The notes beneath the pieces were generated by a model. It ran no database searches. It was not told the DNA's origin and saw only the letters and a program-made list of their open reading frames with translations. From the NCBI GenBank assembly GCA_963457665.1, contig OY735220.1, positions 31,409,716-31,473,715 of the forward strand: DNA of 64,000 nt. Reading direction: 5' to 3'. Shown one piece after another: positions 1 to 64,000 of the stretch (the stretch's first letter is position 1; the number at the start of each line of letters is the position of its first letter). The DNA comes from Thysanoteuthis rhombus (taxonomy: Eukaryota; Mollusca; Cephalopoda; Oegopsida; Thysanoteuthidae). The position numbers and the translations under genes are program-made.

Positions 1-1918
1 AACATAATCTCCAGCTCCATTATTATCTATTTGCCTGTTCTGTTTCATTTATTTGAAATATCTTGAAGATTTTCTCGAACATTTTCTCAATCAAAAACAA
101 AGTGTTTTATTTTTAGTTCAGAAATTGATTTTAAATTTTTTGAAGTAATATAAAGGGAGTAGCTTTTGATTGAAGTCACCTCTCTTGGTGCATTTTTTGG
201 TAATTTTCTTAATAATTTTTCATTAATTCAATTCACAGAAGAGTTATTTTTTATCCTATTCAATGAAGAGTTCCACAGTGATTGCAAACAATCTAAAAAT
301 CTAAAATTGAAGTATAATTAAAATAAGTAAAAGACTTACATGCAATGGAATAGTTAATGAACAAATGTAAAAAAAAGATCATTAATCATGAGTTAATTTC
401 TCAATATATAATCTAATAATTCTCTGCTAAGAGCTGAATTTTAAGGATACATGCAGGCAAGTTGACACAAGCAACTGGTGATATCTTGTTGTATGAAAAG
501 ATGATGAAGTGTACTTTTTTAGTGTTGAATAACCCAATTTATATCAGTTTATATTAGGCGGGTGGGTGTGTGTATGTGTGCATGTATATGTGCATCTGTT
601 TATATAGACGCATTGAAACAATGAAGCTGTGTTGGAATTTATGTTTTCTCAAGGAAAATATTTCATAGAAATTAAAGATAGAATCATGCTTTTTTTCAAG
701 AACTGATACCAAATCTCTTTTTTATAAAATCAACCGTATGCTGTTCTCATAACACTCGTCTTACATCACCAGTGATTTATTCAGAGTACACCTGACATAT
801 CTTGACTGCCTTTTGCCAATCTGCTCATGTTCCTCACAGTGCCCAAAATAATCATCCCATACCTTCTTCTCTTTACAATCTTGTTTTACCTGCTTTCACG
901 AGGCTGTCTCGAAGCATTGCAACATTTTTCTTTAGGTCTTCTTAAGGCTTCATGCTGTCTTGAATTACTCCTTGTAGTTATATCAGGTAGTCTTTCTTGA
1001 CTTATCTATTTCTCACAAAGCTTGGATTTTTGTTGAACATTCACAGATTATTTTACTTTGTTTGCTTCTTCTGGTTTCAACCAACCCATTTGAAGAATTT
1101 CTTTTTGCATCATTCTTCTTATTTGCTAAAACATTGCATAAGTTACAGAGGAAAGTTACTTGCTCAATGAGAACAGTTTCTTTCTATTCAGTATTGGTAA
1201 ACAAAAATAATCTGTTATACTATTGTTTTGCTTGTTTGCCTGTACGACTGTTACACACTCTGATTACAACCTCTGGCAAAAATTATGGAATCAGTACACT
1301 TAGAATATGTTCACCCAGCTTTTTTACTTTGCATCAAATAAACAAATCACAGATATGACACCAAACAGTTGTTTCAAATAGGTGGTCATTCTGGCTCTAT
1401 GAGAAATACCTCAAACAAATTAGGTCAAATTATCAAAATAATGGCATATTTTTTAACAAGATCAAATCAAAGAAAAATTTATGGGATCATGATTCACAAT
1501 ATCAATCCCCAGAGATTGTATGTGAAATTGTGGCAGGTAAAAAAATAAGATGCATGTCAATTTAGACAGGTTCAGAAAATATTGGTGCTGCAACAGAGAG
1601 GTCTGTCAACTTTTGGGGAATTTATATGTCCAACAATGAACATTAAAAGACTGATGATGAATATTTGGAAAAATCACTTGTAAGAATAATGTGGAAGATA
1701 GTCTAGTAGTCAAGATATCATGTTTCTAATTTGGGATATCTACTGATACATTTTAGCTTTTGCAATGCATTCAATCCAGAATTTCTATTTTATATCTGTG
1801 CATTCATTTGCTGCATACAATGCATTTGCATTTATCACAGTATAATGTATCAGACAACATTTCTCAGATTTGTGCACATAGTTCTGGAGGGGATTGGACT
1901 ATCTGGCATAAGCGATTA
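1..1918. other. No gene recognised
   Basis: AT-rich non-coding DNA. The short open frames at 1062-1358 and 1731-1919 have no domain pattern and no supporting splice sites. There is a small TG-rich tract near 565-590. Confidence 0.6.
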
Positions 1919-3484
1919 GGCGTGGGCATTCTGGCGTGAGTGTACAGGCAATATCAGATTTGGCATAAATCCATTTGGCATTTGGAAAAAATGTTGATTG
2001 ATTTATCATCATTCAAAAAAAAACTTTCAAGGGCTTTGAAGCTTCAATTATAACTTTATTGAAAAATGAAAACATTAAATCTGTTAACAATGTTTTCATT
2101 TTTTTGCTATTATTAACCTTTAGCAATAATCACTTCTGGCAAAAAGCAACATGTCTCAATTAAAACGTCTGTAACTTGAAAACTATCAAATGTATCAAAA
2201 TAATGTTTGCGTTATTAATTTAAAAAAACGTTGTAGAAAATTATCAACAAGAAATAATTTCTATGGACAGTCATGTTTGAAAACTTGTTTACATTCATGA
2301 ACCGGTGAACTAGTGGAAATTGCATTGGAAAATTTGAGCTCAAATTACGTACAAATTTTAAAATTCCACTTTATAATTCTTCATCTAGTAATGAATTAAA
2401 AATTAAAATTAGAAAATTAAAAATTAAATAAAATCTGTTAATCATAATGTATTGTAGTTTTGTTCAGATCAAGGCTTCTCAAACTTTTTCCATGCACAAC
2501 CCATTTTAATGAGACAAAATTTTACATGACCCCCTCACTCACTAAAAGCAATTAGTACTACCACTACTGCTAAGACTATATATATGTAATCAGTCTTTTG
2601 CTAATAGTAACTGAACATCTAAACAAATAGCAAAAAAAATGTCAGAAATTGCAACATAGCTATAATTCATTGTATTTATGGTGTTATTTAGAGAAAAAGG
2701 AATTATTTTTCTTGAATAAATTACTAAAATGTAAAAAAGATGTCATCTATTTTCAAAAATTGGTGATTACTTAGAGAAATCCTAATTTGGATTATTTGGT
2801 AATTTTAAAAGAGGTTTTTAAAGCATTTTTAGATTTGTTGAAATTTTTATAATTTTTGGAAATCTTTGGTAGAAATGTATTTTTTACAAAAGTTAAAAAG
2901 TTGTCAAAGAAATATTATACTTCATTTTACAATTTTAAATATGCCGATTTGGTGTGTCTTTTCAACCTCAATGGCACTCTTGCTGTTTTCTTGCCATAAG
3001 ATGAAAATCAAATAATACAAGATTTGTCTCAATCAATTGGTATTTTACTGAGATTTGAAAGGTGGGGAATATTTGAATCAAAAATGTATTTCCACAAATT
3101 GACTTTTAAAGAAAGCCTAGATGCATTAAATCATAGATGTGATAAAATTATATTATTTTTCTATAATTATTTGAATTTCAGTAAATTTTTAAAATGACAT
3201 TTCTTAACCTGAAATTAAAAAATGATACCATATTTACTTGTGTATAATGTGAAAAATTTACTATTAAAATAAACCCAGTGGGTTGCAAAATACTTTATGT
3301 GTAAAAAGATGATAAAATTTTTGCACAAAAAAAATGGCGGTTATACATATTGTGATTTGTTCCATTAAAACTCACCATATAGATAGATTCACATATAAAA
3401 TAATGTTCTTAGCTCTATAATGCCAGTTGCCAAATGGGCAGAAGTCAAAGAAGTTTTGATACCGCACACCAGAATGCCCACGCC
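1919..3484. repeat. Inverted repeat pair spanning 1.57 kb
   Basis: GGCGTGGGCATTCTGGCGTG at 1919-1938 recurs in inverted form at 3465-3484 with one mismatch out of 20. The flanks on both sides are rich in TTTGGC / GCCAAA motifs. This could mark a degenerate transposon. The interior carries the hAT-like end and no coding sequence. Confidence 0.45.
2472..2545 (+). mobile_element. Possible left end of a hAT-like element
   Basis: GGCTTCTCAAACTTTTTCCA followed by CACAACCCATTTTAATGAGA and ATGACCCCCTC resembles the ends of many animal hAT elements (CAGTGGTTCCCAAACTTTTT..., CGACCCAC). No matching inverted right end was found, so the element is truncated or diverged. Confidence 0.35.
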
Positions 3485-3543
3485 AAATTGGCTTCACCAA
3501 ACTGGCTTAGCCGAATTGGCTTTGCTGAATTGGCTTCACCAAA
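3482..3543. repeat. Short tandem repeat of a 15-16-bp TTGGCTT unit
   Basis: About four imperfect units of the type CCAAATTGGCTTCA run in tandem (AAATTGGCTTCACC, AACTGGCTTAGCC, AATTGGCTTTGCT, AATTGGCTTCACC). They sit directly beside the right arm of the 1.57-kb inverted repeat. Confidence 0.6.
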
Positions 3544-3889
3544 TAGTCCCAGATCTTTTTCTGGATGCTGAACTTTGCATACTTACAAAATATCAAATGT
3601 TTTTGTATGTACAAGCTCAAACACACATAAAAAAAAATTTTCTCAAGGAATATACCAAGCTGTATAAAAAGATGTAAACCACTTGTAATTTTAATTATGC
3701 TGCAATAAAAGTATAAATACAGATATATCAACTCAGAAAAAACTAATTTATGCATGAATATATTTAAAGAGATACATGCATAACACAGATATTATTATTA
3801 AATTTTAACTACTATTTTCTCTCATCTTAATTTTTTAGTTGCTTTTATTGCAACTTTGCTCAGGTCGCAAATGAACAGAATAGATTGGA

Positions 3890-4000
3890 AAATAAACAAT
3901 AAACTTTCAATAAAGCTAGAACAGAAGCCCCTTTTACTTCTGAGAAGCCTGATTAATTGCACCAGCTGATCTAACCATCCGAGCTATGAGAACTCTACAG
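3890..4000 (-). repeat. Possible tRNA-derived SINE head
   Basis: On the minus strand TAGCTCGGATGGTTAGATC resembles a tRNA A box. About 55 bp further on, GGGGCTTCTGTTCTAGC is a weak B-box-like match. Support is limited to these two motifs. Confidence 0.3.
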
Positions 4001-5999
4001 CTTACCAGATGATTTTTACCCTTAAACCTACTCTTCTTCCAAGTACCTCTGAGCACCATATTTTTTATTGTTTGCACACTAATTGTAGTAGTAGTAATAT
4101 TGTTGATCATTATTATTCAATTTTTACTTGTATTTTCGTTTATCTTAATTATATGTTGCCTTTTAATGCAACTTGTTCAGGTCATCAACCTACGGTAATG
4201 ATTTGTCCATTCTCCTTCAAAAAATCACAATGTTTCTGAGACCATTCTATTACTTCCCATTCCTACAGTGATCAACACCAATTGAAATAACATATCATAC
4301 AAATGTTTTTTCAAGCCTTGTCATATCATCTTTCCCTTCTACTTGAAATTCTTGCTTCATCAGTGTCACTGTTAGTAACTGAACCAGCCAACAATTACTT
4401 CTACTCTACTAACCTGAAGCAATCACTTTGTTCTTTATATCAACAATCGTTCTTCCTATCCTTGGGTGAGGCCAGATCATCTTCATCCTCTTCTCTTGGC
4501 ATATGTTGAGCTAACTGCACCTATTTAGTCAATAAAAAGTAACTAATAAATGAAAATAGTATTATGTCATGATGACTTCTTCTTCATCTTTTATTGTGTT
4601 TCAAACATACAGGTATCCCCTACATTACAAAAGTTTGCTTTACGCAAAACAGCAATAACTTTGCACCATGTTTATGAACATATGTGCTTTATCTCAATTT
4701 ATTTTGTGCATCTGTTAGCAAGATGTGTCATAAGGTATCAGAAAAGCCCAAGAGAGCTTGTAAGTGTTTTATGCTTCATGTAAAACTGGCAGAACTAGAT
4801 TGATTATTTTTGAGGTCTGGAAATGCTCAAATTTTTTTCCCATATAAATTAATTTCTTTGCTTTACACCATTTTGACTTACAAAATATTTCAAAGGAACA
4901 TTTTGGATAGCTGGGGAAACCTGTATTCTGAAATTCCAACAGAAATGAGTTTAGGTTCATGAATAAATGTTGGGTTTTGTATGAACTATTTTTACCACAC
5001 ATTCAGCATAAGACTTTTAATGTTTCGGAGCATGTAATCATAATAATGATAAATTGGCAAGTGTAAGATTATTAGAGTAGCAAAGAAAACATTACGCTAT
5101 AGGCAGATATCCAAAAAATAACATGGCTATGAGCCAGTATTGTATCCCAATCTTATGGATTACAGCTTTATCAAGCATTTCTGCAAGTATGCAATAAATG
5201 ATCAGTCACTAATTACTCAATCCATCTTTATCAAGAATCAACAGTGGAATATTTAATAGCTTAAAATTGAACAATTATAAACTTAGCTGCTTTCTTCATT
5301 GTTATCAGTTATATTATATGCTTATTCTAATCTCCAAGATATCTAGGACAAAATCATCTGTAACAGTGTTTTAATTTTTGCCTCATGCAAAGCCCTCTGT
5401 TATTATGTGTTCACAAATTGGTTTTATTCTTTAAGATTAAACATGTTACCGTAATTACAATGTCCAGGGATTTTCTTGTGATTTGCTCAAATGGGTAATA
5501 TATACGACAAAGAACCTCTTGAGTGTTCTATCTTATGTGGATAACTACTGACATTCTTCTCCAAAAACAAGTTAGTAACTCTCAAATTTGTTGGTCAAAA
5601 GAATATTGCAAATGGAATTGAAGTGATGATTTCCGATATTTTAATATGAAAATACTGTCTCCTTTGTTTCATTTCAAAAAATATTTATTTTAAGCATCTG
5701 TTTTGTTCATCATGTCCACTTGAATATGGCACTATTATGATTTATATATTTAAAATATATTGAGCCAGTTGTAATGTAATAAGACTATCAATCCATTTAA
5801 CTTAAATACACCAACAAGTTTGGTTTTCCGCTCAACTGATTCTATGAGTGATACATATTCTTTTAATTAAATGTTTAGCAAGAGGTCAGGGACAAGACAG
5901 GACACAGATGTGAGTGAGGTGTAAATTTTTCTCTGACCTATAATGCCTGTTGATTAATAATTATGTACTCGCCTGGGATATTGCTCAACATCACCCCCC
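4001..5999. other. No gene recognised
   Basis: AT-rich DNA with only scattered frames of 70-80 codons rich in Phe, Leu and Ile, as expected from base composition. No repeat above background was noticed. Confidence 0.55.
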
Positions 6000-6175
6000 T
6001 TCGGCAATGTTTCCGGCCCTCAATGTTTTCTTTGGCCCCCAGCCACTGTCTTTGCCCCTTGGCACTTTCTTTGGCCCCAGGCACTGTCTTTGTCTTTTGG
6101 GGTCCTGGGCAACATCTTTGCCCCCGGATGTTGTCTTTGCCCTTGGGCACTTTCTTTGGCCCTCAAGCGCTGTTT
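6000..6175. repeat. GC-rich minisatellite
   Basis: Imperfect units of about 25 bp of the form GGCACTGTCTTTGCCCCTT repeat six or seven times (ATGTTTTCTTTGGCCCC, CACTGTCTTTGCCCC, CACTTTCTTTGGCCCC, and so on). The GC content is far above that of the surrounding DNA. The long overlapping open frames here on both strands follow from the repeat and are not evidence of a gene. Confidence 0.75.
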
Positions 6176-6493
6176 CACTCTCAGGCTCTGAGAACCCTTA
6201 CTACACCACTGCTCTTTATCTTAAGTTTGTTTGTAACCACTTTTAGTGACAGGGGACCTCTTCAATGAATGGAATTAGAAATAATGGAATTCTTCTGTGA
6301 AGTGAATAGAGAATTTTACAAATTGAGCTAATGGTCGATGGGAGATAATATCAATTAGGAGTTATTTCCCTTGATAATGATTTTTTTTACATGAATTTTT
6401 AAGAAGTAATAATTCATATTTTAAAATGATTGATTTTGTTGTGTTTGCTTTAGACTGTTTCATCCAATTAGTGCTTAGTACATTCTACCAGAA

Positions 6494-8578
6494 AAGATCC
6501 AAACAAATACTGGCCAATAAGCTTACTCAACTGCATCAACAAACTTTTCACCAAAGTGATCACCAAACAAATCCCCAAAACGTTAGATCGAAACCAACCA
6601 TAAGAACAGGCTGGATTCAGAAAAAGCTACTGTAGTGCCCCCTATAGTTTTAGTTAAGAATTAAGTATGAAACTCTTCTTTTACCTAGGTATCCAAAATC
6701 TCACTTACTCCGACGACCCCTATAAGACACCTGGACGCATATGGTCCAATGCTCACTAGCTCCAGCACCTCTAGCTGGTTACGCTTCTAGCTGAAGTGAA
6801 TGGAATGCACACCAAGTATAAAGTTGGACGCGCATTGATGAAACAAAGTAGAATGAACACATACAAGTATTATGGCCAGACAAAAGACGTTCGTTTAATT
6901 GAAGAATGAAGTTGAGGTACATTTAAGGATAACACAAATACGATCGATTGTGAGAAGTAATGTTAGGAGAAGAGATAGAAGAAGAGATGGTGGAAGGTGG
7001 GAGCTTTCTTGTCTTAATAGTACCGGCGTCGGTGTCGAAGCGGAGTTTGTCTGAACTGCTTGGATTCTGTATGGTTCGACCGCTCCAAGATAATATGTGG
7101 AAACCAGGTTCAGTGTGCGAGCCCTACTGCCGAGTGAGTGAGTTAACTTGGGGGCTATTCTCTGACGCTGTTAGACTCAACGAACAGACCATGAAAGACA
7201 GAGAACATGGAGTTTTATCCATACGTGTTTCCTGAAGTAAAGAATTTCGGAAAGATTATCGTGACAATCGGATAGTTGAAAGACTTTGCTATTTTGTTCA
7301 TGAGAGTGAGAGATGATATGCGTATGGAGCACGTGGTGAAGACACATTGACGTAAATGCGTAAGTTAGTGCAGAGATAGGTCACGGAGGAAGAATGGTTA
7401 AGATCAGATCGGCCAGTGGGTCGGTGAAATGATAATGATCTTACAGAGAGAAGGAAAGAGAGAGAAAGAGAGTGGCCGGCCACAAAGGCCGGGCCAGAGG
7501 CATGACCTGCTAGGGGTCCTAGCGCCAATGAGCATTGGACCAGGGAGAAGGGAAAGAGAGAATGGCTGGCTGCAGAGACTGGGGCTAGAAGCATAACCAG
7601 CTAGGGGTGCTGGAGCTAGTGAGCATTGGACCATGTGCATCTAGGTGTTTTATAGAGGTCATTGGAGGAAGTGACATTTGGATATCTAGCTAAAAGAAGA
7701 GTTTCATACTTAATTTCTAACTAAAACTATAGGGGGTACCACATTACCATCTTCATTGGTAAATCAATTAATTGAGAAAGCAGTGGAAAATAAAATGCCT
7801 CTTGCTATAGCATTTGTTAACTTCCAGAAGGCTTTCAACTTGGTAGAAATCCCCAAGGTCATTGATGCTATCATACAGTAAGGCATAGATCCCATATCTG
7901 GCAAAGTCTTGTAGCATATTTACTGACACTGCAGTTCCTTTATCAGGCTACATAAAGACTCTGAGCCCTTTCAACTAGAAAAGGGGGTAAGACAAGGTGA
8001 TATCAGCTCACCCAAACTCTTCACAGCATGCCTCAAAATGAACTTCTAAAACCTAGATTGAGAAAACAAAGGAATCAGTATAGACAGCAAATACCTGAAT
8101 AACCTCAGATTTGCTGAGAACCTTCATGCTCTCCAAAGAATGCTAGATTAACTGAGTGAAGAAAGCAAGAAAGTAGGCTTTCACATGAACTTCACTAAAA
8201 CAAATGTCATGTACAACAAACACGTAGAGGACTAAGACACAATGATCAGAATAGAATATGCAGAGCTGAAGAAAGTAGACCACTTCATCTACTTAGGACA
8301 AAGAATCTCAATGGAATCTTCAAAAGAAAGAGAAATCAATGAAAGGATCATTCTAGATTGGCAAGCTTTTGCTAGAGCTAGTTCAACCTTTAAAAAAAAG
8401 AAAATCCCAACAATCCTAAAAAGAAGGGTATACAACCAATGCATCCTCCTGATAGTCACTTATGGAGCTGAAACATGGAAGCTAACCAAAAGACTTATCA
8501 TTAAACTGAGAACCATGCAATGTGCAGAGGAAAGGATCATGCTCAACATTACATGGAGAAATCATAAGACAGCACAGC
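6494..8578 (+). pseudogene. Decayed LINE reverse transcriptase, interrupted by a DNA element
   Basis: A frame starting about 6494 reads K-D-P-N-K-Y-W-P-I-S-L-L-N, then K-L-F-T-K-V-I and E-Q-A-G-F-R-K-S-Y-C. This is the start of a non-LTR reverse transcriptase domain. It breaks at about 6632 and resumes after 7742 with P-L-A-I-A-F-V-N-F-Q-K-A-F-N, G-V-R-Q-G-D-I-S-S-P-K-L-F-T-A-C-L, M-N-F-T-K-T-N-V-M, and F-I-Y-L-G-Q-R-I-S. The end is T-Y-G-A-E-T-W-K-L-T-K. The catalytic F/Y-A-D-D is lost (R-F-A-E-N) and several in-frame stops are present. An RTE-like clade is my inference. The 130-codon open stretch at 8242-8634 is its C-terminal remnant. Confidence 0.88.
6633..7741. mobile_element. 1.1-kb element with long terminal inverted repeats, inserted in the LINE
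   Basis: The left end (TAGTGCCCCCTATAGTTTTA) is repeated in inverted orientation at the right end (complement of TAAAACTATAGGGGGTACCA). The similarity continues about 165 bp inward (6633-6797 against 7577-7741) through the shared block TGGTCCAATGCTCACTAGCT. The interior has no recognisable transposase, so it is probably non-autonomous. A block of the right arm is duplicated internally (about 7490-7545 and 7585-7637). No clean target-site duplication could be assigned. A related right-arm copy lies at 39275-39420. Confidence 0.85.
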
Positions 8579-8587
8579 ACAAAAATG

Positions 8588-8628
8588 ATGATTATGATGA
8601 TGATGACGACGACGACAACGACATAAAT
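8588..8628. repeat. GAT/GAC trinucleotide repeat at the LINE 3' end
   Basis: A run of ATGATGATGACGACGACGAC sits immediately after the last recognisable reverse transcriptase codons. It could be the simple-repeat tail of the LINE. Confidence 0.7.
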
Positions 8629-8639
8629 TATTAAAGTTA

Positions 8640-10517
8640 AATCAAAATAGAGAGGTTACACCCCTCTGTTCTGCAAGGTGTCTACAGGAATAAATACACA
8701 TAAATCATTATATAAGATATAACTCGCATGATGATATATGATACACAATAATAATTATTATAACATTATACTAACATATTTTTTCTTTGGAACATTGAGG
8801 ACTATATGGCAAATCCTTTTTTGGGGGTTGGAGACTGAACTGAATATCTGTCAACTTGGAGAAACAGCAGGAAGACATTTGGATATAAGATTTAATAACT
8901 TTGCCATCACAGCTCTTAATATTCAATTTCAAGATTGAATTGTATATTATTTATTATACAGTGAAAATTTGCAATAAAAATTTACAATTTGTATAATGAA
9001 GTAACAAAAAGCTCATTCTGAGAAGAGGCCACCTAAATTTAAGAAATTACATTTTAAGTTATTTGAAACTTTTTAGAAATATCTGTAACTTACATAAATG
9101 AATCAACATAGCCTGCATGTGTACTAGAACTGATCATTTAAAAAAATTTATTCTTTATCTAAAATTATTTAAAAAGAAAACATTTTTTATCTAAAATTAT
9201 CAACAAAAAAAATAGATTTAGGCATTGTTGGTCTCAAAATGACCATATAAACCCCAAAAAAGACTGTTCTGGGAAAACAAAAAAATCTTTTTTTAGATGG
9301 TGCCTAATAGTGTACTCATGCAAATTTTCAAGGTTATAGCCCCCAAAATATGACCATGAAGAATGCTCTCTCCCTCACTCACACACATGAATCTGTTGCC
9401 CACTTGGCTGGTTGGTCAGGCCATATGTGGGACTACAGTGATTCGATTTGTACCTGTAGTGAGAATACATAAAACACTGCTCTCAAACTAGAAAAGAGAG
9501 CGAACAGTAGCTTTTCAGCCAGAAATAGAATTTTTTAATCTTTTAAAATCTTCAAGATTAGCAAATTTTGCCAAACTGTTGATTTTGTAGTAAATAAATC
9601 TTCTATAGATGAATGACTTGCTTTGTCTTTGAAAAAATACTCATCAAATGCAAATGAATTCTTTTCCTAGACTAAACACAACAAACAAGAAAATATTTCA
9701 ATGTCACTGGAACTGATTACCATTCTTGAAACTTTTCTTTTGTTTGCATGAAACAAATGTGTTTCTGTTTTTTTTTATGCTGTCACTGTTCCTGAATGAA
9801 TGGATGAAAGCAGCTTTTGAACTTTTGGCAAAATTCCTAATTATTCTTCTTCTCATACAATTCTTCACACTTTGCTAACATTCCATTGGTTTTTGAATTT
9901 TTTTCTTTTTTTTCACTCCTGCACAGGTAAATAGATTTTCAGACCAACAAAATACGTTTTACCTTGCATTTCAGAAGTAATTGCAAAATTCATTCATAAT
10001 GTCATTTCATGCAAAATAAGCAAATTAGAGTATTTCTTTTGATTTCTTTTTTTTTTTTTTACTTGCTGTAGTGTGTAAGCTCTGGGAGATTTATGAATAA
10101 CAGATAGTTAGATGATGTCTCTCTGAAAGCAGAGTGTTTATTTACAAAGTGTACAATATATCAATTAGCGTCCATCTCTTTGGTAGCAATACAAATATCT
10201 AAATCTTGGTCAAGACTACTACAATAGCAGGAATTTTCTGACTCATTAGAATTTTCACTGAAATCTTGTTAACAGACATTATTAAGTGACTAACAATCAT
10301 TAGTGAGCAAACTTGAGAAACAATGTTGGTAAGACTTTGAAAGTAGATATTTATACTATATTGGTATCATAGATTCTGCAAGTGTAAAACTGGGTGGCTA
10401 GTGATACGGTCTGATATTTTTTGCCAGAAATCAGTGTTTTACTACTGAATGAGTGTATGATATGGATCACATCTATTCCAGTAAAAGATTTCTTATATTT
10501 CCCACTTGTTAATCTAT
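8640..10517. other. No gene recognised
   Basis: AT-rich non-coding DNA between the LINE remnant and the first family A copy. Confidence 0.55.
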
Positions 10518-10916
10518 CAGAAATCTTCAACCAAAACTGTCAAAATAGGTTTCTTCAGTTTCAAGTTGGTCAGGATGGCTGGCTATGTATGTATTATGTA
10601 TATATCATGTATATAGGCTGAACCAATGGAGCAAGAAGGCAGAAAATTTAAACATATGCTCCTTATCATGTCTAAAAAAGGGATCAATTCTCAATGTAAG
10701 TTTATGCTAAATTGGTCACTTAGTTTGTATCCAACAGTATTCATGCTTGTTTTAGGAAATTTCAGACTTTTTTAATGATCAGTGCCAAACAAGAGGTGAG
10801 AGAAGTAACTTATTCATTGATTACCTATTTTTCTAATTGTTCAATTGATCACCCCCAACCAAGCATAATGTGGAAAGAAATTTGTCACAGGACAGTTTCT
10901 ACTGAGTGACTAACCA
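10518..10916 (+). repeat. Dispersed repeat family A, copy 1
   Basis: It contains the family landmarks in order: AACCAAAACTGTC, GGTTTCTTCAG, GGCTGGCTATGTATGTAT, CCAATGGAGC, TTTATGCTAAATTGGTC, TTATTCATTGATTACC and CTGAGTGACTAACCAGA. The copy is complete at both ends but diverged. Confidence 0.8.
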
Positions 10917-11048
10917 GATTTATTATTCTAACTACTCTTACCAAAAAGAATTTTTTTCATTATCCATATAAACTTGTCCTATTTTTTAGTAGAAACTTCA
11001 AAAAAAGTGCTGGAAAAAGAATTTGGTCTTCTTTTTGTTCCCCTAGAT

Positions 11049-11345
11049 CAGTGATTCTCAGATTGGAGCCACTTGGCTCCTAGGCGAGGAATTTCAAACC
11101 CAGGGGGAGGAATTTTGTCTGAGGATAATTAGGAGGGAATAAACTGTTCCATTTATTACCACTTTTATTGAAGTATAATGGTGAAAAAATCTCAAGATGA
11201 CAACTCAGAACGGGAGAGGAATTGAGGACACCTGCGATTGCAAGGGGAGAATCAGGGAGGGATTGAGAAAACCAGAGATCATGAAGGGAGAGTAGGGGAG
11301 GAATTTCAAGGGGTGGGAAGTGACTTCAGACTCTGAGAACCACAA
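11049..11345. mobile_element. hAT-like MITE, about 297 bp
   Basis: The left end CAGTGATTCTCAG and the inverted right end (complement TTGTGGTTCTCAG) match at 10 of 13 positions. The 8-bp flanks CCCTAGAT (11041-11048) and CTTTAGAC (11346-11353) match at 5 of 8, differing only by C/T changes. That fits an aged 8-bp target-site duplication of the hAT superfamily. The interior is purine-rich (GGGAGGAATT-type runs) with no coding potential. Confidence 0.6.
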
Positions 11346-11699
11346 CTTTAGACGGAGAAAAATATTCACATTGCATGGACAGTTATGATTTTCCAGGTAT
11401 TGGAAAAGTCTACTTGTCATCATTAAGAATAATGTCATCTTTTCAATAGAAGATATTATAAACTGAAACTCATTTTCAAGGAATAATTTCAGATGCAATT
11501 TTCCAAATTAAATTGAATATCATAAATTTTCATTAAATAGTACAAACTGACAATTAATCTGATTTAGAAATTATACTGTGAACATAGAGCCTCATATTTT
11601 GAGATCAACTTTTAAATTAGGTTTTACAAGTTGACTTTGTTGAAACTGGACGTAGCTGTTTTACCCAATAATTCTTTTTGATTCTTTTGGAAATTCCCT

Positions 11700-11890
11700 T
11701 ATAGCAGGAATGGCGTGTGATGCCCACAGGCCCTGCAACTGTAGGGATAGAGCAAGCTTTGGGGGCACAATATATCTGAGGAACCTTTAAAAATCTGGAA
11801 AATATTCTTAAAATGATAAAAGATCAAGAGAAAAATAATCTAAAAAATTTTGCAGGGGTGAGGCGCAGTCAGACCTAGCACCTAACTGCT
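11700..11890. repeat. Unclassified repeat with a relative at 39.4-39.6 kb
   Basis: AAAATGATAAAAGATC, AATAATCTAAAAAATTTTG and GGTGAGGCGCAGTCAGACCTAGCAC resemble 39460-39600 (AAAATGATAAAAATC, AATAATCTAAAAAGAATGAG, GTGGGGTCAGACCTAGCGC). The two probably share an element end. Confidence 0.4.
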
Positions 11891-12386
11891 TATAGTAACC
11901 AAGTTATAAGACAAATCTCATTATCATGCCACACTTTTTTCTCTTGGTTCCATTCAAGCATTTACCATATTCAGTATTTCTTAATTTTAGAAATCATATA
12001 TAATTTCTAATGTGCTATAGCTATAAGCCAACAAATACCAAGGGAAATTACTATGTTGGTGGAATAAATTTCAAATATGTTCTTGTGTCTGTATAAACAT
12101 ATGAAACTTGAGATATATAGTTTCATCATTAGAGAGATTCATGTTACTGTAATTTCTGCTTTCATTTCAGTCCAAAATATGCCAGTTTTTTTCTGGTTAA
12201 CCTTTTCTGATCATATCACTTGCATGGCTCATCTTTCTTAGATTGATACCACAGAATTTTCTAATTTCAAGTACTTTTATCTATTTTGAAGTAATTTTTG
12301 TTGATGTTAAGTATTCCTACCTGCAAAGTGGTATAATTGTGGATGAATATAGTTTGTTACTTCATTTTCTAAATGATGTTTAGTAT

Positions 12387-12388
<2 letters not shown>

Positions 12389-12483
<95 letters not shown>

Positions 12484-12486
12484 CAT
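12389..12486. repeat. (TA)n microsatellite
   Basis: A nearly pure TA dinucleotide array with a few TG and AC interruptions. The open frames over it are repeat artefacts. Confidence 0.95.
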
Positions 12487-12789
12487 AGTGTTTGTGTAGT
12501 TGTCACACTATAGAAACCACCTAAACATGTTTGCAATATAACTGAATTTGTCATGTATACTCATTGGGCCTTGGGGAAAATTTTAACATGAAAAATTTTT
12601 TTCAAAAATTTCATTTGAAAGTTTTGAAGGGCAAGTTGTATTTCTCATGTAACTATAATGCTAAACTGTATACTTATTTTTTGTGCAGTTGCTGTGACAT
12701 TGTAAGAGAACATTATGACATCATAAGAAAACGTATATTCTGATGATACTTTTATTAAAAGTTGTTTTTTTATCTGGCCTCATTTTTTG

Positions 12790-13075
12790 ATTGATATACT
12801 AAAAAAGGAAATCTTTTTCCCTTTTAGGTATCAAAAGTGGAGAAATCACTTATTCTTTTTAGGGGTCAAAAGTGAGGAGAATTTTTCCCCTTTTGTGGGG
12901 TCAAAAGTGAGGGGGGGGGGACTTTTTTCCTTTAAAAAGTCAAAAGTGTGGGGAAACTTTTATCTTTGAAGGGGTTGAAAGTGAAAGGAACATATTTTTT
13001 CCCTTGAAGGGGTCAAAAGGTAGAAAAAACCCTTTTCCCTTTAAGGAGTCAACTGTGTTGGGAAACTTTTTATTT
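12790..13075. repeat. Minisatellite with a 40-50-bp unit
   Basis: Six imperfect units carry the core GGGGTCAAAAGTGAGGGGAA followed by a T-rich CTTTTTCCCTTT stretch. The short open frame at 12787-12969 is a translation of this array. Confidence 0.8.
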
Positions 13076-13765
13076 CTTTTAAACTTTTTATTCAATTTCA
13101 GGGGCTAATCCATGTAGATCTTGCTCCCCTGCAAAGTCACTATATATCCACTGTACATAACACAATATCTCCAAAAGTTCTTGGAGAATTTCAATTAAAT
13201 TTTGTGGAAGTATGGGCCATCAATTACGGAACAAGTAATTAAATTTTGATTTCTGTCCTGGTGTAGACAGGTACTCAATCTAATAATGGACAAATGCTCT
13301 AAAATGCTTAGGATAATTGTTTACTTGCATATAACTATGTATTTCTTTTTATCTATTTCATTTCTTATGGAAGCTTTAAGTCTTTTCTCCTTGAATGTTT
13401 GCATCTATATTATTGGTGCATGGGTTTCTTTATTTGAGGGTTTAACCTATTGAAAGTGGCTGACAAGGTATCTCTTTGTCATAGCTGTTCTTACTCTAGG
13501 AATGAATTGAATACAGATTCAATTTTCAGATAGTAATGAAGAGAGTAAAATCAATGATTGTCCTAGAGTGGCTGACATGATATTTCCCTGATTTAACATC
13601 ACATGGAAATATCCCAGTTCCAGGGGTTAAAGATACTTGATATTATAATGTGTTATTTATTGCAAGTTATCATGTGTTTTGTTTTTTTTAAGTAGAATGG
13701 ACACAAACTACATAAGTGTTGAAAATGTATTTTTATTCAAGAAGGATCACAAGAATAAATAATGC

Positions 13766-14004
<239 letters not shown>

Positions 14005-14118
14005 TGAGGTCATGTGTGTGTGTTGGCAAGAACTTAGCAGCTGATGTCTATCCCCTCAGATAAAGAAAGATGGAACTGGTAGTAAGAGATCATTCACCTG
14101 AGTTATATATGGCAAATA

Positions 14119-14546
14119 TTAGAAACTGTCAACGAAAACTGTAACCAAAACTGTCAACATAGGTTTCTTCAGTTTTTAAGGTGATCTGGCTGGTAGGCTA
14201 TGTGTGTATGTATGTATATATCATGCATACAAGTAGCACCAATGGAGCTAGAGGGCTGAAAATTTTTCTCACCTTACTCTTTATTAAGTCTAGGAAAATG
14301 TTTTTCAAGTCCCATAGCTGTTTATTTTGCCATGCAGGTTTATGCTAAATTGATCCCTTAGTTTGTGTCCAGCAGCATTCATGCTTGTTTTTTGAACATT
14401 CAGACTTTATTATTGATCACTGCAAACCAGAAGGCAAGATAACTAATTTGTTCATTGATTAACCTTTTTCCAATTTCTTTATTAACTAGGCATGTTGCCA
14501 AAAGATATTGGTCATGTGAGAGTTTCTAATGTGCGACTAAGCAGAT
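14119..14546 (+). repeat. Dispersed repeat family A, copy 2
   Basis: It starts TTAGAAACTGTCAACGAAAAC and ends around CCAAAAGATATTGGTCATGTGAGAGTTTCTA. The terminal TAGAAAC and TTTCTA blocks are inverted relative to each other, as for a DNA element with imperfect terminal inverted repeats. It abuts copy 3. Confidence 0.8.
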
Positions 14547-14548
14547 CT

Positions 14549-15025
14549 TTTAGAAACTGTCATCCCATACTTTCAACATACGTTTCTTCAGTTTTCAAGT
14601 TGGTTCAGCTGGCAATCTGGTTGATTGAATGTCTGACTGGCTATATATGTATCATGTATAAGGCTGTACCAATGGAGCTTGAGGAATTAAAATTTAAACA
14701 TCTACTTCTTAATATGTCTCTAAGAGAATGATTTTTTTTTAAATCACCCTCACCCCCATCTCCACCTGCCCCAATATTTTTAGTGGAAGGGTTCAATTTT
14801 CAATGTAAGTTTGTGCTAAATTGATCATAGTTTGTGCCCACTTACTTTATTTATGCTTAGTTTTAAAAAATTCAGACTTTTTTTAGTGATCATTGCCTAG
14901 CACAAGGCAAGTGAAGTAACTTATCCATTGATCACCCGTTTTTCTAATTTTTTGATTGATCACCCTCAATACGGCATGCTGCCAAAAGATTTTGGTCACA
15001 TGATGTTTTTATTGAGTGACTAACC
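14549..15025 (+). repeat. Dispersed repeat family A, copy 3
   Basis: It starts TTTTAGAAACTGTCATC directly after copy 2 and ends TTGGTCACATGATGTTTTTATTGAGTGACTAACCAGG. The head-to-tail arrangement with copy 2 suggests a tandem duplication or insertion of one copy at the end of another. Confidence 0.8.
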
Positions 15026-15769
15026 AGGCTTGTCTCAGATAACGCAGATTTGCCTTGGATATTCATTTTTTTAAATTGGAAATATCAAGAATAAATAAAT
15101 CTATTGAAATTTGAGCTGTGTAGTCTTGGGAATTTTCTAACCAATTATTTGTCAATTTTCAGGGCTGCTTATGTATATCTCCATAAACATTTAGAACATT
15201 TAATGGCAGTCAGTATGATGTTATTGATTATTTTGCAGTTGCTTGATGCATTTGTAAGTTGCTTTTATACAAAAAGTTATCTCACATTGAGGAATTTAAC
15301 ATAGCTGATAAAAAGCTGTGTGTATGTTTATATGTATGTATGAGAGGCAGTGTGTATTTGAGTTAGAAAGTGGAGAAACTGCTGATTCTCACTTTGGGCC
15401 AATTTTTCTCCCACTGATGATACGTGCCAAAATTGCTCCTTTTATACCAAAACTTTTTAGACATCAAAGGGAAGGAACTGATAGACATAGCATAACTGAG
15501 AGTAGCACATGTTCAGGCTTCTAGGAATTCATCAGATGCTTATAAAAACAATACTGTCACACAATCTAAAGTTCAAGGAAGCAGCCACCTTTGACCTTAA
15601 ACAGAAGGACTGAACTGACACTTGAAAAAGTATATCTGGATGGTTTTTCATTTCTTTTATTTTGCATCTTTTCTGTGGTTCTCTGTAGTATTAGGTATAT
15701 TTTAAACTACTTAACTTATTCTATTTTCATCTTCATGGTATTCAATCACTATCAAATGATTAGTAGGCT

Positions 15770-16005
15770 GCTCTTTCACTAATTGAGCCAAACTGTCAAT
15801 TCTTACATATCTTTAAAAATTTATGTTACAGGTATACAAAAGCTAATTTCATTCTCATAAATAAATACATTCATAATGAAAATATACATATATTTATCAT
15901 TTCTTACTTTATTGTTTATACATTACAAAAGTTTCAGTTAATCATCTTCAGTCGGAATAGAAAAAAGAGTGGTGTTTGACCCTGCATCAACCAGGCTTGT
16001 TTCTC
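15770..16005. repeat. SINE-like repeat, related to the one at 33.8 kb
   Basis: It shares TTGAGCCAAACTGTCAATTCTTA, ATACATTACAAAAGTTTCAG, TAATCATCTTCAG and GGTGTTTGACCCTGC with 33825-33962 in the same order and orientation. Confidence 0.55.
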
Positions 16006-17183
16006 TCATTTGATACTTCAAATGCTTCATTAATCCAAATTCTTAATTTATGAGCTTATAACATTCATATTTTTAGCGATTTTCTCAATTGACCTTATAA
16101 ACAGTGACTCTGAACACAAATATTGATAAATTTTATCACTGAACTTCTGCAAGTATTGGTTAGTTAACATCACATATGAATTACAATGTTAGCCCTGTGT
16201 AAAATATATCTTAAACATGGCATAAAATATATCAAATGCTGGCACAAGTTCAACATATGATGTATTTTACAGAATAGAGAGCAAGGAGATCGTGAGCAAC
16301 TATACTATATTTTTTTGCTAGGATGAGAAAAACTTCCTATTGGGATGTTTTCTTTGATAAATTGATGCATTTCAATCTGAGATAAGATAATCATTTGTTT
16401 TTTTTTAGTATCTTTGGGTGGAGTATAGAAAACCTAGATGCAGCTAATTATTTCTCAGTTATTTATTCTTTTCTTTGGAATAATAAGTGTTTTGACTTCT
16501 GTTGGGTGGGACTTGAATTGTAGATACCTTGAACATGATACAAACCAAGTTATGGATATAGATGTTCATTAGGCTCAATCCTTGGATCATCCATCGTTAT
16601 TAATGAACAAATTTGCAAAGAAGAGTTTTAGAATTTATAGCTCTAGAAACCTCAAATATGTTCAATATTTTTGTTGCAAAATAGCTCAATATTTTTGTTG
16701 TTGCTAATTTGGAAAAAAAAGTGTTTCCTCTTTGATCTGAAAGGTACGCATTTTCTAAAAATTAAAGTGATAATAAATGCATATTATTCAACAACACATT
16801 ACATTACGATGAAACACTCAACCAAAACTAGATGGTCACACCTAGACTGAAATTAAACCTGCTTGCACTGACCTGGCAGATGATAGAGCTGAAACCTGTC
16901 ATTGAGCCATGTAATGATGTAATTAAAATAGAAACTTTGTTGATAATGCTGAAATTCCCCAAATTATCTTATCTGATGTAGGAAGTCTCATCAAATCCAT
17001 AAAACTATATTTGTAACAGAAAATAGGTCAGATAACATGAAACAATGTTTAATATTCATTTGAAATATTTGCTATTTTTCTCCAACCTGTCGTACAAGTG
17101 TGAAAAGTAAACTATTTATACGCAATGCTAAAAATAAAATTTTGTCAAAACTGATAGAGGTTCTGCAGTTCAAAATAGATGAG

Positions 17184-17184
<1 letters not shown>
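16005..17184. other. No gene recognised
   Basis: AT-rich DNA without domain-like frames or clear repeats, leading into the large TA/TG satellite. Confidence 0.55.
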
Positions 17185-17249
<65 letters not shown>

Positions 17250-18048
17250 ATATATGTGTATATATACATATATATATGTATGTATATATATGTGTATATA
17301 TACATATATATATGTATGTATATATATGTGTATATATACATATATATATGTATGTATATATATGTGTATATATATATATATATATGTATGTATATATATG
17401 TGTATATATATATATATATATGTATGTATATATATGTGTATATATATATATATATATATGTATGTATATATATGTGTGTATATATATATATATATATGTA
17501 TGTATATATATGTGTATATATATATATATATATGTATGTATATATATGTGTATATATATATATATATATGTATGTATATATATGTGTATATATATATATA
17601 TATGTATGTATATATATGTGTATATATATATATATATATGTATGTATATATATGTGTATATATATATATATATATGTATGTATATATATGTGTATATATA
17701 TATATATATATGTATGTGTATGTATGTATATATATGTGTATATATATATGTATGTGTATGTGTGTATATATATATGTATGTGTATGTATGTATATATATG
17801 TGTATATATATGTATATGTATGTATGCATATATATGTGTATATATATATGTATGTATATATATATATGTATATATGCATGTATACATATCTATATATATA
17901 TGTATGTATATATATCTCTATATATATGTATGTGTATCTATATATGTGTGTGTGTGTGTGAGTTAATATATGTATGTGTGTGTCTATATATGTGTGTGTG
18001 TCTGTGTTTATATTTGTATGAGTGTGGGTATGTGTATATATATATATT
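17185..18048. repeat. TA/TG higher-order satellite, about 860 bp
   Basis: A TA tract is followed by about sixteen copies of a 32-38-bp unit with the layout (TA)n TGTATGTA TATATATG TG. It then degrades into TG- and TC-containing variants toward 18050. The long open frames on both strands (up to 306 codons of Tyr/Ile/Cys/His/Thr) are repeat artefacts. Confidence 0.95.
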
Positions 18049-18221
18049 TCTTGACTAAAATCTTTTTCCTGAATCTTGATAAATCTTGTCATTCCAAGTG
18101 TCATTCATCCATCCCCACATATATCAACACCCTTTAACCTAAACTACAGCATTGCATTTGATATTAATCTATAACCTAACAGCAAAAAAAAACATTCATC
18201 ATCTGTTTGATAAACACAGTT

Positions 18222-18268
18222 TTAGAAACCATTGGCCAAAACTGTCAATATTGCTTTCTTCAGTTGGT

Positions 18269-18309
<41 letters not shown>

Positions 18310-18648
18310 CATATGTATGCATACAGGCTGTGTTAATGGAGCTAAAGGAAAATTTAAACATTTACTCATTATATCTGGAAAAATGTTGTTTGTTTTTCTT
18401 AAAATTCCCCTCTAAATAGGTTTTCAGTGGAGATTCAGTTTGAAATGTAAGTTTATCCTAAGTTGATCCCTTAATTTGTATCCGACAGCATCCTAACTTA
18501 TTTAATGAGCACTGTCAAACAAAAGGCGAGTGAGGTAACTTATTCATTGATCACTTCTTTTTCCAATTTTTTAATTGATCAACCCCAACATGGGCACATT
18601 GCCAAAAGATGTTGGTCAGGTGATGGTTTCTATTGAGTGACTAACTAG
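18222..18648 (+). repeat. Dispersed repeat family A, copy 4, with a (CTGG)n expansion
   Basis: It runs from TTTTAGAAACCATTGGCC to GATGGTTTCTATTGAGTGACTAAC. The internal CTGGCTGGC motif, which occurs once or twice in other copies, is expanded here to about nine CTGG units (18273-18309). Confidence 0.82.
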
Positions 18649-18896
18649 ACATGTCATTTAATTTCTTTATCACAAGTTAGTCTGAAATGTAAATTTCAAA
18701 TTACTACAACTGCTTGATTTTATATTCTGCATAAAATGTGTTCATCAGTTGGAAAGTGTTTAATGAAACATGTTCTGGTATGTGAATTATTTGGCAAAAA
18801 TGCTATTCTGCAGCCCATGCAGCTTGATTTTTTCAATTAATGTAATTTCTGCTTTTTTTTTTCATTATCTGATACTGGCATAGTAACCCTTAAAAT

Positions 18897-19075
18897 GATG
18901 AGGTCATGTACATATGGATCAGCACTCCTGCCTAGGATCAAAGTATTTGTGCATTCTGCCTGGGATCAAAGTGTTGTTCCCCAACCCTTTTTGTAAGATC
19001 AGAGCATAGTATCTGTGCATTTATTGAAATGTGCTATACTGCAAAAATCTATAAAAATGGATGCACACTGGTTTT
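18897..19075. repeat. Dispersed repeat family B, copy 1
   Basis: It has GCACTCCTGCCTAGGATCAA, TGGGATCAAAGTGTTGTTCC and GATCAGAGCATAGTATCTGT in order. These blocks recur at 44.7 and 46.0 kb. An internal period of about 45 bp around the word GGATCAAAGTGT is visible. Confidence 0.65.
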
Positions 19076-20099
19076 ATATATGTGGATTATAATTAAAGTT
19101 GTAGAACGGGGGGGGGGGCTAACGGGGCATTCCTGATCAGGCCTTCTTACCTTAGGTGGAGTCGTTTGAAAGTTGGAACCTTATACTCAATAAAGGATAA
19201 AGGTGCTGTTCAATTGTAACCCCAACCTAATAAAAAAAAGATGTATCCATGGTATTATTCTTTGATGGTAACAGGGTTGCCACTAAGATATGCTGTAGAC
19301 ACCACCACCCACACTTGGAAATAAATCCATCACACACACCCCTCCATCCCACTCCCTGGAAAAGTGTCAGCGGATACCAGTGCACATCACTAATTGCAAT
19401 TCTACTATGAAATCAACATATAAGAAACTTTTTCTGGAGAAATTAAAGTCCAGTTTGAGAAAGAAGAAAAAAAGTGTTTTTTTTTCAAGAATATGTCAAA
19501 GTAGGTAGTATTACATGTAAATCCTTTTGTAGCAAGAGAAAACATAGAACAGCAGATCATTGGTGTTGGCTACTTACCACTTTAAACCATTTGGTAAGGT
19601 AATAAGTAATAGAAGAGGCCAACATCCTTTGCTCAACCTAAAAGAAGGGCCAGGTTTAGATGTGAGAGAAGTACAGGTAGGACATAGGTTGGGAAATAGA
19701 GGGTGGGAAAGAGAAAAAGAGGGAAAGTAATTAGAAAGGATGAGAGAAAGTTTTGCTAGTGCAAGTAAATGGCAAAGGGTGCCTATCTATCATATTGAGT
19801 TACACATATATTACCTGAGTATCTTTTATTCTTGTACTCTTGCCAAAAAGTGGGGAAGTGCCATTCTGGGATAATTTTATCACTGTTGCCATGACAACTG
19901 CTGGGCAAGAAGTAAGTGGTAGGTAAAGAACCCAGTAATCTATCAGCAGTTTATAGATATACATTCCTTGATATAGAGTTGCTGCTGATGCCTCCACAAC
20001 TGACACTACTCTTCTGTATCACTCACAGTGCTGCCCAACATGTGAGAGTATGCATACACATGTGCTGTGCTGGTCTGGCCCTTACAACAGCTTACTTAT

Positions 20100-20691
20100 A
20101 TTCCTCAGTGTAGATAGATAGATAGTTGAGTAGGTGGACCGGCTGCAAGGAGAGAACGCAAAGAGAGAGAGAGAGAGAGAGTAATAGAGGGAGGGACTGG
20201 AAACTATCTTGACTCTCCAAAGTTCTTACTAGCACCACTACCACTATCATCATCTCTGCCTCCCCCCCTGCTGCCCTCTCATTAGTTGTTGTTGTTCTCC
20301 TTCTTTTTCATCACTTACTCGTTTGCTAGTGTCAGCTGCAGCACCACAGCCAACAGGGATGGACCAGCAGCAGCATGAGGAGTTGAGGCAGCAACAGCCA
20401 TCGTGATCTCTCTAAAGTTCTCCTCAAGAAAAATATAGTCACCAACATTTTCCCTTTTTACAACTGCTGCATTATAAACAACAACAAAAACAATACTCTT
20501 TGCTGCAGAGGACTTTTTTAAAAAGGGAAAAATAAAAAAACAACTTAGTCTGTCATCACCACCACCATTGAACTATTGATTGATTATTGAACTGAACCTA
20601 CCTGTTGAGTTTGAACTTACCCCCTCAATTGTTGTATTTGAGTGATTAATTCCAAGGACTAGTTCTTTTTCTTCTCTCTAACAAAACAAAC
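20100..20691 (+). promoter_or_regulatory. Candidate alternative promoter / 5' UTR
   Basis: The 600 bp before the ATG at 20692 differ from the flanking intron-like DNA. They hold GATA repeats (20112-20125), a GA tract (20160-20181), C-rich tri-nucleotide-like stretches (CACCACTACCACTATC, CAGCAGCAGCATGAGG, CACCACCACC) and a 15-codon Gln-rich upstream ORF at 20359-20406. Such composition is common in animal 5' UTRs. No clear TATA box or initiator was found, so this is a compositional argument only. Confidence 0.3.
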
Positions 20692-20932
20692 ATGGACTAC
20701 CTTCGAAGACACCGCCATAACATGAATCTGCTGCTTACCGATCTTTACAGGTATAAAGATGAAGATGAAGTTGTTATACCAACTCGAAGACATCGCCTTT
20801 CCTATAATGATGGAATAGGAATACAATCATATATCTTGGATGATCTCAACTTTTCTGATGCTGGTTCATATTCCTGCAAAGCTGTCAATAAATTTGGACA
20901 TATTAACACCACTTCAGATCTTGATATTCAAG
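20692..20932 (+). CDS. Ig exon 1: C-terminal half of an Ig domain, with a possible in-frame alternative start
   Basis: The internal-exon form begins at 20751 after a TTTACAG acceptor. Its first base would complete a split Trp codon (TG|G), as in other exons of this gene. The domain half reads Y-K-D-E-D-E, then D-A-G-S-Y-S-C-K-A-V-N, which are strands C to G of an I-set Ig. The frame is also open upstream to an ATG at 20692 in a good context (AAACAAACATGG), with an in-frame TAA at 20647. This adds 20 basic and leucine-rich residues (MDYLRRHR...) in place of the Trp. The exon could therefore be either internal or the first coding exon of a shorter isoform. The donor AAG|GTATGT at 20932/20933 is strong and leaves phase 1. 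The part from 20751 is near certain as coding. The 20692 start is roughly even odds. Confidence 0.8.
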
Positions 20933-21661
20933 GTATGTCAAGATTATACTCAAAGTTGCTCATTTCATGTCTTTAAATAATTGAAGAATTTTAAAAATGT
21001 TTTGAAAGCTCCTTTTAGATAACTCTCTTGTTTCTCCTGTCCAATTTTAAACTTGTTGCAAGCCAACTCTTTAAATTTACTATAATGAATAGATATATTG
21101 ATTACAAATAATTGAGAGACAAATTTTGAAAATCATGTTTCTTTCATATTCGAAAGAGTTCTTTCAGCATTTCAAATTCAGATATCAAGATATTTTGCAT
21201 CGCTCCTTCTGACCAAACAACTTTTTGATACTTTCAAAGAGTTTTTTGGACTATTGCATGTCTTCTCATTGTTTCCATGTTGATGACTCTCCTCGAAACT
21301 ATAGACAGTAACTTTTAGTACTTTTAGATGAAGTAAGAAAATTCATCTGCAGAACATGTGTAGAATCATTACTCTTCAATACTTAGTTATTCTGTAACAA
21401 GGCTTATTTTCTGATGTTGAGCTTCGATGAACAAGTAACAAACATCTCTAAGCAAAACTTTCTTCTCCTCCTCCCTTGTATCTCAAACACCTAACATGTG
21501 TTAATGTTTTGTGTTATCTAAGAAACATTATCTATCTTCTCTACTTTTGTCATAATTTTATCCTTAAATTTTCTCTTTCCTACACAATTGGATAATCTTT
21601 TTTATGGTTTGTGAATTTTTTTTGCCAAATTTTTCTGATAACATGCCTTGTATTTTATCAG

Positions 21662-21707
21662 AGGTCCGTCATCGGAGAAAGAAGAAAGAAGATTTGGACC
21701 TAGAAAG
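21662..21707 (+). CDS. Ig exon 2: short basic linker exon
   Basis: This 46-nt exon follows a TTTTATCAG acceptor and ends at AAAG|GTAATG. It enters in phase 1 from exon 1 and leaves in phase 2 into exon 3, keeping the frame open. The product is a charged linker, E-V-R-H-R-R-K-K-K-E-D-L-D-L-E, between two Ig domains. A run of basic residues followed by acidic ones is compatible with an exposed inter-domain linker. No domain is recognisable. It is too short to stand alone, so the support is the frame fit and the quality of both splice sites. Confidence 0.7.
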
Positions 21708-23382
21708 GTAATGTATGCCTTGCTGCACCTCTTACATTTGCTTTAAGCTTTCTTTTGATTTACCAAAAAATTAAACTCTAGAGATATGTTTGGTATAAAT
21801 TTGTATCAGATTTATTCAGTCAGTGAATTATGATATTTAGATTTCAAATTGGCTCAAGAAATTCAGCATTTTTCCCAAAAGGATTAAGAGAAATGTTACT
21901 TATCAGTTTCTCAGAAATCATTGAACAATATGGACAGTGATAAATCCACATTGAGATTCCTTGTCTGAAGAGAAATGATATTTTTAGCAGATGTAGATGC
22001 TGGATATCTGCTTCCCCTTTCCTTCTAGTGGTTAGCAGGTAGTACTTCACTGGCCAGCCACAGATATCAGCACCAAACTCTGAGTGGCATAGTTGGGCAG
22101 GTGAGGGAAGGAAGGAATGAAAGATAGACAGACGGGCAGCAAGAATGCAGCCCCATAGCCTACAAACTATTAAGTTTCTGTTATCTATTAGTAGTGTAGT
22201 TATACAGATGTGATCTTCTGCAGTGAACAGTGGGAGTAAATAGGGAAAGTGAGAAGCCGCCTGTCTTCTCTCCCTCCCTGCTGGCTTCTTCTTCTAGCTT
22301 TAACTTTTTGGGCAAATTAGGCATTTCTCCAGCTCTTGTAGCATAGTAGCTTCTATAGTATCAAGTGGCATTTCTTAAAAAAGTTCCCTCCTACGTGGAA
22401 GTGAAAGCTGCCTTCAAACCAGTACAATCAACAGTTTGTTTCACTTGAGCTGGAAAAATAAACAGCAGCTTCTGCCCTAAGTCCCATCATTTTGCCTCGC
22501 CTCTTTTTGTGAAAAATAAACCCGAGAACAATGATCATGTTTCATTTACATAATACCATTCTACCTAGTTTAACTTGTAAGCCTTTGCTTACGAACTGCT
22601 GTCTTTAATTTGAACCACCGTAAGCAGCCAATAAAACAGGCCAGTCCTTTGCTCTTCATATAACTGAGTGTAAGAAAGATCGGGATTGAAATTGATGGAT
22701 TAGATGTTGTGGGATTTGAACCAGTTAATAGACCAGGAGTTGAACAGTCGGTTGACTGATACTTAAACATATGGTCATCTGCATACAAATATATTTAGTA
22801 CATACATATAATGATTTGATTCTTGACCCTACATAACTAATTTCTACCAGGAGTCATTTTATGATTGAATTCTCAACAAAAACAGGGGATTGAACTACAC
22901 TAAGCATTCCATTTTGATCAAGTTGAATCTCTTATATTAATTTTTTGGGGGATGGATATCTTTATCAAGGGAAATAACTCCTGATCAAGATTATTCCCCT
23001 TTGATCAGTAGGAGAAAAAAAATTTTCAGTTTTTAGAAGAGTCCCATTTTTTCAATTTTATTCTTTAAAGAGTTCTACTGTCAATACAAGAGATCCATAA
23101 ATTAGAAAGTCAATCAAAGTTATCAGGATAATTGATTCACAACTGTTGATACTGAGACTTACCTTTGGTGTCCTTTAAAATCACAGTTCAACTTCCACTT
23201 TGAGAGAATATAACAAACTGCAATAACATTGTCAATTTGTTAGATATGTTAGATTTGTGGTTTAGGGATGTTAGAATAGACAACAGCATATACTTTTACA
23301 GAAACTATTCAATACTTCATTTTTAGATTATTAATCTTTTTAAAAACTTTAGAGTAAGAGAATACGATGAAATGAACAGGCC

Positions 23383-23835
23383 TGGTTTGTCAATCAATAG
23401 AAACTGTGACACAACCAACATCTTTTGGCAGCATGCTTTATTGGGGGTGATCAATTAAAAAATTGGAAAAAGCGGTGATCAATGAGTGATTTACTTTTCT
23501 TGTTTTTGTTGGGCAGTGATCACAAAAAAATTAAAAAAACAAGTGTGAATACTGTTACACACGAACTTAGTGACAAATTTAGGATGAACTTACATAGTAA
23601 GTTAACCCCCCCCCCAAAAAAACTTATTTGGCGGGGAAATTTTTAAAAACAATAAAAACAATGTTTTTCTTGACATGATAAAGAATAAATGTTTATATTT
23701 TCAGCCCCCTAGATCCAATGACGTGTCCTGTACATGTGATACATACATAGCCAGCCAGCATTACTATTACTTAAAAATTGAAGAACCCTATAGAGACGAT
23801 ATTGACATTTTTGGTTGACAGTTTCTAAAATTCAA
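23383..23835 (-). repeat. Dispersed repeat family A, copy 5
   Basis: The inverted landmarks are visible: CAATAGAAACTGTGACACAACC at one end, TTTTGGCAGCATGC, GTGATCAATGAG, TACATACATAGCCAGCC, and TTGGTTGACAGTTTCTAAAA at the other end. It lies in the intron between Ig exons 2 and 3, antisense to the gene. Confidence 0.8.
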
Positions 23836-24049
23836 TTTAAAACAGTTTGAATAGGTTAACTGATAAGGAATAAGGTAGAGAAATTTATGATATTTCTACA
23901 AGGGGAATTATAATAATTGAAACATTGTAAGATGATAGTGAAGACTTAGAGATAGAGTAGAATTATCTTTTAGCATTTTAAGTAAACAAGTTCAATTGGT
24001 CATAGCATGAATAATGTTTAATAAATTGTTTTTGTATACTTTTCTTCAG

Positions 24050-24165
24050 TCGTTACATCACTTATGATGACAGCTATGTGGACCCTCATTCCCCTCCAAT
24101 CATCACTTTACCTTTGGTTGATGAGGCCAGGACCATTGGTGAAAGTGTTGAATTTAACATCAAAG
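24050..24165 (+). CDS. Ig exon 3: linker plus N-terminal strands of Ig domain B
   Basis: The acceptor is TTTTCTTCAG and the donor AAAG|GTATAC. After a tyrosine- and aspartate-rich linker (Y-I-T-Y-D-D-S-Y) the frame enters P-P-I-I-T-L-P and then G-E-S-V-E-F-N-I-K, the A to B strands of an I-set Ig. The usual strand B cysteine (F-x-C-x-V) is replaced: the sequence reads F-N-I-K-V across the junction with exon 4. Muscle Ig domains are cytoplasmic and do not depend on the disulfide, so this is tolerable. The exon is 116 nt, entering in phase 2 and leaving in phase 1. Confidence 0.85.
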
Positions 24166-24762
24166 GTATACATACATTATTTTCTTCATAAAGGCTTTTC
24201 CAATGGAAATCAAAGAGGAAAATAAAAATGAAAATTTCAAGGCATTACTTTCATTTCCATCTCAAAAAAGAGTTCTGTTCATTTACTTACTTGCTCATCT
24301 TTATTCTTTTTTGTCAACTTGAGATGTGTTTTTAGGACTGCATTATAACTTCTGAAACTTCTGTTTCATATCTTATCAAAAGTCATCTCTCCAAAATGAA
24401 AGAATTGATTTAATTTCATTAGAACTATTGTAATTTTACTTACTTTATTTTACACGCATGCTTTATGCACAATATCTCTAATATCAAAATACAAATATCT
24501 ATCACTGTTATTTTTGGACAATACCCTTGTCTATTCAATAAACAACAAATTTATTAATCAGATAAGTCATGATAAATGTCACTGTTGTTAAATACACATT
24601 ATCATAAATGTTATCATTGATTTTTCTGTAAAATTTTTTCATATTGATAAGTCATCTTAGCAGGCATCGAATGGAATATTAAAGACTTACTACAATGACA
24701 TTAAGGAAAATTCATGCTTACTATTCCTTGCAAATTTACATTAATGATATTCTGTTTTGTAG

Positions 24763-24966
24763 TACGCAGCCATACTCCTGTGGAAATCTCATGGAGGCAT
24801 TATGAAGATATGATTCTGCCATCAGAGAAATATAGGTTGAAAAAAGATGTTGATGAATACCATCTCCATGTCTCTGATCTTAATCTTGAGGATGGTGGGC
24901 GCTGGCAATGTATAGCTGTCAATTCTTATGGACAGACAGAGACCACCTGCAAATTGACTGTTCACA
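24763..24966 (+). CDS. Ig exon 4: C-terminal part of Ig domain B
   Basis: The acceptor is TTCTGTTTTGTAG and the donor CACA|GTGAGT. Domain B continues from strand B: V-E-I-S-W-R-H-Y is strand C with its Trp, and L-E-D-G-G-R-W-Q-C-I-A-V-N-S-Y-G is the F strand with the conserved Cys and Asn. It ends K-L-T-V-H, the G strand, at a phase-1 domain boundary typical of Ig-repeat genes. The ATG-led reading upstream of 24763 is intronic read-through. Confidence 0.9.
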
Positions 24967-25450
24967 GTGAGTAATATCTAATTATTATTAGAATAACTTT
25001 AACCTGAATGTTAGAAGTAATTTCTTTGAACTTTTCTATCTCAAACACTTATCTTATCATTAAGTAAGTTTTGTTATTGTATACATTTATGTACCTGCTC
25101 CATTTTGAAACAAAGTGCAATCTATTTTTCCCGTAGCAGCATTATCAAAATTATCCAAAAAAAAGTGATTGTGATTATTCTTCTATATCTCATCAGATTT
25201 CCAGAAAAACATTTTTCTAATGCTCAATAAATTCCAACATTTGGAGTTTTCCAAAATATTTACTTATTAAGAAAACAATTACTTTTATAAAACTGCAGAC
25301 TATTATCTAATCAAGGATATTATTAAAGTCTTCTAGAATGACAAGAGAAAATCTTATTTGAACAAATACAATTCCGTAGACTTTGAGAATTTTAATAATT
25401 TGATATTCATCAATTCTAATGCAATTTGTTTTTGCTTGTTTAACTTCCAG

Positions 25451-25577
25451 ATTATACACTTGAAAAATACCGTCCTCCCCAAATCGATCAAGAACTGCAT
25501 AATTTTGTGGTAGCTGAAGGAGCAGAAGCAAGATTTACATGTAAAATCTCTGCTAACCCAACTCCTGAAGTTACATG
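25451..25577 (+). CDS. Ig exon 5: N-terminal half of Ig domain C
   Basis: The acceptor TTAACTTCCAG and the donor ATG|GTAAGT are both strong. The exon encodes R-P-P-Q-I-D (strand A), V-A-E-G-A-E-A-R-F-T-C (A' and B strands with the Cys), and N-P-T-P-E-V-T up to the first two bases of the strand C Trp codon. The Trp is completed by the first base of exon 6. Length is 127 nt, entering in phase 1 and leaving in phase 2. Confidence 0.92.
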
Positions 25578-25696
25578 GTAAGTGAGCACTTGCTCATTCA
25601 GGAATCTTAAAATGGCATGTGATATTTGGATATATGTGGGTTCATGGGTTTGGTTTTTACTATTGGAACCTTGAAAATGATATTAATTTCATAGGT

Positions 25697-26075
25697 CTGG
25701 TTAATCACTTAATGAAAATCGTCATGTGACCAATGTCTTTTGGCAGCATGCTATGTTGGACATAATCAATAAGAAAAATTGGAAAAGGGGGTTATTTGTT
25801 GGGCAGTGATCACAAAAAAATCTGAATTTCCAATTAAAAGAAGTGGATACAAACAAAAGGATCAATTTAGCATAAACTTACATTGCAAACTGAACCCCCC
25901 TCTAAAAAAAGGGAGATGTTTTTTGTGGACATCATAAAGAATGAATTTTCAAATTTTTAGTTGTCTAGCTAGGTATGGACTATACATGTCATACATACAT
26001 ACATACATACATAGCCAGACCAACTAGAAAACTGAAAGAAACCCATGCTGACAGTTTTGGTTGACAGATTCTAAT
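25697..26075 (-). repeat. Dispersed repeat family A, copy 6, with an ATAC expansion
   Basis: GACCAATGTCTTTTGGCAGC opens the copy and GACAGTTTTGGTTGACAG closes it. The TGTATGTAT position of other copies is expanded to about seven ATAC units (25983-26011). It lies in the intron splitting Ig domain C. Confidence 0.8.
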
Positions 26076-26365
26076 TGAACGTTTTCGAAAGGTGTATTTG
26101 TAACACAACGTTTAGTAAAAGAATTAAATTTTTCTCTTTGAGTTGAAAGTATTGGTTAACTTGCTGAAAAAGGGTTATAAACTTATTATTTTTTATGAAT
26201 TTCTCTCATGTATCCAAATTCTATCAACTTAACAGTCCAAATTAGGACTTTTACATAAAAACAAAGGGTTTTCTTAGACTAAATCTATTGATTGAAAGTA
26301 TTACTCAATTTATCTGTTCATTCTGAATAGAATGCTCATAGATTTTTTTAAATTTTTTATTTCAG

Positions 26366-26541
26366 GTACAAGAACAGGATACCTATAGAAAATAAAGGTC
26401 CCTACAGATTTATGCAAAGATCTGATGACACTTTTATCCTTACTATTGATGAAGTGGTAAGAGAAGACATTGGTTACTATATGTGCCAAGCAACTAACAA
26501 AGCTGGTTCAAAATCCACTGAAGCCAAACTTGCTGTTGAAA
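26366..26541 (+). CDS. Ig exon 6: C-terminal half of Ig domain C
   Basis: The acceptor is TTTATTTCAG. The first base completes TGG, followed by Y-K-N-R-I-P. The strand F signature is R-E-D-I-G-Y-Y-M-C-Q-A-T-N-K-A-G, and the G strand is E-A-K-L-A-V-E. The donor GAAA|GTGAGT leaves phase 1. With exon 5 this makes a complete I-set domain of about 90 residues. Confidence 0.93.
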
Positions 26542-27195
26542 GTGAGTGATAATTCTCGACTCTCGACTCCATGATTTTATATTTCCTAAACTTGAGTGTT
26601 TAAAGATATAAAGTTTCACCTAAACATATTTTCTATTAAAACTGTGGTGCCTTTACAAAAGCAAGAGCAGCGCATTTCCTCTACAAAGAAAAATGATGTT
26701 TCAAAATCAGAATAGTAGTTTTTCATATACTTCATAATCAATTTTCTAAATTTGTAGAAGTGAAAGTTTTTCTTTTTGATAATCAGAGTAAACCAACATT
26801 GCTCCAGATGAATGACTTTTAAGAAATTTCTCCAAGTTAACTGTTTTATCAATAAATTGTTAGTATATTTATACTTATGAAGAATTTATAAAAATTTGTA
26901 TAAGATATAAATATTATGCATATGCAAACAGGTCATCCTTTGTAAAATTAAATAGTCATTACCATTTCTTCGAATCGAATTAATTAGTAACTCACTATTA
27001 TTAGATAAATGTTATCAATAGATTATTAGTGATAAACTTTTGATGTTAATAAATGAAGTATAATACAGAGAAGTGATTATCCATTATATTATAACTTAAC
27101 TAAAGATTAACTATACATTACACAGAAAAAAATTGTAATGGAAGTCTTAGCAAGTGTAGGTGATTTAATAAAAATGACTTTCTGTTTTGTAACAG

Positions 27196-27446
27196 CTGTG
27201 GAGAAACCATTATCTTTATTGGAAAGAAACCCACTTCAGAAAGGACGTGTGAAAAGTGAGAGATTTGGCAGCCAAAAGGGCAAATATGCCTGTATCCCAG
27301 AGTTCACCACCAAGCTGAAGACTAAAACTGTTCCAGCAGATAGTACCGTGAAGCTAACATGCTCTGTGTCAGGTGTCCCTGAACCTGATATCCAGTGGTA
27401 CAAGAATGGAGAGAAGATTTATAGCAGCTTAAATTGCTGCATGAGG
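27196..27446 (+). CDS. Ig exon 7: linker plus N-terminal part of Ig domain D
   Basis: The acceptor is TTGTAACAG and the donor AGG|GTAAAT. A linker of about 35 residues rich in Lys, Arg and Ser (L-Q-K-G-R-V-K-S-E-R) comes first. It is followed by P-E-F-T-T-K-L-K, then D-S-T-V-K-L-T-C-S-V-S-G-V-P-E-P-D-I-Q-W-Y-K-N-G, an almost textbook I-set A to C strand region like those of titin and UNC-89. The exon runs past the Trp, so domain D is split later than its neighbours, in phase 0 after C-C-M-R. Confidence 0.93.
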
Positions 27447-27896
27447 GTAAATTACTTATTAGTTACATTTATTTAAGCTTGGTATATTTACTTGTAAAAA
27501 GAGACCATCCCAACAGGTCTCCCAGTAGAATACATATCAATCATGTTGATATTTCTGAACTTTGAAAATTTGATATTCTGTCTAGGGAGTAAAATGAAAC
27601 CATGTGAGAGCCTCAGTACATCAAATCACAGTTAACTCTTTGAAGACCCTAGATATAGACTCTAATCTAAAGGGGGTAATCATATATATACAAGCACAGA
27701 TCGGCGGGGGGGGGGACCTGATCTTGTATGAGCAAAGCCGAGTTAACATTTTTTTAAATAAATATCAAAACAAGGGAAATTTATAAGTAAAAAGACCTAC
27801 ATAATTGCAATCTTTTTTTATATATATACATCATTTTTTTTATTCAAGTTTGTTTAAGTGAAATACTCATAACAAAGTTAATTTGATTCTTTCCAG

Positions 27897-28020
27897 AACA
27901 ACAATGGACTGGTGTCCCTTGAAATAGCTGTTGCATCCCATGAAAATGAAGGTCAATACATCTGTGAAGCCTCCAACAGTGAAGGAACAGTCAGCTGCGG
28001 TGCTCAAATCACTGTTGAAG
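27897..28020 (+). CDS. Ig exon 8: C-terminal part of Ig domain D
   Basis: The acceptor is GATTCTTTCCAG and the donor GAAG|GTAATT. The frame encodes G-L-V-S-L-E-I (strand E) and E-N-E-G-Q-Y-I-C-E-A-S-N-S-E-G (strand F), ending A-Q-I-T-V-E. It is 124 nt, entering in phase 0 and leaving in phase 1. No ATG lies in the exon, so simple ORF calling misses it. Confidence 0.92.
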
Positions 28021-28232
28021 GTAATTATTCAAAAATATTCAGCATTTTAAGTGTTGCCTTTTTAATGTAATCCACACTTTTAATGAAAATCTTTTGAGTT
28101 TGAATGTCCAAAATAACTACTGCAGACATTAGTTAGTTTCTTTGTATAATAATTTACTATTTTAAGAAAAAAGAATTTATGTTTCAAATATTGAATTATT
28201 CAAAGTAAAAAATTGGATATTTTCCTCTCTAG

Positions 28233-28374
28233 GTGATAAGAAACCAGTTGGCGAATCTTCTGAAAATGAAGCTCCCATCTTTATTGAAACTCCTCTGTGT
28301 AGCACTGTAGTTGTTGGAGGTGATGCTGTGTTTCAGTGTGTTGCCAAAAGTAACCCTATGCCTTCATTTAAATG
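28233..28374 (+). CDS. Ig exon 9: N-terminal half of Ig domain E
   Basis: The acceptor is TTTCCTCTCTAG and the donor AATG|GTAAGT. A short acidic linker (G-D-K-K-P-V-G-E-S-S-E-N-E) leads into A-P-I-F-I-E-T-P, then G-G-D-A-V-F-Q-C-V-A-K-S-N-P-M-P-S-F-K. It ends inside the strand C Trp codon. It is 142 nt, entering in phase 1 and leaving in phase 2. Confidence 0.92.
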
Positions 28375-28598
28375 GTAAGTTTACTTTCAAATTATTCACA
28401 ATTGAATAGAGGATTGATATCTTTTAGTTAATGTTTGCTATAATAGAAGTCTTTTTAAATGTATTGAATTTATTGGTTTTATTATTCATTAATAGAAGTG
28501 TAATGATTTTGGATGTATTCTATATTTTTAGATTGTTTATTTCAAATTGTATCATATTTATATTTTGATTTATTTTATGCAACCCTTTCTTTTTATAG

Positions 28599-28774
28599 GA
28601 CTAAAGATGGTCAAAATGTAGATGAGAATGATCACTGCTCATTGTTTGTGGATAGCCATGGGGGATGCAGGCTTGTCGTTCATAATGTGCAGGAACACGA
28701 TGCTGGTCTATATATGTGTATGGCCCATAACAACATGGGCAGAACAAAATGCTCTACAAGATTACGCATTGTTG
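28599..28774 (+). CDS. Ig exon 10: C-terminal half of Ig domain E
   Basis: The acceptor is CTTTTTATAG and the donor GTTG|GTATGT. The first base completes the Trp codon, then T-K-D-G-Q-N-V. Strand F is E-H-D-A-G-L-Y-M-C-M-A-H-N-N-M-G. The D and E strand region contains two extra cysteines (D-H-C-S, G-G-C-R). The length, 176 nt, is identical to that of exon 6, which suggests that the two domain cassettes arose by duplication. Confidence 0.93.
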
Positions 28775-28972
28775 GTATGTACTATTCTCTGTCAACAGTA
28801 CTATTCTGCATTTGTCCAGCTCATTGTAGAAGTAACTGTTGGCTTTATTGATATTTTAGTGGTCTTCATGTAGGTAAATCAAGAAGCCTATGATGAGAAA
28901 AATGTATTTTTTAAAACAAGTATAAATTTTTCAACTAATAATAAATAGCAAGTGGAGAGTATTATTCAGTGG

Positions 28973-29022
28973 TTGTTGCTGCTGCTGCTGTTGCTGTTGT
29001 TGTTGTTGTTGTCGTTGTTGTT

Positions 29023-29056
<34 letters not shown>

Positions 29057-29075
29057 CGACAACGATAACGATGAT
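28973..29075. repeat. (GTT/GCT)n followed by (ATG)n repeat
   Basis: About 48 bp of GTTGTTGCTGCTGCTG-type repeat pass into about ten ATG units and then GACAACGATAACGATGATG. It is intronic (between Ig exons 10 and 11). The Val/Met/Thr homopolymer frame is an artefact. Confidence 0.9.
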
Positions 29076-29549
29076 GATAAAGGATTTTTTTAATTTTTTG
29101 ATATTAGCAATTGATTTTCTCAAAAAATTATTCGCACAATTATCAAAGCATAGATTTACAAAAAAAAAATTAGATATGATTCTTTTCAGATTATTTTCTC
29201 TGATATATAAAAAATAGAATAATGTTAGACAAGAAAGATATTTGGATTGATATTGATTTGAGTTCGCTTGCTTTTACTCCCCTAGACTTCTTCAAATTCA
29301 AACTGAATCAAATACCATATGACTTCTCTTACTCAAGATCTTTATAATTACTACCACATATTTTTTGTTTCTTTTGATATTCGTAAGGCACTTAGACCAT
29401 TATTTTTCAACCAGGAGCAATTATAAACACCATTTTCTAAAAGGTGCAAATAGCTTAGCTACATATATTCAATAAGAAGAAAATATTTCTTCAATTCCTA
29501 TCATTTTTTATAAAGAATTTGATTATCATTTAATTTATTTTATTTTTAG

Positions 29550-29771
29550 GTCAAGAAGAAGCCCATGAACATCGAGGATTATCTGGAGATCGGACAGCTG
29601 ACCGCAAACTTCAGAAGTATGAGAAAATCCCTGACCCTGATATCTCAAACCGTATGATGATGTCAGGAAGGCCACCTTTCTTTACCTTGATGCTGCCCAA
29701 GTTGATTGAACTCAATGAGGGAGATAAACTGCGCTTAGATTGCTCTCTTGAAGGTTATCCTTCACCTGTCG
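29550..29771 (+). CDS. Ig exon 11: charged linker plus N-terminal part of Ig domain F
   Basis: The acceptor is TTTATTTTTAG and the donor GTCG|GTAAGT. About 40 residues of charged linker (Q-E-E-A-H-E-H-R, then D-R-T-A-D-R-K-L-Q-K-Y-E-K) precede R-P-P-F-F-T-L-M-L-P-K and N-E-G-D-K-L-R-L-D-C-S-L-E-G-Y-P-S-P-V, strands A to B of an I-set Ig. It is 222 nt, phase 1 to phase 1, so it is symmetric. Confidence 0.92.
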
Positions 29772-30471
29772 GTAAGTTATCTACCTGTAATCGTTGATTC
29801 ACCTGGTATTATCTCATTTATTTTGTCACATATCTATATATCTCTATCTGTATCTATCTATATATAAGTTCCTTAGCAAAAGCAACATGAGCCTGTTATG
29901 TGCTATCGATCAAAAAATACATCATACTCCTGATACCTATATAAGCAGTTGCTCTTAGATTATATTACCGGTAATTTTTATCATCATAGGAATAGTAATC
30001 TGAATCGACAGAGTATTAGTATCTAGTAAAAATCTGAAACCAGATGTCTCCCTATAGTCTTGTCGTATTAGAATTAAAGGAGTATAAAAGTAGAACACTC
30101 TAGCTCTTGTAGTATCCAACTACAAAATCATATTTCTTTGCTAAGGATTGTGTAAATTTATTTTGCAAACTAAAATATAAAGTGTATAATAAATTCTTTT
30201 ACTGACATTCATACATCTTGTTGGAAATATCACTGCAGATTTGATTTCTTTGATTAATTCTTATAACTTAGTTTATGATTGAAGGCAGATATCAAATATT
30301 GTAAAAGTATAATCAAAAATAATAATTTCTATTTATAAATTTTAGTGAAAATATTGAGATAAAAAAAATAATTACTCATAGACCAGAGTTACCATAGAAT
30401 TAAATACTAAGGATTAGTTTTCAAATTACTGAATGTAAATTACTATTTAAATTGTTGCAATTTCCTTTCAG

Positions 30472-30676
30472 TTACCTGGCAAAAAGGCGTACGGGAACTT
30501 GTCTACAATGCTCGCCACCGTATAATTGCATATGGAACCTTACAGACCCTCGAAATTCCATCAGTGCTGATTACGGATCATGGTGAATATTTCGTACGAG
30601 CTGCTAATGTTTATGGCATGATTGAGAGTTCCTGTCTCGTCAAAGTTAACAAGAAGGGCAAAAAAATGTCAGAACG
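30472..30676 (+). CDS. Ig exon 12: C-terminal part of Ig domain F plus basic tail
   Basis: The acceptor is TTTCCTTTCAG and the donor AACG|GTAAGT. The exon opens V-T-W-Q-K-G, with strand C and its Trp. It continues to T-L-Q-T-L-E-I-P and D-H-G-E-Y-F-V-R-A-A-N-V-Y-G. The canonical strand F Cys is Val here (Y-F-V-R), so this domain lacks one half of the usual cysteine pair. A lysine-rich tail (N-K-K-G-K-K-M-S-E-R) follows the G strand. It leaves in phase 2. Confidence 0.92.
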
Positions 30677-30749
30677 GTAAGTTTGTTTGCACAAATTAAT
30701 TTTCATGAATGTTCTTTGTTTTATTTTGGAAATAAATAAAAAAGGTGAT

Positions 30750-31095
30750 TGTTTATCCATGTAAACTCCTTATGGAGCATAGAGCCTTAACCACTCTGCT
30801 GGGGTTTCAGTATCCAGACATTTTTGGGGGGGTGGCATTGCTAGCCCCACATCAAACCCTCCTCTTCTACTCAGGCTTTGGATGAGCTACCGCAACAGCT
30901 GAGCTGTAGGTTTTTTCCTGTCAGAGTAACCTTCTTTCAGATGAACTACTGTACAGAGCTAAATAGCATCAACTACCCTGCTATTTGCTCACAGCTAGGG
31001 GGTAGGTGGATTCATGCCTTTCTCAAGGGCATTAGTACATAAATTGGTCCACCGATTCCATTTTCTGTGCCATACTTACTCCATTCCACTCTTAC
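30750..31095. repeat. Dispersed repeat family C, copy 1
   Basis: It shares GATTCATGCCTTTCTCAAGG, GCATTAGTACA, ACTACCCTGCTATTTGCTCA and GATTCCATTTTC with the 32.57-kb copy. The GAGCCTTAACCACTCTGCTG block at 30781-30800 resembles an inverted tRNA A box, so this may be SINE-derived. It lies in the intron between Ig exons 12 and 13. Confidence 0.5.
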
Positions 31096-31391
31096 AAAAT
31101 AAGTTTAGTGCCAAGATTTTTTTCATTTCAATATCTAAAGTTTATAATCTACTGATTAATATAAATATCATCATTCACTGAAGCTAGTCACTTTACAAAC
31201 ATCAATCGTGTAATAGATAAAGAACTTTTCCACAAATTCATTGAGACTCTTCATAGTATAATTATTATACAGCACTCTGGATTGATTTGTTTCAAAAAGT
31301 GATTCCTTTTAAATCCATACATTTTGAATATTTTTTGTATGTATGTTTTATACATCAAGAGCTCACCTTTTTTTCTTATTTTTGTCTCCAG

Positions 31392-31462
31392 AGAATATAA
31401 CAAAATGAAAGTTCCTGCATCTATGCCACATGGTGCACTAGATGGTGATGGTCCACTGCAGG
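31392..31462 (+). CDS. Ig exon 13: short linker exon
   Basis: The acceptor is TTTGTCTCCAG and the donor GCAGG|GTAAGT. The exon enters in phase 2, completing an Arg codon (CG|A), and leaves in phase 1. It encodes R-E-Y-N-K-M-K-V-P-A-S-M-P-H-G and D-G-D-G-P-L-Q, with no recognisable domain. Support is the exact phase fit to exon 12 and two good splice sites. Confidence 0.75.
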
Positions 31463-31572
31463 GTAAGTTGATCATTTATTGTTCTTACAAATACATTTCA
31501 GAACATACACAGCACAAGGAAAAACTCCCCCCTTTTAATAACATAGGTACATACTGCCAATTAATAAATAAA

Positions 31573-31604
31573 TATATATATATATATATTGTATATATAT
31601 ATAT
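31573..31604. repeat. (TA)n microsatellite
   Basis: A short TA array in the intron after Ig exon 13. Confidence 0.9.
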
Positions 31605-32564
31605 ACAAATGTCAAGAATGGAAATCAGAAGAAATTAGGAATCTGTTAAGTGCCATGAAGTTATAAAAAATTACTCTGGATTTAGGATGATTCATCAGTC
31701 TTTTACTCACTATTCTTTAGAATGTATTCTTTAGATTAAAAATCTACAATTTTTTAAGTAGTCCTAATTTCTTATATGAATCATTGTCATTATTGATTTT
31801 TTTTTACTAGTTTTACTTTCATCTTATTTCTGTTGCTTTTCATCATAATGCTCAGGTTATTTTCATATTCTATGACCATTAAGTCAGCATCATGATCTAA
31901 TATAAAAAATTAAGCTTGTGGAAAATAGGATGAAAGGAAAATTAGTAAAAAAATTAACAATCATACATATTGTTTGAGATATTTATTTATGTCAAACAAT
32001 AATAATATATCTAATATAATATATTTACAGATCATTTTAAATGAGTCAACATACTAAATAATTCTATAGCAAAAAATAGAATATAACCATACTTTAATCT
32101 CAGAAATCAGTAATAATTAAACTCATATGATTTAGAAAATTACTTAATTAAGCATACGATGTAGATTCTAAAAGCTGTTATTACAAAGATCATTTTTGAG
32201 AGTATATTTTTTCTTATAGCAAACTAGTATATTGTTACGGTCTTGATAATTATACTATCATCTGGTTCACTGGTTAAATTATGAGCAAGACTTTTTATTT
32301 GATGATCTGCTATTTGATAGCACTACTATCTACCTAAAAGTACAGATAGCATTTCTATGAAATTCTGCCAATATTACTATTATCTTTATTAGTTATTCAT
32401 CTAAATTATTTTTTTAGATTGTTAATAATTTCTTTTTTATATGATACTGAGCTTTCAGTTTGTACTAAAATGCAATCATATCAAGCTTAGCTCAACTCAG
32501 TTGTTCCCTTGTCATGTGATTCATAAGGGAATGATTTTCAGAGACCCTATCATTGTTTGTAGCT

Positions 32565-32760
32565 ATTGTGGGTTTTCATAGGGCCTGGGTGCTTACAACC
32601 TAGAGAGGCTCAAACTACTCTGCTATTTACTTATGGGGGAAGAAGTACATTCATGCCTTTTCCAAAGGCATTAGTGCAAAGTGATAATAGACTATCCCAA
32701 CCAGTGTTTCAGCTTGATTCACAAATTCCATCCTCCATTAAATGTTAGACCACTCACCCC
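32565..32760. repeat. Dispersed repeat family C, copy 2
   Basis: AACTACTCTGCTATTTACTT, CATTCATGCCTTTTCCAAAG and GGCATTAGTGCA match copy 1 at 30970-31035. It lies in the intron before the microexon. Confidence 0.5.
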
Positions 32761-33000
32761 TCCCTCAATCCTATCAAGCTCTTATTTCCAATAAATGGGA
32801 GTCTTGAACACTTATTGAATTTTTCTAACCTGTCTACGAAGTTTATTTATTGACTGACTAGTAAACGAATTCATATAGTTTATGTAGTATTACTTGAAAG
32901 GCTGTAGAATTCACCTTAGAATTTTAGTAACTATTTGATTTAGCTATGTTTAACTAAGTTAAAAAATTTCAAGTCATGATAAGCAACTCCTTTTCTACAG

Positions 33001-33039
33001 GTCACAAAGAAAAACGTTTAGTAGAACCAAAACCACAAG
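33001..33039 (+). CDS. Candidate 39-nt microexon (linker)
   Basis: A pyrimidine-rich acceptor (CTCCTTTTCTACAG) is followed by 39 nt open in the required frame, encoding H-K-E-K-R-L-V-E-P-K-P-Q. The donor is CAAG|GTATTT, weaker than the others. The exon is symmetric, phase 1 to phase 1. Skipping it would join exon 13 to the 47.2-kb exon without a frame change, so it could be a cassette exon. It is the least certain member of the gene. Confidence 0.55.
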
Positions 33040-33769
33040 GTATTTAAAAGATTCATTCACAATTTTGCACAGCTGCCTCTTAACATTTTGCTAAATATCT
33101 ATGTACAACTTATTCACTCTTGATCATGTTTGATAAGCTTTCACAGCTTAAAGAATAATGTCACTTCCTAACACACTAACCAGTGAACAAGTGACATTTA
33201 TCTATGATGTAGCTTCTTGAAGCTCTCTAGTAGAAGAGGAAAAAAAGAAAAATATATAATGGTTTCAGATTGGCTTCGATTTCTAGACATGCATGTCAGT
33301 ATCATTAGATGTCAATCGAAAATGCATGGAGAAAATAGTCTCCGTAATTGTTATGTCAGTTGTCAGACTTACGTAAACATTAAGCATGATTTATGGAATG
33401 TCAATCAGCCTGAGAGAAGAACTATGTAGGTGATGGAAAGAAAAATAACTGTAAGTACAATTTTGTAAAGTATGCTTTACTATTTTGCTAAGACATGTCT
33501 ATTCATGAGCTTTATGTTTTGAGCAACATCAACTACGTTGAATGGGTGGATTTAGTCCAAAGAGTTTCCCTTGTTCTGTCCAAAGGGCAGAATGTATTTG
33601 CTTCTTCATTGTATGTGGTTTATCCAGAATATTTTTGTCAAAATCCTGTCCACATTGGAGTTGACTTTATTTTTCCTTCATAACAACAAGAACGATCCTC
33701 ACCAAATTTAGGGGAGTGAACTCTTCAATGTCAGTCTATCCTTTCCAAACCAAACTGATATGTAATATC

Positions 33770-33965
33770 AGCATTTCCCAACCATGATTTGAAATCACAA
33801 CCAAATGATTGTTCATGACTCTCTTACCAACTGAGTCAAACTGACAAGTCTTATATATTTACAAATTTATTTATCATATATACAATACAAAAGTTGAAAT
33901 AATCATCTTCAGGCATAATAGAAGTAGGAATGGTGTTTGACTCTGCTGCAGCCAGGCTTACTTAT
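33770..33965 (-). repeat. tRNA-derived SINE-like repeat
   Basis: On the minus strand TTTGACTCAGTTGGTAAGAG resembles a tRNA A box, and GGTTGTGATTTCAAATCATG about 30 bp later resembles a B box. A 3' body shared with 15770-16005 lies upstream on that strand. The A box is degenerate, so transcription by Pol III is doubtful. Confidence 0.5.
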
Positions 33966-33999
33966 GTTTTCAGCCGTGTCCCTTCTTACCTATCTTAGG

Positions 34000-36900
34000 T
34001 GTCAATTGTGTTTTGGAATGTCAAATCCAGTTCCCCAGACATTCTAGAATATAACAGACACCTAGGGAAGGCTAGACGATTCCCAGCTGCAGCTCTGTGA
34101 AAAGCAAACAACAAATATCAGATTATTCTGAATAAATCACATACAATGATTAAAACAACTCACCCAATAAAATTCAAACAAGAAGGTACTTTATTTTAAG
34201 AAGCGTAACGATACAACCCTAGTTTATACAAATTTCATATAATTTGAAAATAAAACAAAGGAATCTATTCTTTTTTTCAATACATGAAAAATTTTGTAAA
34301 TACCCCAATATCTGAAGTAATATAATGATATTTGTTTAGTCTAGATGTTTGTAAAGTGCAACAAAGATCAATCATTCTCACATTAAAATCATTGTTAGCC
34401 TACTCTTGGTTTATTATGATCCTTTTGTTGTAGCAAAAGGAAATTTGGCCTGGTACTACATGATGTAAGTGTCAGTGTACCAGAAAATCATGTTCATATT
34501 TTCCAATCTTATCTAATCGTATGTTTGCTACAATCATTAGAATCACACAGACTTTTCTTCAGAGTGGCTCTCATTTTCATGAACTGCTAGAAACAGCTCC
34601 TAAACACAGCGGAAGTCAAAGTCTTCAATGAATAGAATTTTTTAGAATGAAACTCTTTTTTGAATTAATTTAGAAAAAAAAAGAAAATATTACCTAAAAG
34701 TGAAAGGACTAACCTTGTTCTGAAATTATTACCCTTGATTTAAGCTTTCAATTTTTTTATATGAATCAAATAGATGATAAACTGAAAGTGGCAATGATAT
34801 TTACCAAAGACATATTAAAATCATCGCAAATGGAAAGTTTAAAAGCATTGGTTAATTGCTTATGTAGGAGAATCAAAATACAATGGGAATCTGCTGTTGT
34901 GACTTGAGAAATAACTTTAAGGATGAAGGTATCAGATTACAGTTTATTAAATAAATTCTTACAGAAGTAGATGAGAACATCTCTCACCTGTAGGTTTTAT
35001 ATGAATTACAGCTTTTCCCTTTTTGAATTTTTTCCAAAATTTCCTAACAAGAGAAACCAAAATAAGATTTATTAATTTTGCTTCCTATTGATAGATTTTA
35101 AAATTAGGTGGCACTAATTAAGTGGTACATAATATAAATAATGGCAGCATAGCAAAAATTGCTACACTAGGTATGAAACTACTTAATAATCACAAAATAA
35201 ACTAAATGATCATTCATGAATTCTAGTGCTTTTAACCCTTTCAAGACTAATCTATTAAAGTGCTTGAATGTTTGAATTGTTTAAAGGGTATAAAAAAACA
35301 AAAATAAGCTCATTTTTATTCAATATTTAAAGAAAACTATTCTTTTATTAGATAAAAAATTTTCCAATCAATCATGATGGGATACATTAGTCCCATTCCT
35401 GGGGAAGATGAAAAACATGTAATTAGCTTATTACTTTGCCTTCATGTCTTTCCTGTTCCGTCAAGTAGTGTCAACTACTTTCCGTATCGGTTTCAGACTA
35501 TGATGACATGAAAATTCTTACTAATAGATATGCTGGAAATATGCAGTCAGATTAACTTATGGTAGCTATTTCATGATCTGTGTCCAACTAATATTTTCAT
35601 ATGATTTGTAGAAATCACTTACCTTTTCCAGATATAGTATAAAATATTTTTCAGTACTTTTAAAATCTGTATTTACAGGAGCTTAGGAATTGTTTTATAT
35701 TACTTCTTAATACTAATTTCTTGTTATTTATAAACTGTCTCTTTCATAAAAGACACAAATCTAGCCTCGGCATAATTGTCAAAAATTTGCTTTTGTGATA
35801 ATATCACTTGTACTAATCCATCAGCTTATAGCACTTTTCTGATTCACTTTGCCACAAATACTCCACTATGTTCATATTTGGGATATTTAGATTTAAGAAT
35901 TGTTCTGTTGCACTAGTTTGGCTTTGTAAAGTCTGTGTTGCTCTCAAAACATAAAGCTGTGATGGGCACATAATGCTTGAAACTTCAATTGATTAACTCT
36001 AACCGCTGGAGACCAATTTGAAATATGCTGCAAGCAAGACAGGTGGGGATCAATATTGCAGTAAGTACTCTTATTTACCTATTCTAGTCTGTCTATGAAG
36101 CAATGAAACTTGCTTGAGACATCGAGACTGACATTGATGAAGACAAGACAAACTTGATGGGAATGTTATCTGTAACTGTGATTCTTAAAGTTGCGATATT
36201 TAACTCTTCAGGAGTAGAATATATATTTCACTGAGAATTATCTTCATTATTGTTATTTTAAGTAAATATGATTATATTTGTATAAAATTCATCAAATTTT
36301 CACTCAAGTTCATAGCAGCTCCTAATCTTAAACATCATAATCCCTAAATGTACTTTTTGTATTTCTGTATTCCACTTTGACAGGTTAACTTAGAAAAGGA
36401 ACTTACAGTATAAATTACCAAACTAAACAGTCATTATTCTAAGTGCCAAATGCAAGCCATCAAATAACTCTACCTTGCTCAAGTCAATATCAAAGTATGA
36501 ACCATGACTTTATCAGAGAATAGATGATCAGAGGTTCATAGGATTTCAAATATTGAAACAAACTTATTAGCCTTTATTCACACTAATATACATTAGAAAT
36601 TATCTACAAGCTAGAACAATAGTTCAAGATTATTAAAACGTTTACACTATCATACAGAATGAAATATTTTACCAAAATTTCCATTTTTATCAATAAAGTC
36701 TACATAAAGTCTCAAAATAAATTTATTTATTATCATATTATTTCAATATTAGATGTTTTATTCAGTTGTCTGTTCCCTTAAATTAAATATGATTTGTAAC
36801 TAAGTATTTATTATGAAATTATCTTATATGTTTTTATATTTAACATTACTAGGGCTGCAATTCATACTTGTGCATAATCTTAGATTGAAACACCAGTGTG

Positions 36901-37009
36901 TTCTAGTACTGTAATTTCAAGAAATCAGGAAAGTTAGTTATTTGCATTTAGCTTTGTATTCTATTGCAATATCGAATATTGTAGTCCATTATAACATTCA
37001 AAGAACTAG
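34000..37009. other. Intron DNA, nothing recognised
   Basis: This is the first part of the 14.2-kb intron between the microexon and the 47.2-kb exon. No Ig-like frame or strong repeat was noticed on either strand. Confidence 0.5.
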
Positions 37010-38200
37010 AAAGCACTCAGAGAGTGTTCACCTCTGCCAACACCATTATCAATAGGAGCAATTGTGAATGGATCATCCCCAAAATTCAGTAAGTTCTTCC
37101 ATAGCCTATTGATCACCCTTCCAGAAAATATTATAAGAATTCATTGAAAACTCTTGGACATAGTGTGTGTACAAACATGAAATTCGGCTATATTGTATGG
37201 TTTGGATTTATAATTATGACGTAAGGGAGATAATTGTCGTTGGATCTGTTACAAAATTTGAACAGTTCTCTCATAGCCGATTGCCCACCTTTTCACAAAA
37301 TGTCATTGAAATTTATTAATAACTTTTGAGATATCAAGTGAACAGTCATTAGCATACACATTAAAGTAATTTTAAAAAAAGGAAAAATATCTGTCAATCA
37401 AAACAAAAATACCAGGATTGCCCCCAAATTCTACCACATCTTCCTTACCCCATTGGCCACCCTTTCACTGAATTTCATAGAAATTCATTCATTACACTTG
37501 AGGATATCATATGGACAGACATGACATTATGACAATATTATGTGGTTTGAACATAAAATGATGACAAAGGGGAGGTAAATGTGCATTTAGTCATTTCTTC
37601 TTCTGTGTATTGCTCACCCTTCCACAAAATATCATTGAAATTGATTGAGAACTTCTGGATATATCTTGCTGACAGGGAAACAAAAATTATGTGATTTTGA
37701 CCTACAACTGCCATGTAGGGGAGATAATTGGGCATGAATCCTCTCTAAAATATAAATTGTTCCTCTGTAGCCTATGGTCTACCCTTACACAAAATATAGA
37801 AAATCAATGAAAATTTATGTGGACAGGCATGAGATTTTTCCTAAATTGTACGATTTTGACGATGTAGGATAGGTAATTATGCATGGAGCTGCACCAAAAT
37901 TGAATAATTTATCTCGAAGCTTATTGTTGATCCCTCCGCAAAATTACATAGAAATCCATTTCAAGCTTTTTTTAAAACATCATATGGACAGTGATGAGTG
38001 TATACAGAAATATAATTGAAAGAAAAATATGGGAAAATATCTCTTAATAAGGGAAAAAAATCCTGAATCAGCCCACCCCCAACCCTTTCCGCAAAATTCC
38101 ATGGAAATTCATCTGATACTTTTGGAGACAGACAATCCAACAGAAGAACAAACAAATAAATCAACAGACAGATGGTTATAACCAAATATGTATACCACTT
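37010..38200. repeat. Degenerate tandem array, about seven units of roughly 160 bp
   Basis: The motif CACCCTTCCACAAAATATCATTGAAATT recurs at about 37118, 37280, 37440, 37610, 37775, 37925 and 38085. Each copy is followed by an ACTTTTGAGATATC-like stretch, GGACAGNCATGA and GGGAGATAATTG. It ends in CAGACAATCCAACAG, ACAAACAAATAAATCAACAG and ATGGTTATAACC, a simple-repeat-like tail. No protein is encoded. Confidence 0.7.
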
Positions 38201-38554
38201 TCTAACTTTGTTGACAGACGTTTTAATCTATTATAATGCTTAAATACTATTTGTGTATATAAATATCAAATAGTGATTGATAACAGCACTGTGATGGGTA
38301 GAGTACAATGGAATGATATATGTATAATTATCTATTATCATATTACAATTATAGTCTATTAAACTTACAAAAATTGTAATCAATTCAAATTATGAAAAGT
38401 ATTATCAATTAAATTGCTATAATGCTTTTTCATATCTTAGAAAAGTAATCAATCATAATCCTGAATGATCTTTTGTAATGATAGATTCCTATCTGTTATG
38501 AAATCAAAATAATAATCGAATTGTATTTTATAGTTAAAATCCGTCAAAATAAAA

Positions 38555-38885
38555 CTATCATCAAAACATTCAACATAGGTTTCTTCTGCTTTTAAATCGG
38601 TCTGGCTGACTATGTATGTATCACAAGTACTGGCTGTACAAATGAAGCTAACAGGCAGAGAATTTCAACATTTACTCAAATATGGATAGAAAAAAGTTTT
38701 TTTTTTGTTTCCTGAAAATTCATTCCTAATTAAGTCTTCAATTTCAATTTGCTTTGTAAGTTTATATTAAATTGGTCCCTTAGTTTGTGTCTATCAGCAG
38801 TCACTCTTATATTTTGAAAATTCAGACTTTAGAGATCGCATCCAAACAAAAGGCGGAAGGAACCTATTCATTGATCACCGTATTG
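38555..38885 (+). repeat. Dispersed repeat family A, copy 7, truncated
   Basis: The start ATCAAAACATTCAACATAGG and the landmarks GGCTGACTATGTATGTATC, TTTATATTAAATTGGTCCC and TATTCATTGATCACC are present. The terminal CCAAAAGATGTTGGTCAC block is missing. Confidence 0.7.
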
Positions 38886-39274
38886 ATTATTTTAATTACC
38901 TATTATTTCATTTTGATATTTATCTGTAATATATTGAAATAATGATAAATTTCAGTATGACTTTGCTTATATATTAATTATGATTTATTGCAATGTTGCA
39001 AAATTACCCCATTATGGGATGAAAACTAACTTCCGTTCTAATGATTGTCAACCATCAACACATATGATGATTAGCAATGTGCAGCGTTCGTGCTGTCGCC
39101 AAAAATAGTAGTTGCAGTATTTGCATTTAGTAGCTATAAAGTTCTTGTGAAATCTCACATCAAAGGAGATATGTAATAAGACAATATACATATAGTCACG
39201 ATCAAGGAACTGTGCCATCCACAAATTTAGCGAGAAGGAAAGGAAGGTAACCAGCAAAAAAACCTAGGTAAATA

Positions 39275-39420
39275 AGTGTAACCAGCTTGAAGTGCTGGGG
39301 TCAATAAGCATTGACCACATGTCTTCAGGGCTTTCATAGGGAGACAGCATAAGAAGTGTTTTAGATATCAAGCTAAAAGAAGGGTTTCATATCAATTCTT
39401 GATTGAGATATAATAAAGAA
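39275..39420 (+). mobile_element. Fragment related to the right arm of the 6.6-kb long-TIR element
   Basis: GTAACCAGCTTGAAGTGCTG, AGCATTGACCACATG and AGCTAAAAGAAGGGTTTCAT match the order and orientation of the right arm at 7590-7720 (ATAACCAGCTAGGGGTGCTG, AGCATTGGACCATG, AGCTAAAAGAAGAGTTTCAT). The rest of the element was not found nearby. Confidence 0.6.
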
Positions 39421-39975
39421 TAATCTAAAAATAGAAAAATTGATAAAAACAAAAAAATGATAAAAATCTGTTTATGGTCAATAGAATGCTATTCTTCAAG
39501 CTCACTGGAATGCAATTCTTTATTATCTGAAGGACCCTGAAAAATCTAAAAAATAATCTAAAAAGAATGAGGTGGGGTCAGACCTAGCGCTGCCACTGAT
39601 GAAATGCAATGTGTGCATCCATGTTTTTCATATGCCGTCATTTTTTGGCAGCAATGATAAATTAGTTATAAATAGTAGTTTTTTAGAGCAATAGTAATAT
39701 TTTATAATACTCTAATATTGGTCTATTACAATAATATTATAGATGGTCATGAATCCAAGTATTAGTCTAATTCAGTGTCATAATACTTAAGTGATACATG
39801 TCTCTCTGAACTACTATGCTTTACATGCATACATGTTAATTGCGATATCAAAATCAGGGTTCATTTTTATTATACAAAACTGGTTTATTGTAATATCCAT
39901 ATAGTTTTTAGAGGCATCTTTGGCTTTCTATAAGAGGCTCTGTCTGTAGGTCAGTTGGTCGGTCCCCATATTGTT

Positions 39976-40262
39976 TCTCAGCTGTTTCAAGTCAGATTTA
40001 CTTGAAACTTTGTAGAAAGGTATCCATTGATGAGATGCTTCTTACTTATAAATATCTTCCACTTATGGTCATGTGATCTGGCAATAATGAAGTTTAAACT
40101 TTGTTTTAAAATCGATTTTCTCAGCTGTTTTATGTAAGATTTACTTGTAACTTGATAGGTGTTCCTTGATATGATACTTCTTACCTAAAATTATCTTCTG
40201 CTCAGGGTCATGTGATCTGGCAATGATGGCATTTAAACTTTGTAGTAGATGCCTTGTTGAAT
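39976..40262. repeat. 143-bp tandem dimer
   Basis: TCTCAGCTGTTTCAAGTCAG (39976) and TCTCAGCTGTTTTATGTAAG (40119) start two units. Both run through ATTTACTTG, TTGATRWGATRCTTCTTAC, GGTCATGTGATCTGGCAAT and TTTAAACTTTG. Confidence 0.75.
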
Positions 40263-40404
40263 TTTTGGTTCTTGAGATATTACCATTAACATAGTATCCG
40301 CAAAAGAACAACAAAATTATTCATGTATGGATCAGGACTTCAGCCTAATACCAGAGTAATTGAGGAGGATCTAAGTGTAGTATGTATGCACCCATTTAAG
40401 GATG

Positions 40405-40407
<3 letters not shown>

Positions 40408-40444
<37 letters not shown>

Positions 40445-40445
40445 T

Positions 40446-40483
<38 letters not shown>

Positions 40484-40504
40484 CAGAGATACACACACAC
40501 ACAA
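40408..40504. repeat. Compound microsatellite (AC)n-(TA)n-(GA)n-(AC)n
   Basis: Four consecutive dinucleotide tracts of different type occupy about 97 bp. The open frames over them are artefacts. Confidence 0.95.
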
Positions 40505-41749
40505 ACATGCACACATTTTGTTTTATATACATCGACAGAAACTTATTACTATGGCAACATAGTGTTTTAGCATTGCTTAAGCAAGACAATATGTGAATTC
40601 AACAATATTTTGAATTTTTTTTCAAATTCATTCTTGGGTGAAGTATTGCACCATTATTATCAAAGGTAATTAATGGTAATAGCTCGTCAAAATTAATAAT
40701 AGTAATGATATATGAATAGATGTAACTTTTTTCAAAATTGAAATAGCAATCTCTATCTTATTATTCACAACTAACATAATTTATTCAAAGTATAAATTAT
40801 ATTAAAAAATACTAGTTTAAACAAAAACTTTTAAAGGCAAAAAGCATTAAAAATTTTGAAATAATCAACTGAACTTTAACAAACTCAGAACTTTTCATCA
40901 AGTTTTATTCTCAATTAAATTTTAAATCAAAGATTGAAAAGTAATTGTAAAATACAAATTTTCCAGCATACTTTTTTATATTTCATGGCAAACAGTTTAA
41001 TCTACCTGCTTAAAAATTATCAATTTTCAATGATGATCTATTGCTTGACCCAGTTTGTGTGTGGGTTTTTATGTGTTTACTCCACACCCATACTGGATAC
41101 TGGTCCAAAAGTAGAACTAATGAATCTAAGATTATAGTATTACAATATAAAATTTATACATTTAACATGGCAATGATCACTGAAAACTGGAAGCAAAATT
41201 ATCACTGATTCTAGTAGCTGACTTTTTTTTAATTTACTTTTTTTTTCATAAGCCAAAATAATATAAAGCGAATAGGCAATTACTATTAATTTATATGGGA
41301 AAAATTTTTAAGGATGCCAAGACACAAAAAATGGTGAGGATGATATATCCGGCTGAGTCATTGAAGGTCATGTGGTAGGAGGTACAGGAGACTGGGGTGT
41401 AGAAAAAAGAGTAACGGGGTTGCACGACCTTTATAATGGCTCGCTGCAAAACAAAAGCTGAGCAGTATTTTCGCTTTTCGTCTTTTTTTTTTTAAAAAGC
41501 GTAAAAGTGACATAAATCTTTTTTAAAAAAAATTAAAAGCAGGGGATACCTGAATTTGAATTCCATTTGATGAATTTTTTTAGAAAAGGAACTGAGAATA
41601 AGCTCGTTAGTGGAAGAGTCCATGACTACGGACAAAGGAAATCATCCTGGTCCTTATTCAAGTGGAGATTTGTAATACGAGGTAGGTTAAAGGGAAGTAA
41701 GCTAATCATAGAGTTACCTCCCTCAGCAAAATTCAGCTGAACAGTTGGG

Positions 41750-41908
41750 TTTTTTTTTTATTGCAATTCACTAAGCGTCATTCTACGATCTTCAGGACGG
41801 ATCGAAAATGAAGATTAAGCCTCCAGCAAGACTCGAACTCACTTCCCTTATACCTAGGAGTCTGTCATTTTAAGTCACATACCATACCAATTAGGCTACA
41901 AAGGCCTG
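41750..41908 (-). repeat. tRNA-derived SINE
   Basis: On the minus strand the element begins AGGCCTTTGTAGCCTAATTG, with A-box-like TAGCCTAATTGGTATGG. It has a B box GAGTTCGAGTCTTGC, then about 65 bp of body ending in an A-rich tail (the T run at 41750-41759 on the + strand). The order tRNA head, body, A tail is that of a SINE. Confidence 0.65.
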
Positions 41909-42962
41909 GATGAAAATGACATAAAATGAAAATGATATAATTCTCATAATAGAAATAAGATGATTAAAGGACAAGAACTATCAGACATAAGAACTGAAAT
42001 TAGGTGTGGCGTGTGGTGTTTTGTATCTTGTGTGTGCTATGCGCTACGGATGCACAAAATGAAAAAGATATTTCAATGTCTGTAGGACTTCAAAAGCTTT
42101 TTTGATACAATGTAGCTAAGGTGTTCTCAATTGTAAGGTGTAAAGTTTCACACACTCACTCTTTCAATGTTACAAAATGACGAACAAATAAAAAGGAATA
42201 AGACAATCATGGAAAGAAAAAGAATATTTGGATAGGACAATTTTATTTGGTGTCTAATCTAAATTCTTTTTTCTTTTAATTCTCCAATTTCTACAATTGG
42301 GAACACCCTCCCTACATTGAGCCTAAAAGGCTTCAACTGTTAACTGAGACACTAAAATATTTTTACACTTTTTTGCATCCTTTGCTCTCAGTACATTCAA
42401 GATACAAAGCACCATAGGCCACTTAAAATTAGAAGCTAACATACTTTCGATGTTTCAATTTCTACTTCTAACATCATGCAATGGTAATCTGAGAGTTGCA
42501 ATAAGAAACAATAGAATTAATATGAAAAAAATACCAGCCAAAAAGTTTATAAACATTGATGATGCTTTTTCTAAAAAAATAATAATAGAATAAAAATACA
42601 CACATATGAATGTGTGTGTGTGTGCGCCTGTGGGTGGAAAGACAATCTGAACTGAAAACCAAATTAAATACAAAGTTATTTATTCATATTTGTGGTGATA
42701 TTGGGGGGGGGGCAGCTTCAACAGACCAAGAACGATAAAATGATGGCGTAGAATCTAGGACAGGGAATAGAGATTCTTATCTATGTGGCGGTGTGGGAAG
42801 GCCAAGTTGAGTCATGGTTAAGGTGAGGGACTTAGTTGTGGCTGTATATGTTTGAGAGGCTATAGTATTTGTAAGGGTGTTTGTTAGTGCGTGTGTGATT
42901 CTGCTTGAACTTTGTGTATGTGCTCATAGTGTATGTTCTAGTGATTCTATGTGTGTGAATGA

Positions 42963-42967
<5 letters not shown>

Positions 42968-43010
<43 letters not shown>
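42968..43010. repeat. (TA)n microsatellite
   Basis: About 42 bp of TA in the 14-kb intron, preceded by TGTG-rich DNA. Confidence 0.95.
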
Positions 43011-43012
<2 letters not shown>

Positions 43013-44519
43013 GGTTGGTGTTGGGTTTAGAGGTTTTGCTCGAAGAAAAATATTGTCAGATTAGAGTCAAATTCCTATAAAAAATACCGACTGGCTTAAC
43101 CATTGCGGTTCCCCACAATGAACTGAAAGTAAATGTCCAGGTTAGCATTATAGTTACATTGTAAAAAGAAACCTCATCCAGAATCTTTCAAAATCTATTT
43201 TATCACATCTGACGAATTTCTGGAGGGTTTGAAGGTCTAATAGAATGAAAGTGCATAAAACTGGATTTTTTCAATGTAAATTTAGCGTCAGTTTTTAGTT
43301 GTCAATATTCACAGTAAAAACAAAAATGAACTTATGTATGATGACCTCATCTTAGGGAGTGTAAAGAGATGTTGATGGCTAACTAAGCATTTTAATAATC
43401 TCAAAGAATGAAGATTTTGTTCATTTATATCAGTAAATCAACATGTCATGAAGTATATATGCCATTGAATAAAATAAAAAATAAATAAACGCTTTCAATC
43501 AAAATTCACAATTACAGCATAATGTTAAATATTAGTGCTGAAAAACTCTAATGTATTTAAACATTTCAAGTGTTTTAATAAAAAAAAATAGGATTCTCAG
43601 CTTCAGGAATTATCTTCATTAAACAATAGTGATTCTTGGAAATACATTGAAGTCAAATATTTTTATTTACCCTTTCTCCTCTATAAAGATCGCTTTGCTT
43701 GAAAGTAAGGATTATATATATTCAGTACTATTTGTGATTTTAAAAGATTTTCCTATTCTACAGTAAACCACTGCTAATGAATTATGAATAATTGATTATT
43801 AGGATCTTAAACAGGGAAACTATTGGATTTCTAAATAGTTTAAGGTTTTACTTTAGTGATTTACGTTATTTATAATCTTGATGGTATTGAATTTATTAAA
43901 TAAAAAATTACATCTTGGATAGATACCAATTTTCTACTTGGCAGTAATGTATCTCTGTTAAGTATCTTCCTCTCCCTAAGTTTTTCTCTGATATAATCAT
44001 TGAATTCAAACTCATCTCATTTCCTCAAACCTTTGAAACGCAGTAGATATTTGAGATGCTAATTCACTCAGATTGTTACATACTTATGTCAATTACAATT
44101 ATTACTTATGGTGGTAAATTTACTCTGTAGCTTAAGATTTCTCATGTACTCACATTGCATATGACAAAGAAATTTGCAAGTCCATAGTTTGGGAATTTTT
44201 CTTTGAAGTAAGTTTCATTAAACATGATGGATAATTTTTGTTGGTTTAACTTTGTTGATAATTTTTCTCGTTTATGAATCAGATGTTTTTTCACTGGATA
44301 ACAATAGTGAAGAGGAGCTTATTCACAAACAAGAAAATAATTTAAAAAGTTAAACCAAAAAAGATTATCCATTGTGTTTTATCCATTTGATCAGCTTGGA
44401 AGAAAAATCGCTGCCTAAATGTACATTACTTAAATTTAAGGATTTACAAAGATTTATGTATTTCATGTGTTGCAAAGATTATCAAAAACATACTATTGAT
44501 TTGTTTCATTTATTTGTGT

Positions 44520-44640
44520 AAATTCCATGTAGAATAGTGCCACAACCACTCAGCTAAGATTTAAGTAAGTTTTTTACGGGTTGGAGTTACTAGCCTGACA
44601 CCCAACTAACCTCCTTTACCTGGGTTTAGGACTAGCTTTT
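44520..44640. repeat. Dispersed repeat family C, left-part copy
   Basis: GTAAATTCCATGTAGAATAGTGCC, AACCACTCAGCTAAG and GTTACTAGCCTGACACCCAACTAACCTCCTTTACC parallel the left half of the 30.75-kb copy (GTAAACTCC..., AACCACTCTGCTGGG, TTGCTAGCCCCACATCAAACCCTCC). Confidence 0.4.
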
Positions 44641-44689
44641 CATTAAAAATGTTAGGATTTCATATTTTCAACATTGTATAACTTAGTAA

Positions 44690-45395
44690 TGATAAAAAAA
44701 TGACAGCATTATTAACATATGAATTGGCACTTCTGCCTGGGATAAGAGAATCTGTGCAATCTGCTCAATTATCACTCCCAATCTCTGCCTAGGATCGGAG
44801 TGTACTATCTATGTGCTCTTTGTAGGATCAAAGTGTTGCTCCTTGGCCCTCTGTCTTGGATCAGAGTGTAGTATCTGTTCACTGTACTCACTTTGGTGGC
44901 TTTGTGTTGTTCCAATGATGTGGCCAATGATGGCTTACTGAGACTTGTTATTGCCAAGAGCTAGAGGCCCAAGATTCATCCTGTGTGCTAAAAAAATAAC
45001 TCTACCCAGTCTCGGGGGAGCAGTACACCCCAAGGCAGTACTGTCCCATCACACTAAATGGGATGGGTCAGGCTTGCCCTGATGCATTCGCAACACTAGT
45101 TGGAGGGATTGGAGCGATTTTTGCTGCTTTGCCATTACTAGAACCCCACATTAAAAATGACCTCATGTCACATCTTGGAAGCAAGTAGATAAGGATCAGA
45201 GTATAGTATCTGTGTGCTCAGTCTAGGATCAAAATGGTTCTCCGCAGCACTTCTTTCTATGATTATAGTGTAGTGTCTGTGTGCTCATTGGAAAGTGTTC
45301 CATATGAAAAAATCTACATACATTGCATTTTGTAGATGTGGCAGATCAACTTGAAAATTGAAGAAACCTATGTTAATAGTTTCATTGAGGATTTT
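44690..45395. repeat. Dispersed repeat family B, copy 2, apparently interrupted
   Basis: Family B blocks (CACTTCTGCCTGGGATAAG, GGATCAAAGTGTTGCTCC, GATCAGAGTGTAGTATCTGT) occur at 44725-44905 and again at 45190-45300. They are separated by about 285 bp of different, GC-richer sequence. A minus-strand family A end (GATCAACTTGAAAATTGAAG, AACCTATGTTAATAG) follows at 45345-45395. Confidence 0.55.
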
Positions 45396-46034
45396 TAATA
45401 TAAGTTAGTGATATAATTCAATGATATAATTCAGTTACTAAAATTGAATAAATATGAACTTTTTGTGCAATTTCTATGTTATATATATATTACAAATTAT
45501 TCTTTAAATGATAAATAGGATAATTATCAGATTTACACCACAAAACAAAAATTGCTCTCTTTTTACAAACTAATAGACTTTCAATAATCTCACTGAAGAA
45601 AACAGTAATACATAATTCGAATGATCAAAACAGTGTTAGCTCTCATACTAAAATATCCTAAAATTATATACTGATAAATTGATTACAGTAAAGACATTCT
45701 CTTATTTTCGTATAGAATTGGTCATTCTGAGATACGTTGTTGAAGTGTCAAGATTTTAAATAGTATCTGCTTGTCACTCTAAAGTTATTCATAAGGAGCC
45801 ATTTTTATCTCCTTTTTAAGTTATTATGGATAGTTGTCAGATGTACACAAGAGACTGTCATCACTATGAGCTCTAGTTTTGTTTCCAAACTCCTTAAATA
45901 GTTACTCTGTCTAAATTATGTAGCACCTGATTTTCCTATCTAACCATATCCCATATTTCTTAATATCCTAATTATGAAATATATATGTTAATTACTCTTA
46001 TCAGAAATTAATATTGTCACACTGTACCCATAAA

Positions 46035-46220
46035 AAATGATAAAATATATTGATCAGTATTTTTGCCTAGGATCTAAATATCCATGCACTCTGCTTAGTA
46101 TCAAAGAGTCACTCACCGGTCCTCTGCCTAGAATCAGTGTAATATTTGTGCCATCATTGAGAAGTGTTATGTATACAAAAATATATAAATACTGATATAC
46201 ATTGTGGTTTATATATATGT
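46035..46220. repeat. Dispersed repeat family B, copy 3
   Basis: TTGCCTAGGATCTAAATATC, CTGCTTAGTATCAAAGAG and CTGCCTAGAATCAGTGTAAT follow the same order as the 18.9-kb copy. Confidence 0.6.
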
Positions 46221-47195
46221 GGATACTACAGATAACATTCCCTCAATTTGTCTTCTCTTTGCGAAAATGACATCAGTTTGATTTACTACAAGAGGTTTAG
46301 TAATTGAATGCTTTCATTTTTCCAAATTATTTAAATTGTTGATTATTGTGATTTTGTAGCAAGAATGTTCTTTACATTTTATAAAATACGTAGGCTTTTC
46401 AACATTATAGAAAATAGATATTAGATTACAATGATGACCAAAATTCAAATTTATGTCAAAGATCAATTCTGAAAATTTTTTTATCCTTTCTTCCAAATTA
46501 TAAAATGCAGTGGGTCAGTTTTTAGTTGTCAACATTTTCAGTTGAAACTTCAAAAATAAACTTATATTAAAGCTCATGAGGATGTTCAAAATTGTTTCCA
46601 CCATTACAAAGAATTTTTTTTTTGTTATTTGATGTTTAATTTCACACTCAAAAAGGCCTCAGCATTCTCAAATATTCTACGAAGCATTTACTTTTCAACT
46701 TTACCAATATTTTGGCCATTCTGTGAATTTATGATACTGAAAAACATGAAATGTTACCAAATATCATCAAATATTCTGAGATTCAAATGTTAATTAGAAA
46801 TGTATGGTTGATATTGTAATTTACTCTGCATGCTGGACTATAAGATGGATAGGGTATTTAGAAGATTTCCATTCACTGCTACTCATCCAAGCCCCATAAC
46901 TGTCTGTATTGGGCTTTGGTAGACAGACTCCTAGTCATAATACCAGTGCATTGGATGCAGTGTAATATTTGCATATTTTTTTTCCTAACAAATGTCTATT
47001 TGATATAATGGCATGTACAATATGTATTTTTTATAAAGATAATATTCATTATTTGATAAAATCAATCTACATTATTTTTGTTTGTACAAATTTTCATACA
47101 TAATCTCCTTTATATAAAGCACTATTTTGAAGATTCTGTCTGTAGTAGGAATACTTGGACAAAATAATAAAATGTTTTTTTTTAATTATTTTCAG

Positions 47196-47580
47196 CTCCA
47201 TTCTTCGTCAAACATCTACCATACACAATTGATGTCATGGAAGGCACTGATCTACGTTTGGACTGTTCAGTTGCAGGTCAATCTAAGGGTGAACAATCTG
47301 ATACTGATGGTGACTACAATAGAGTTGAGGGGGGTGTTACAGGAGAAGAAAAAGAAGAAGGTGAAAGTCGGACATTGGAGCCTGCAGGGGATATGACATC
47401 AGGTCATGCCTCTGCTTCTGAGATGACCTCCTCCACTGCTTCTGCAGCTGCTGATAGCAGTGAGGAACAAACTAAAAAAACTGATCCATCTTTTACTGAC
47501 AAATTTGATGATACAGTTGTAACCGAAGGTGAGGATGCTGTATTGGAATGTAAGACCTCTGGAGATTCAGACATCAGATG
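47196..47580 (+). CDS. Ig exon 15: two consecutive N-terminal Ig halves separated by an acidic S/T-rich linker
   Basis: The acceptor is TTATTTTCAG and the donor GATG|GTGAGT. Residues 1 to about 28 read A-P-F-F-V-K-H-L-P, then E-G-T-D-L-R-L-D-C-S-V-A-G, the A to B strands of an I-set domain. No strand C Trp follows. Instead there are about 70 residues rich in Glu, Gly, Ser and Thr (such as G-E-E-K-E-E-G-E-S and S-S-T-A-S-A-A-A-D-S-S). A second N-terminal half follows: D-P-S-F-T-D-K-F, then E-G-E-D-A-V-L-E-C-K-T-S-G-D-S-D-I-R, up to the split Trp codon. The rest of that domain must lie beyond a long intron, and I could not find it in the window. It is 385 nt, entering in phase 1 and leaving in phase 2. 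Confidence 0.9.
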
Positions 47581-50500
47581 GTGAGTTATTACCTCTCTGA
47601 TTAAGTTAGTCTAATCTTTCCAGGATGTGACATCAACAAACACCAATGAAGCGACGATCAAACAAATAGGTTCTTCCCATAAAACACGGATATGAAGGGA
47701 CGTCAATCTCACAAAACGCAGTGTTGTGAGAGATGTCAAGCTCACTAGACAGTTAGTTTTTTTTGTTTTTTTTGGGAAACTGATGACAGATAGCTGACCA
47801 GTTTCGCTTTTAATTACCCCCATCCTTGACAAACAGCTCTTTTTCTCTTTTAGCATGAGACAACTCTTCTTTAATCCAAGCTTTGGTCCCATGCTGTAGT
47901 GCTAAACTATCTGCATAGATTTACCCTATTTACAATTATTGCTAGGTTTATTTTCATTTTTATTTTGCTAAATTTAAAAATTATATTTCCTCACCTTCTT
48001 TAAGTCCGTCCAACCATTCCTTAAACTGAACTCAAGTAATGTAATGAGCAGATAAATAAAATAACAGACATCTCTTATTTATTACCTGTTAAAAAAATGT
48101 TTGTGTGTGTGTTTTGATTTATATCTGTCTGTCTCTCTCTCTACTTTTTTTTTGTTTTGTTGTTTGACATATACAATATACAGTGTAGATTCTTGACAGG
48201 AGTACTGAATAGAAGGAAAAAACCCTCAACAGCCAGGTGGACAGATTGAAACATACCAGTTGTATGAAATTCTGAAACATCTTTGGTTGTGATCAAATTT
48301 TTGACTTCTCAGTACAGTGGCCATTGCTCCTTGCTGTCAACTTGGAACAAAGCTGCAGACAATGAAGTTCTGCACTGAAATTGATCTTGGATGCAACAAA
48401 GCAGACTCTTGTTTGCACTTTTACTCAAAAATGAACTCTAGGGCATCAAAAAAAAAAATGAAGAAAAAAAAGAAAAGACTGCTTTTAACCCAATGCTCTC
48501 AAATTAACGACAATTTTGTCAAATAAACTGATAAATTTGCTTAGGTGTGCGCATACCTTTCAGTCTTGACTGAAGCCAACCTGAAAACTGCTTAAATGAC
48601 TATGAATCAAAACTGCTTATTTTGTCCATGCTTCTTGTGTGTGTGCAACCGTGGTTCTTGGACAGAACTTTAAGGGTCTGAAAACACTTCATTCCCCAAA
48701 ATAAATCAATACGTGAAAAACTTCACTTCTGATCCTGGTCAATTACTTATCATCAAAATAAAATTCTATTCTGGACCGAAGTTTGCATTGTTATCGCCAT
48801 CAACTTCTGAAAAAGTTAGATTATTAAAATCAGGGAAAAAAACAATTTCTATCCTCCCTTTATAAAACCCCTCAACCTTCCCTCCCTAAATGACTGAACT
48901 TTATTGACTATGAATATTGGTGATTGTTGCTGAAGTTGCTAATATTAGAGTATTTTGTTTTCATGTTGCCAGAAATTATTCATTGAAATTTAAAATATCT
49001 TTGATTCCAAATCATTTTATATTCAAGATTGATTTCTTAAAATGTGGTATATTATAACTTTGCTGTAAATTCTTACATCTTCTATGTTTATTATGTTTAA
49101 TACATTTCGATACTTTTGTAAAAAAAAAATTCTGTGAAAATTTTTTCATTGTTCAATCAAGGAAAAAACAAATATCTCTAAGTAATGCTGAATATAATTA
49201 CTTTTTCATGTGAAATGCAATCATTTTTGTTTGGATATGCTTTTGGATGTAAATATTCATGCTAATTTGTCTTGTGTAAAGTCTTTAGCATGAAAACCAA
49301 TTAGAATACTGTTAATTATCAATTCTCTACTAACAGATAATGTATAAAATTTATCCTTGTTCTCTTTCTCTCTCACTCTCAGTGTGTGTATGTATGTATT
49401 AATAATTATGTATATATGTATATTTGTATGTGCCTATCTATCTCTCTCTATATATATATGTAACTAAAGCTTTATCTAAGAAAGGATGGATCTAATTGTT
49501 CGCAACTCATGAATCAAGTTGTGACTCATTTAAATTTAGATTATAACCAGAAATAGTTTAACAGGGTTTGAATTGAATCGAATCAAAAAGAATATGTTCA
49601 TACATGACAATGTCGTTAGATAAATACCAATTTTAGCACAAACAAAAACACAAAAGAGGATCTTTTTAGTTCAAAGATATGAGATACAAATGAGCAAATA
49701 TTTCTTCTTTGAAATTAATGAACTAATAAAATAATAATAGAAATCACCCTACAAAATTTGACTATAAAAAAGGCCATTTGAACTTGAGTTGTAGTAGATA
49801 ATCTTGTTCATATCTAATAAAAAATCTAGTGAAAAATTTATTTTTTGGTCTTGGATTTTGTATCAAGAAATCCTTTAGTAAAATTATTGACAGGGAATAT
49901 TCACAATATTTATCATTGTTTACATTATGGAAATTAGTTGATCCTGATTTTTTTTATGGATTGTGTTTTCTGAACACAAGTCTCTTGAAAATCATTGGCA
50001 CTATTGAACAAATCAAGAACTAAAACACATTTTAGGAATTTATCAGAAAATTCATGGATAACAAATTCAATTGACTCTGTGACTGTTTACCTTACCATAA
50101 TGATTTTTCCTCCCACATCTACGAATTCTCAAATAATAAATCCAATATGCAAAGCTTTCTAAAAATTTCAATTGAAATTAATTTATATAACTTTATAATT
50201 CTAAAAGAATTGATACTTTTGGTTTATTAAGAGTGGGTAGAATTTAAAAAGTAAGTATTTTCAAGTATTTTAGACCAAAATCTCATGTTATATATTCAAA
50301 TTTTTTAGATGAAGAAGCATTGACTGTTATTATCAACTTTTTGACTAGTATTTCTTTCATCTTATTTCTGTTGCTTTATCGCGACTCCCTGATCATTACT
50401 CCAGGATGACAAATATGATAAGTAAAACATTCATTCTAGTTCTCATAGCAGTGATTATCACCAAAGATAATTCTACTCATTAATCATCCTGTTTCTATTA

Positions 50501-53500
50501 TGAGCATAAGGGCCTTTTTATTTTAATCATTCAAGTCTATTGTAAATTTTTTTAATTTCAAGATTTACTGGAAGATTTTTCAACTTTTTAAAAAAATTCT
50601 GACTTAGATGACTATTGTATGACTCATGATTCCATATGCTTTCAAGAGACATATCTATTCGTCAATTGATATTTTCTATGGAGGATAAGTTGATAGATTA
50701 AAAAAATTTCACTGTATCTCTAGAAAGGTTTCGCAATATGATATAACTTTAATATTAAAAATAGCCCCTCATAGTCAATACCTAAAATGACTAGAATGTA
50801 ATACTTATTTTCATCAAAGGATATATTAATATAAATCTAATTATGTTATTTCAATTGCTTGAGCATGCAGTGGTTAGATATTTGAGTAATGCAGAATCAA
50901 GTATTTTCATCTTCAGGAGTTTGAAACAAGTGGCCCCAATATGGCTTGACTGACATTAGCTCAATGTTTTTTTGTATTTTTCAGTACATAAATATTAAAA
51001 TGCTTAGGTAGCTTATGTCAATTTTGTCACACTGATATCTACTCTCTTTTAATCCACACTTCCCCTTCTTCATCTTTTTAATCCTCTGTACTTTATCCTT
51101 TTCTTTTTCTTCTTTTTCTCTCTCTTATACTTATGACACTCTTAGTCCAGTCAACTTTCATCTTCTTCAAGAGCACACAGAAGAGAAACACATGCACATA
51201 TGCACATTTTTCTTCTATCAGAAACAGTGCTGGATATAGGCATAAAGCTAAATGAACTACAGTTTGGAGCTTTTTGTTCCCCATGGGCCTCAAAATATTT
51301 TAAAGGCATATATATTTTCAAGTTTTGTGAGGCCTTCTGGCATAATTTTTTAACAAGAGACCTCCAAGATTTATATAGCTTAGGACCTCACAAGACTAAA
51401 TCTGACACTGGAAAAAATATTCTTGTTTACCTACTTTATTATTTCTGAATTATATATGATGAATATAAGAGTGTAGATTATATATATACTAGCTGAAATT
51501 ACCCCTATCAGGAAGTTTTCAACTTGTATGTATTTGTATATATGTATATAGAATGGAAAGTAAGGGTTCAGTTGATTACATTGAAAACTCCTACCTTCTA
51601 GAATCCTTAATAATTCTTTTCTCAAACTTTTTACTTTAAAACATTCCAATAGGTCCATTGAATATGTATGCAAATTTTGGTTCAAGCTCCCCAAATGTTC
51701 AAGGGGAGGGGGTGTCATAATGACTAACTGAACCAATTGTTTTATACAATAGATATATTTTAAATACAAATTTTTACTCAATTTCTCTAGAATTTTCATA
51801 AATGATTATTGTATGTAGCGCTTTTAAATAGATTTGCTGAAATAGGGATTTTCTGTAAATTCTGTTTGCAATTGATATTTATTAAGAAACTCATTTTCTA
51901 TGCAAATCTATATTCTCTCCATTATTCTGTTATTTCCATTCTCAAAGTTCAAGCAGTTTCATTTATTAATGGCTAATCTTCATTTGCTAGACCCTGGAAA
52001 TTCTGCTGGCATTAACAATTAAAATATCATTATTACTCTTGCATTGAGTTGTTTACAACTGATCAAATATTTTCATCCCCAATCCTGGAAACATTTCTAA
52101 AAATGTATCTTTAGATAATGAGCCGTGGGAAAAAATTTAAAATGGTCATCCAATTACTCTCTTATTTATCTGCAGCTCAATTAACCAATGATTATTTATC
52201 AATTCACTTCTTTATTATTCAAGGGCAGAAAGCCTACATGATATATAGCAAATAGTTAGTTGAATATAAAAATCCATCTACCCTACTAATTGAGATAACA
52301 TTTGTTCTAAAGTTTTTCTTCAGTCATCAACATGGAGGTATTTCCTACATGGTATTAAGGGGGGAACATTCTCAGATCTATCTTTAACTTTACTACCAAA
52401 ATGATAGATTCTATTCCCGTCCACTTTTGCCATATAATCCAGTCAAAATCTTCAATTTCTTTGCTGTTCAATTGTACTTGCTTCATACAGACAATGACCC
52501 TGCTTTGAATATGATGAATGAAACACTCCCTTGATGTATACACTGAATTGGACTGCTTTTAGCTGATAATTGTGAATAGCTAGGTATCAAAAATGCAAGA
52601 CTGCCAAAGGACAATTGTAGTCACATAAAGGAGCAAAATTTACTTTATTTAACTTTTAAATTCATCTGAAGAAAATAGAATGTCAATTGCAAGTGGAAAA
52701 CCTTCTGATTAAAATTATTTCACTTTGACCATTTGGTGAATTTTACATTTTTTTTATTCAATTCAGAGAAGAGTTCCAGTACTTTCTTTATGCAATTCAT
52801 TGAAAAGTTCCTCTGTCAATTAATGGTGGTGTATGAATTTAAGAGTTAAAAAGCTACTTTACTTCTTGGTAATTCTTTAAGGCCATGGATTTTACATGTG
52901 AATCCTGACATTTTTGTATTAATTCTCTTTTTAATGTAATCATTCGTTGTAACCAGTTATTGGCTGCTAATACAGTTTTTTTTCCTATTTAAAGCTTTTC
53001 ACTTATGTTGATGTTACATCATATGTAATCAAAGATATTCAAAATTTTAATCAAACTACATTATGTTGTAAAATCATTGATATATGCATGAATATCAACC
53101 ATCATCTGATATTCGTCTTAATTGGTTGTTTGATCTATGATATTTGGTATAGAAGCAAGCTTAATGATTAAAAAGATCTATTTTCTTCATTTTAATACTA
53201 TGTTGATCAGATTGTGATTCACCCTAAACAAATCAATGCCATTGGCACTTCTTGACCTTTCTCTCTCTCAAGAAGAAGAAAAATACTTGGAAAACAAGAG
53301 ATTTACCAAGTACAAAATGTTGATTACATTTTACCCAGTCGTCATGACCAGCTTCTCAAAGGCATAAAAAATGTACCCCCCCCCCTTATAGTACAGGGTC
53401 AGAATCCACAAAATTTGACATGGCATACTTTTTGGAGCCACAAAACAGATCATGCTACATGATGCACACATGCGTTGTGTGACAATGAATGTGTTAATAC

Positions 53501-54526
53501 AAGGTGCTAACCAAAAGTTATGAGAATTTGACTGAAATTTAACCTATATCTCTGATTATTCACTTCTTATTCCTCTCTTCCACTCTCACTCTCTGAAATG
53601 CTAAAATTGTATGTCTCTGTCTTATGTTTCTCAGTTGATATTAATGGTATTGATGTAATGTATCCTTGTGCTATTTTACACTTACATAATCAGATCATGA
53701 CAATTTCTGGCAACATGTTGCATTCTTTATGATTTCTCTGTTACTCACTGTGCTTTCAAAGTTCTTTAGCCTTTATTTTTGCTTCTGCTGCTTTTTTTCA
53801 GAGAATTTCACTTCATAGGGTTTTGGCTTTTCTTTATTTGAGTTTTGCCACTGATATGTCAATGTTTTTATCAGTTTCTTGATAGAGCTGCCAATCTTAA
53901 ATTGAGAAACATCTTTTTTTTAGATTTTAACAAAGTAACTCACTCCAAAATACCATGGATAGTTGAACACATTTATATTTATCTATCAAGTCATCATGAC
54001 AAAAACTGAATGTATCTCAGATTGTGAAAACATTTATAATTATATGACATTTATTTTTCAAGCGTATTATAGACAAATTTCGACTAAATATGAAATTCAA
54101 ATCAAACATGAAATTCTGATCATTCTTCGTCATTTTACCCTGCTAATCAAAAAACTGATTGCATCAATAGAAAAAAAGAAATGAAACAGTAATTTCTCCA
54201 TGATTTGTGAAATATTTACCACAAGTAAGACATATTTGCTGATTGTAAATCTGTGCTGGAATATAAATATTTGTATTGAGGGTAACATTATTATCAGTGC
54301 TACTGTTATTTGTACTATTATTTGACGTTTATGAATATTTCATTGATCATTTAAAGGAAAAAATATCACTCAAAAAAGACAAATGAATTTACAGAGATTT
54401 GATCCTCAAATATTCAATTTCTTTATAGTTTTCAAAAAATTCCATTAGAATTGGATTATCTCTATCGCATGATAATTGTTACATTTAGTGTATGAAATGT
54501 ATGCGCAAATTTGACAACTATCATGG
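47581..54526. other. Presumed intron downstream of the last visible Ig exon
   Basis: The exon ending at 47580 needs a downstream acceptor with G as the first base, followed by an Ig strand C to G region. I found no D-x-G-x-Y-x-C frame in this stretch or further to 64000. Simple CT/TG runs occur at 48100-48145 and 49360-49460. The rest is AT-rich. Confidence 0.5.
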
Positions 54527-54534
54527 GATAGAGG

Positions 54535-54801
54535 CAGTGGTGTAGTGCTGGAAAATTAATGAGTGAACATAGAACTGCCTGCTTCAAACCCCCCATAGAG
54601 AAACATTTCAAAATCAAACAATTCCAGAATTTTTTTGAGACCATAGAATGAGTATTTAGACATGTACAGGCTAATTCTTATCAGTGAATTGTTCAAATAG
54701 AGAATTTTCGTAGTATACATAGAGTGAGGGAGCACTGTTTCCCCTCCCCCAAGAAGTAAGGGAATATCATTTGCAAGCGTTCCCACAGAACTACACCACT
54801 A
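54535..54801. mobile_element. hAT-like MITE with 8-bp target-site duplication, 267 bp
   Basis: The left end CAGTGGTGTAGTGCTG is mirrored by the right end (complement TAGTGGTGTAGTTCTG). The flanking octamers GATAGAGG (54527-54534) and GGTAGAGG (54802-54809) match at 7 of 8 positions, as expected for a hAT insertion. There is no coding capacity. Confidence 0.75.
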
Positions 54802-56219
54802 GGTAGAGGTAGATCTATATTTGATAACATACACCATACTATAGTTATCTTATACATTGTTCCAAAAGTTAGATTTTTGGTAAATATATATTAAATGAAT
54901 TATTAACTGTGATTGTTTCAGTTTTAGGAACATTTGTAATAGAATTGAGATACTAGTTATATTATTATTAAAATATTAATTTCAGCTGGAGAGGTCTACA
55001 AACCATTTCTTTTTTCTCTGTTGATTGTTGACATTTTAGGCTAAATTTTCAGTGGCCAAACTCTGATCAGAAGGCCATTATTAGCAACTTCAGCACATTA
55101 AAAGCACAAAGATATAAAAGAATTTTCCTATCAAACTTTTCACGTTACAGAAGAAAAATACTCATTTTTAAAAGATTAAATGCAAGAACTGCCTTTCAGT
55201 GCAAATATACTTTTTGCAGTTTTGAAAAAGTTTAAACCTATACAAGTCATTCTACTTTTTAAAGCATTATTTTATCTCTTGTTTCATTTTATTTTTTTAG
55301 ACTGAAAAATTTTTTTACTTTTGCAAGACAATATATCTTGCATATAGATGAAAAATATATTTATTACTGAGAAAGAGTACATTATAGTTCATTGAATATC
55401 TGTAAACTCCTTTGAACATTAAAGAGTTTTAATCAATGTCTCCTTTTGAAACTTGGTAATAATCGTATAATTTACACAGCAGACATTGATTGTTGAAGGA
55501 AGGATCAAATTCTAGTTTATTTAATGTAATCCATCTTACTTAAAAGTATCTAATTTAAAGAACTGTCCAACTACATTAATATTTAACCTGAGTTATGCAT
55601 AATTATACAGGGTGGGTGGGATTTCTGATAGAGTTTCTTTTCTGTATACGGGTAGGGGTACATGAAAAGGATGCTCTTTTTCTCCATAAATAAGATGCTG
55701 CTTTTGCTCAAATGACCATGAGTGAATATTGGGTAAAGTCCCTTCCTAGGATGGATGCATTTTTTTTTCCTAATTGATCTTCCCTTACACTTCTTGACAA
55801 TCGCTGTTCTTAATTGCACTCAACACCATGAACAAAAATCAACCATGTTTGAGAGTGAACTGCAAGCTCTTCAAACAAAATTCTTGGCTAGCCAATCTCC
55901 AGACTCAAACTTGTCTGCTATTCAAAAATTGAGCAGGAGGGGGGTATACATGAAAAAATGGGAGCGTATTAAAACTCGTAGTATCTGCCCTGCACTTATG
56001 TTGCTCACTGCTTTCTCTGCTAAGTTCTGGTTGATTTAAGAACTGGCTTGCTTATGGCTGCTCTATCATAATAAACCATGTGATGAAAATATTGTATTAC
56101 TGCACTTGGGCTAATTTGGACGTACCCTAACATATTTGTTGTTTTGCACCAGAATATTTTTCGATTTTATCGCACAAAGACACCTTCCTGATAGTCCAAA
56201 TTCATCTGAATAAGATTCA

Positions 56220-56336
56220 GTGGTTTCCTTTCTCATGCATTTGATCTAGGATTCTCAATCTCACTGCAATTTCATGTGGATTCATTCCACTTTTGGGCTG
56301 ATCAACAATGTGTCTTCTTTCAAAATCTGATAATTC
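56220..56336 (-). pseudogene. Tc1/mariner-type transposase N-terminal helix-turn-helix fragment
   Basis: The minus-strand frame is open for 39 codons and reads E-L-S-D-F-E-R-R-H-I-V-D, then G-M-N-P-H-E-I-A-V-R-L-R-I-L. This resembles the start of Tc1-like transposases (S-D-F-E-R-G-x-I-V-G, then a second helix with x-x-I-A-x-x-L). A stop follows and no DDE domain could be assigned downstream on that strand. Only a short similarity supports this. Confidence 0.45.
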
Positions 56337-57779
56337 TCATGCTTCTAGGGTATGAGGCAATGTGATTGTGGTGTTATTTCTCTTTCAATGGTGCTAATCT
56401 ACTTATGTCATGTGTCTGTACAATACATTTTCATTTAAATTTTTTACTACTTTTAAGACTCTTTTATTTTTTTTTAAAAAAAGCTCTGAATTCACTTATA
56501 ATCATTATGAATCAAAACTTTTCAGATCCCTATTATCTTGGTCAGTCTTGAAGCATTCCAACCATTTTCTCAATATCCATTATTCACTTAAAAAATATAT
56601 TCCATTTCTAAACATCATACATTTGATGTTTTATATATATTGAACTAATTATATAAAAGTCATTTTATTTTTGTATTACCTCATTTTAACTCTAATACAG
56701 CACATGATCAAACAAAAATCCCAATATCAATAAATAATCCTGATATATGTTTTATGTGTTCTATATTCAAATATTGATTTGTAACAGAGCTGGTTTCAAA
56801 ATTTATGTATATATTCAGGAGAAAATTTGAGATAAAAGCATCATGAACTTCAAATTTTGTTGAAATAATTCACTATTTGATAACTGCTTATCTCATAAGT
56901 ATAGGAAAATCTAATGCAAAACTTATGCTTATTGCACCTTATTCACTATCAATGCATTAGACTGCACTTATATGCATCAAAGTAGTTCACAATTTGGCAT
57001 TCTTTTTTCTGTATGATTTTGAATTCCAGAACTAAATTTCTTACTTAGCAAAAAATTATTCTAATTCTTTTTTCTTTAAATTTTTCTACAATTATGTTGA
57101 TATCACTTTACTAACAAGCTGTATTTTCAACCAGTACATTATATAAACATATTTAAACTATTAAACTATGACTTGTGTTTGTGAAAAAAACTTTGTTCAA
57201 CAACTGCAATACTTGAGTCTTTTTTTTCAGCATTTAATGAAGTATTTCTCTCATTTCAATCTGCAAATCATTGCTATTATTCACATTGTGACTTTTTATC
57301 ACCAATATCTAAGGTTCAATTTTCCCCACCTTATTGAATGGAAATAAATTCTATTCTTTGTGCAGAAGAGTAAAATTTATTTTCATATTTGTAGTGTTCT
57401 CCACAATACAGGTCTTCAATCTAAAAATGGGTGAATTTGTGTGATTAATTCACCACACAAAACCTTACCACAAAAGAAGATATTGTGAAAGAAAAGCACA
57501 AAAATGATTCTTTTACTGGCCAGAAGGAAAGTTTTTAAAAATCACCAACTTAATGAGCAACAAAAAAAAATCAATCAAGATTTTCACATGCACATGATAT
57601 TTGAAGAACAAATAGTGTTTTAAATTTTAATTCTTTGAAAAAAGCACATTAAAATGGTGGAATATGATATAGTGAGAAAGAACTGGAATGCTGGTATATG
57701 AATATACATATTAGATATTCAGAATTCGAATAGATGTAAATTCAAGTATTATATGAGTACACACACTATATGTGTGTAT

Positions 57780-57780
57780 G

Positions 57781-57839
<59 letters not shown>

Positions 57840-57840
57840 A
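57780..57840. repeat. (TA)n-(TG)n microsatellite
   Basis: About 20 bp of TA followed by about 38 bp of TG. Confidence 0.95.
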
Positions 57841-58015
57841 TATATGCTTGCATATAATTCAACCCCATAACTAAGATGTTAATTCAAGTCTAGTCCAATA
57901 TTTGTCGGATAAGTCAATTCTCCAACTTAAGGTAGCATTATATCCATCAGAGTGTCATGAGGTCTAAACAAACTAATATGATCCATTAGGGAAGAATACT
58001 TGATGCTTAAAAAGT

Positions 58016-58169
<154 letters not shown>

Positions 58170-58433
58170 ACAAACATTTATAACTTTATGGATGTTGTGT
58201 GCATATATGCATATATGTGTGTGTGTGTGTGTATAGTTAGAGTTAGAGTTATATAAATGTTTGCCTGTGCATGTATTTTTTTTAAGTAGAGACAATTTAG
58301 TTCATATTGTATATAAACAAGAGTTGATTGAACAAGAAGTTTATTAGAATTGTGATATCTTGTTAGGGTTTCTTGTCTCATTGACATAAACAAACTTATA
58401 AATATACACAAAAGCACTCACATGTACATATGA

Positions 58434-58635
58434 AGGTGTATCAATAAGTCCATAGCCTGACATTAGCTAGATTTTTATCTGGAATTTTTACTGTATAATG
58501 TTTAATCTATGTGATTAACATTCCCCACTGAATTAAATTCATTGACAAAGGCGGGGATTTTGTCGAAAAATAAATATTTGTTATGTAAAATAAAATCTTT
58601 TCCCATCATTAAGCGAGAGACTTATTGATATACCT
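58434..58635 (+). mobile_element. Internally deleted mariner element, 202 bp
   Basis: The left end AGGTGTATCAATAAGTCC and the inverted right end (complement AGGTATATCAATAAGTCT) form near-perfect terminal inverted repeats. Between them, 58532-58573 reads I-K-F-I-D-K-G-G-D-F-V-E-K followed by TAA, which is the C-terminal end typical of mariner transposases (C-I-D-x-G-G-D-Y-V-E-K). Almost all of the transposase gene is missing, so this is a deletion derivative. Confidence 0.8.
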
Positions 58636-59717
58636 ATGTGCATCTGTGTATTCTCTTTGTATATGATAGGTAGGTTATTATCATATCTATATACGTTGCT
58701 GAATGCAGTTGTTTTTGTATATATTTATATGTGTGTGTTTATGTGTGTCTGTGTAATTATCTCTCTCTCTATATATATAACGTACATAATTGTATTCACA
58801 AATACATTTGTAAACATACACATTTAGGTATGCAAGATCAAATGTATACATTCATCTATATGAAAATGTAAAAGTTCATTTAAGTATATTTAACAAATGT
58901 GTATATATCTGCATATGCAGATGGAGAAGTAGGAATAAAACTTTTCTGGATACTTAACCACCATGTGCAAAAATTTCTACCGTTCATTCTTGATTTTATC
59001 TTTTGTGCTGTGTTACTGAGAACCAAGGTCCAACTGAAGCAAGAATCGCCATGTCTGAACCCTTCTTTTGAGTAACAGAAGCATCACTTCTCAATTTATG
59101 AACCAAAAAATTAGTCGGTGCAAGCAAACATAATTCTGATAAATAATCACTTTCACAGTAGAAAACAAACAAAAAGAACATCCAAAAATATTTTTTTGAT
59201 CCTTGGACAATTATTGGATCATGCGTTTTATAACAATGGATGAAGATAAAAGGAAGACAATTTGAGCCACCTTGAAACTGAAGCAGCAAAGCAGGAGGTA
59301 ATATATATTTATGATATCTACTGAAAATGTCTCCAAAGATTTCCACCACAATAAAACAAAGCATCATCGACCCAATATCTGTCTTGCTCCTGCATCTCTT
59401 ATTGAAACATACTAGAGTCCCCTCATGCACAAAACAAAGCAAGTCAACCCTTTCATGACATTGTTACAAGGCAGTTGCCAGTGGATGCATTATTTCTCAA
59501 AGATCTTACCCACTGACTAAGTTTCATCTATACCCAAACAAAACCTTGTTTGACAGAATATCACAAAACATTTCTTGTCTGCATGACATAATATTTTCCC
59601 CTGTTATCTTTGTCAGTAAATTTAATGGCCATCTATTCTCATCTTTTAATGTATAATAATGTACCCAGCATTTTACACTGTAACCCATTCATTAATGTAT
59701 GATATCCCTCCTCCCTG

Positions 59718-59742
59718 TATATATATATATATATATATATCT
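59718..59742. repeat. (TA)n microsatellite
   Basis: About 22 bp of TA repeat. Confidence 0.9.
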
Positions 59743-61726
59743 TTCACTGACCAAGATTAATTTTCATTTTACTACTTTTTATCAAAATCTGGTATATGTA
59801 CAAAAAACAAAGATGTATGTACAAATATATGAATTTTCACATTGAATATTTTATTGAAGGGATTTAAATAACTTTGTTATAAGGATATTAATAATGCTAC
59901 CTCAAATATTTGTCAGGATGACTCAAAGATGCCATGTATTAGATCATTTCATTATCAGCTGATTCATATCTCTAAACTAAAAAATAACAGTTTTACAAAA
60001 TTAGATCATTATGCTTTCACTCACTGCTTACATTATCTTCAAGTCAATGTTGAATTATATTCCACCAATGATCGCATTTTTTTGAATTTAGCAAAGTCTT
60101 CCGAGCTGCAAGAATTTGACCAATAGGACAGTTTGAGTTTTGTAACATTGTTTGAAATTTGATGCCATATTTTTATTTTAAAGCCATTAAGAATCCCTAT
60201 TTTGTTTTTGTAAATTCAAGTCAAATAATTTCAATGCAAAGATGGGTTAGTAGTTATAGATGAATCACTCTCATATACTTATAATTTTTCAATTTAAAAA
60301 TATTGTTAATACAAACTGTTCATTACAAGCAAAGTTGATGTTTTTTCTCTGAAAAACTACATTTGATACAGAATTTTTAAAAATGGCAGAAATTCGTTTT
60401 TTTCAAAATTCAGATAGATATTTGCAGGGAAAATATCCTGTCAACAAAAAAGATTACTGACAAAAATGAGTTCAGGTAATGATAGTTACTAATTTTTAAG
60501 CATCTACTTCTGCCCTCAAAACCAACCAGTCTGTTTGTATCTGTTGCTACTTTGAAGTCAAACATTTATAATTTTAGACAAAATTAGTCATTTAGAATAG
60601 AAGCAAACTATTTTACGAGACATCTTTTTTTTTTGATTTTTCGCGCAAACATTCTCTATAAATGAGGCTTTTAAACTGACTTGTTAAAATATTGCTACAA
60701 GGTGTATACACCTATCAAAAGAAACTTTTGTTTTGATTGTTTGATCATAAACCCATTGCCTAATCATCTAGTATATTTAAAACTTTTTTCTTTTGAAACA
60801 CCCATGAAATAATATGGATTATCGATGGAGAAAACATAAGGACAAAATTTTTTTTCCTACCATCTGTTTTCAAGTGCTTTTTCTGTAAATATAAATTTCA
60901 GAATGTCATCATAATTCTAATGAAAATTTGTTATAAAATCCTCACCAATATGTGAAATGGTCATTGTTGGTTGAATTATTTTAACCATTTTTGTGATCAT
61001 CTTTTGTGTCTAATTCAATAATTCTCCTGCTTATAACTTTGAAAAGAGTCATTAACATTCAAACTTTTATTTGGATTATCAAATCTTTTTTTCCTGTCTT
61101 TGATAATATCAACACAATATTTTAGTCAATTCATTCTTCACCCTCGTCTGGAAAAAAAGTCGTTTGGCTCTCTTTTTGGATTATAAACATAACAGGGGCT
61201 AAAGAATGGATCATCCAAAATGTTGTTTTGACAATATCAAAGATGGGAAGAAAAGATATGATTGTCCAAACAAAAGTTAGAATCAACAATTCTCTAACTT
61301 TTTATGAGACGCAACCAAGTAAAAAATTATTTAAATACACTTCCCTAATTTTCACCTTTTTATGACAATATCGAAACCCAGTCAAATGTATTTAGAAACA
61401 TGTATCATATTGACAATCAGGATATTGATATATCTCATGAAAAAAAAATTTTACTCACTTGAATTGATTTTACTTTCTGGCAAACGATGTTTGGTAGTTT
61501 TTTTGTGCTTATGACGAGAAGAGACTTATAAGAGAAAAAATTATCAAATTTTTTGTCGTCATCACAAATCATTTCAGATTTTTGATTTTCTGTTATTCTG
61601 TTCAGTTAGAATGATTTTGTTTCAGTGATGAGAATATTCAACTCAATAATTATCAGAGTTGCACAAATTCCATTTTATCTTGCATATACATTGCATGAAG
61701 TGAAAACATACATAAATCTGTTATAT

Positions 61727-61727
<1 letters not shown>

Positions 61728-61777
<50 letters not shown>
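61728..61777. repeat. (TA)n microsatellite
   Basis: About 48 bp of TA repeat with one TG interruption. Confidence 0.95.
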
Positions 61778-61783
<6 letters not shown>

Positions 61784-62989
61784 TTGTTTAAGTTCAGGTA
61801 ATCTGAAACAGGATTCAAAAGATAGGTAGACTTTGGAATACAAAAAAAATTTGATAGTTATGCGTAAATGTTTTCAAACAAGGCAAGGGAATGTAACTTC
61901 TTGTAAGTATAAATACATTCAGAAAAAGAGCAAGAAAATGCAGAAGCTTCCTATGGATGACATTGTTATTCAGTTCCCATATTCCTAGTTATTAAAACAT
62001 AATATGAACAAAGTTATGGATTATTAATTATTGTCATTTCAAAACACAGTTTTATTCAGAAATCTTCTTATATTTTGCTCTAATGAACTAACATGGAAAT
62101 TGAGTTATTTCACTGAAATCTGATTGTTTCGTAGAAATTCTTCCTTAAATACATGAATTATATCGATTGATGAAAGTAATAAAGTAGTCAAAGGCAGGAG
62201 CAAATAATTTGATTTTGACCATTCAGCACACGGCAGACTTGTCTGATAGTGAATATCAACACCTATCTACTTTATCATGCACTTTAAAAAAAAAAAACTT
62301 TAATATATACATTTTATACCGTTTAGGTTGTGCATGTATAAGAAAAAAAAACATGTATCAGAGTAATTGTATTTCCATGATTTTATGACATTACTCGATC
62401 AAAAACTGGTTGTAAAGAAGAAAAAATATCAAAGACCTGATATTTTGTTTCTCAGGACAGTATGAGATTTTTACATTCATATTTTAAACGGAAAACAAAA
62501 AACTATTTCTTGTTAAGAAATCTGATTTTACTAAGTACTTGTATATGATGTAAAACGCCAAAGGAAAAAAACGAATATAACAATCATTGCAATCACTCCT
62601 TAAGACAAAAACTTCACATACTTGATTTTTCTGTTTACTGTGTTGCTAACTGTTATTGGACTCTGCATGTGATGAAGCATTCAACAGATTTTGACAAAAT
62701 GCTTTTCCAACCTGAGCTTCCATTTTCTAACTGCTTACCCCGCCACTTATTGTTATCCCATGATCTTTGTGGGGATGTGAGATTTTCCTCTCTGATAATC
62801 TAAATGTTGTTTATTAATTGTTTCTAACACTTATTTTTGTGTCACTGATCTTGAAATCCATTCAGTTTGGTTTATTATACAATTTGGTGATTGCTGTTTT
62901 TTGTACAAAGGAGTCAGAGAAGCCAAGTAGGAAACTCAGTTCAGATTTGTTCTTTTAGCAAATATATGGTAATAAAACAAAACAGAATA

Positions 62990-63197
62990 CCATATTTGTT
63001 AATACATAAGACGCATATTTAAATTTTTAAAACATCAGTACCAATATAAAACAGTGTCCAATATGCTGGTATTATTACTTGGGAATCATCTACCGAAGTT
63101 CAAAATGGACAGCTATAGCGGTTTGGATAGGTTGCAGTGAGCAGTGGTCATCCGAATACTTTTGTAAACTATGCGTCTTATAAGCTGGCAAATAAGG
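62990..63197. mobile_element. MITE with TA target-site duplication, 208 bp
   Basis: The left end CCATATTTGTTAATACATAAGACGCAT and the complement of the right end CCTTATTTGCCAGCTTATAAGACGCAT match over about 27 bp, with the shared core ATAAGACGCAT. Both sides are flanked by TA (62988-62989 and 63198-63199). The superfamily cannot be named from the ends alone, although a TA duplication fits Tc1/mariner-type integration. A similar left end occurs at about 3230. Confidence 0.75.
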
Positions 63198-63700
63198 TAT
63201 ATAAAAGGGCAACAATGTAGTAGAATTTGATGCATAAAACTTTAAAGCACATTTGCAATAAGTGTACTTTAAAGATGGAATTATTGTAAGTTGAGCTGTA
63301 ATCTATTCAAGTTGTTCTGTTGATTTTTATTCATGGAATAAATTGGTAACTTCATATTTGTATCTCATAACCTTTAATCTGCTATATAGAGCTTCAACTA
63401 TAATAAGAGATGCTATGGATGTATTAAGTACCAGATCTTTAATATCAATGGCAATATGTATGTATGTATATGTGTGTGTGCGTGTTCACCCCAATTCTCA
63501 TCTTGTTTATTCTCAGTCTATTCGTTTTCTTTCAACATAACACTTATGTGTTGAGAAATGGATGTATATGATTCAACAGAATGATTATAAATTGTGTTAT
63601 ATTCTATAGAAACTCTTATTTGAAGTGATCTCTTGTCGTTACACGGTTAATGTATCACTCGAACTAGACAACATAGATAAACTAAACGGTTAAAGAAAAT

Positions 63701-63788
63701 GGGGCTGCTGCAGGAATCGAACCTGCGACCAATAAGGTAGCTGCTTCAAAATGGCTTTGCTTTTACCACTGAGTTAATGCAAAAGCCC
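63701..63788 (-). repeat. tRNA-like sequence (pseudo-tRNA or SINE head)
   Basis: On the minus strand it begins GGGCTTTTGC and ends GCAGCCCC, so the acceptor stem pairs partly. TTAACTCAGTGGTAAAAGC is an A box. GCAGGTTCGATTCCTGC is a perfect T arm and B box. The middle is longer than in a normal tRNA and no regular 5-bp anticodon stem is evident, so I do not call it a functional tRNA. Confidence 0.6.
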
Positions 63789-64000
63789 AAATGACTGTCT
63801 TCACCCCAAATTTATTCTTGGTTTTTTCATTGTATACATCCTGAGCTGGACTCAAACCCCACAGCTGTAGTCAGATTTTTGTTATTTGAAGATTGATCCC
63901 TTGTTTACTTCTTAGTAATGCACAAATACTATAATATAGGATTATAAGTGCAATCTGTCACAGCATGTCTGCCATTAAAAATATTTAGACTATTCTGATC

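Follow-up and report, generated by a model that had tools for sequence, protein, structure and literature searches.

The window, by which we mean the whole 64,000-nt stretch of DNA that was analysed, has a GC content of 31.3% and carries on its + strand a gene encoding an array of I-set immunoglobulin (Ig) domains. Exons were predicted with a scorer trained on nine hand-read exons, in combination with Ig profiles made from exons of the window and a check of the phase. The scorer gave 21 rows, 13 of which were kept, and the exon at 24763-24966 was added from the Ig profiles and a boundary check. The eight rows that were omitted are 7021-7137, 7305, 7828, 22029, 33001 (possible), 33524, 41584 and 52324. 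The predicted exons are the following:

20751..20932, + strand, C-terminal half of an I-set Ig domain; skips 1 base and leaves 1 base
21662..21707, + strand, basic linker
24050..24165, + strand, linker and I-set N part
24763..24966, + strand, I-set C part (one of four boundary options)
25451..25577, + strand, I-set N half, ends in the TG of a split Trp codon
26366..26541, + strand, I-set C half, starts with the G of a split Trp codon
27196..27446, + strand, linker and I-set N part
27897..28020, + strand, I-set C part
28233..28374, + strand, I-set N half, ends in the TG of a split Trp codon
28599..28774, + strand, I-set C half, starts with the G of a split Trp codon
29550..29771, + strand, linker and I-set N part
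30472..30676, + strand, I-set C part and basic tail
31392..31462, + strand, linker
47196..47580, + strand, two I-set N halves around a Ser/Glu-rich linker, ends in the TG of a split Trp codon

The 13 predicted exons from 20751 to 31462 chain in phase and give a product of 681 residues with six I-set stretches. For this joined product the I-set total is 365.4 bits, compared to a Pfam gathering cut-off of 23.7, and by the exon map it contains five complete I-set domains and one half, which is the first. For the last exon (47196-47580) no completing I-set C half was recognised in 47581-64000. In the long gap from 31462 to 47196 a possible phase-compatible mini-exon of 39 nt is seen at 33001-33039 (+ strand; HKEKRLVEPKPQ).

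Among the best 60 of 124 matches listed, the top PDB chains are those of titin (3b43, E 9.6e-53; 6fwx, E 1.6e-43), followed by Roundabout 2 and DSCAM at 1.2e-40, so that the family is only approximately known. The first-pass annotation had suggested that the gene could encode a giant muscle protein. The six I-set stretches and titin as the best solved match agree with this, whereas a rough motif scan of the window, beyond which the gene appears to extend, gave no convincing motif of a kinase or FnIII domain. Judged from these matches, the identity as a giant muscle protein is plausible.

Several other features were observed in the window. An AT/ATGT-rich minisatellite with 11 copies of a 72-bp unit is located at 17185-17995, and dispersed repeats, which are ~65-82% alike and present in both orientations, are found at 10512-10925, 14115-15034, 18300-18662, 23367-23832, 25693-26070 and 38602-38884, partly within introns of the Ig gene. 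A tRNA-Leu-like sequence with the anticodon taa (41817-41906, - strand; ARAGORN; Rfam tRNA 34.1 bits) lies far from the candidate start codon described below, and the tRNA/Rfam scan at gathering scores returned only this one match. The open frame of 132 amino acids at 8236-8634 (+ strand) has no Pfam match at E up to 0.01 and reads like a fragment of a retrotransposon reverse transcriptase. One of the omitted scorer rows, 7021-7137 (+ strand), is exon-like with a score of 21.6, which is as high as that of some kept rows; its ORF is without Pfam match at E up to 0.01, and the row is out of phase with 20751.

The acceptor at 20751 and its possible upstream partner

The first predicted exon is preceded by the following site:

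20749..20750, + strand, splice acceptor AG, 0.5 bits when scored left-one-out, 12th of 14

The acceptor reads ...TTTACAG|GTATAAAG at 20750/20751 and the donor after 20932 reads CAAG|GTATGT. Pfam I-set matches residues 22-78 (E 6.4e-7), and since the match is limited to profile positions 36-89 of 90, exon 20751-20932 encodes the C-terminal half of the domain. In a short form from 20692 the first Ig domain would be incomplete in the same way. The first base of the exon would complete a phase-2 split codon (G|TATAAAG, W-YKD). A TG before the GT is also found at three other exon ends (25577, 28374 and 47580), and for two of the three the completing G begins the next exon (26366 and 28599) at the same place of the Ig fold. 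As this split-Trp design recurs, 20751 is probably a real internal acceptor by descent, though a weak one. It ranks within the top 19.4% of all AGs and above the acceptors of 28599 and 24763, and 10 of the 67 other AGs in 19900-20760 outscore it. The acceptor had been described before as normal and with a split Trp codon; its site, phase and TG|G design are retained here, but with regard to its strength the description was too favourable.

When a profile built from the window's own N halves was used, no I-set N half was recognised in 1-20750, and the best + strand match had an E of 5.3. In five independent held-out tests this profile found four halves, one of which had an E as high as 0.25, and missed that at 24050. 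Six of all seven held-out tests led to recovery, two of the seven not being independent because both halves share one ORF. On the + strand 34 TG|GTR donors are present upstream; four of them end open frames of at least 28 codons, and none of these four frames matches Pfam at E up to 10. The partner exon may sit beyond the window, as gaps of ~14-16 kb occur elsewhere in the gene.

These searches also fit a different history, in which 20692 is the sole start, the upstream exons have been lost, the acceptor at 20751 survives as a relic and all products open with half an Ig domain. Neither the profile nor the four open frames at TG|GTR donors gave a partner in 1-20750, and the acceptor is the third weakest of the 14 when scored left-one-out. 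However, its AG and the exon phase are intact and fit the split-Trp design of the other exons, and with one of the five independent held-out halves missed the reach of the N-half profile is limited. We regard a sole start at 20692 as rather improbable.

The open frame from 20692

Upstream of the acceptor the following features were identified:

20647..20649, + strand, TAA stop in frame with the ATG at 20692, bounds the open frame (direct reading and scripts)
20692..20694, + strand, candidate initiator ATG, context AAACATGG
20692..20750, + strand, coding-like extension 5' of the acceptor, MDYLRRHRHNMNLLLTDLY followed by two bases of an Arg codon; codon score +3.0, 3 CpG, GC 0.46

By reading and by scripts, the frame of the ATG at 20692 is open from 20650 to a stop at 20974, which confirms the first-pass annotation in its claim that the frame stays open upstream to a well-placed ATG and is bounded by the stop at 20647. 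As a feature of the sequence, an in-frame initiator Met is therefore present in the part of the intron contiguous with exon 20751-20932. Its context is favourable, with A at -3 and G at +4. When the acceptor is read through, the split codon is AGG (Arg), whereas splicing to 20751 would make it TG|G (Trp). That a start at this position would yield half an Ig domain without its Trp was correctly seen before, as only the I-set C half is encoded and the Arg codon replaces the Trp. An example of a tryptic peptide from the extension is HNMNLLLTDLYR.

An in-frame upstream ATG without intervening stop is found at six of the 14 predicted acceptors of the gene (five of the 13 others), and for 832 of the 10,047 AG/frame combinations in the window the open frame includes an ATG 57 nt or more upstream. 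On their own, open frame and upstream ATG are ordinary in this gene and not above chance. A purine at -3 together with G at +4 is seen for 101 of the 1,432 ATGs in the window; among the six extensions such a favourable context occurs in two, 20692 and 27138 (G at -3, G at +4), and the other four are without it.

Codon usage was scored with a model trained on the other 13 exons, with exon 20751-20932 held out. The 19 codons from 20692 score +3.0 bits; among 475 open stretches of this length that begin with ATG in non-coding DNA, 15 reach this value. For the remaining five extensions, which are 16 to 28 codons long, the codon scores are -4.5, -9.5, -4.0, -20.5 and -4.9, and none of them contains CpG; among the six in-frame upstream ATGs of the gene only 20692 shows a positive codon score, and it is likewise the only one with CpG. 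Within the held-out exon, the seven 19-codon stretches that were sampled gave scores between -1.0 and 6.3, so that the codon score separates only moderately. Three CpG in 59 nt are reached by 966 of 60,814 non-coding windows of this size and by 7.4% of 1,614 exonic ones.

When context, codon score and ATG gap are taken together, the candidate itself is the only one that remains from the 19,671 non-coding AG/frame combinations of the two strands; as the conditions and cut-offs were taken from 20692 after it had been seen, this number is a measure of rarity and should not be read as a clean P value. Among the 1,732 combinations that have an open ATG 45 nt or more upstream the triple combination is again found once, and context and score alone are shared by eight. 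It is the combination of features, and no single one, that distinguishes 20692. The region 31339-31392 (+ strand), which served as a control, has an in-frame ATG read through the acceptor and an ATG-free stretch of 325 nt before it, with a poor context and a negative codon score.

The joint rarity of context, codon score and ATG-free leader, and the fact that all five other extensions are negative in codon score and free of CpG, argue against the view that exon 20751 is only internal and that the open frame, the ATG and the UTR-like look of the upstream DNA arose by chance. According to this view the partner exon would be located beyond the window and the intron would be longer than 20.7 kb. 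It is favoured by the in-frame upstream ATGs at five of the 13 other acceptors, including 27138 with its shared context and 31339 with its 325-nt ATG-free leader, by the long gaps in the gene (31462 to 47196, and from 47581 to the window end, where no C half was recognised), by the split-Trp pattern and by promoter motifs that do not exceed chance. We see an only internal exon as a serious possibility, to which we nevertheless give clearly less than even weight.

The extension could also be coding within an internal exon whose acceptor lies further upstream, e.g., with an exon start at 20657, and the ATG at 20692 would then specify an internal Met. The frame is open from 20650 and the acceptor for 20657 has 2.8 bits, which is above that of 20751. 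However, 10 of the 14 predicted acceptors score above 2.8 bits, such an exon would lack the Trp and the leader is ATG-poor. An acceptor further upstream is therefore very improbable.

The leader and the promoter question

The DNA 5' of the candidate start codon contains three features of relevance:

20359..20406, + strand, 15-codon upstream ORF in a favourable context, in the mRNA only if transcription starts before 20359
20376..20691, + strand, candidate 5' untranslated leader of 316 nt, no ATG in any + frame
20473..20478, + strand, TATAAA match, weak, would put the start near 20500 if real

The leader has no ATG, compared to 3.9 expected from dinucleotide shuffles (P = 0.0086), and only three of 3,586 GC-matched windows are free of ATG. 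Gaps from ATG to ATG as long as 316 nt were counted four times in 1,431 on the + strand (20692 included) and twice in 1,375 on the - strand; one of the four long + strand gaps precedes the in-frame ATG at 31339 and is, with 325 nt, longer than that of the candidate. The description of the DNA 5' of 20692 as UTR-like is supported by this lack of ATG over 316 nt, next to an extension that is coding-like.

No promoter signal beyond chance is found 5' of 20692 by sequence motifs. TATAAA occurs once on the + strand in 20000-20700, which is about chance (1.66 expected on both strands). In the same interval one CAGCTG is present and no matches for CArG, MEF2 or MCAT were found (0.09, 0.66 and 0.34 expected), an absence that says little because fewer than one of each was expected. 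In 20100-20690 the GC content is 0.413 compared to 0.313 for the window, and the CpG observed/expected ratio is 0.16 compared to 0.26; on the basis of the latter value a CpG island at 20100-20690 was rejected. Of the earlier interpretation, the well-placed start codon, the coding-like extension and the ATG-poor leader are supported; for the internal promoter that had been proposed for this region no signal stands out, the motifs being near chance and the region poor in CpG.

Short repeats are present 5' of 20692 (GATA at 20111-20125, AG at 20162-20181, ACC and AAC). The GA, GATA and tri-nucleotide repeats had been counted as signs of a 5' UTR; they do exist, but are weak evidence as other parts of the window also contain simple repeats, of different kinds. 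A mobile-element origin of the leader was rejected, since a blastn search of the window with 19501-20760 as query (E up to 1e-3) returned only the region itself and a GA run.

The top donor in 19900-20750 has 5.6 bits compared to 6.1-13.3 bits (in-sample) for the 14 predicted exon donors, so that RNA initiated in this interval may well continue into the exon without being spliced. When scored left-one-out, two of the 14 predicted exon donors fall below 5.6 bits (2.9 and 4.9), and a weak upstream donor is therefore still conceivable.

A candidate hybrid first/internal exon and known internal starts

As the best explanation we propose that exon 20751-20932 is a hybrid first/internal exon, similar to that of titin Cronos, from which a short form starts at 20692; our confidence in this reading of the sequence is about even. 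In the long transcripts, 20751 would be joined to an upstream exon whose last two bases are TG, and this junction would complete the Trp of the I-set domain. For the second transcript class, RNA polymerase would start in the intron some 100-600 bases upstream, the acceptor at 20751 would be read through for want of an upstream donor, and translation would begin at the ATG at 20692. The short product would be N-terminally shortened and begin with MDYLRRHRHNMNLLLTDLYR, followed by half an Ig domain, an orphan in which Arg replaces Trp, and then by the basic linker and the downstream Ig domains. The orphan half is probably not folded as a normal Ig domain.

Direct observations in support of the hybrid exon are the open frame with its acceptor and donor, the split-Trp pattern, the start context, the coding-like extension and the ATG-free leader. 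Against it stand the frequent occurrence of an open frame with ATG (6 of 14), the shared context at 27138 and the longer leader at 31339 (325 nt), as well as the weak acceptor, the CpG-poor leader, motifs at chance and the lack of a recognised partner exon in 1-20750. The N-terminal half Ig domain also counts against it, because it is structurally awkward. Initiation of transcription in the intron, use of the acceptor, the upstream partner exon, the role of the protein and any expression in muscle are what we infer.

A more far-reaching suggestion, which we make tentatively and consider doubtful, is a Cronos-like internal start inside an Ig domain, where a basic, Leu-rich segment replaces the N half and the core Trp and provides a new N-terminus; such a start would represent a counterpart, independent or ancient, of the internal promoter in titin. 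A literature search found no publications on this locus. A short Ig product from an internal start is made by SPEG/APEG-1.

In the cited account of titin Cronos, the transcription start lies in an intron, 110 bp (zebrafish) or 256-257 bp (human and mouse) 5' of the exon, with an in-frame Met 7 codons (zebrafish) or 12 codons (human, mouse) before the exon, and 5'-RACE, RNA-seq, PCR, H3K4me3 and DNase data are given for it (Zou et al., 2015; PMC4720518). The candidate resembles this arrangement in that a start is proposed in the intron directly 5' of an internal exon, that the gene encodes several Ig domains and that the Met lies ~20 codons before the exon. In contrast to Cronos as described there, the candidate start is predicted from sequence, its exon encodes half an Ig domain and its kinship to titin, suggested by the best PDB matches, is putative.

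Exons that are both terminal and internal are described as a recognised class, defined from transcript data (PMC10256964, citing Fiszbein 2022). The exon at 20751, for which this is proposed from sequence, would likewise act as an internal exon in part of the transcripts and, in others, as a terminal exon, here the first. For telokin (MYLK) an intronic promoter and a 17 kDa product of the last three exons are reported (PMC9343278). The proposed short form would share with it an intronic promoter within a muscle Ig-protein gene and a short C-terminal product; unlike in this description of telokin, the candidate first exon is followed by 12 or more other predicted exons, and no kinase was recognised in the window by the rough scan. 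Kalirin (KALRN) is described as a titin-related Ig-containing gene with internal promoters that lead to shorter isoforms (PMC12198301), and when compared by description only, the present gene is similar in containing Ig domains and in the shorter isoform proposed from an internal start.

By comparison with these systems, the candidate would be a new member of the known Cronos-type/hybrid-exon kind. Its unusual feature is the start within an Ig domain, which leaves half a domain and replaces the core Trp by Arg. If an unrelated or distant Ig-array gene shares this layout, internal starts would appear as a recurring route to short isoforms of large Ig proteins.
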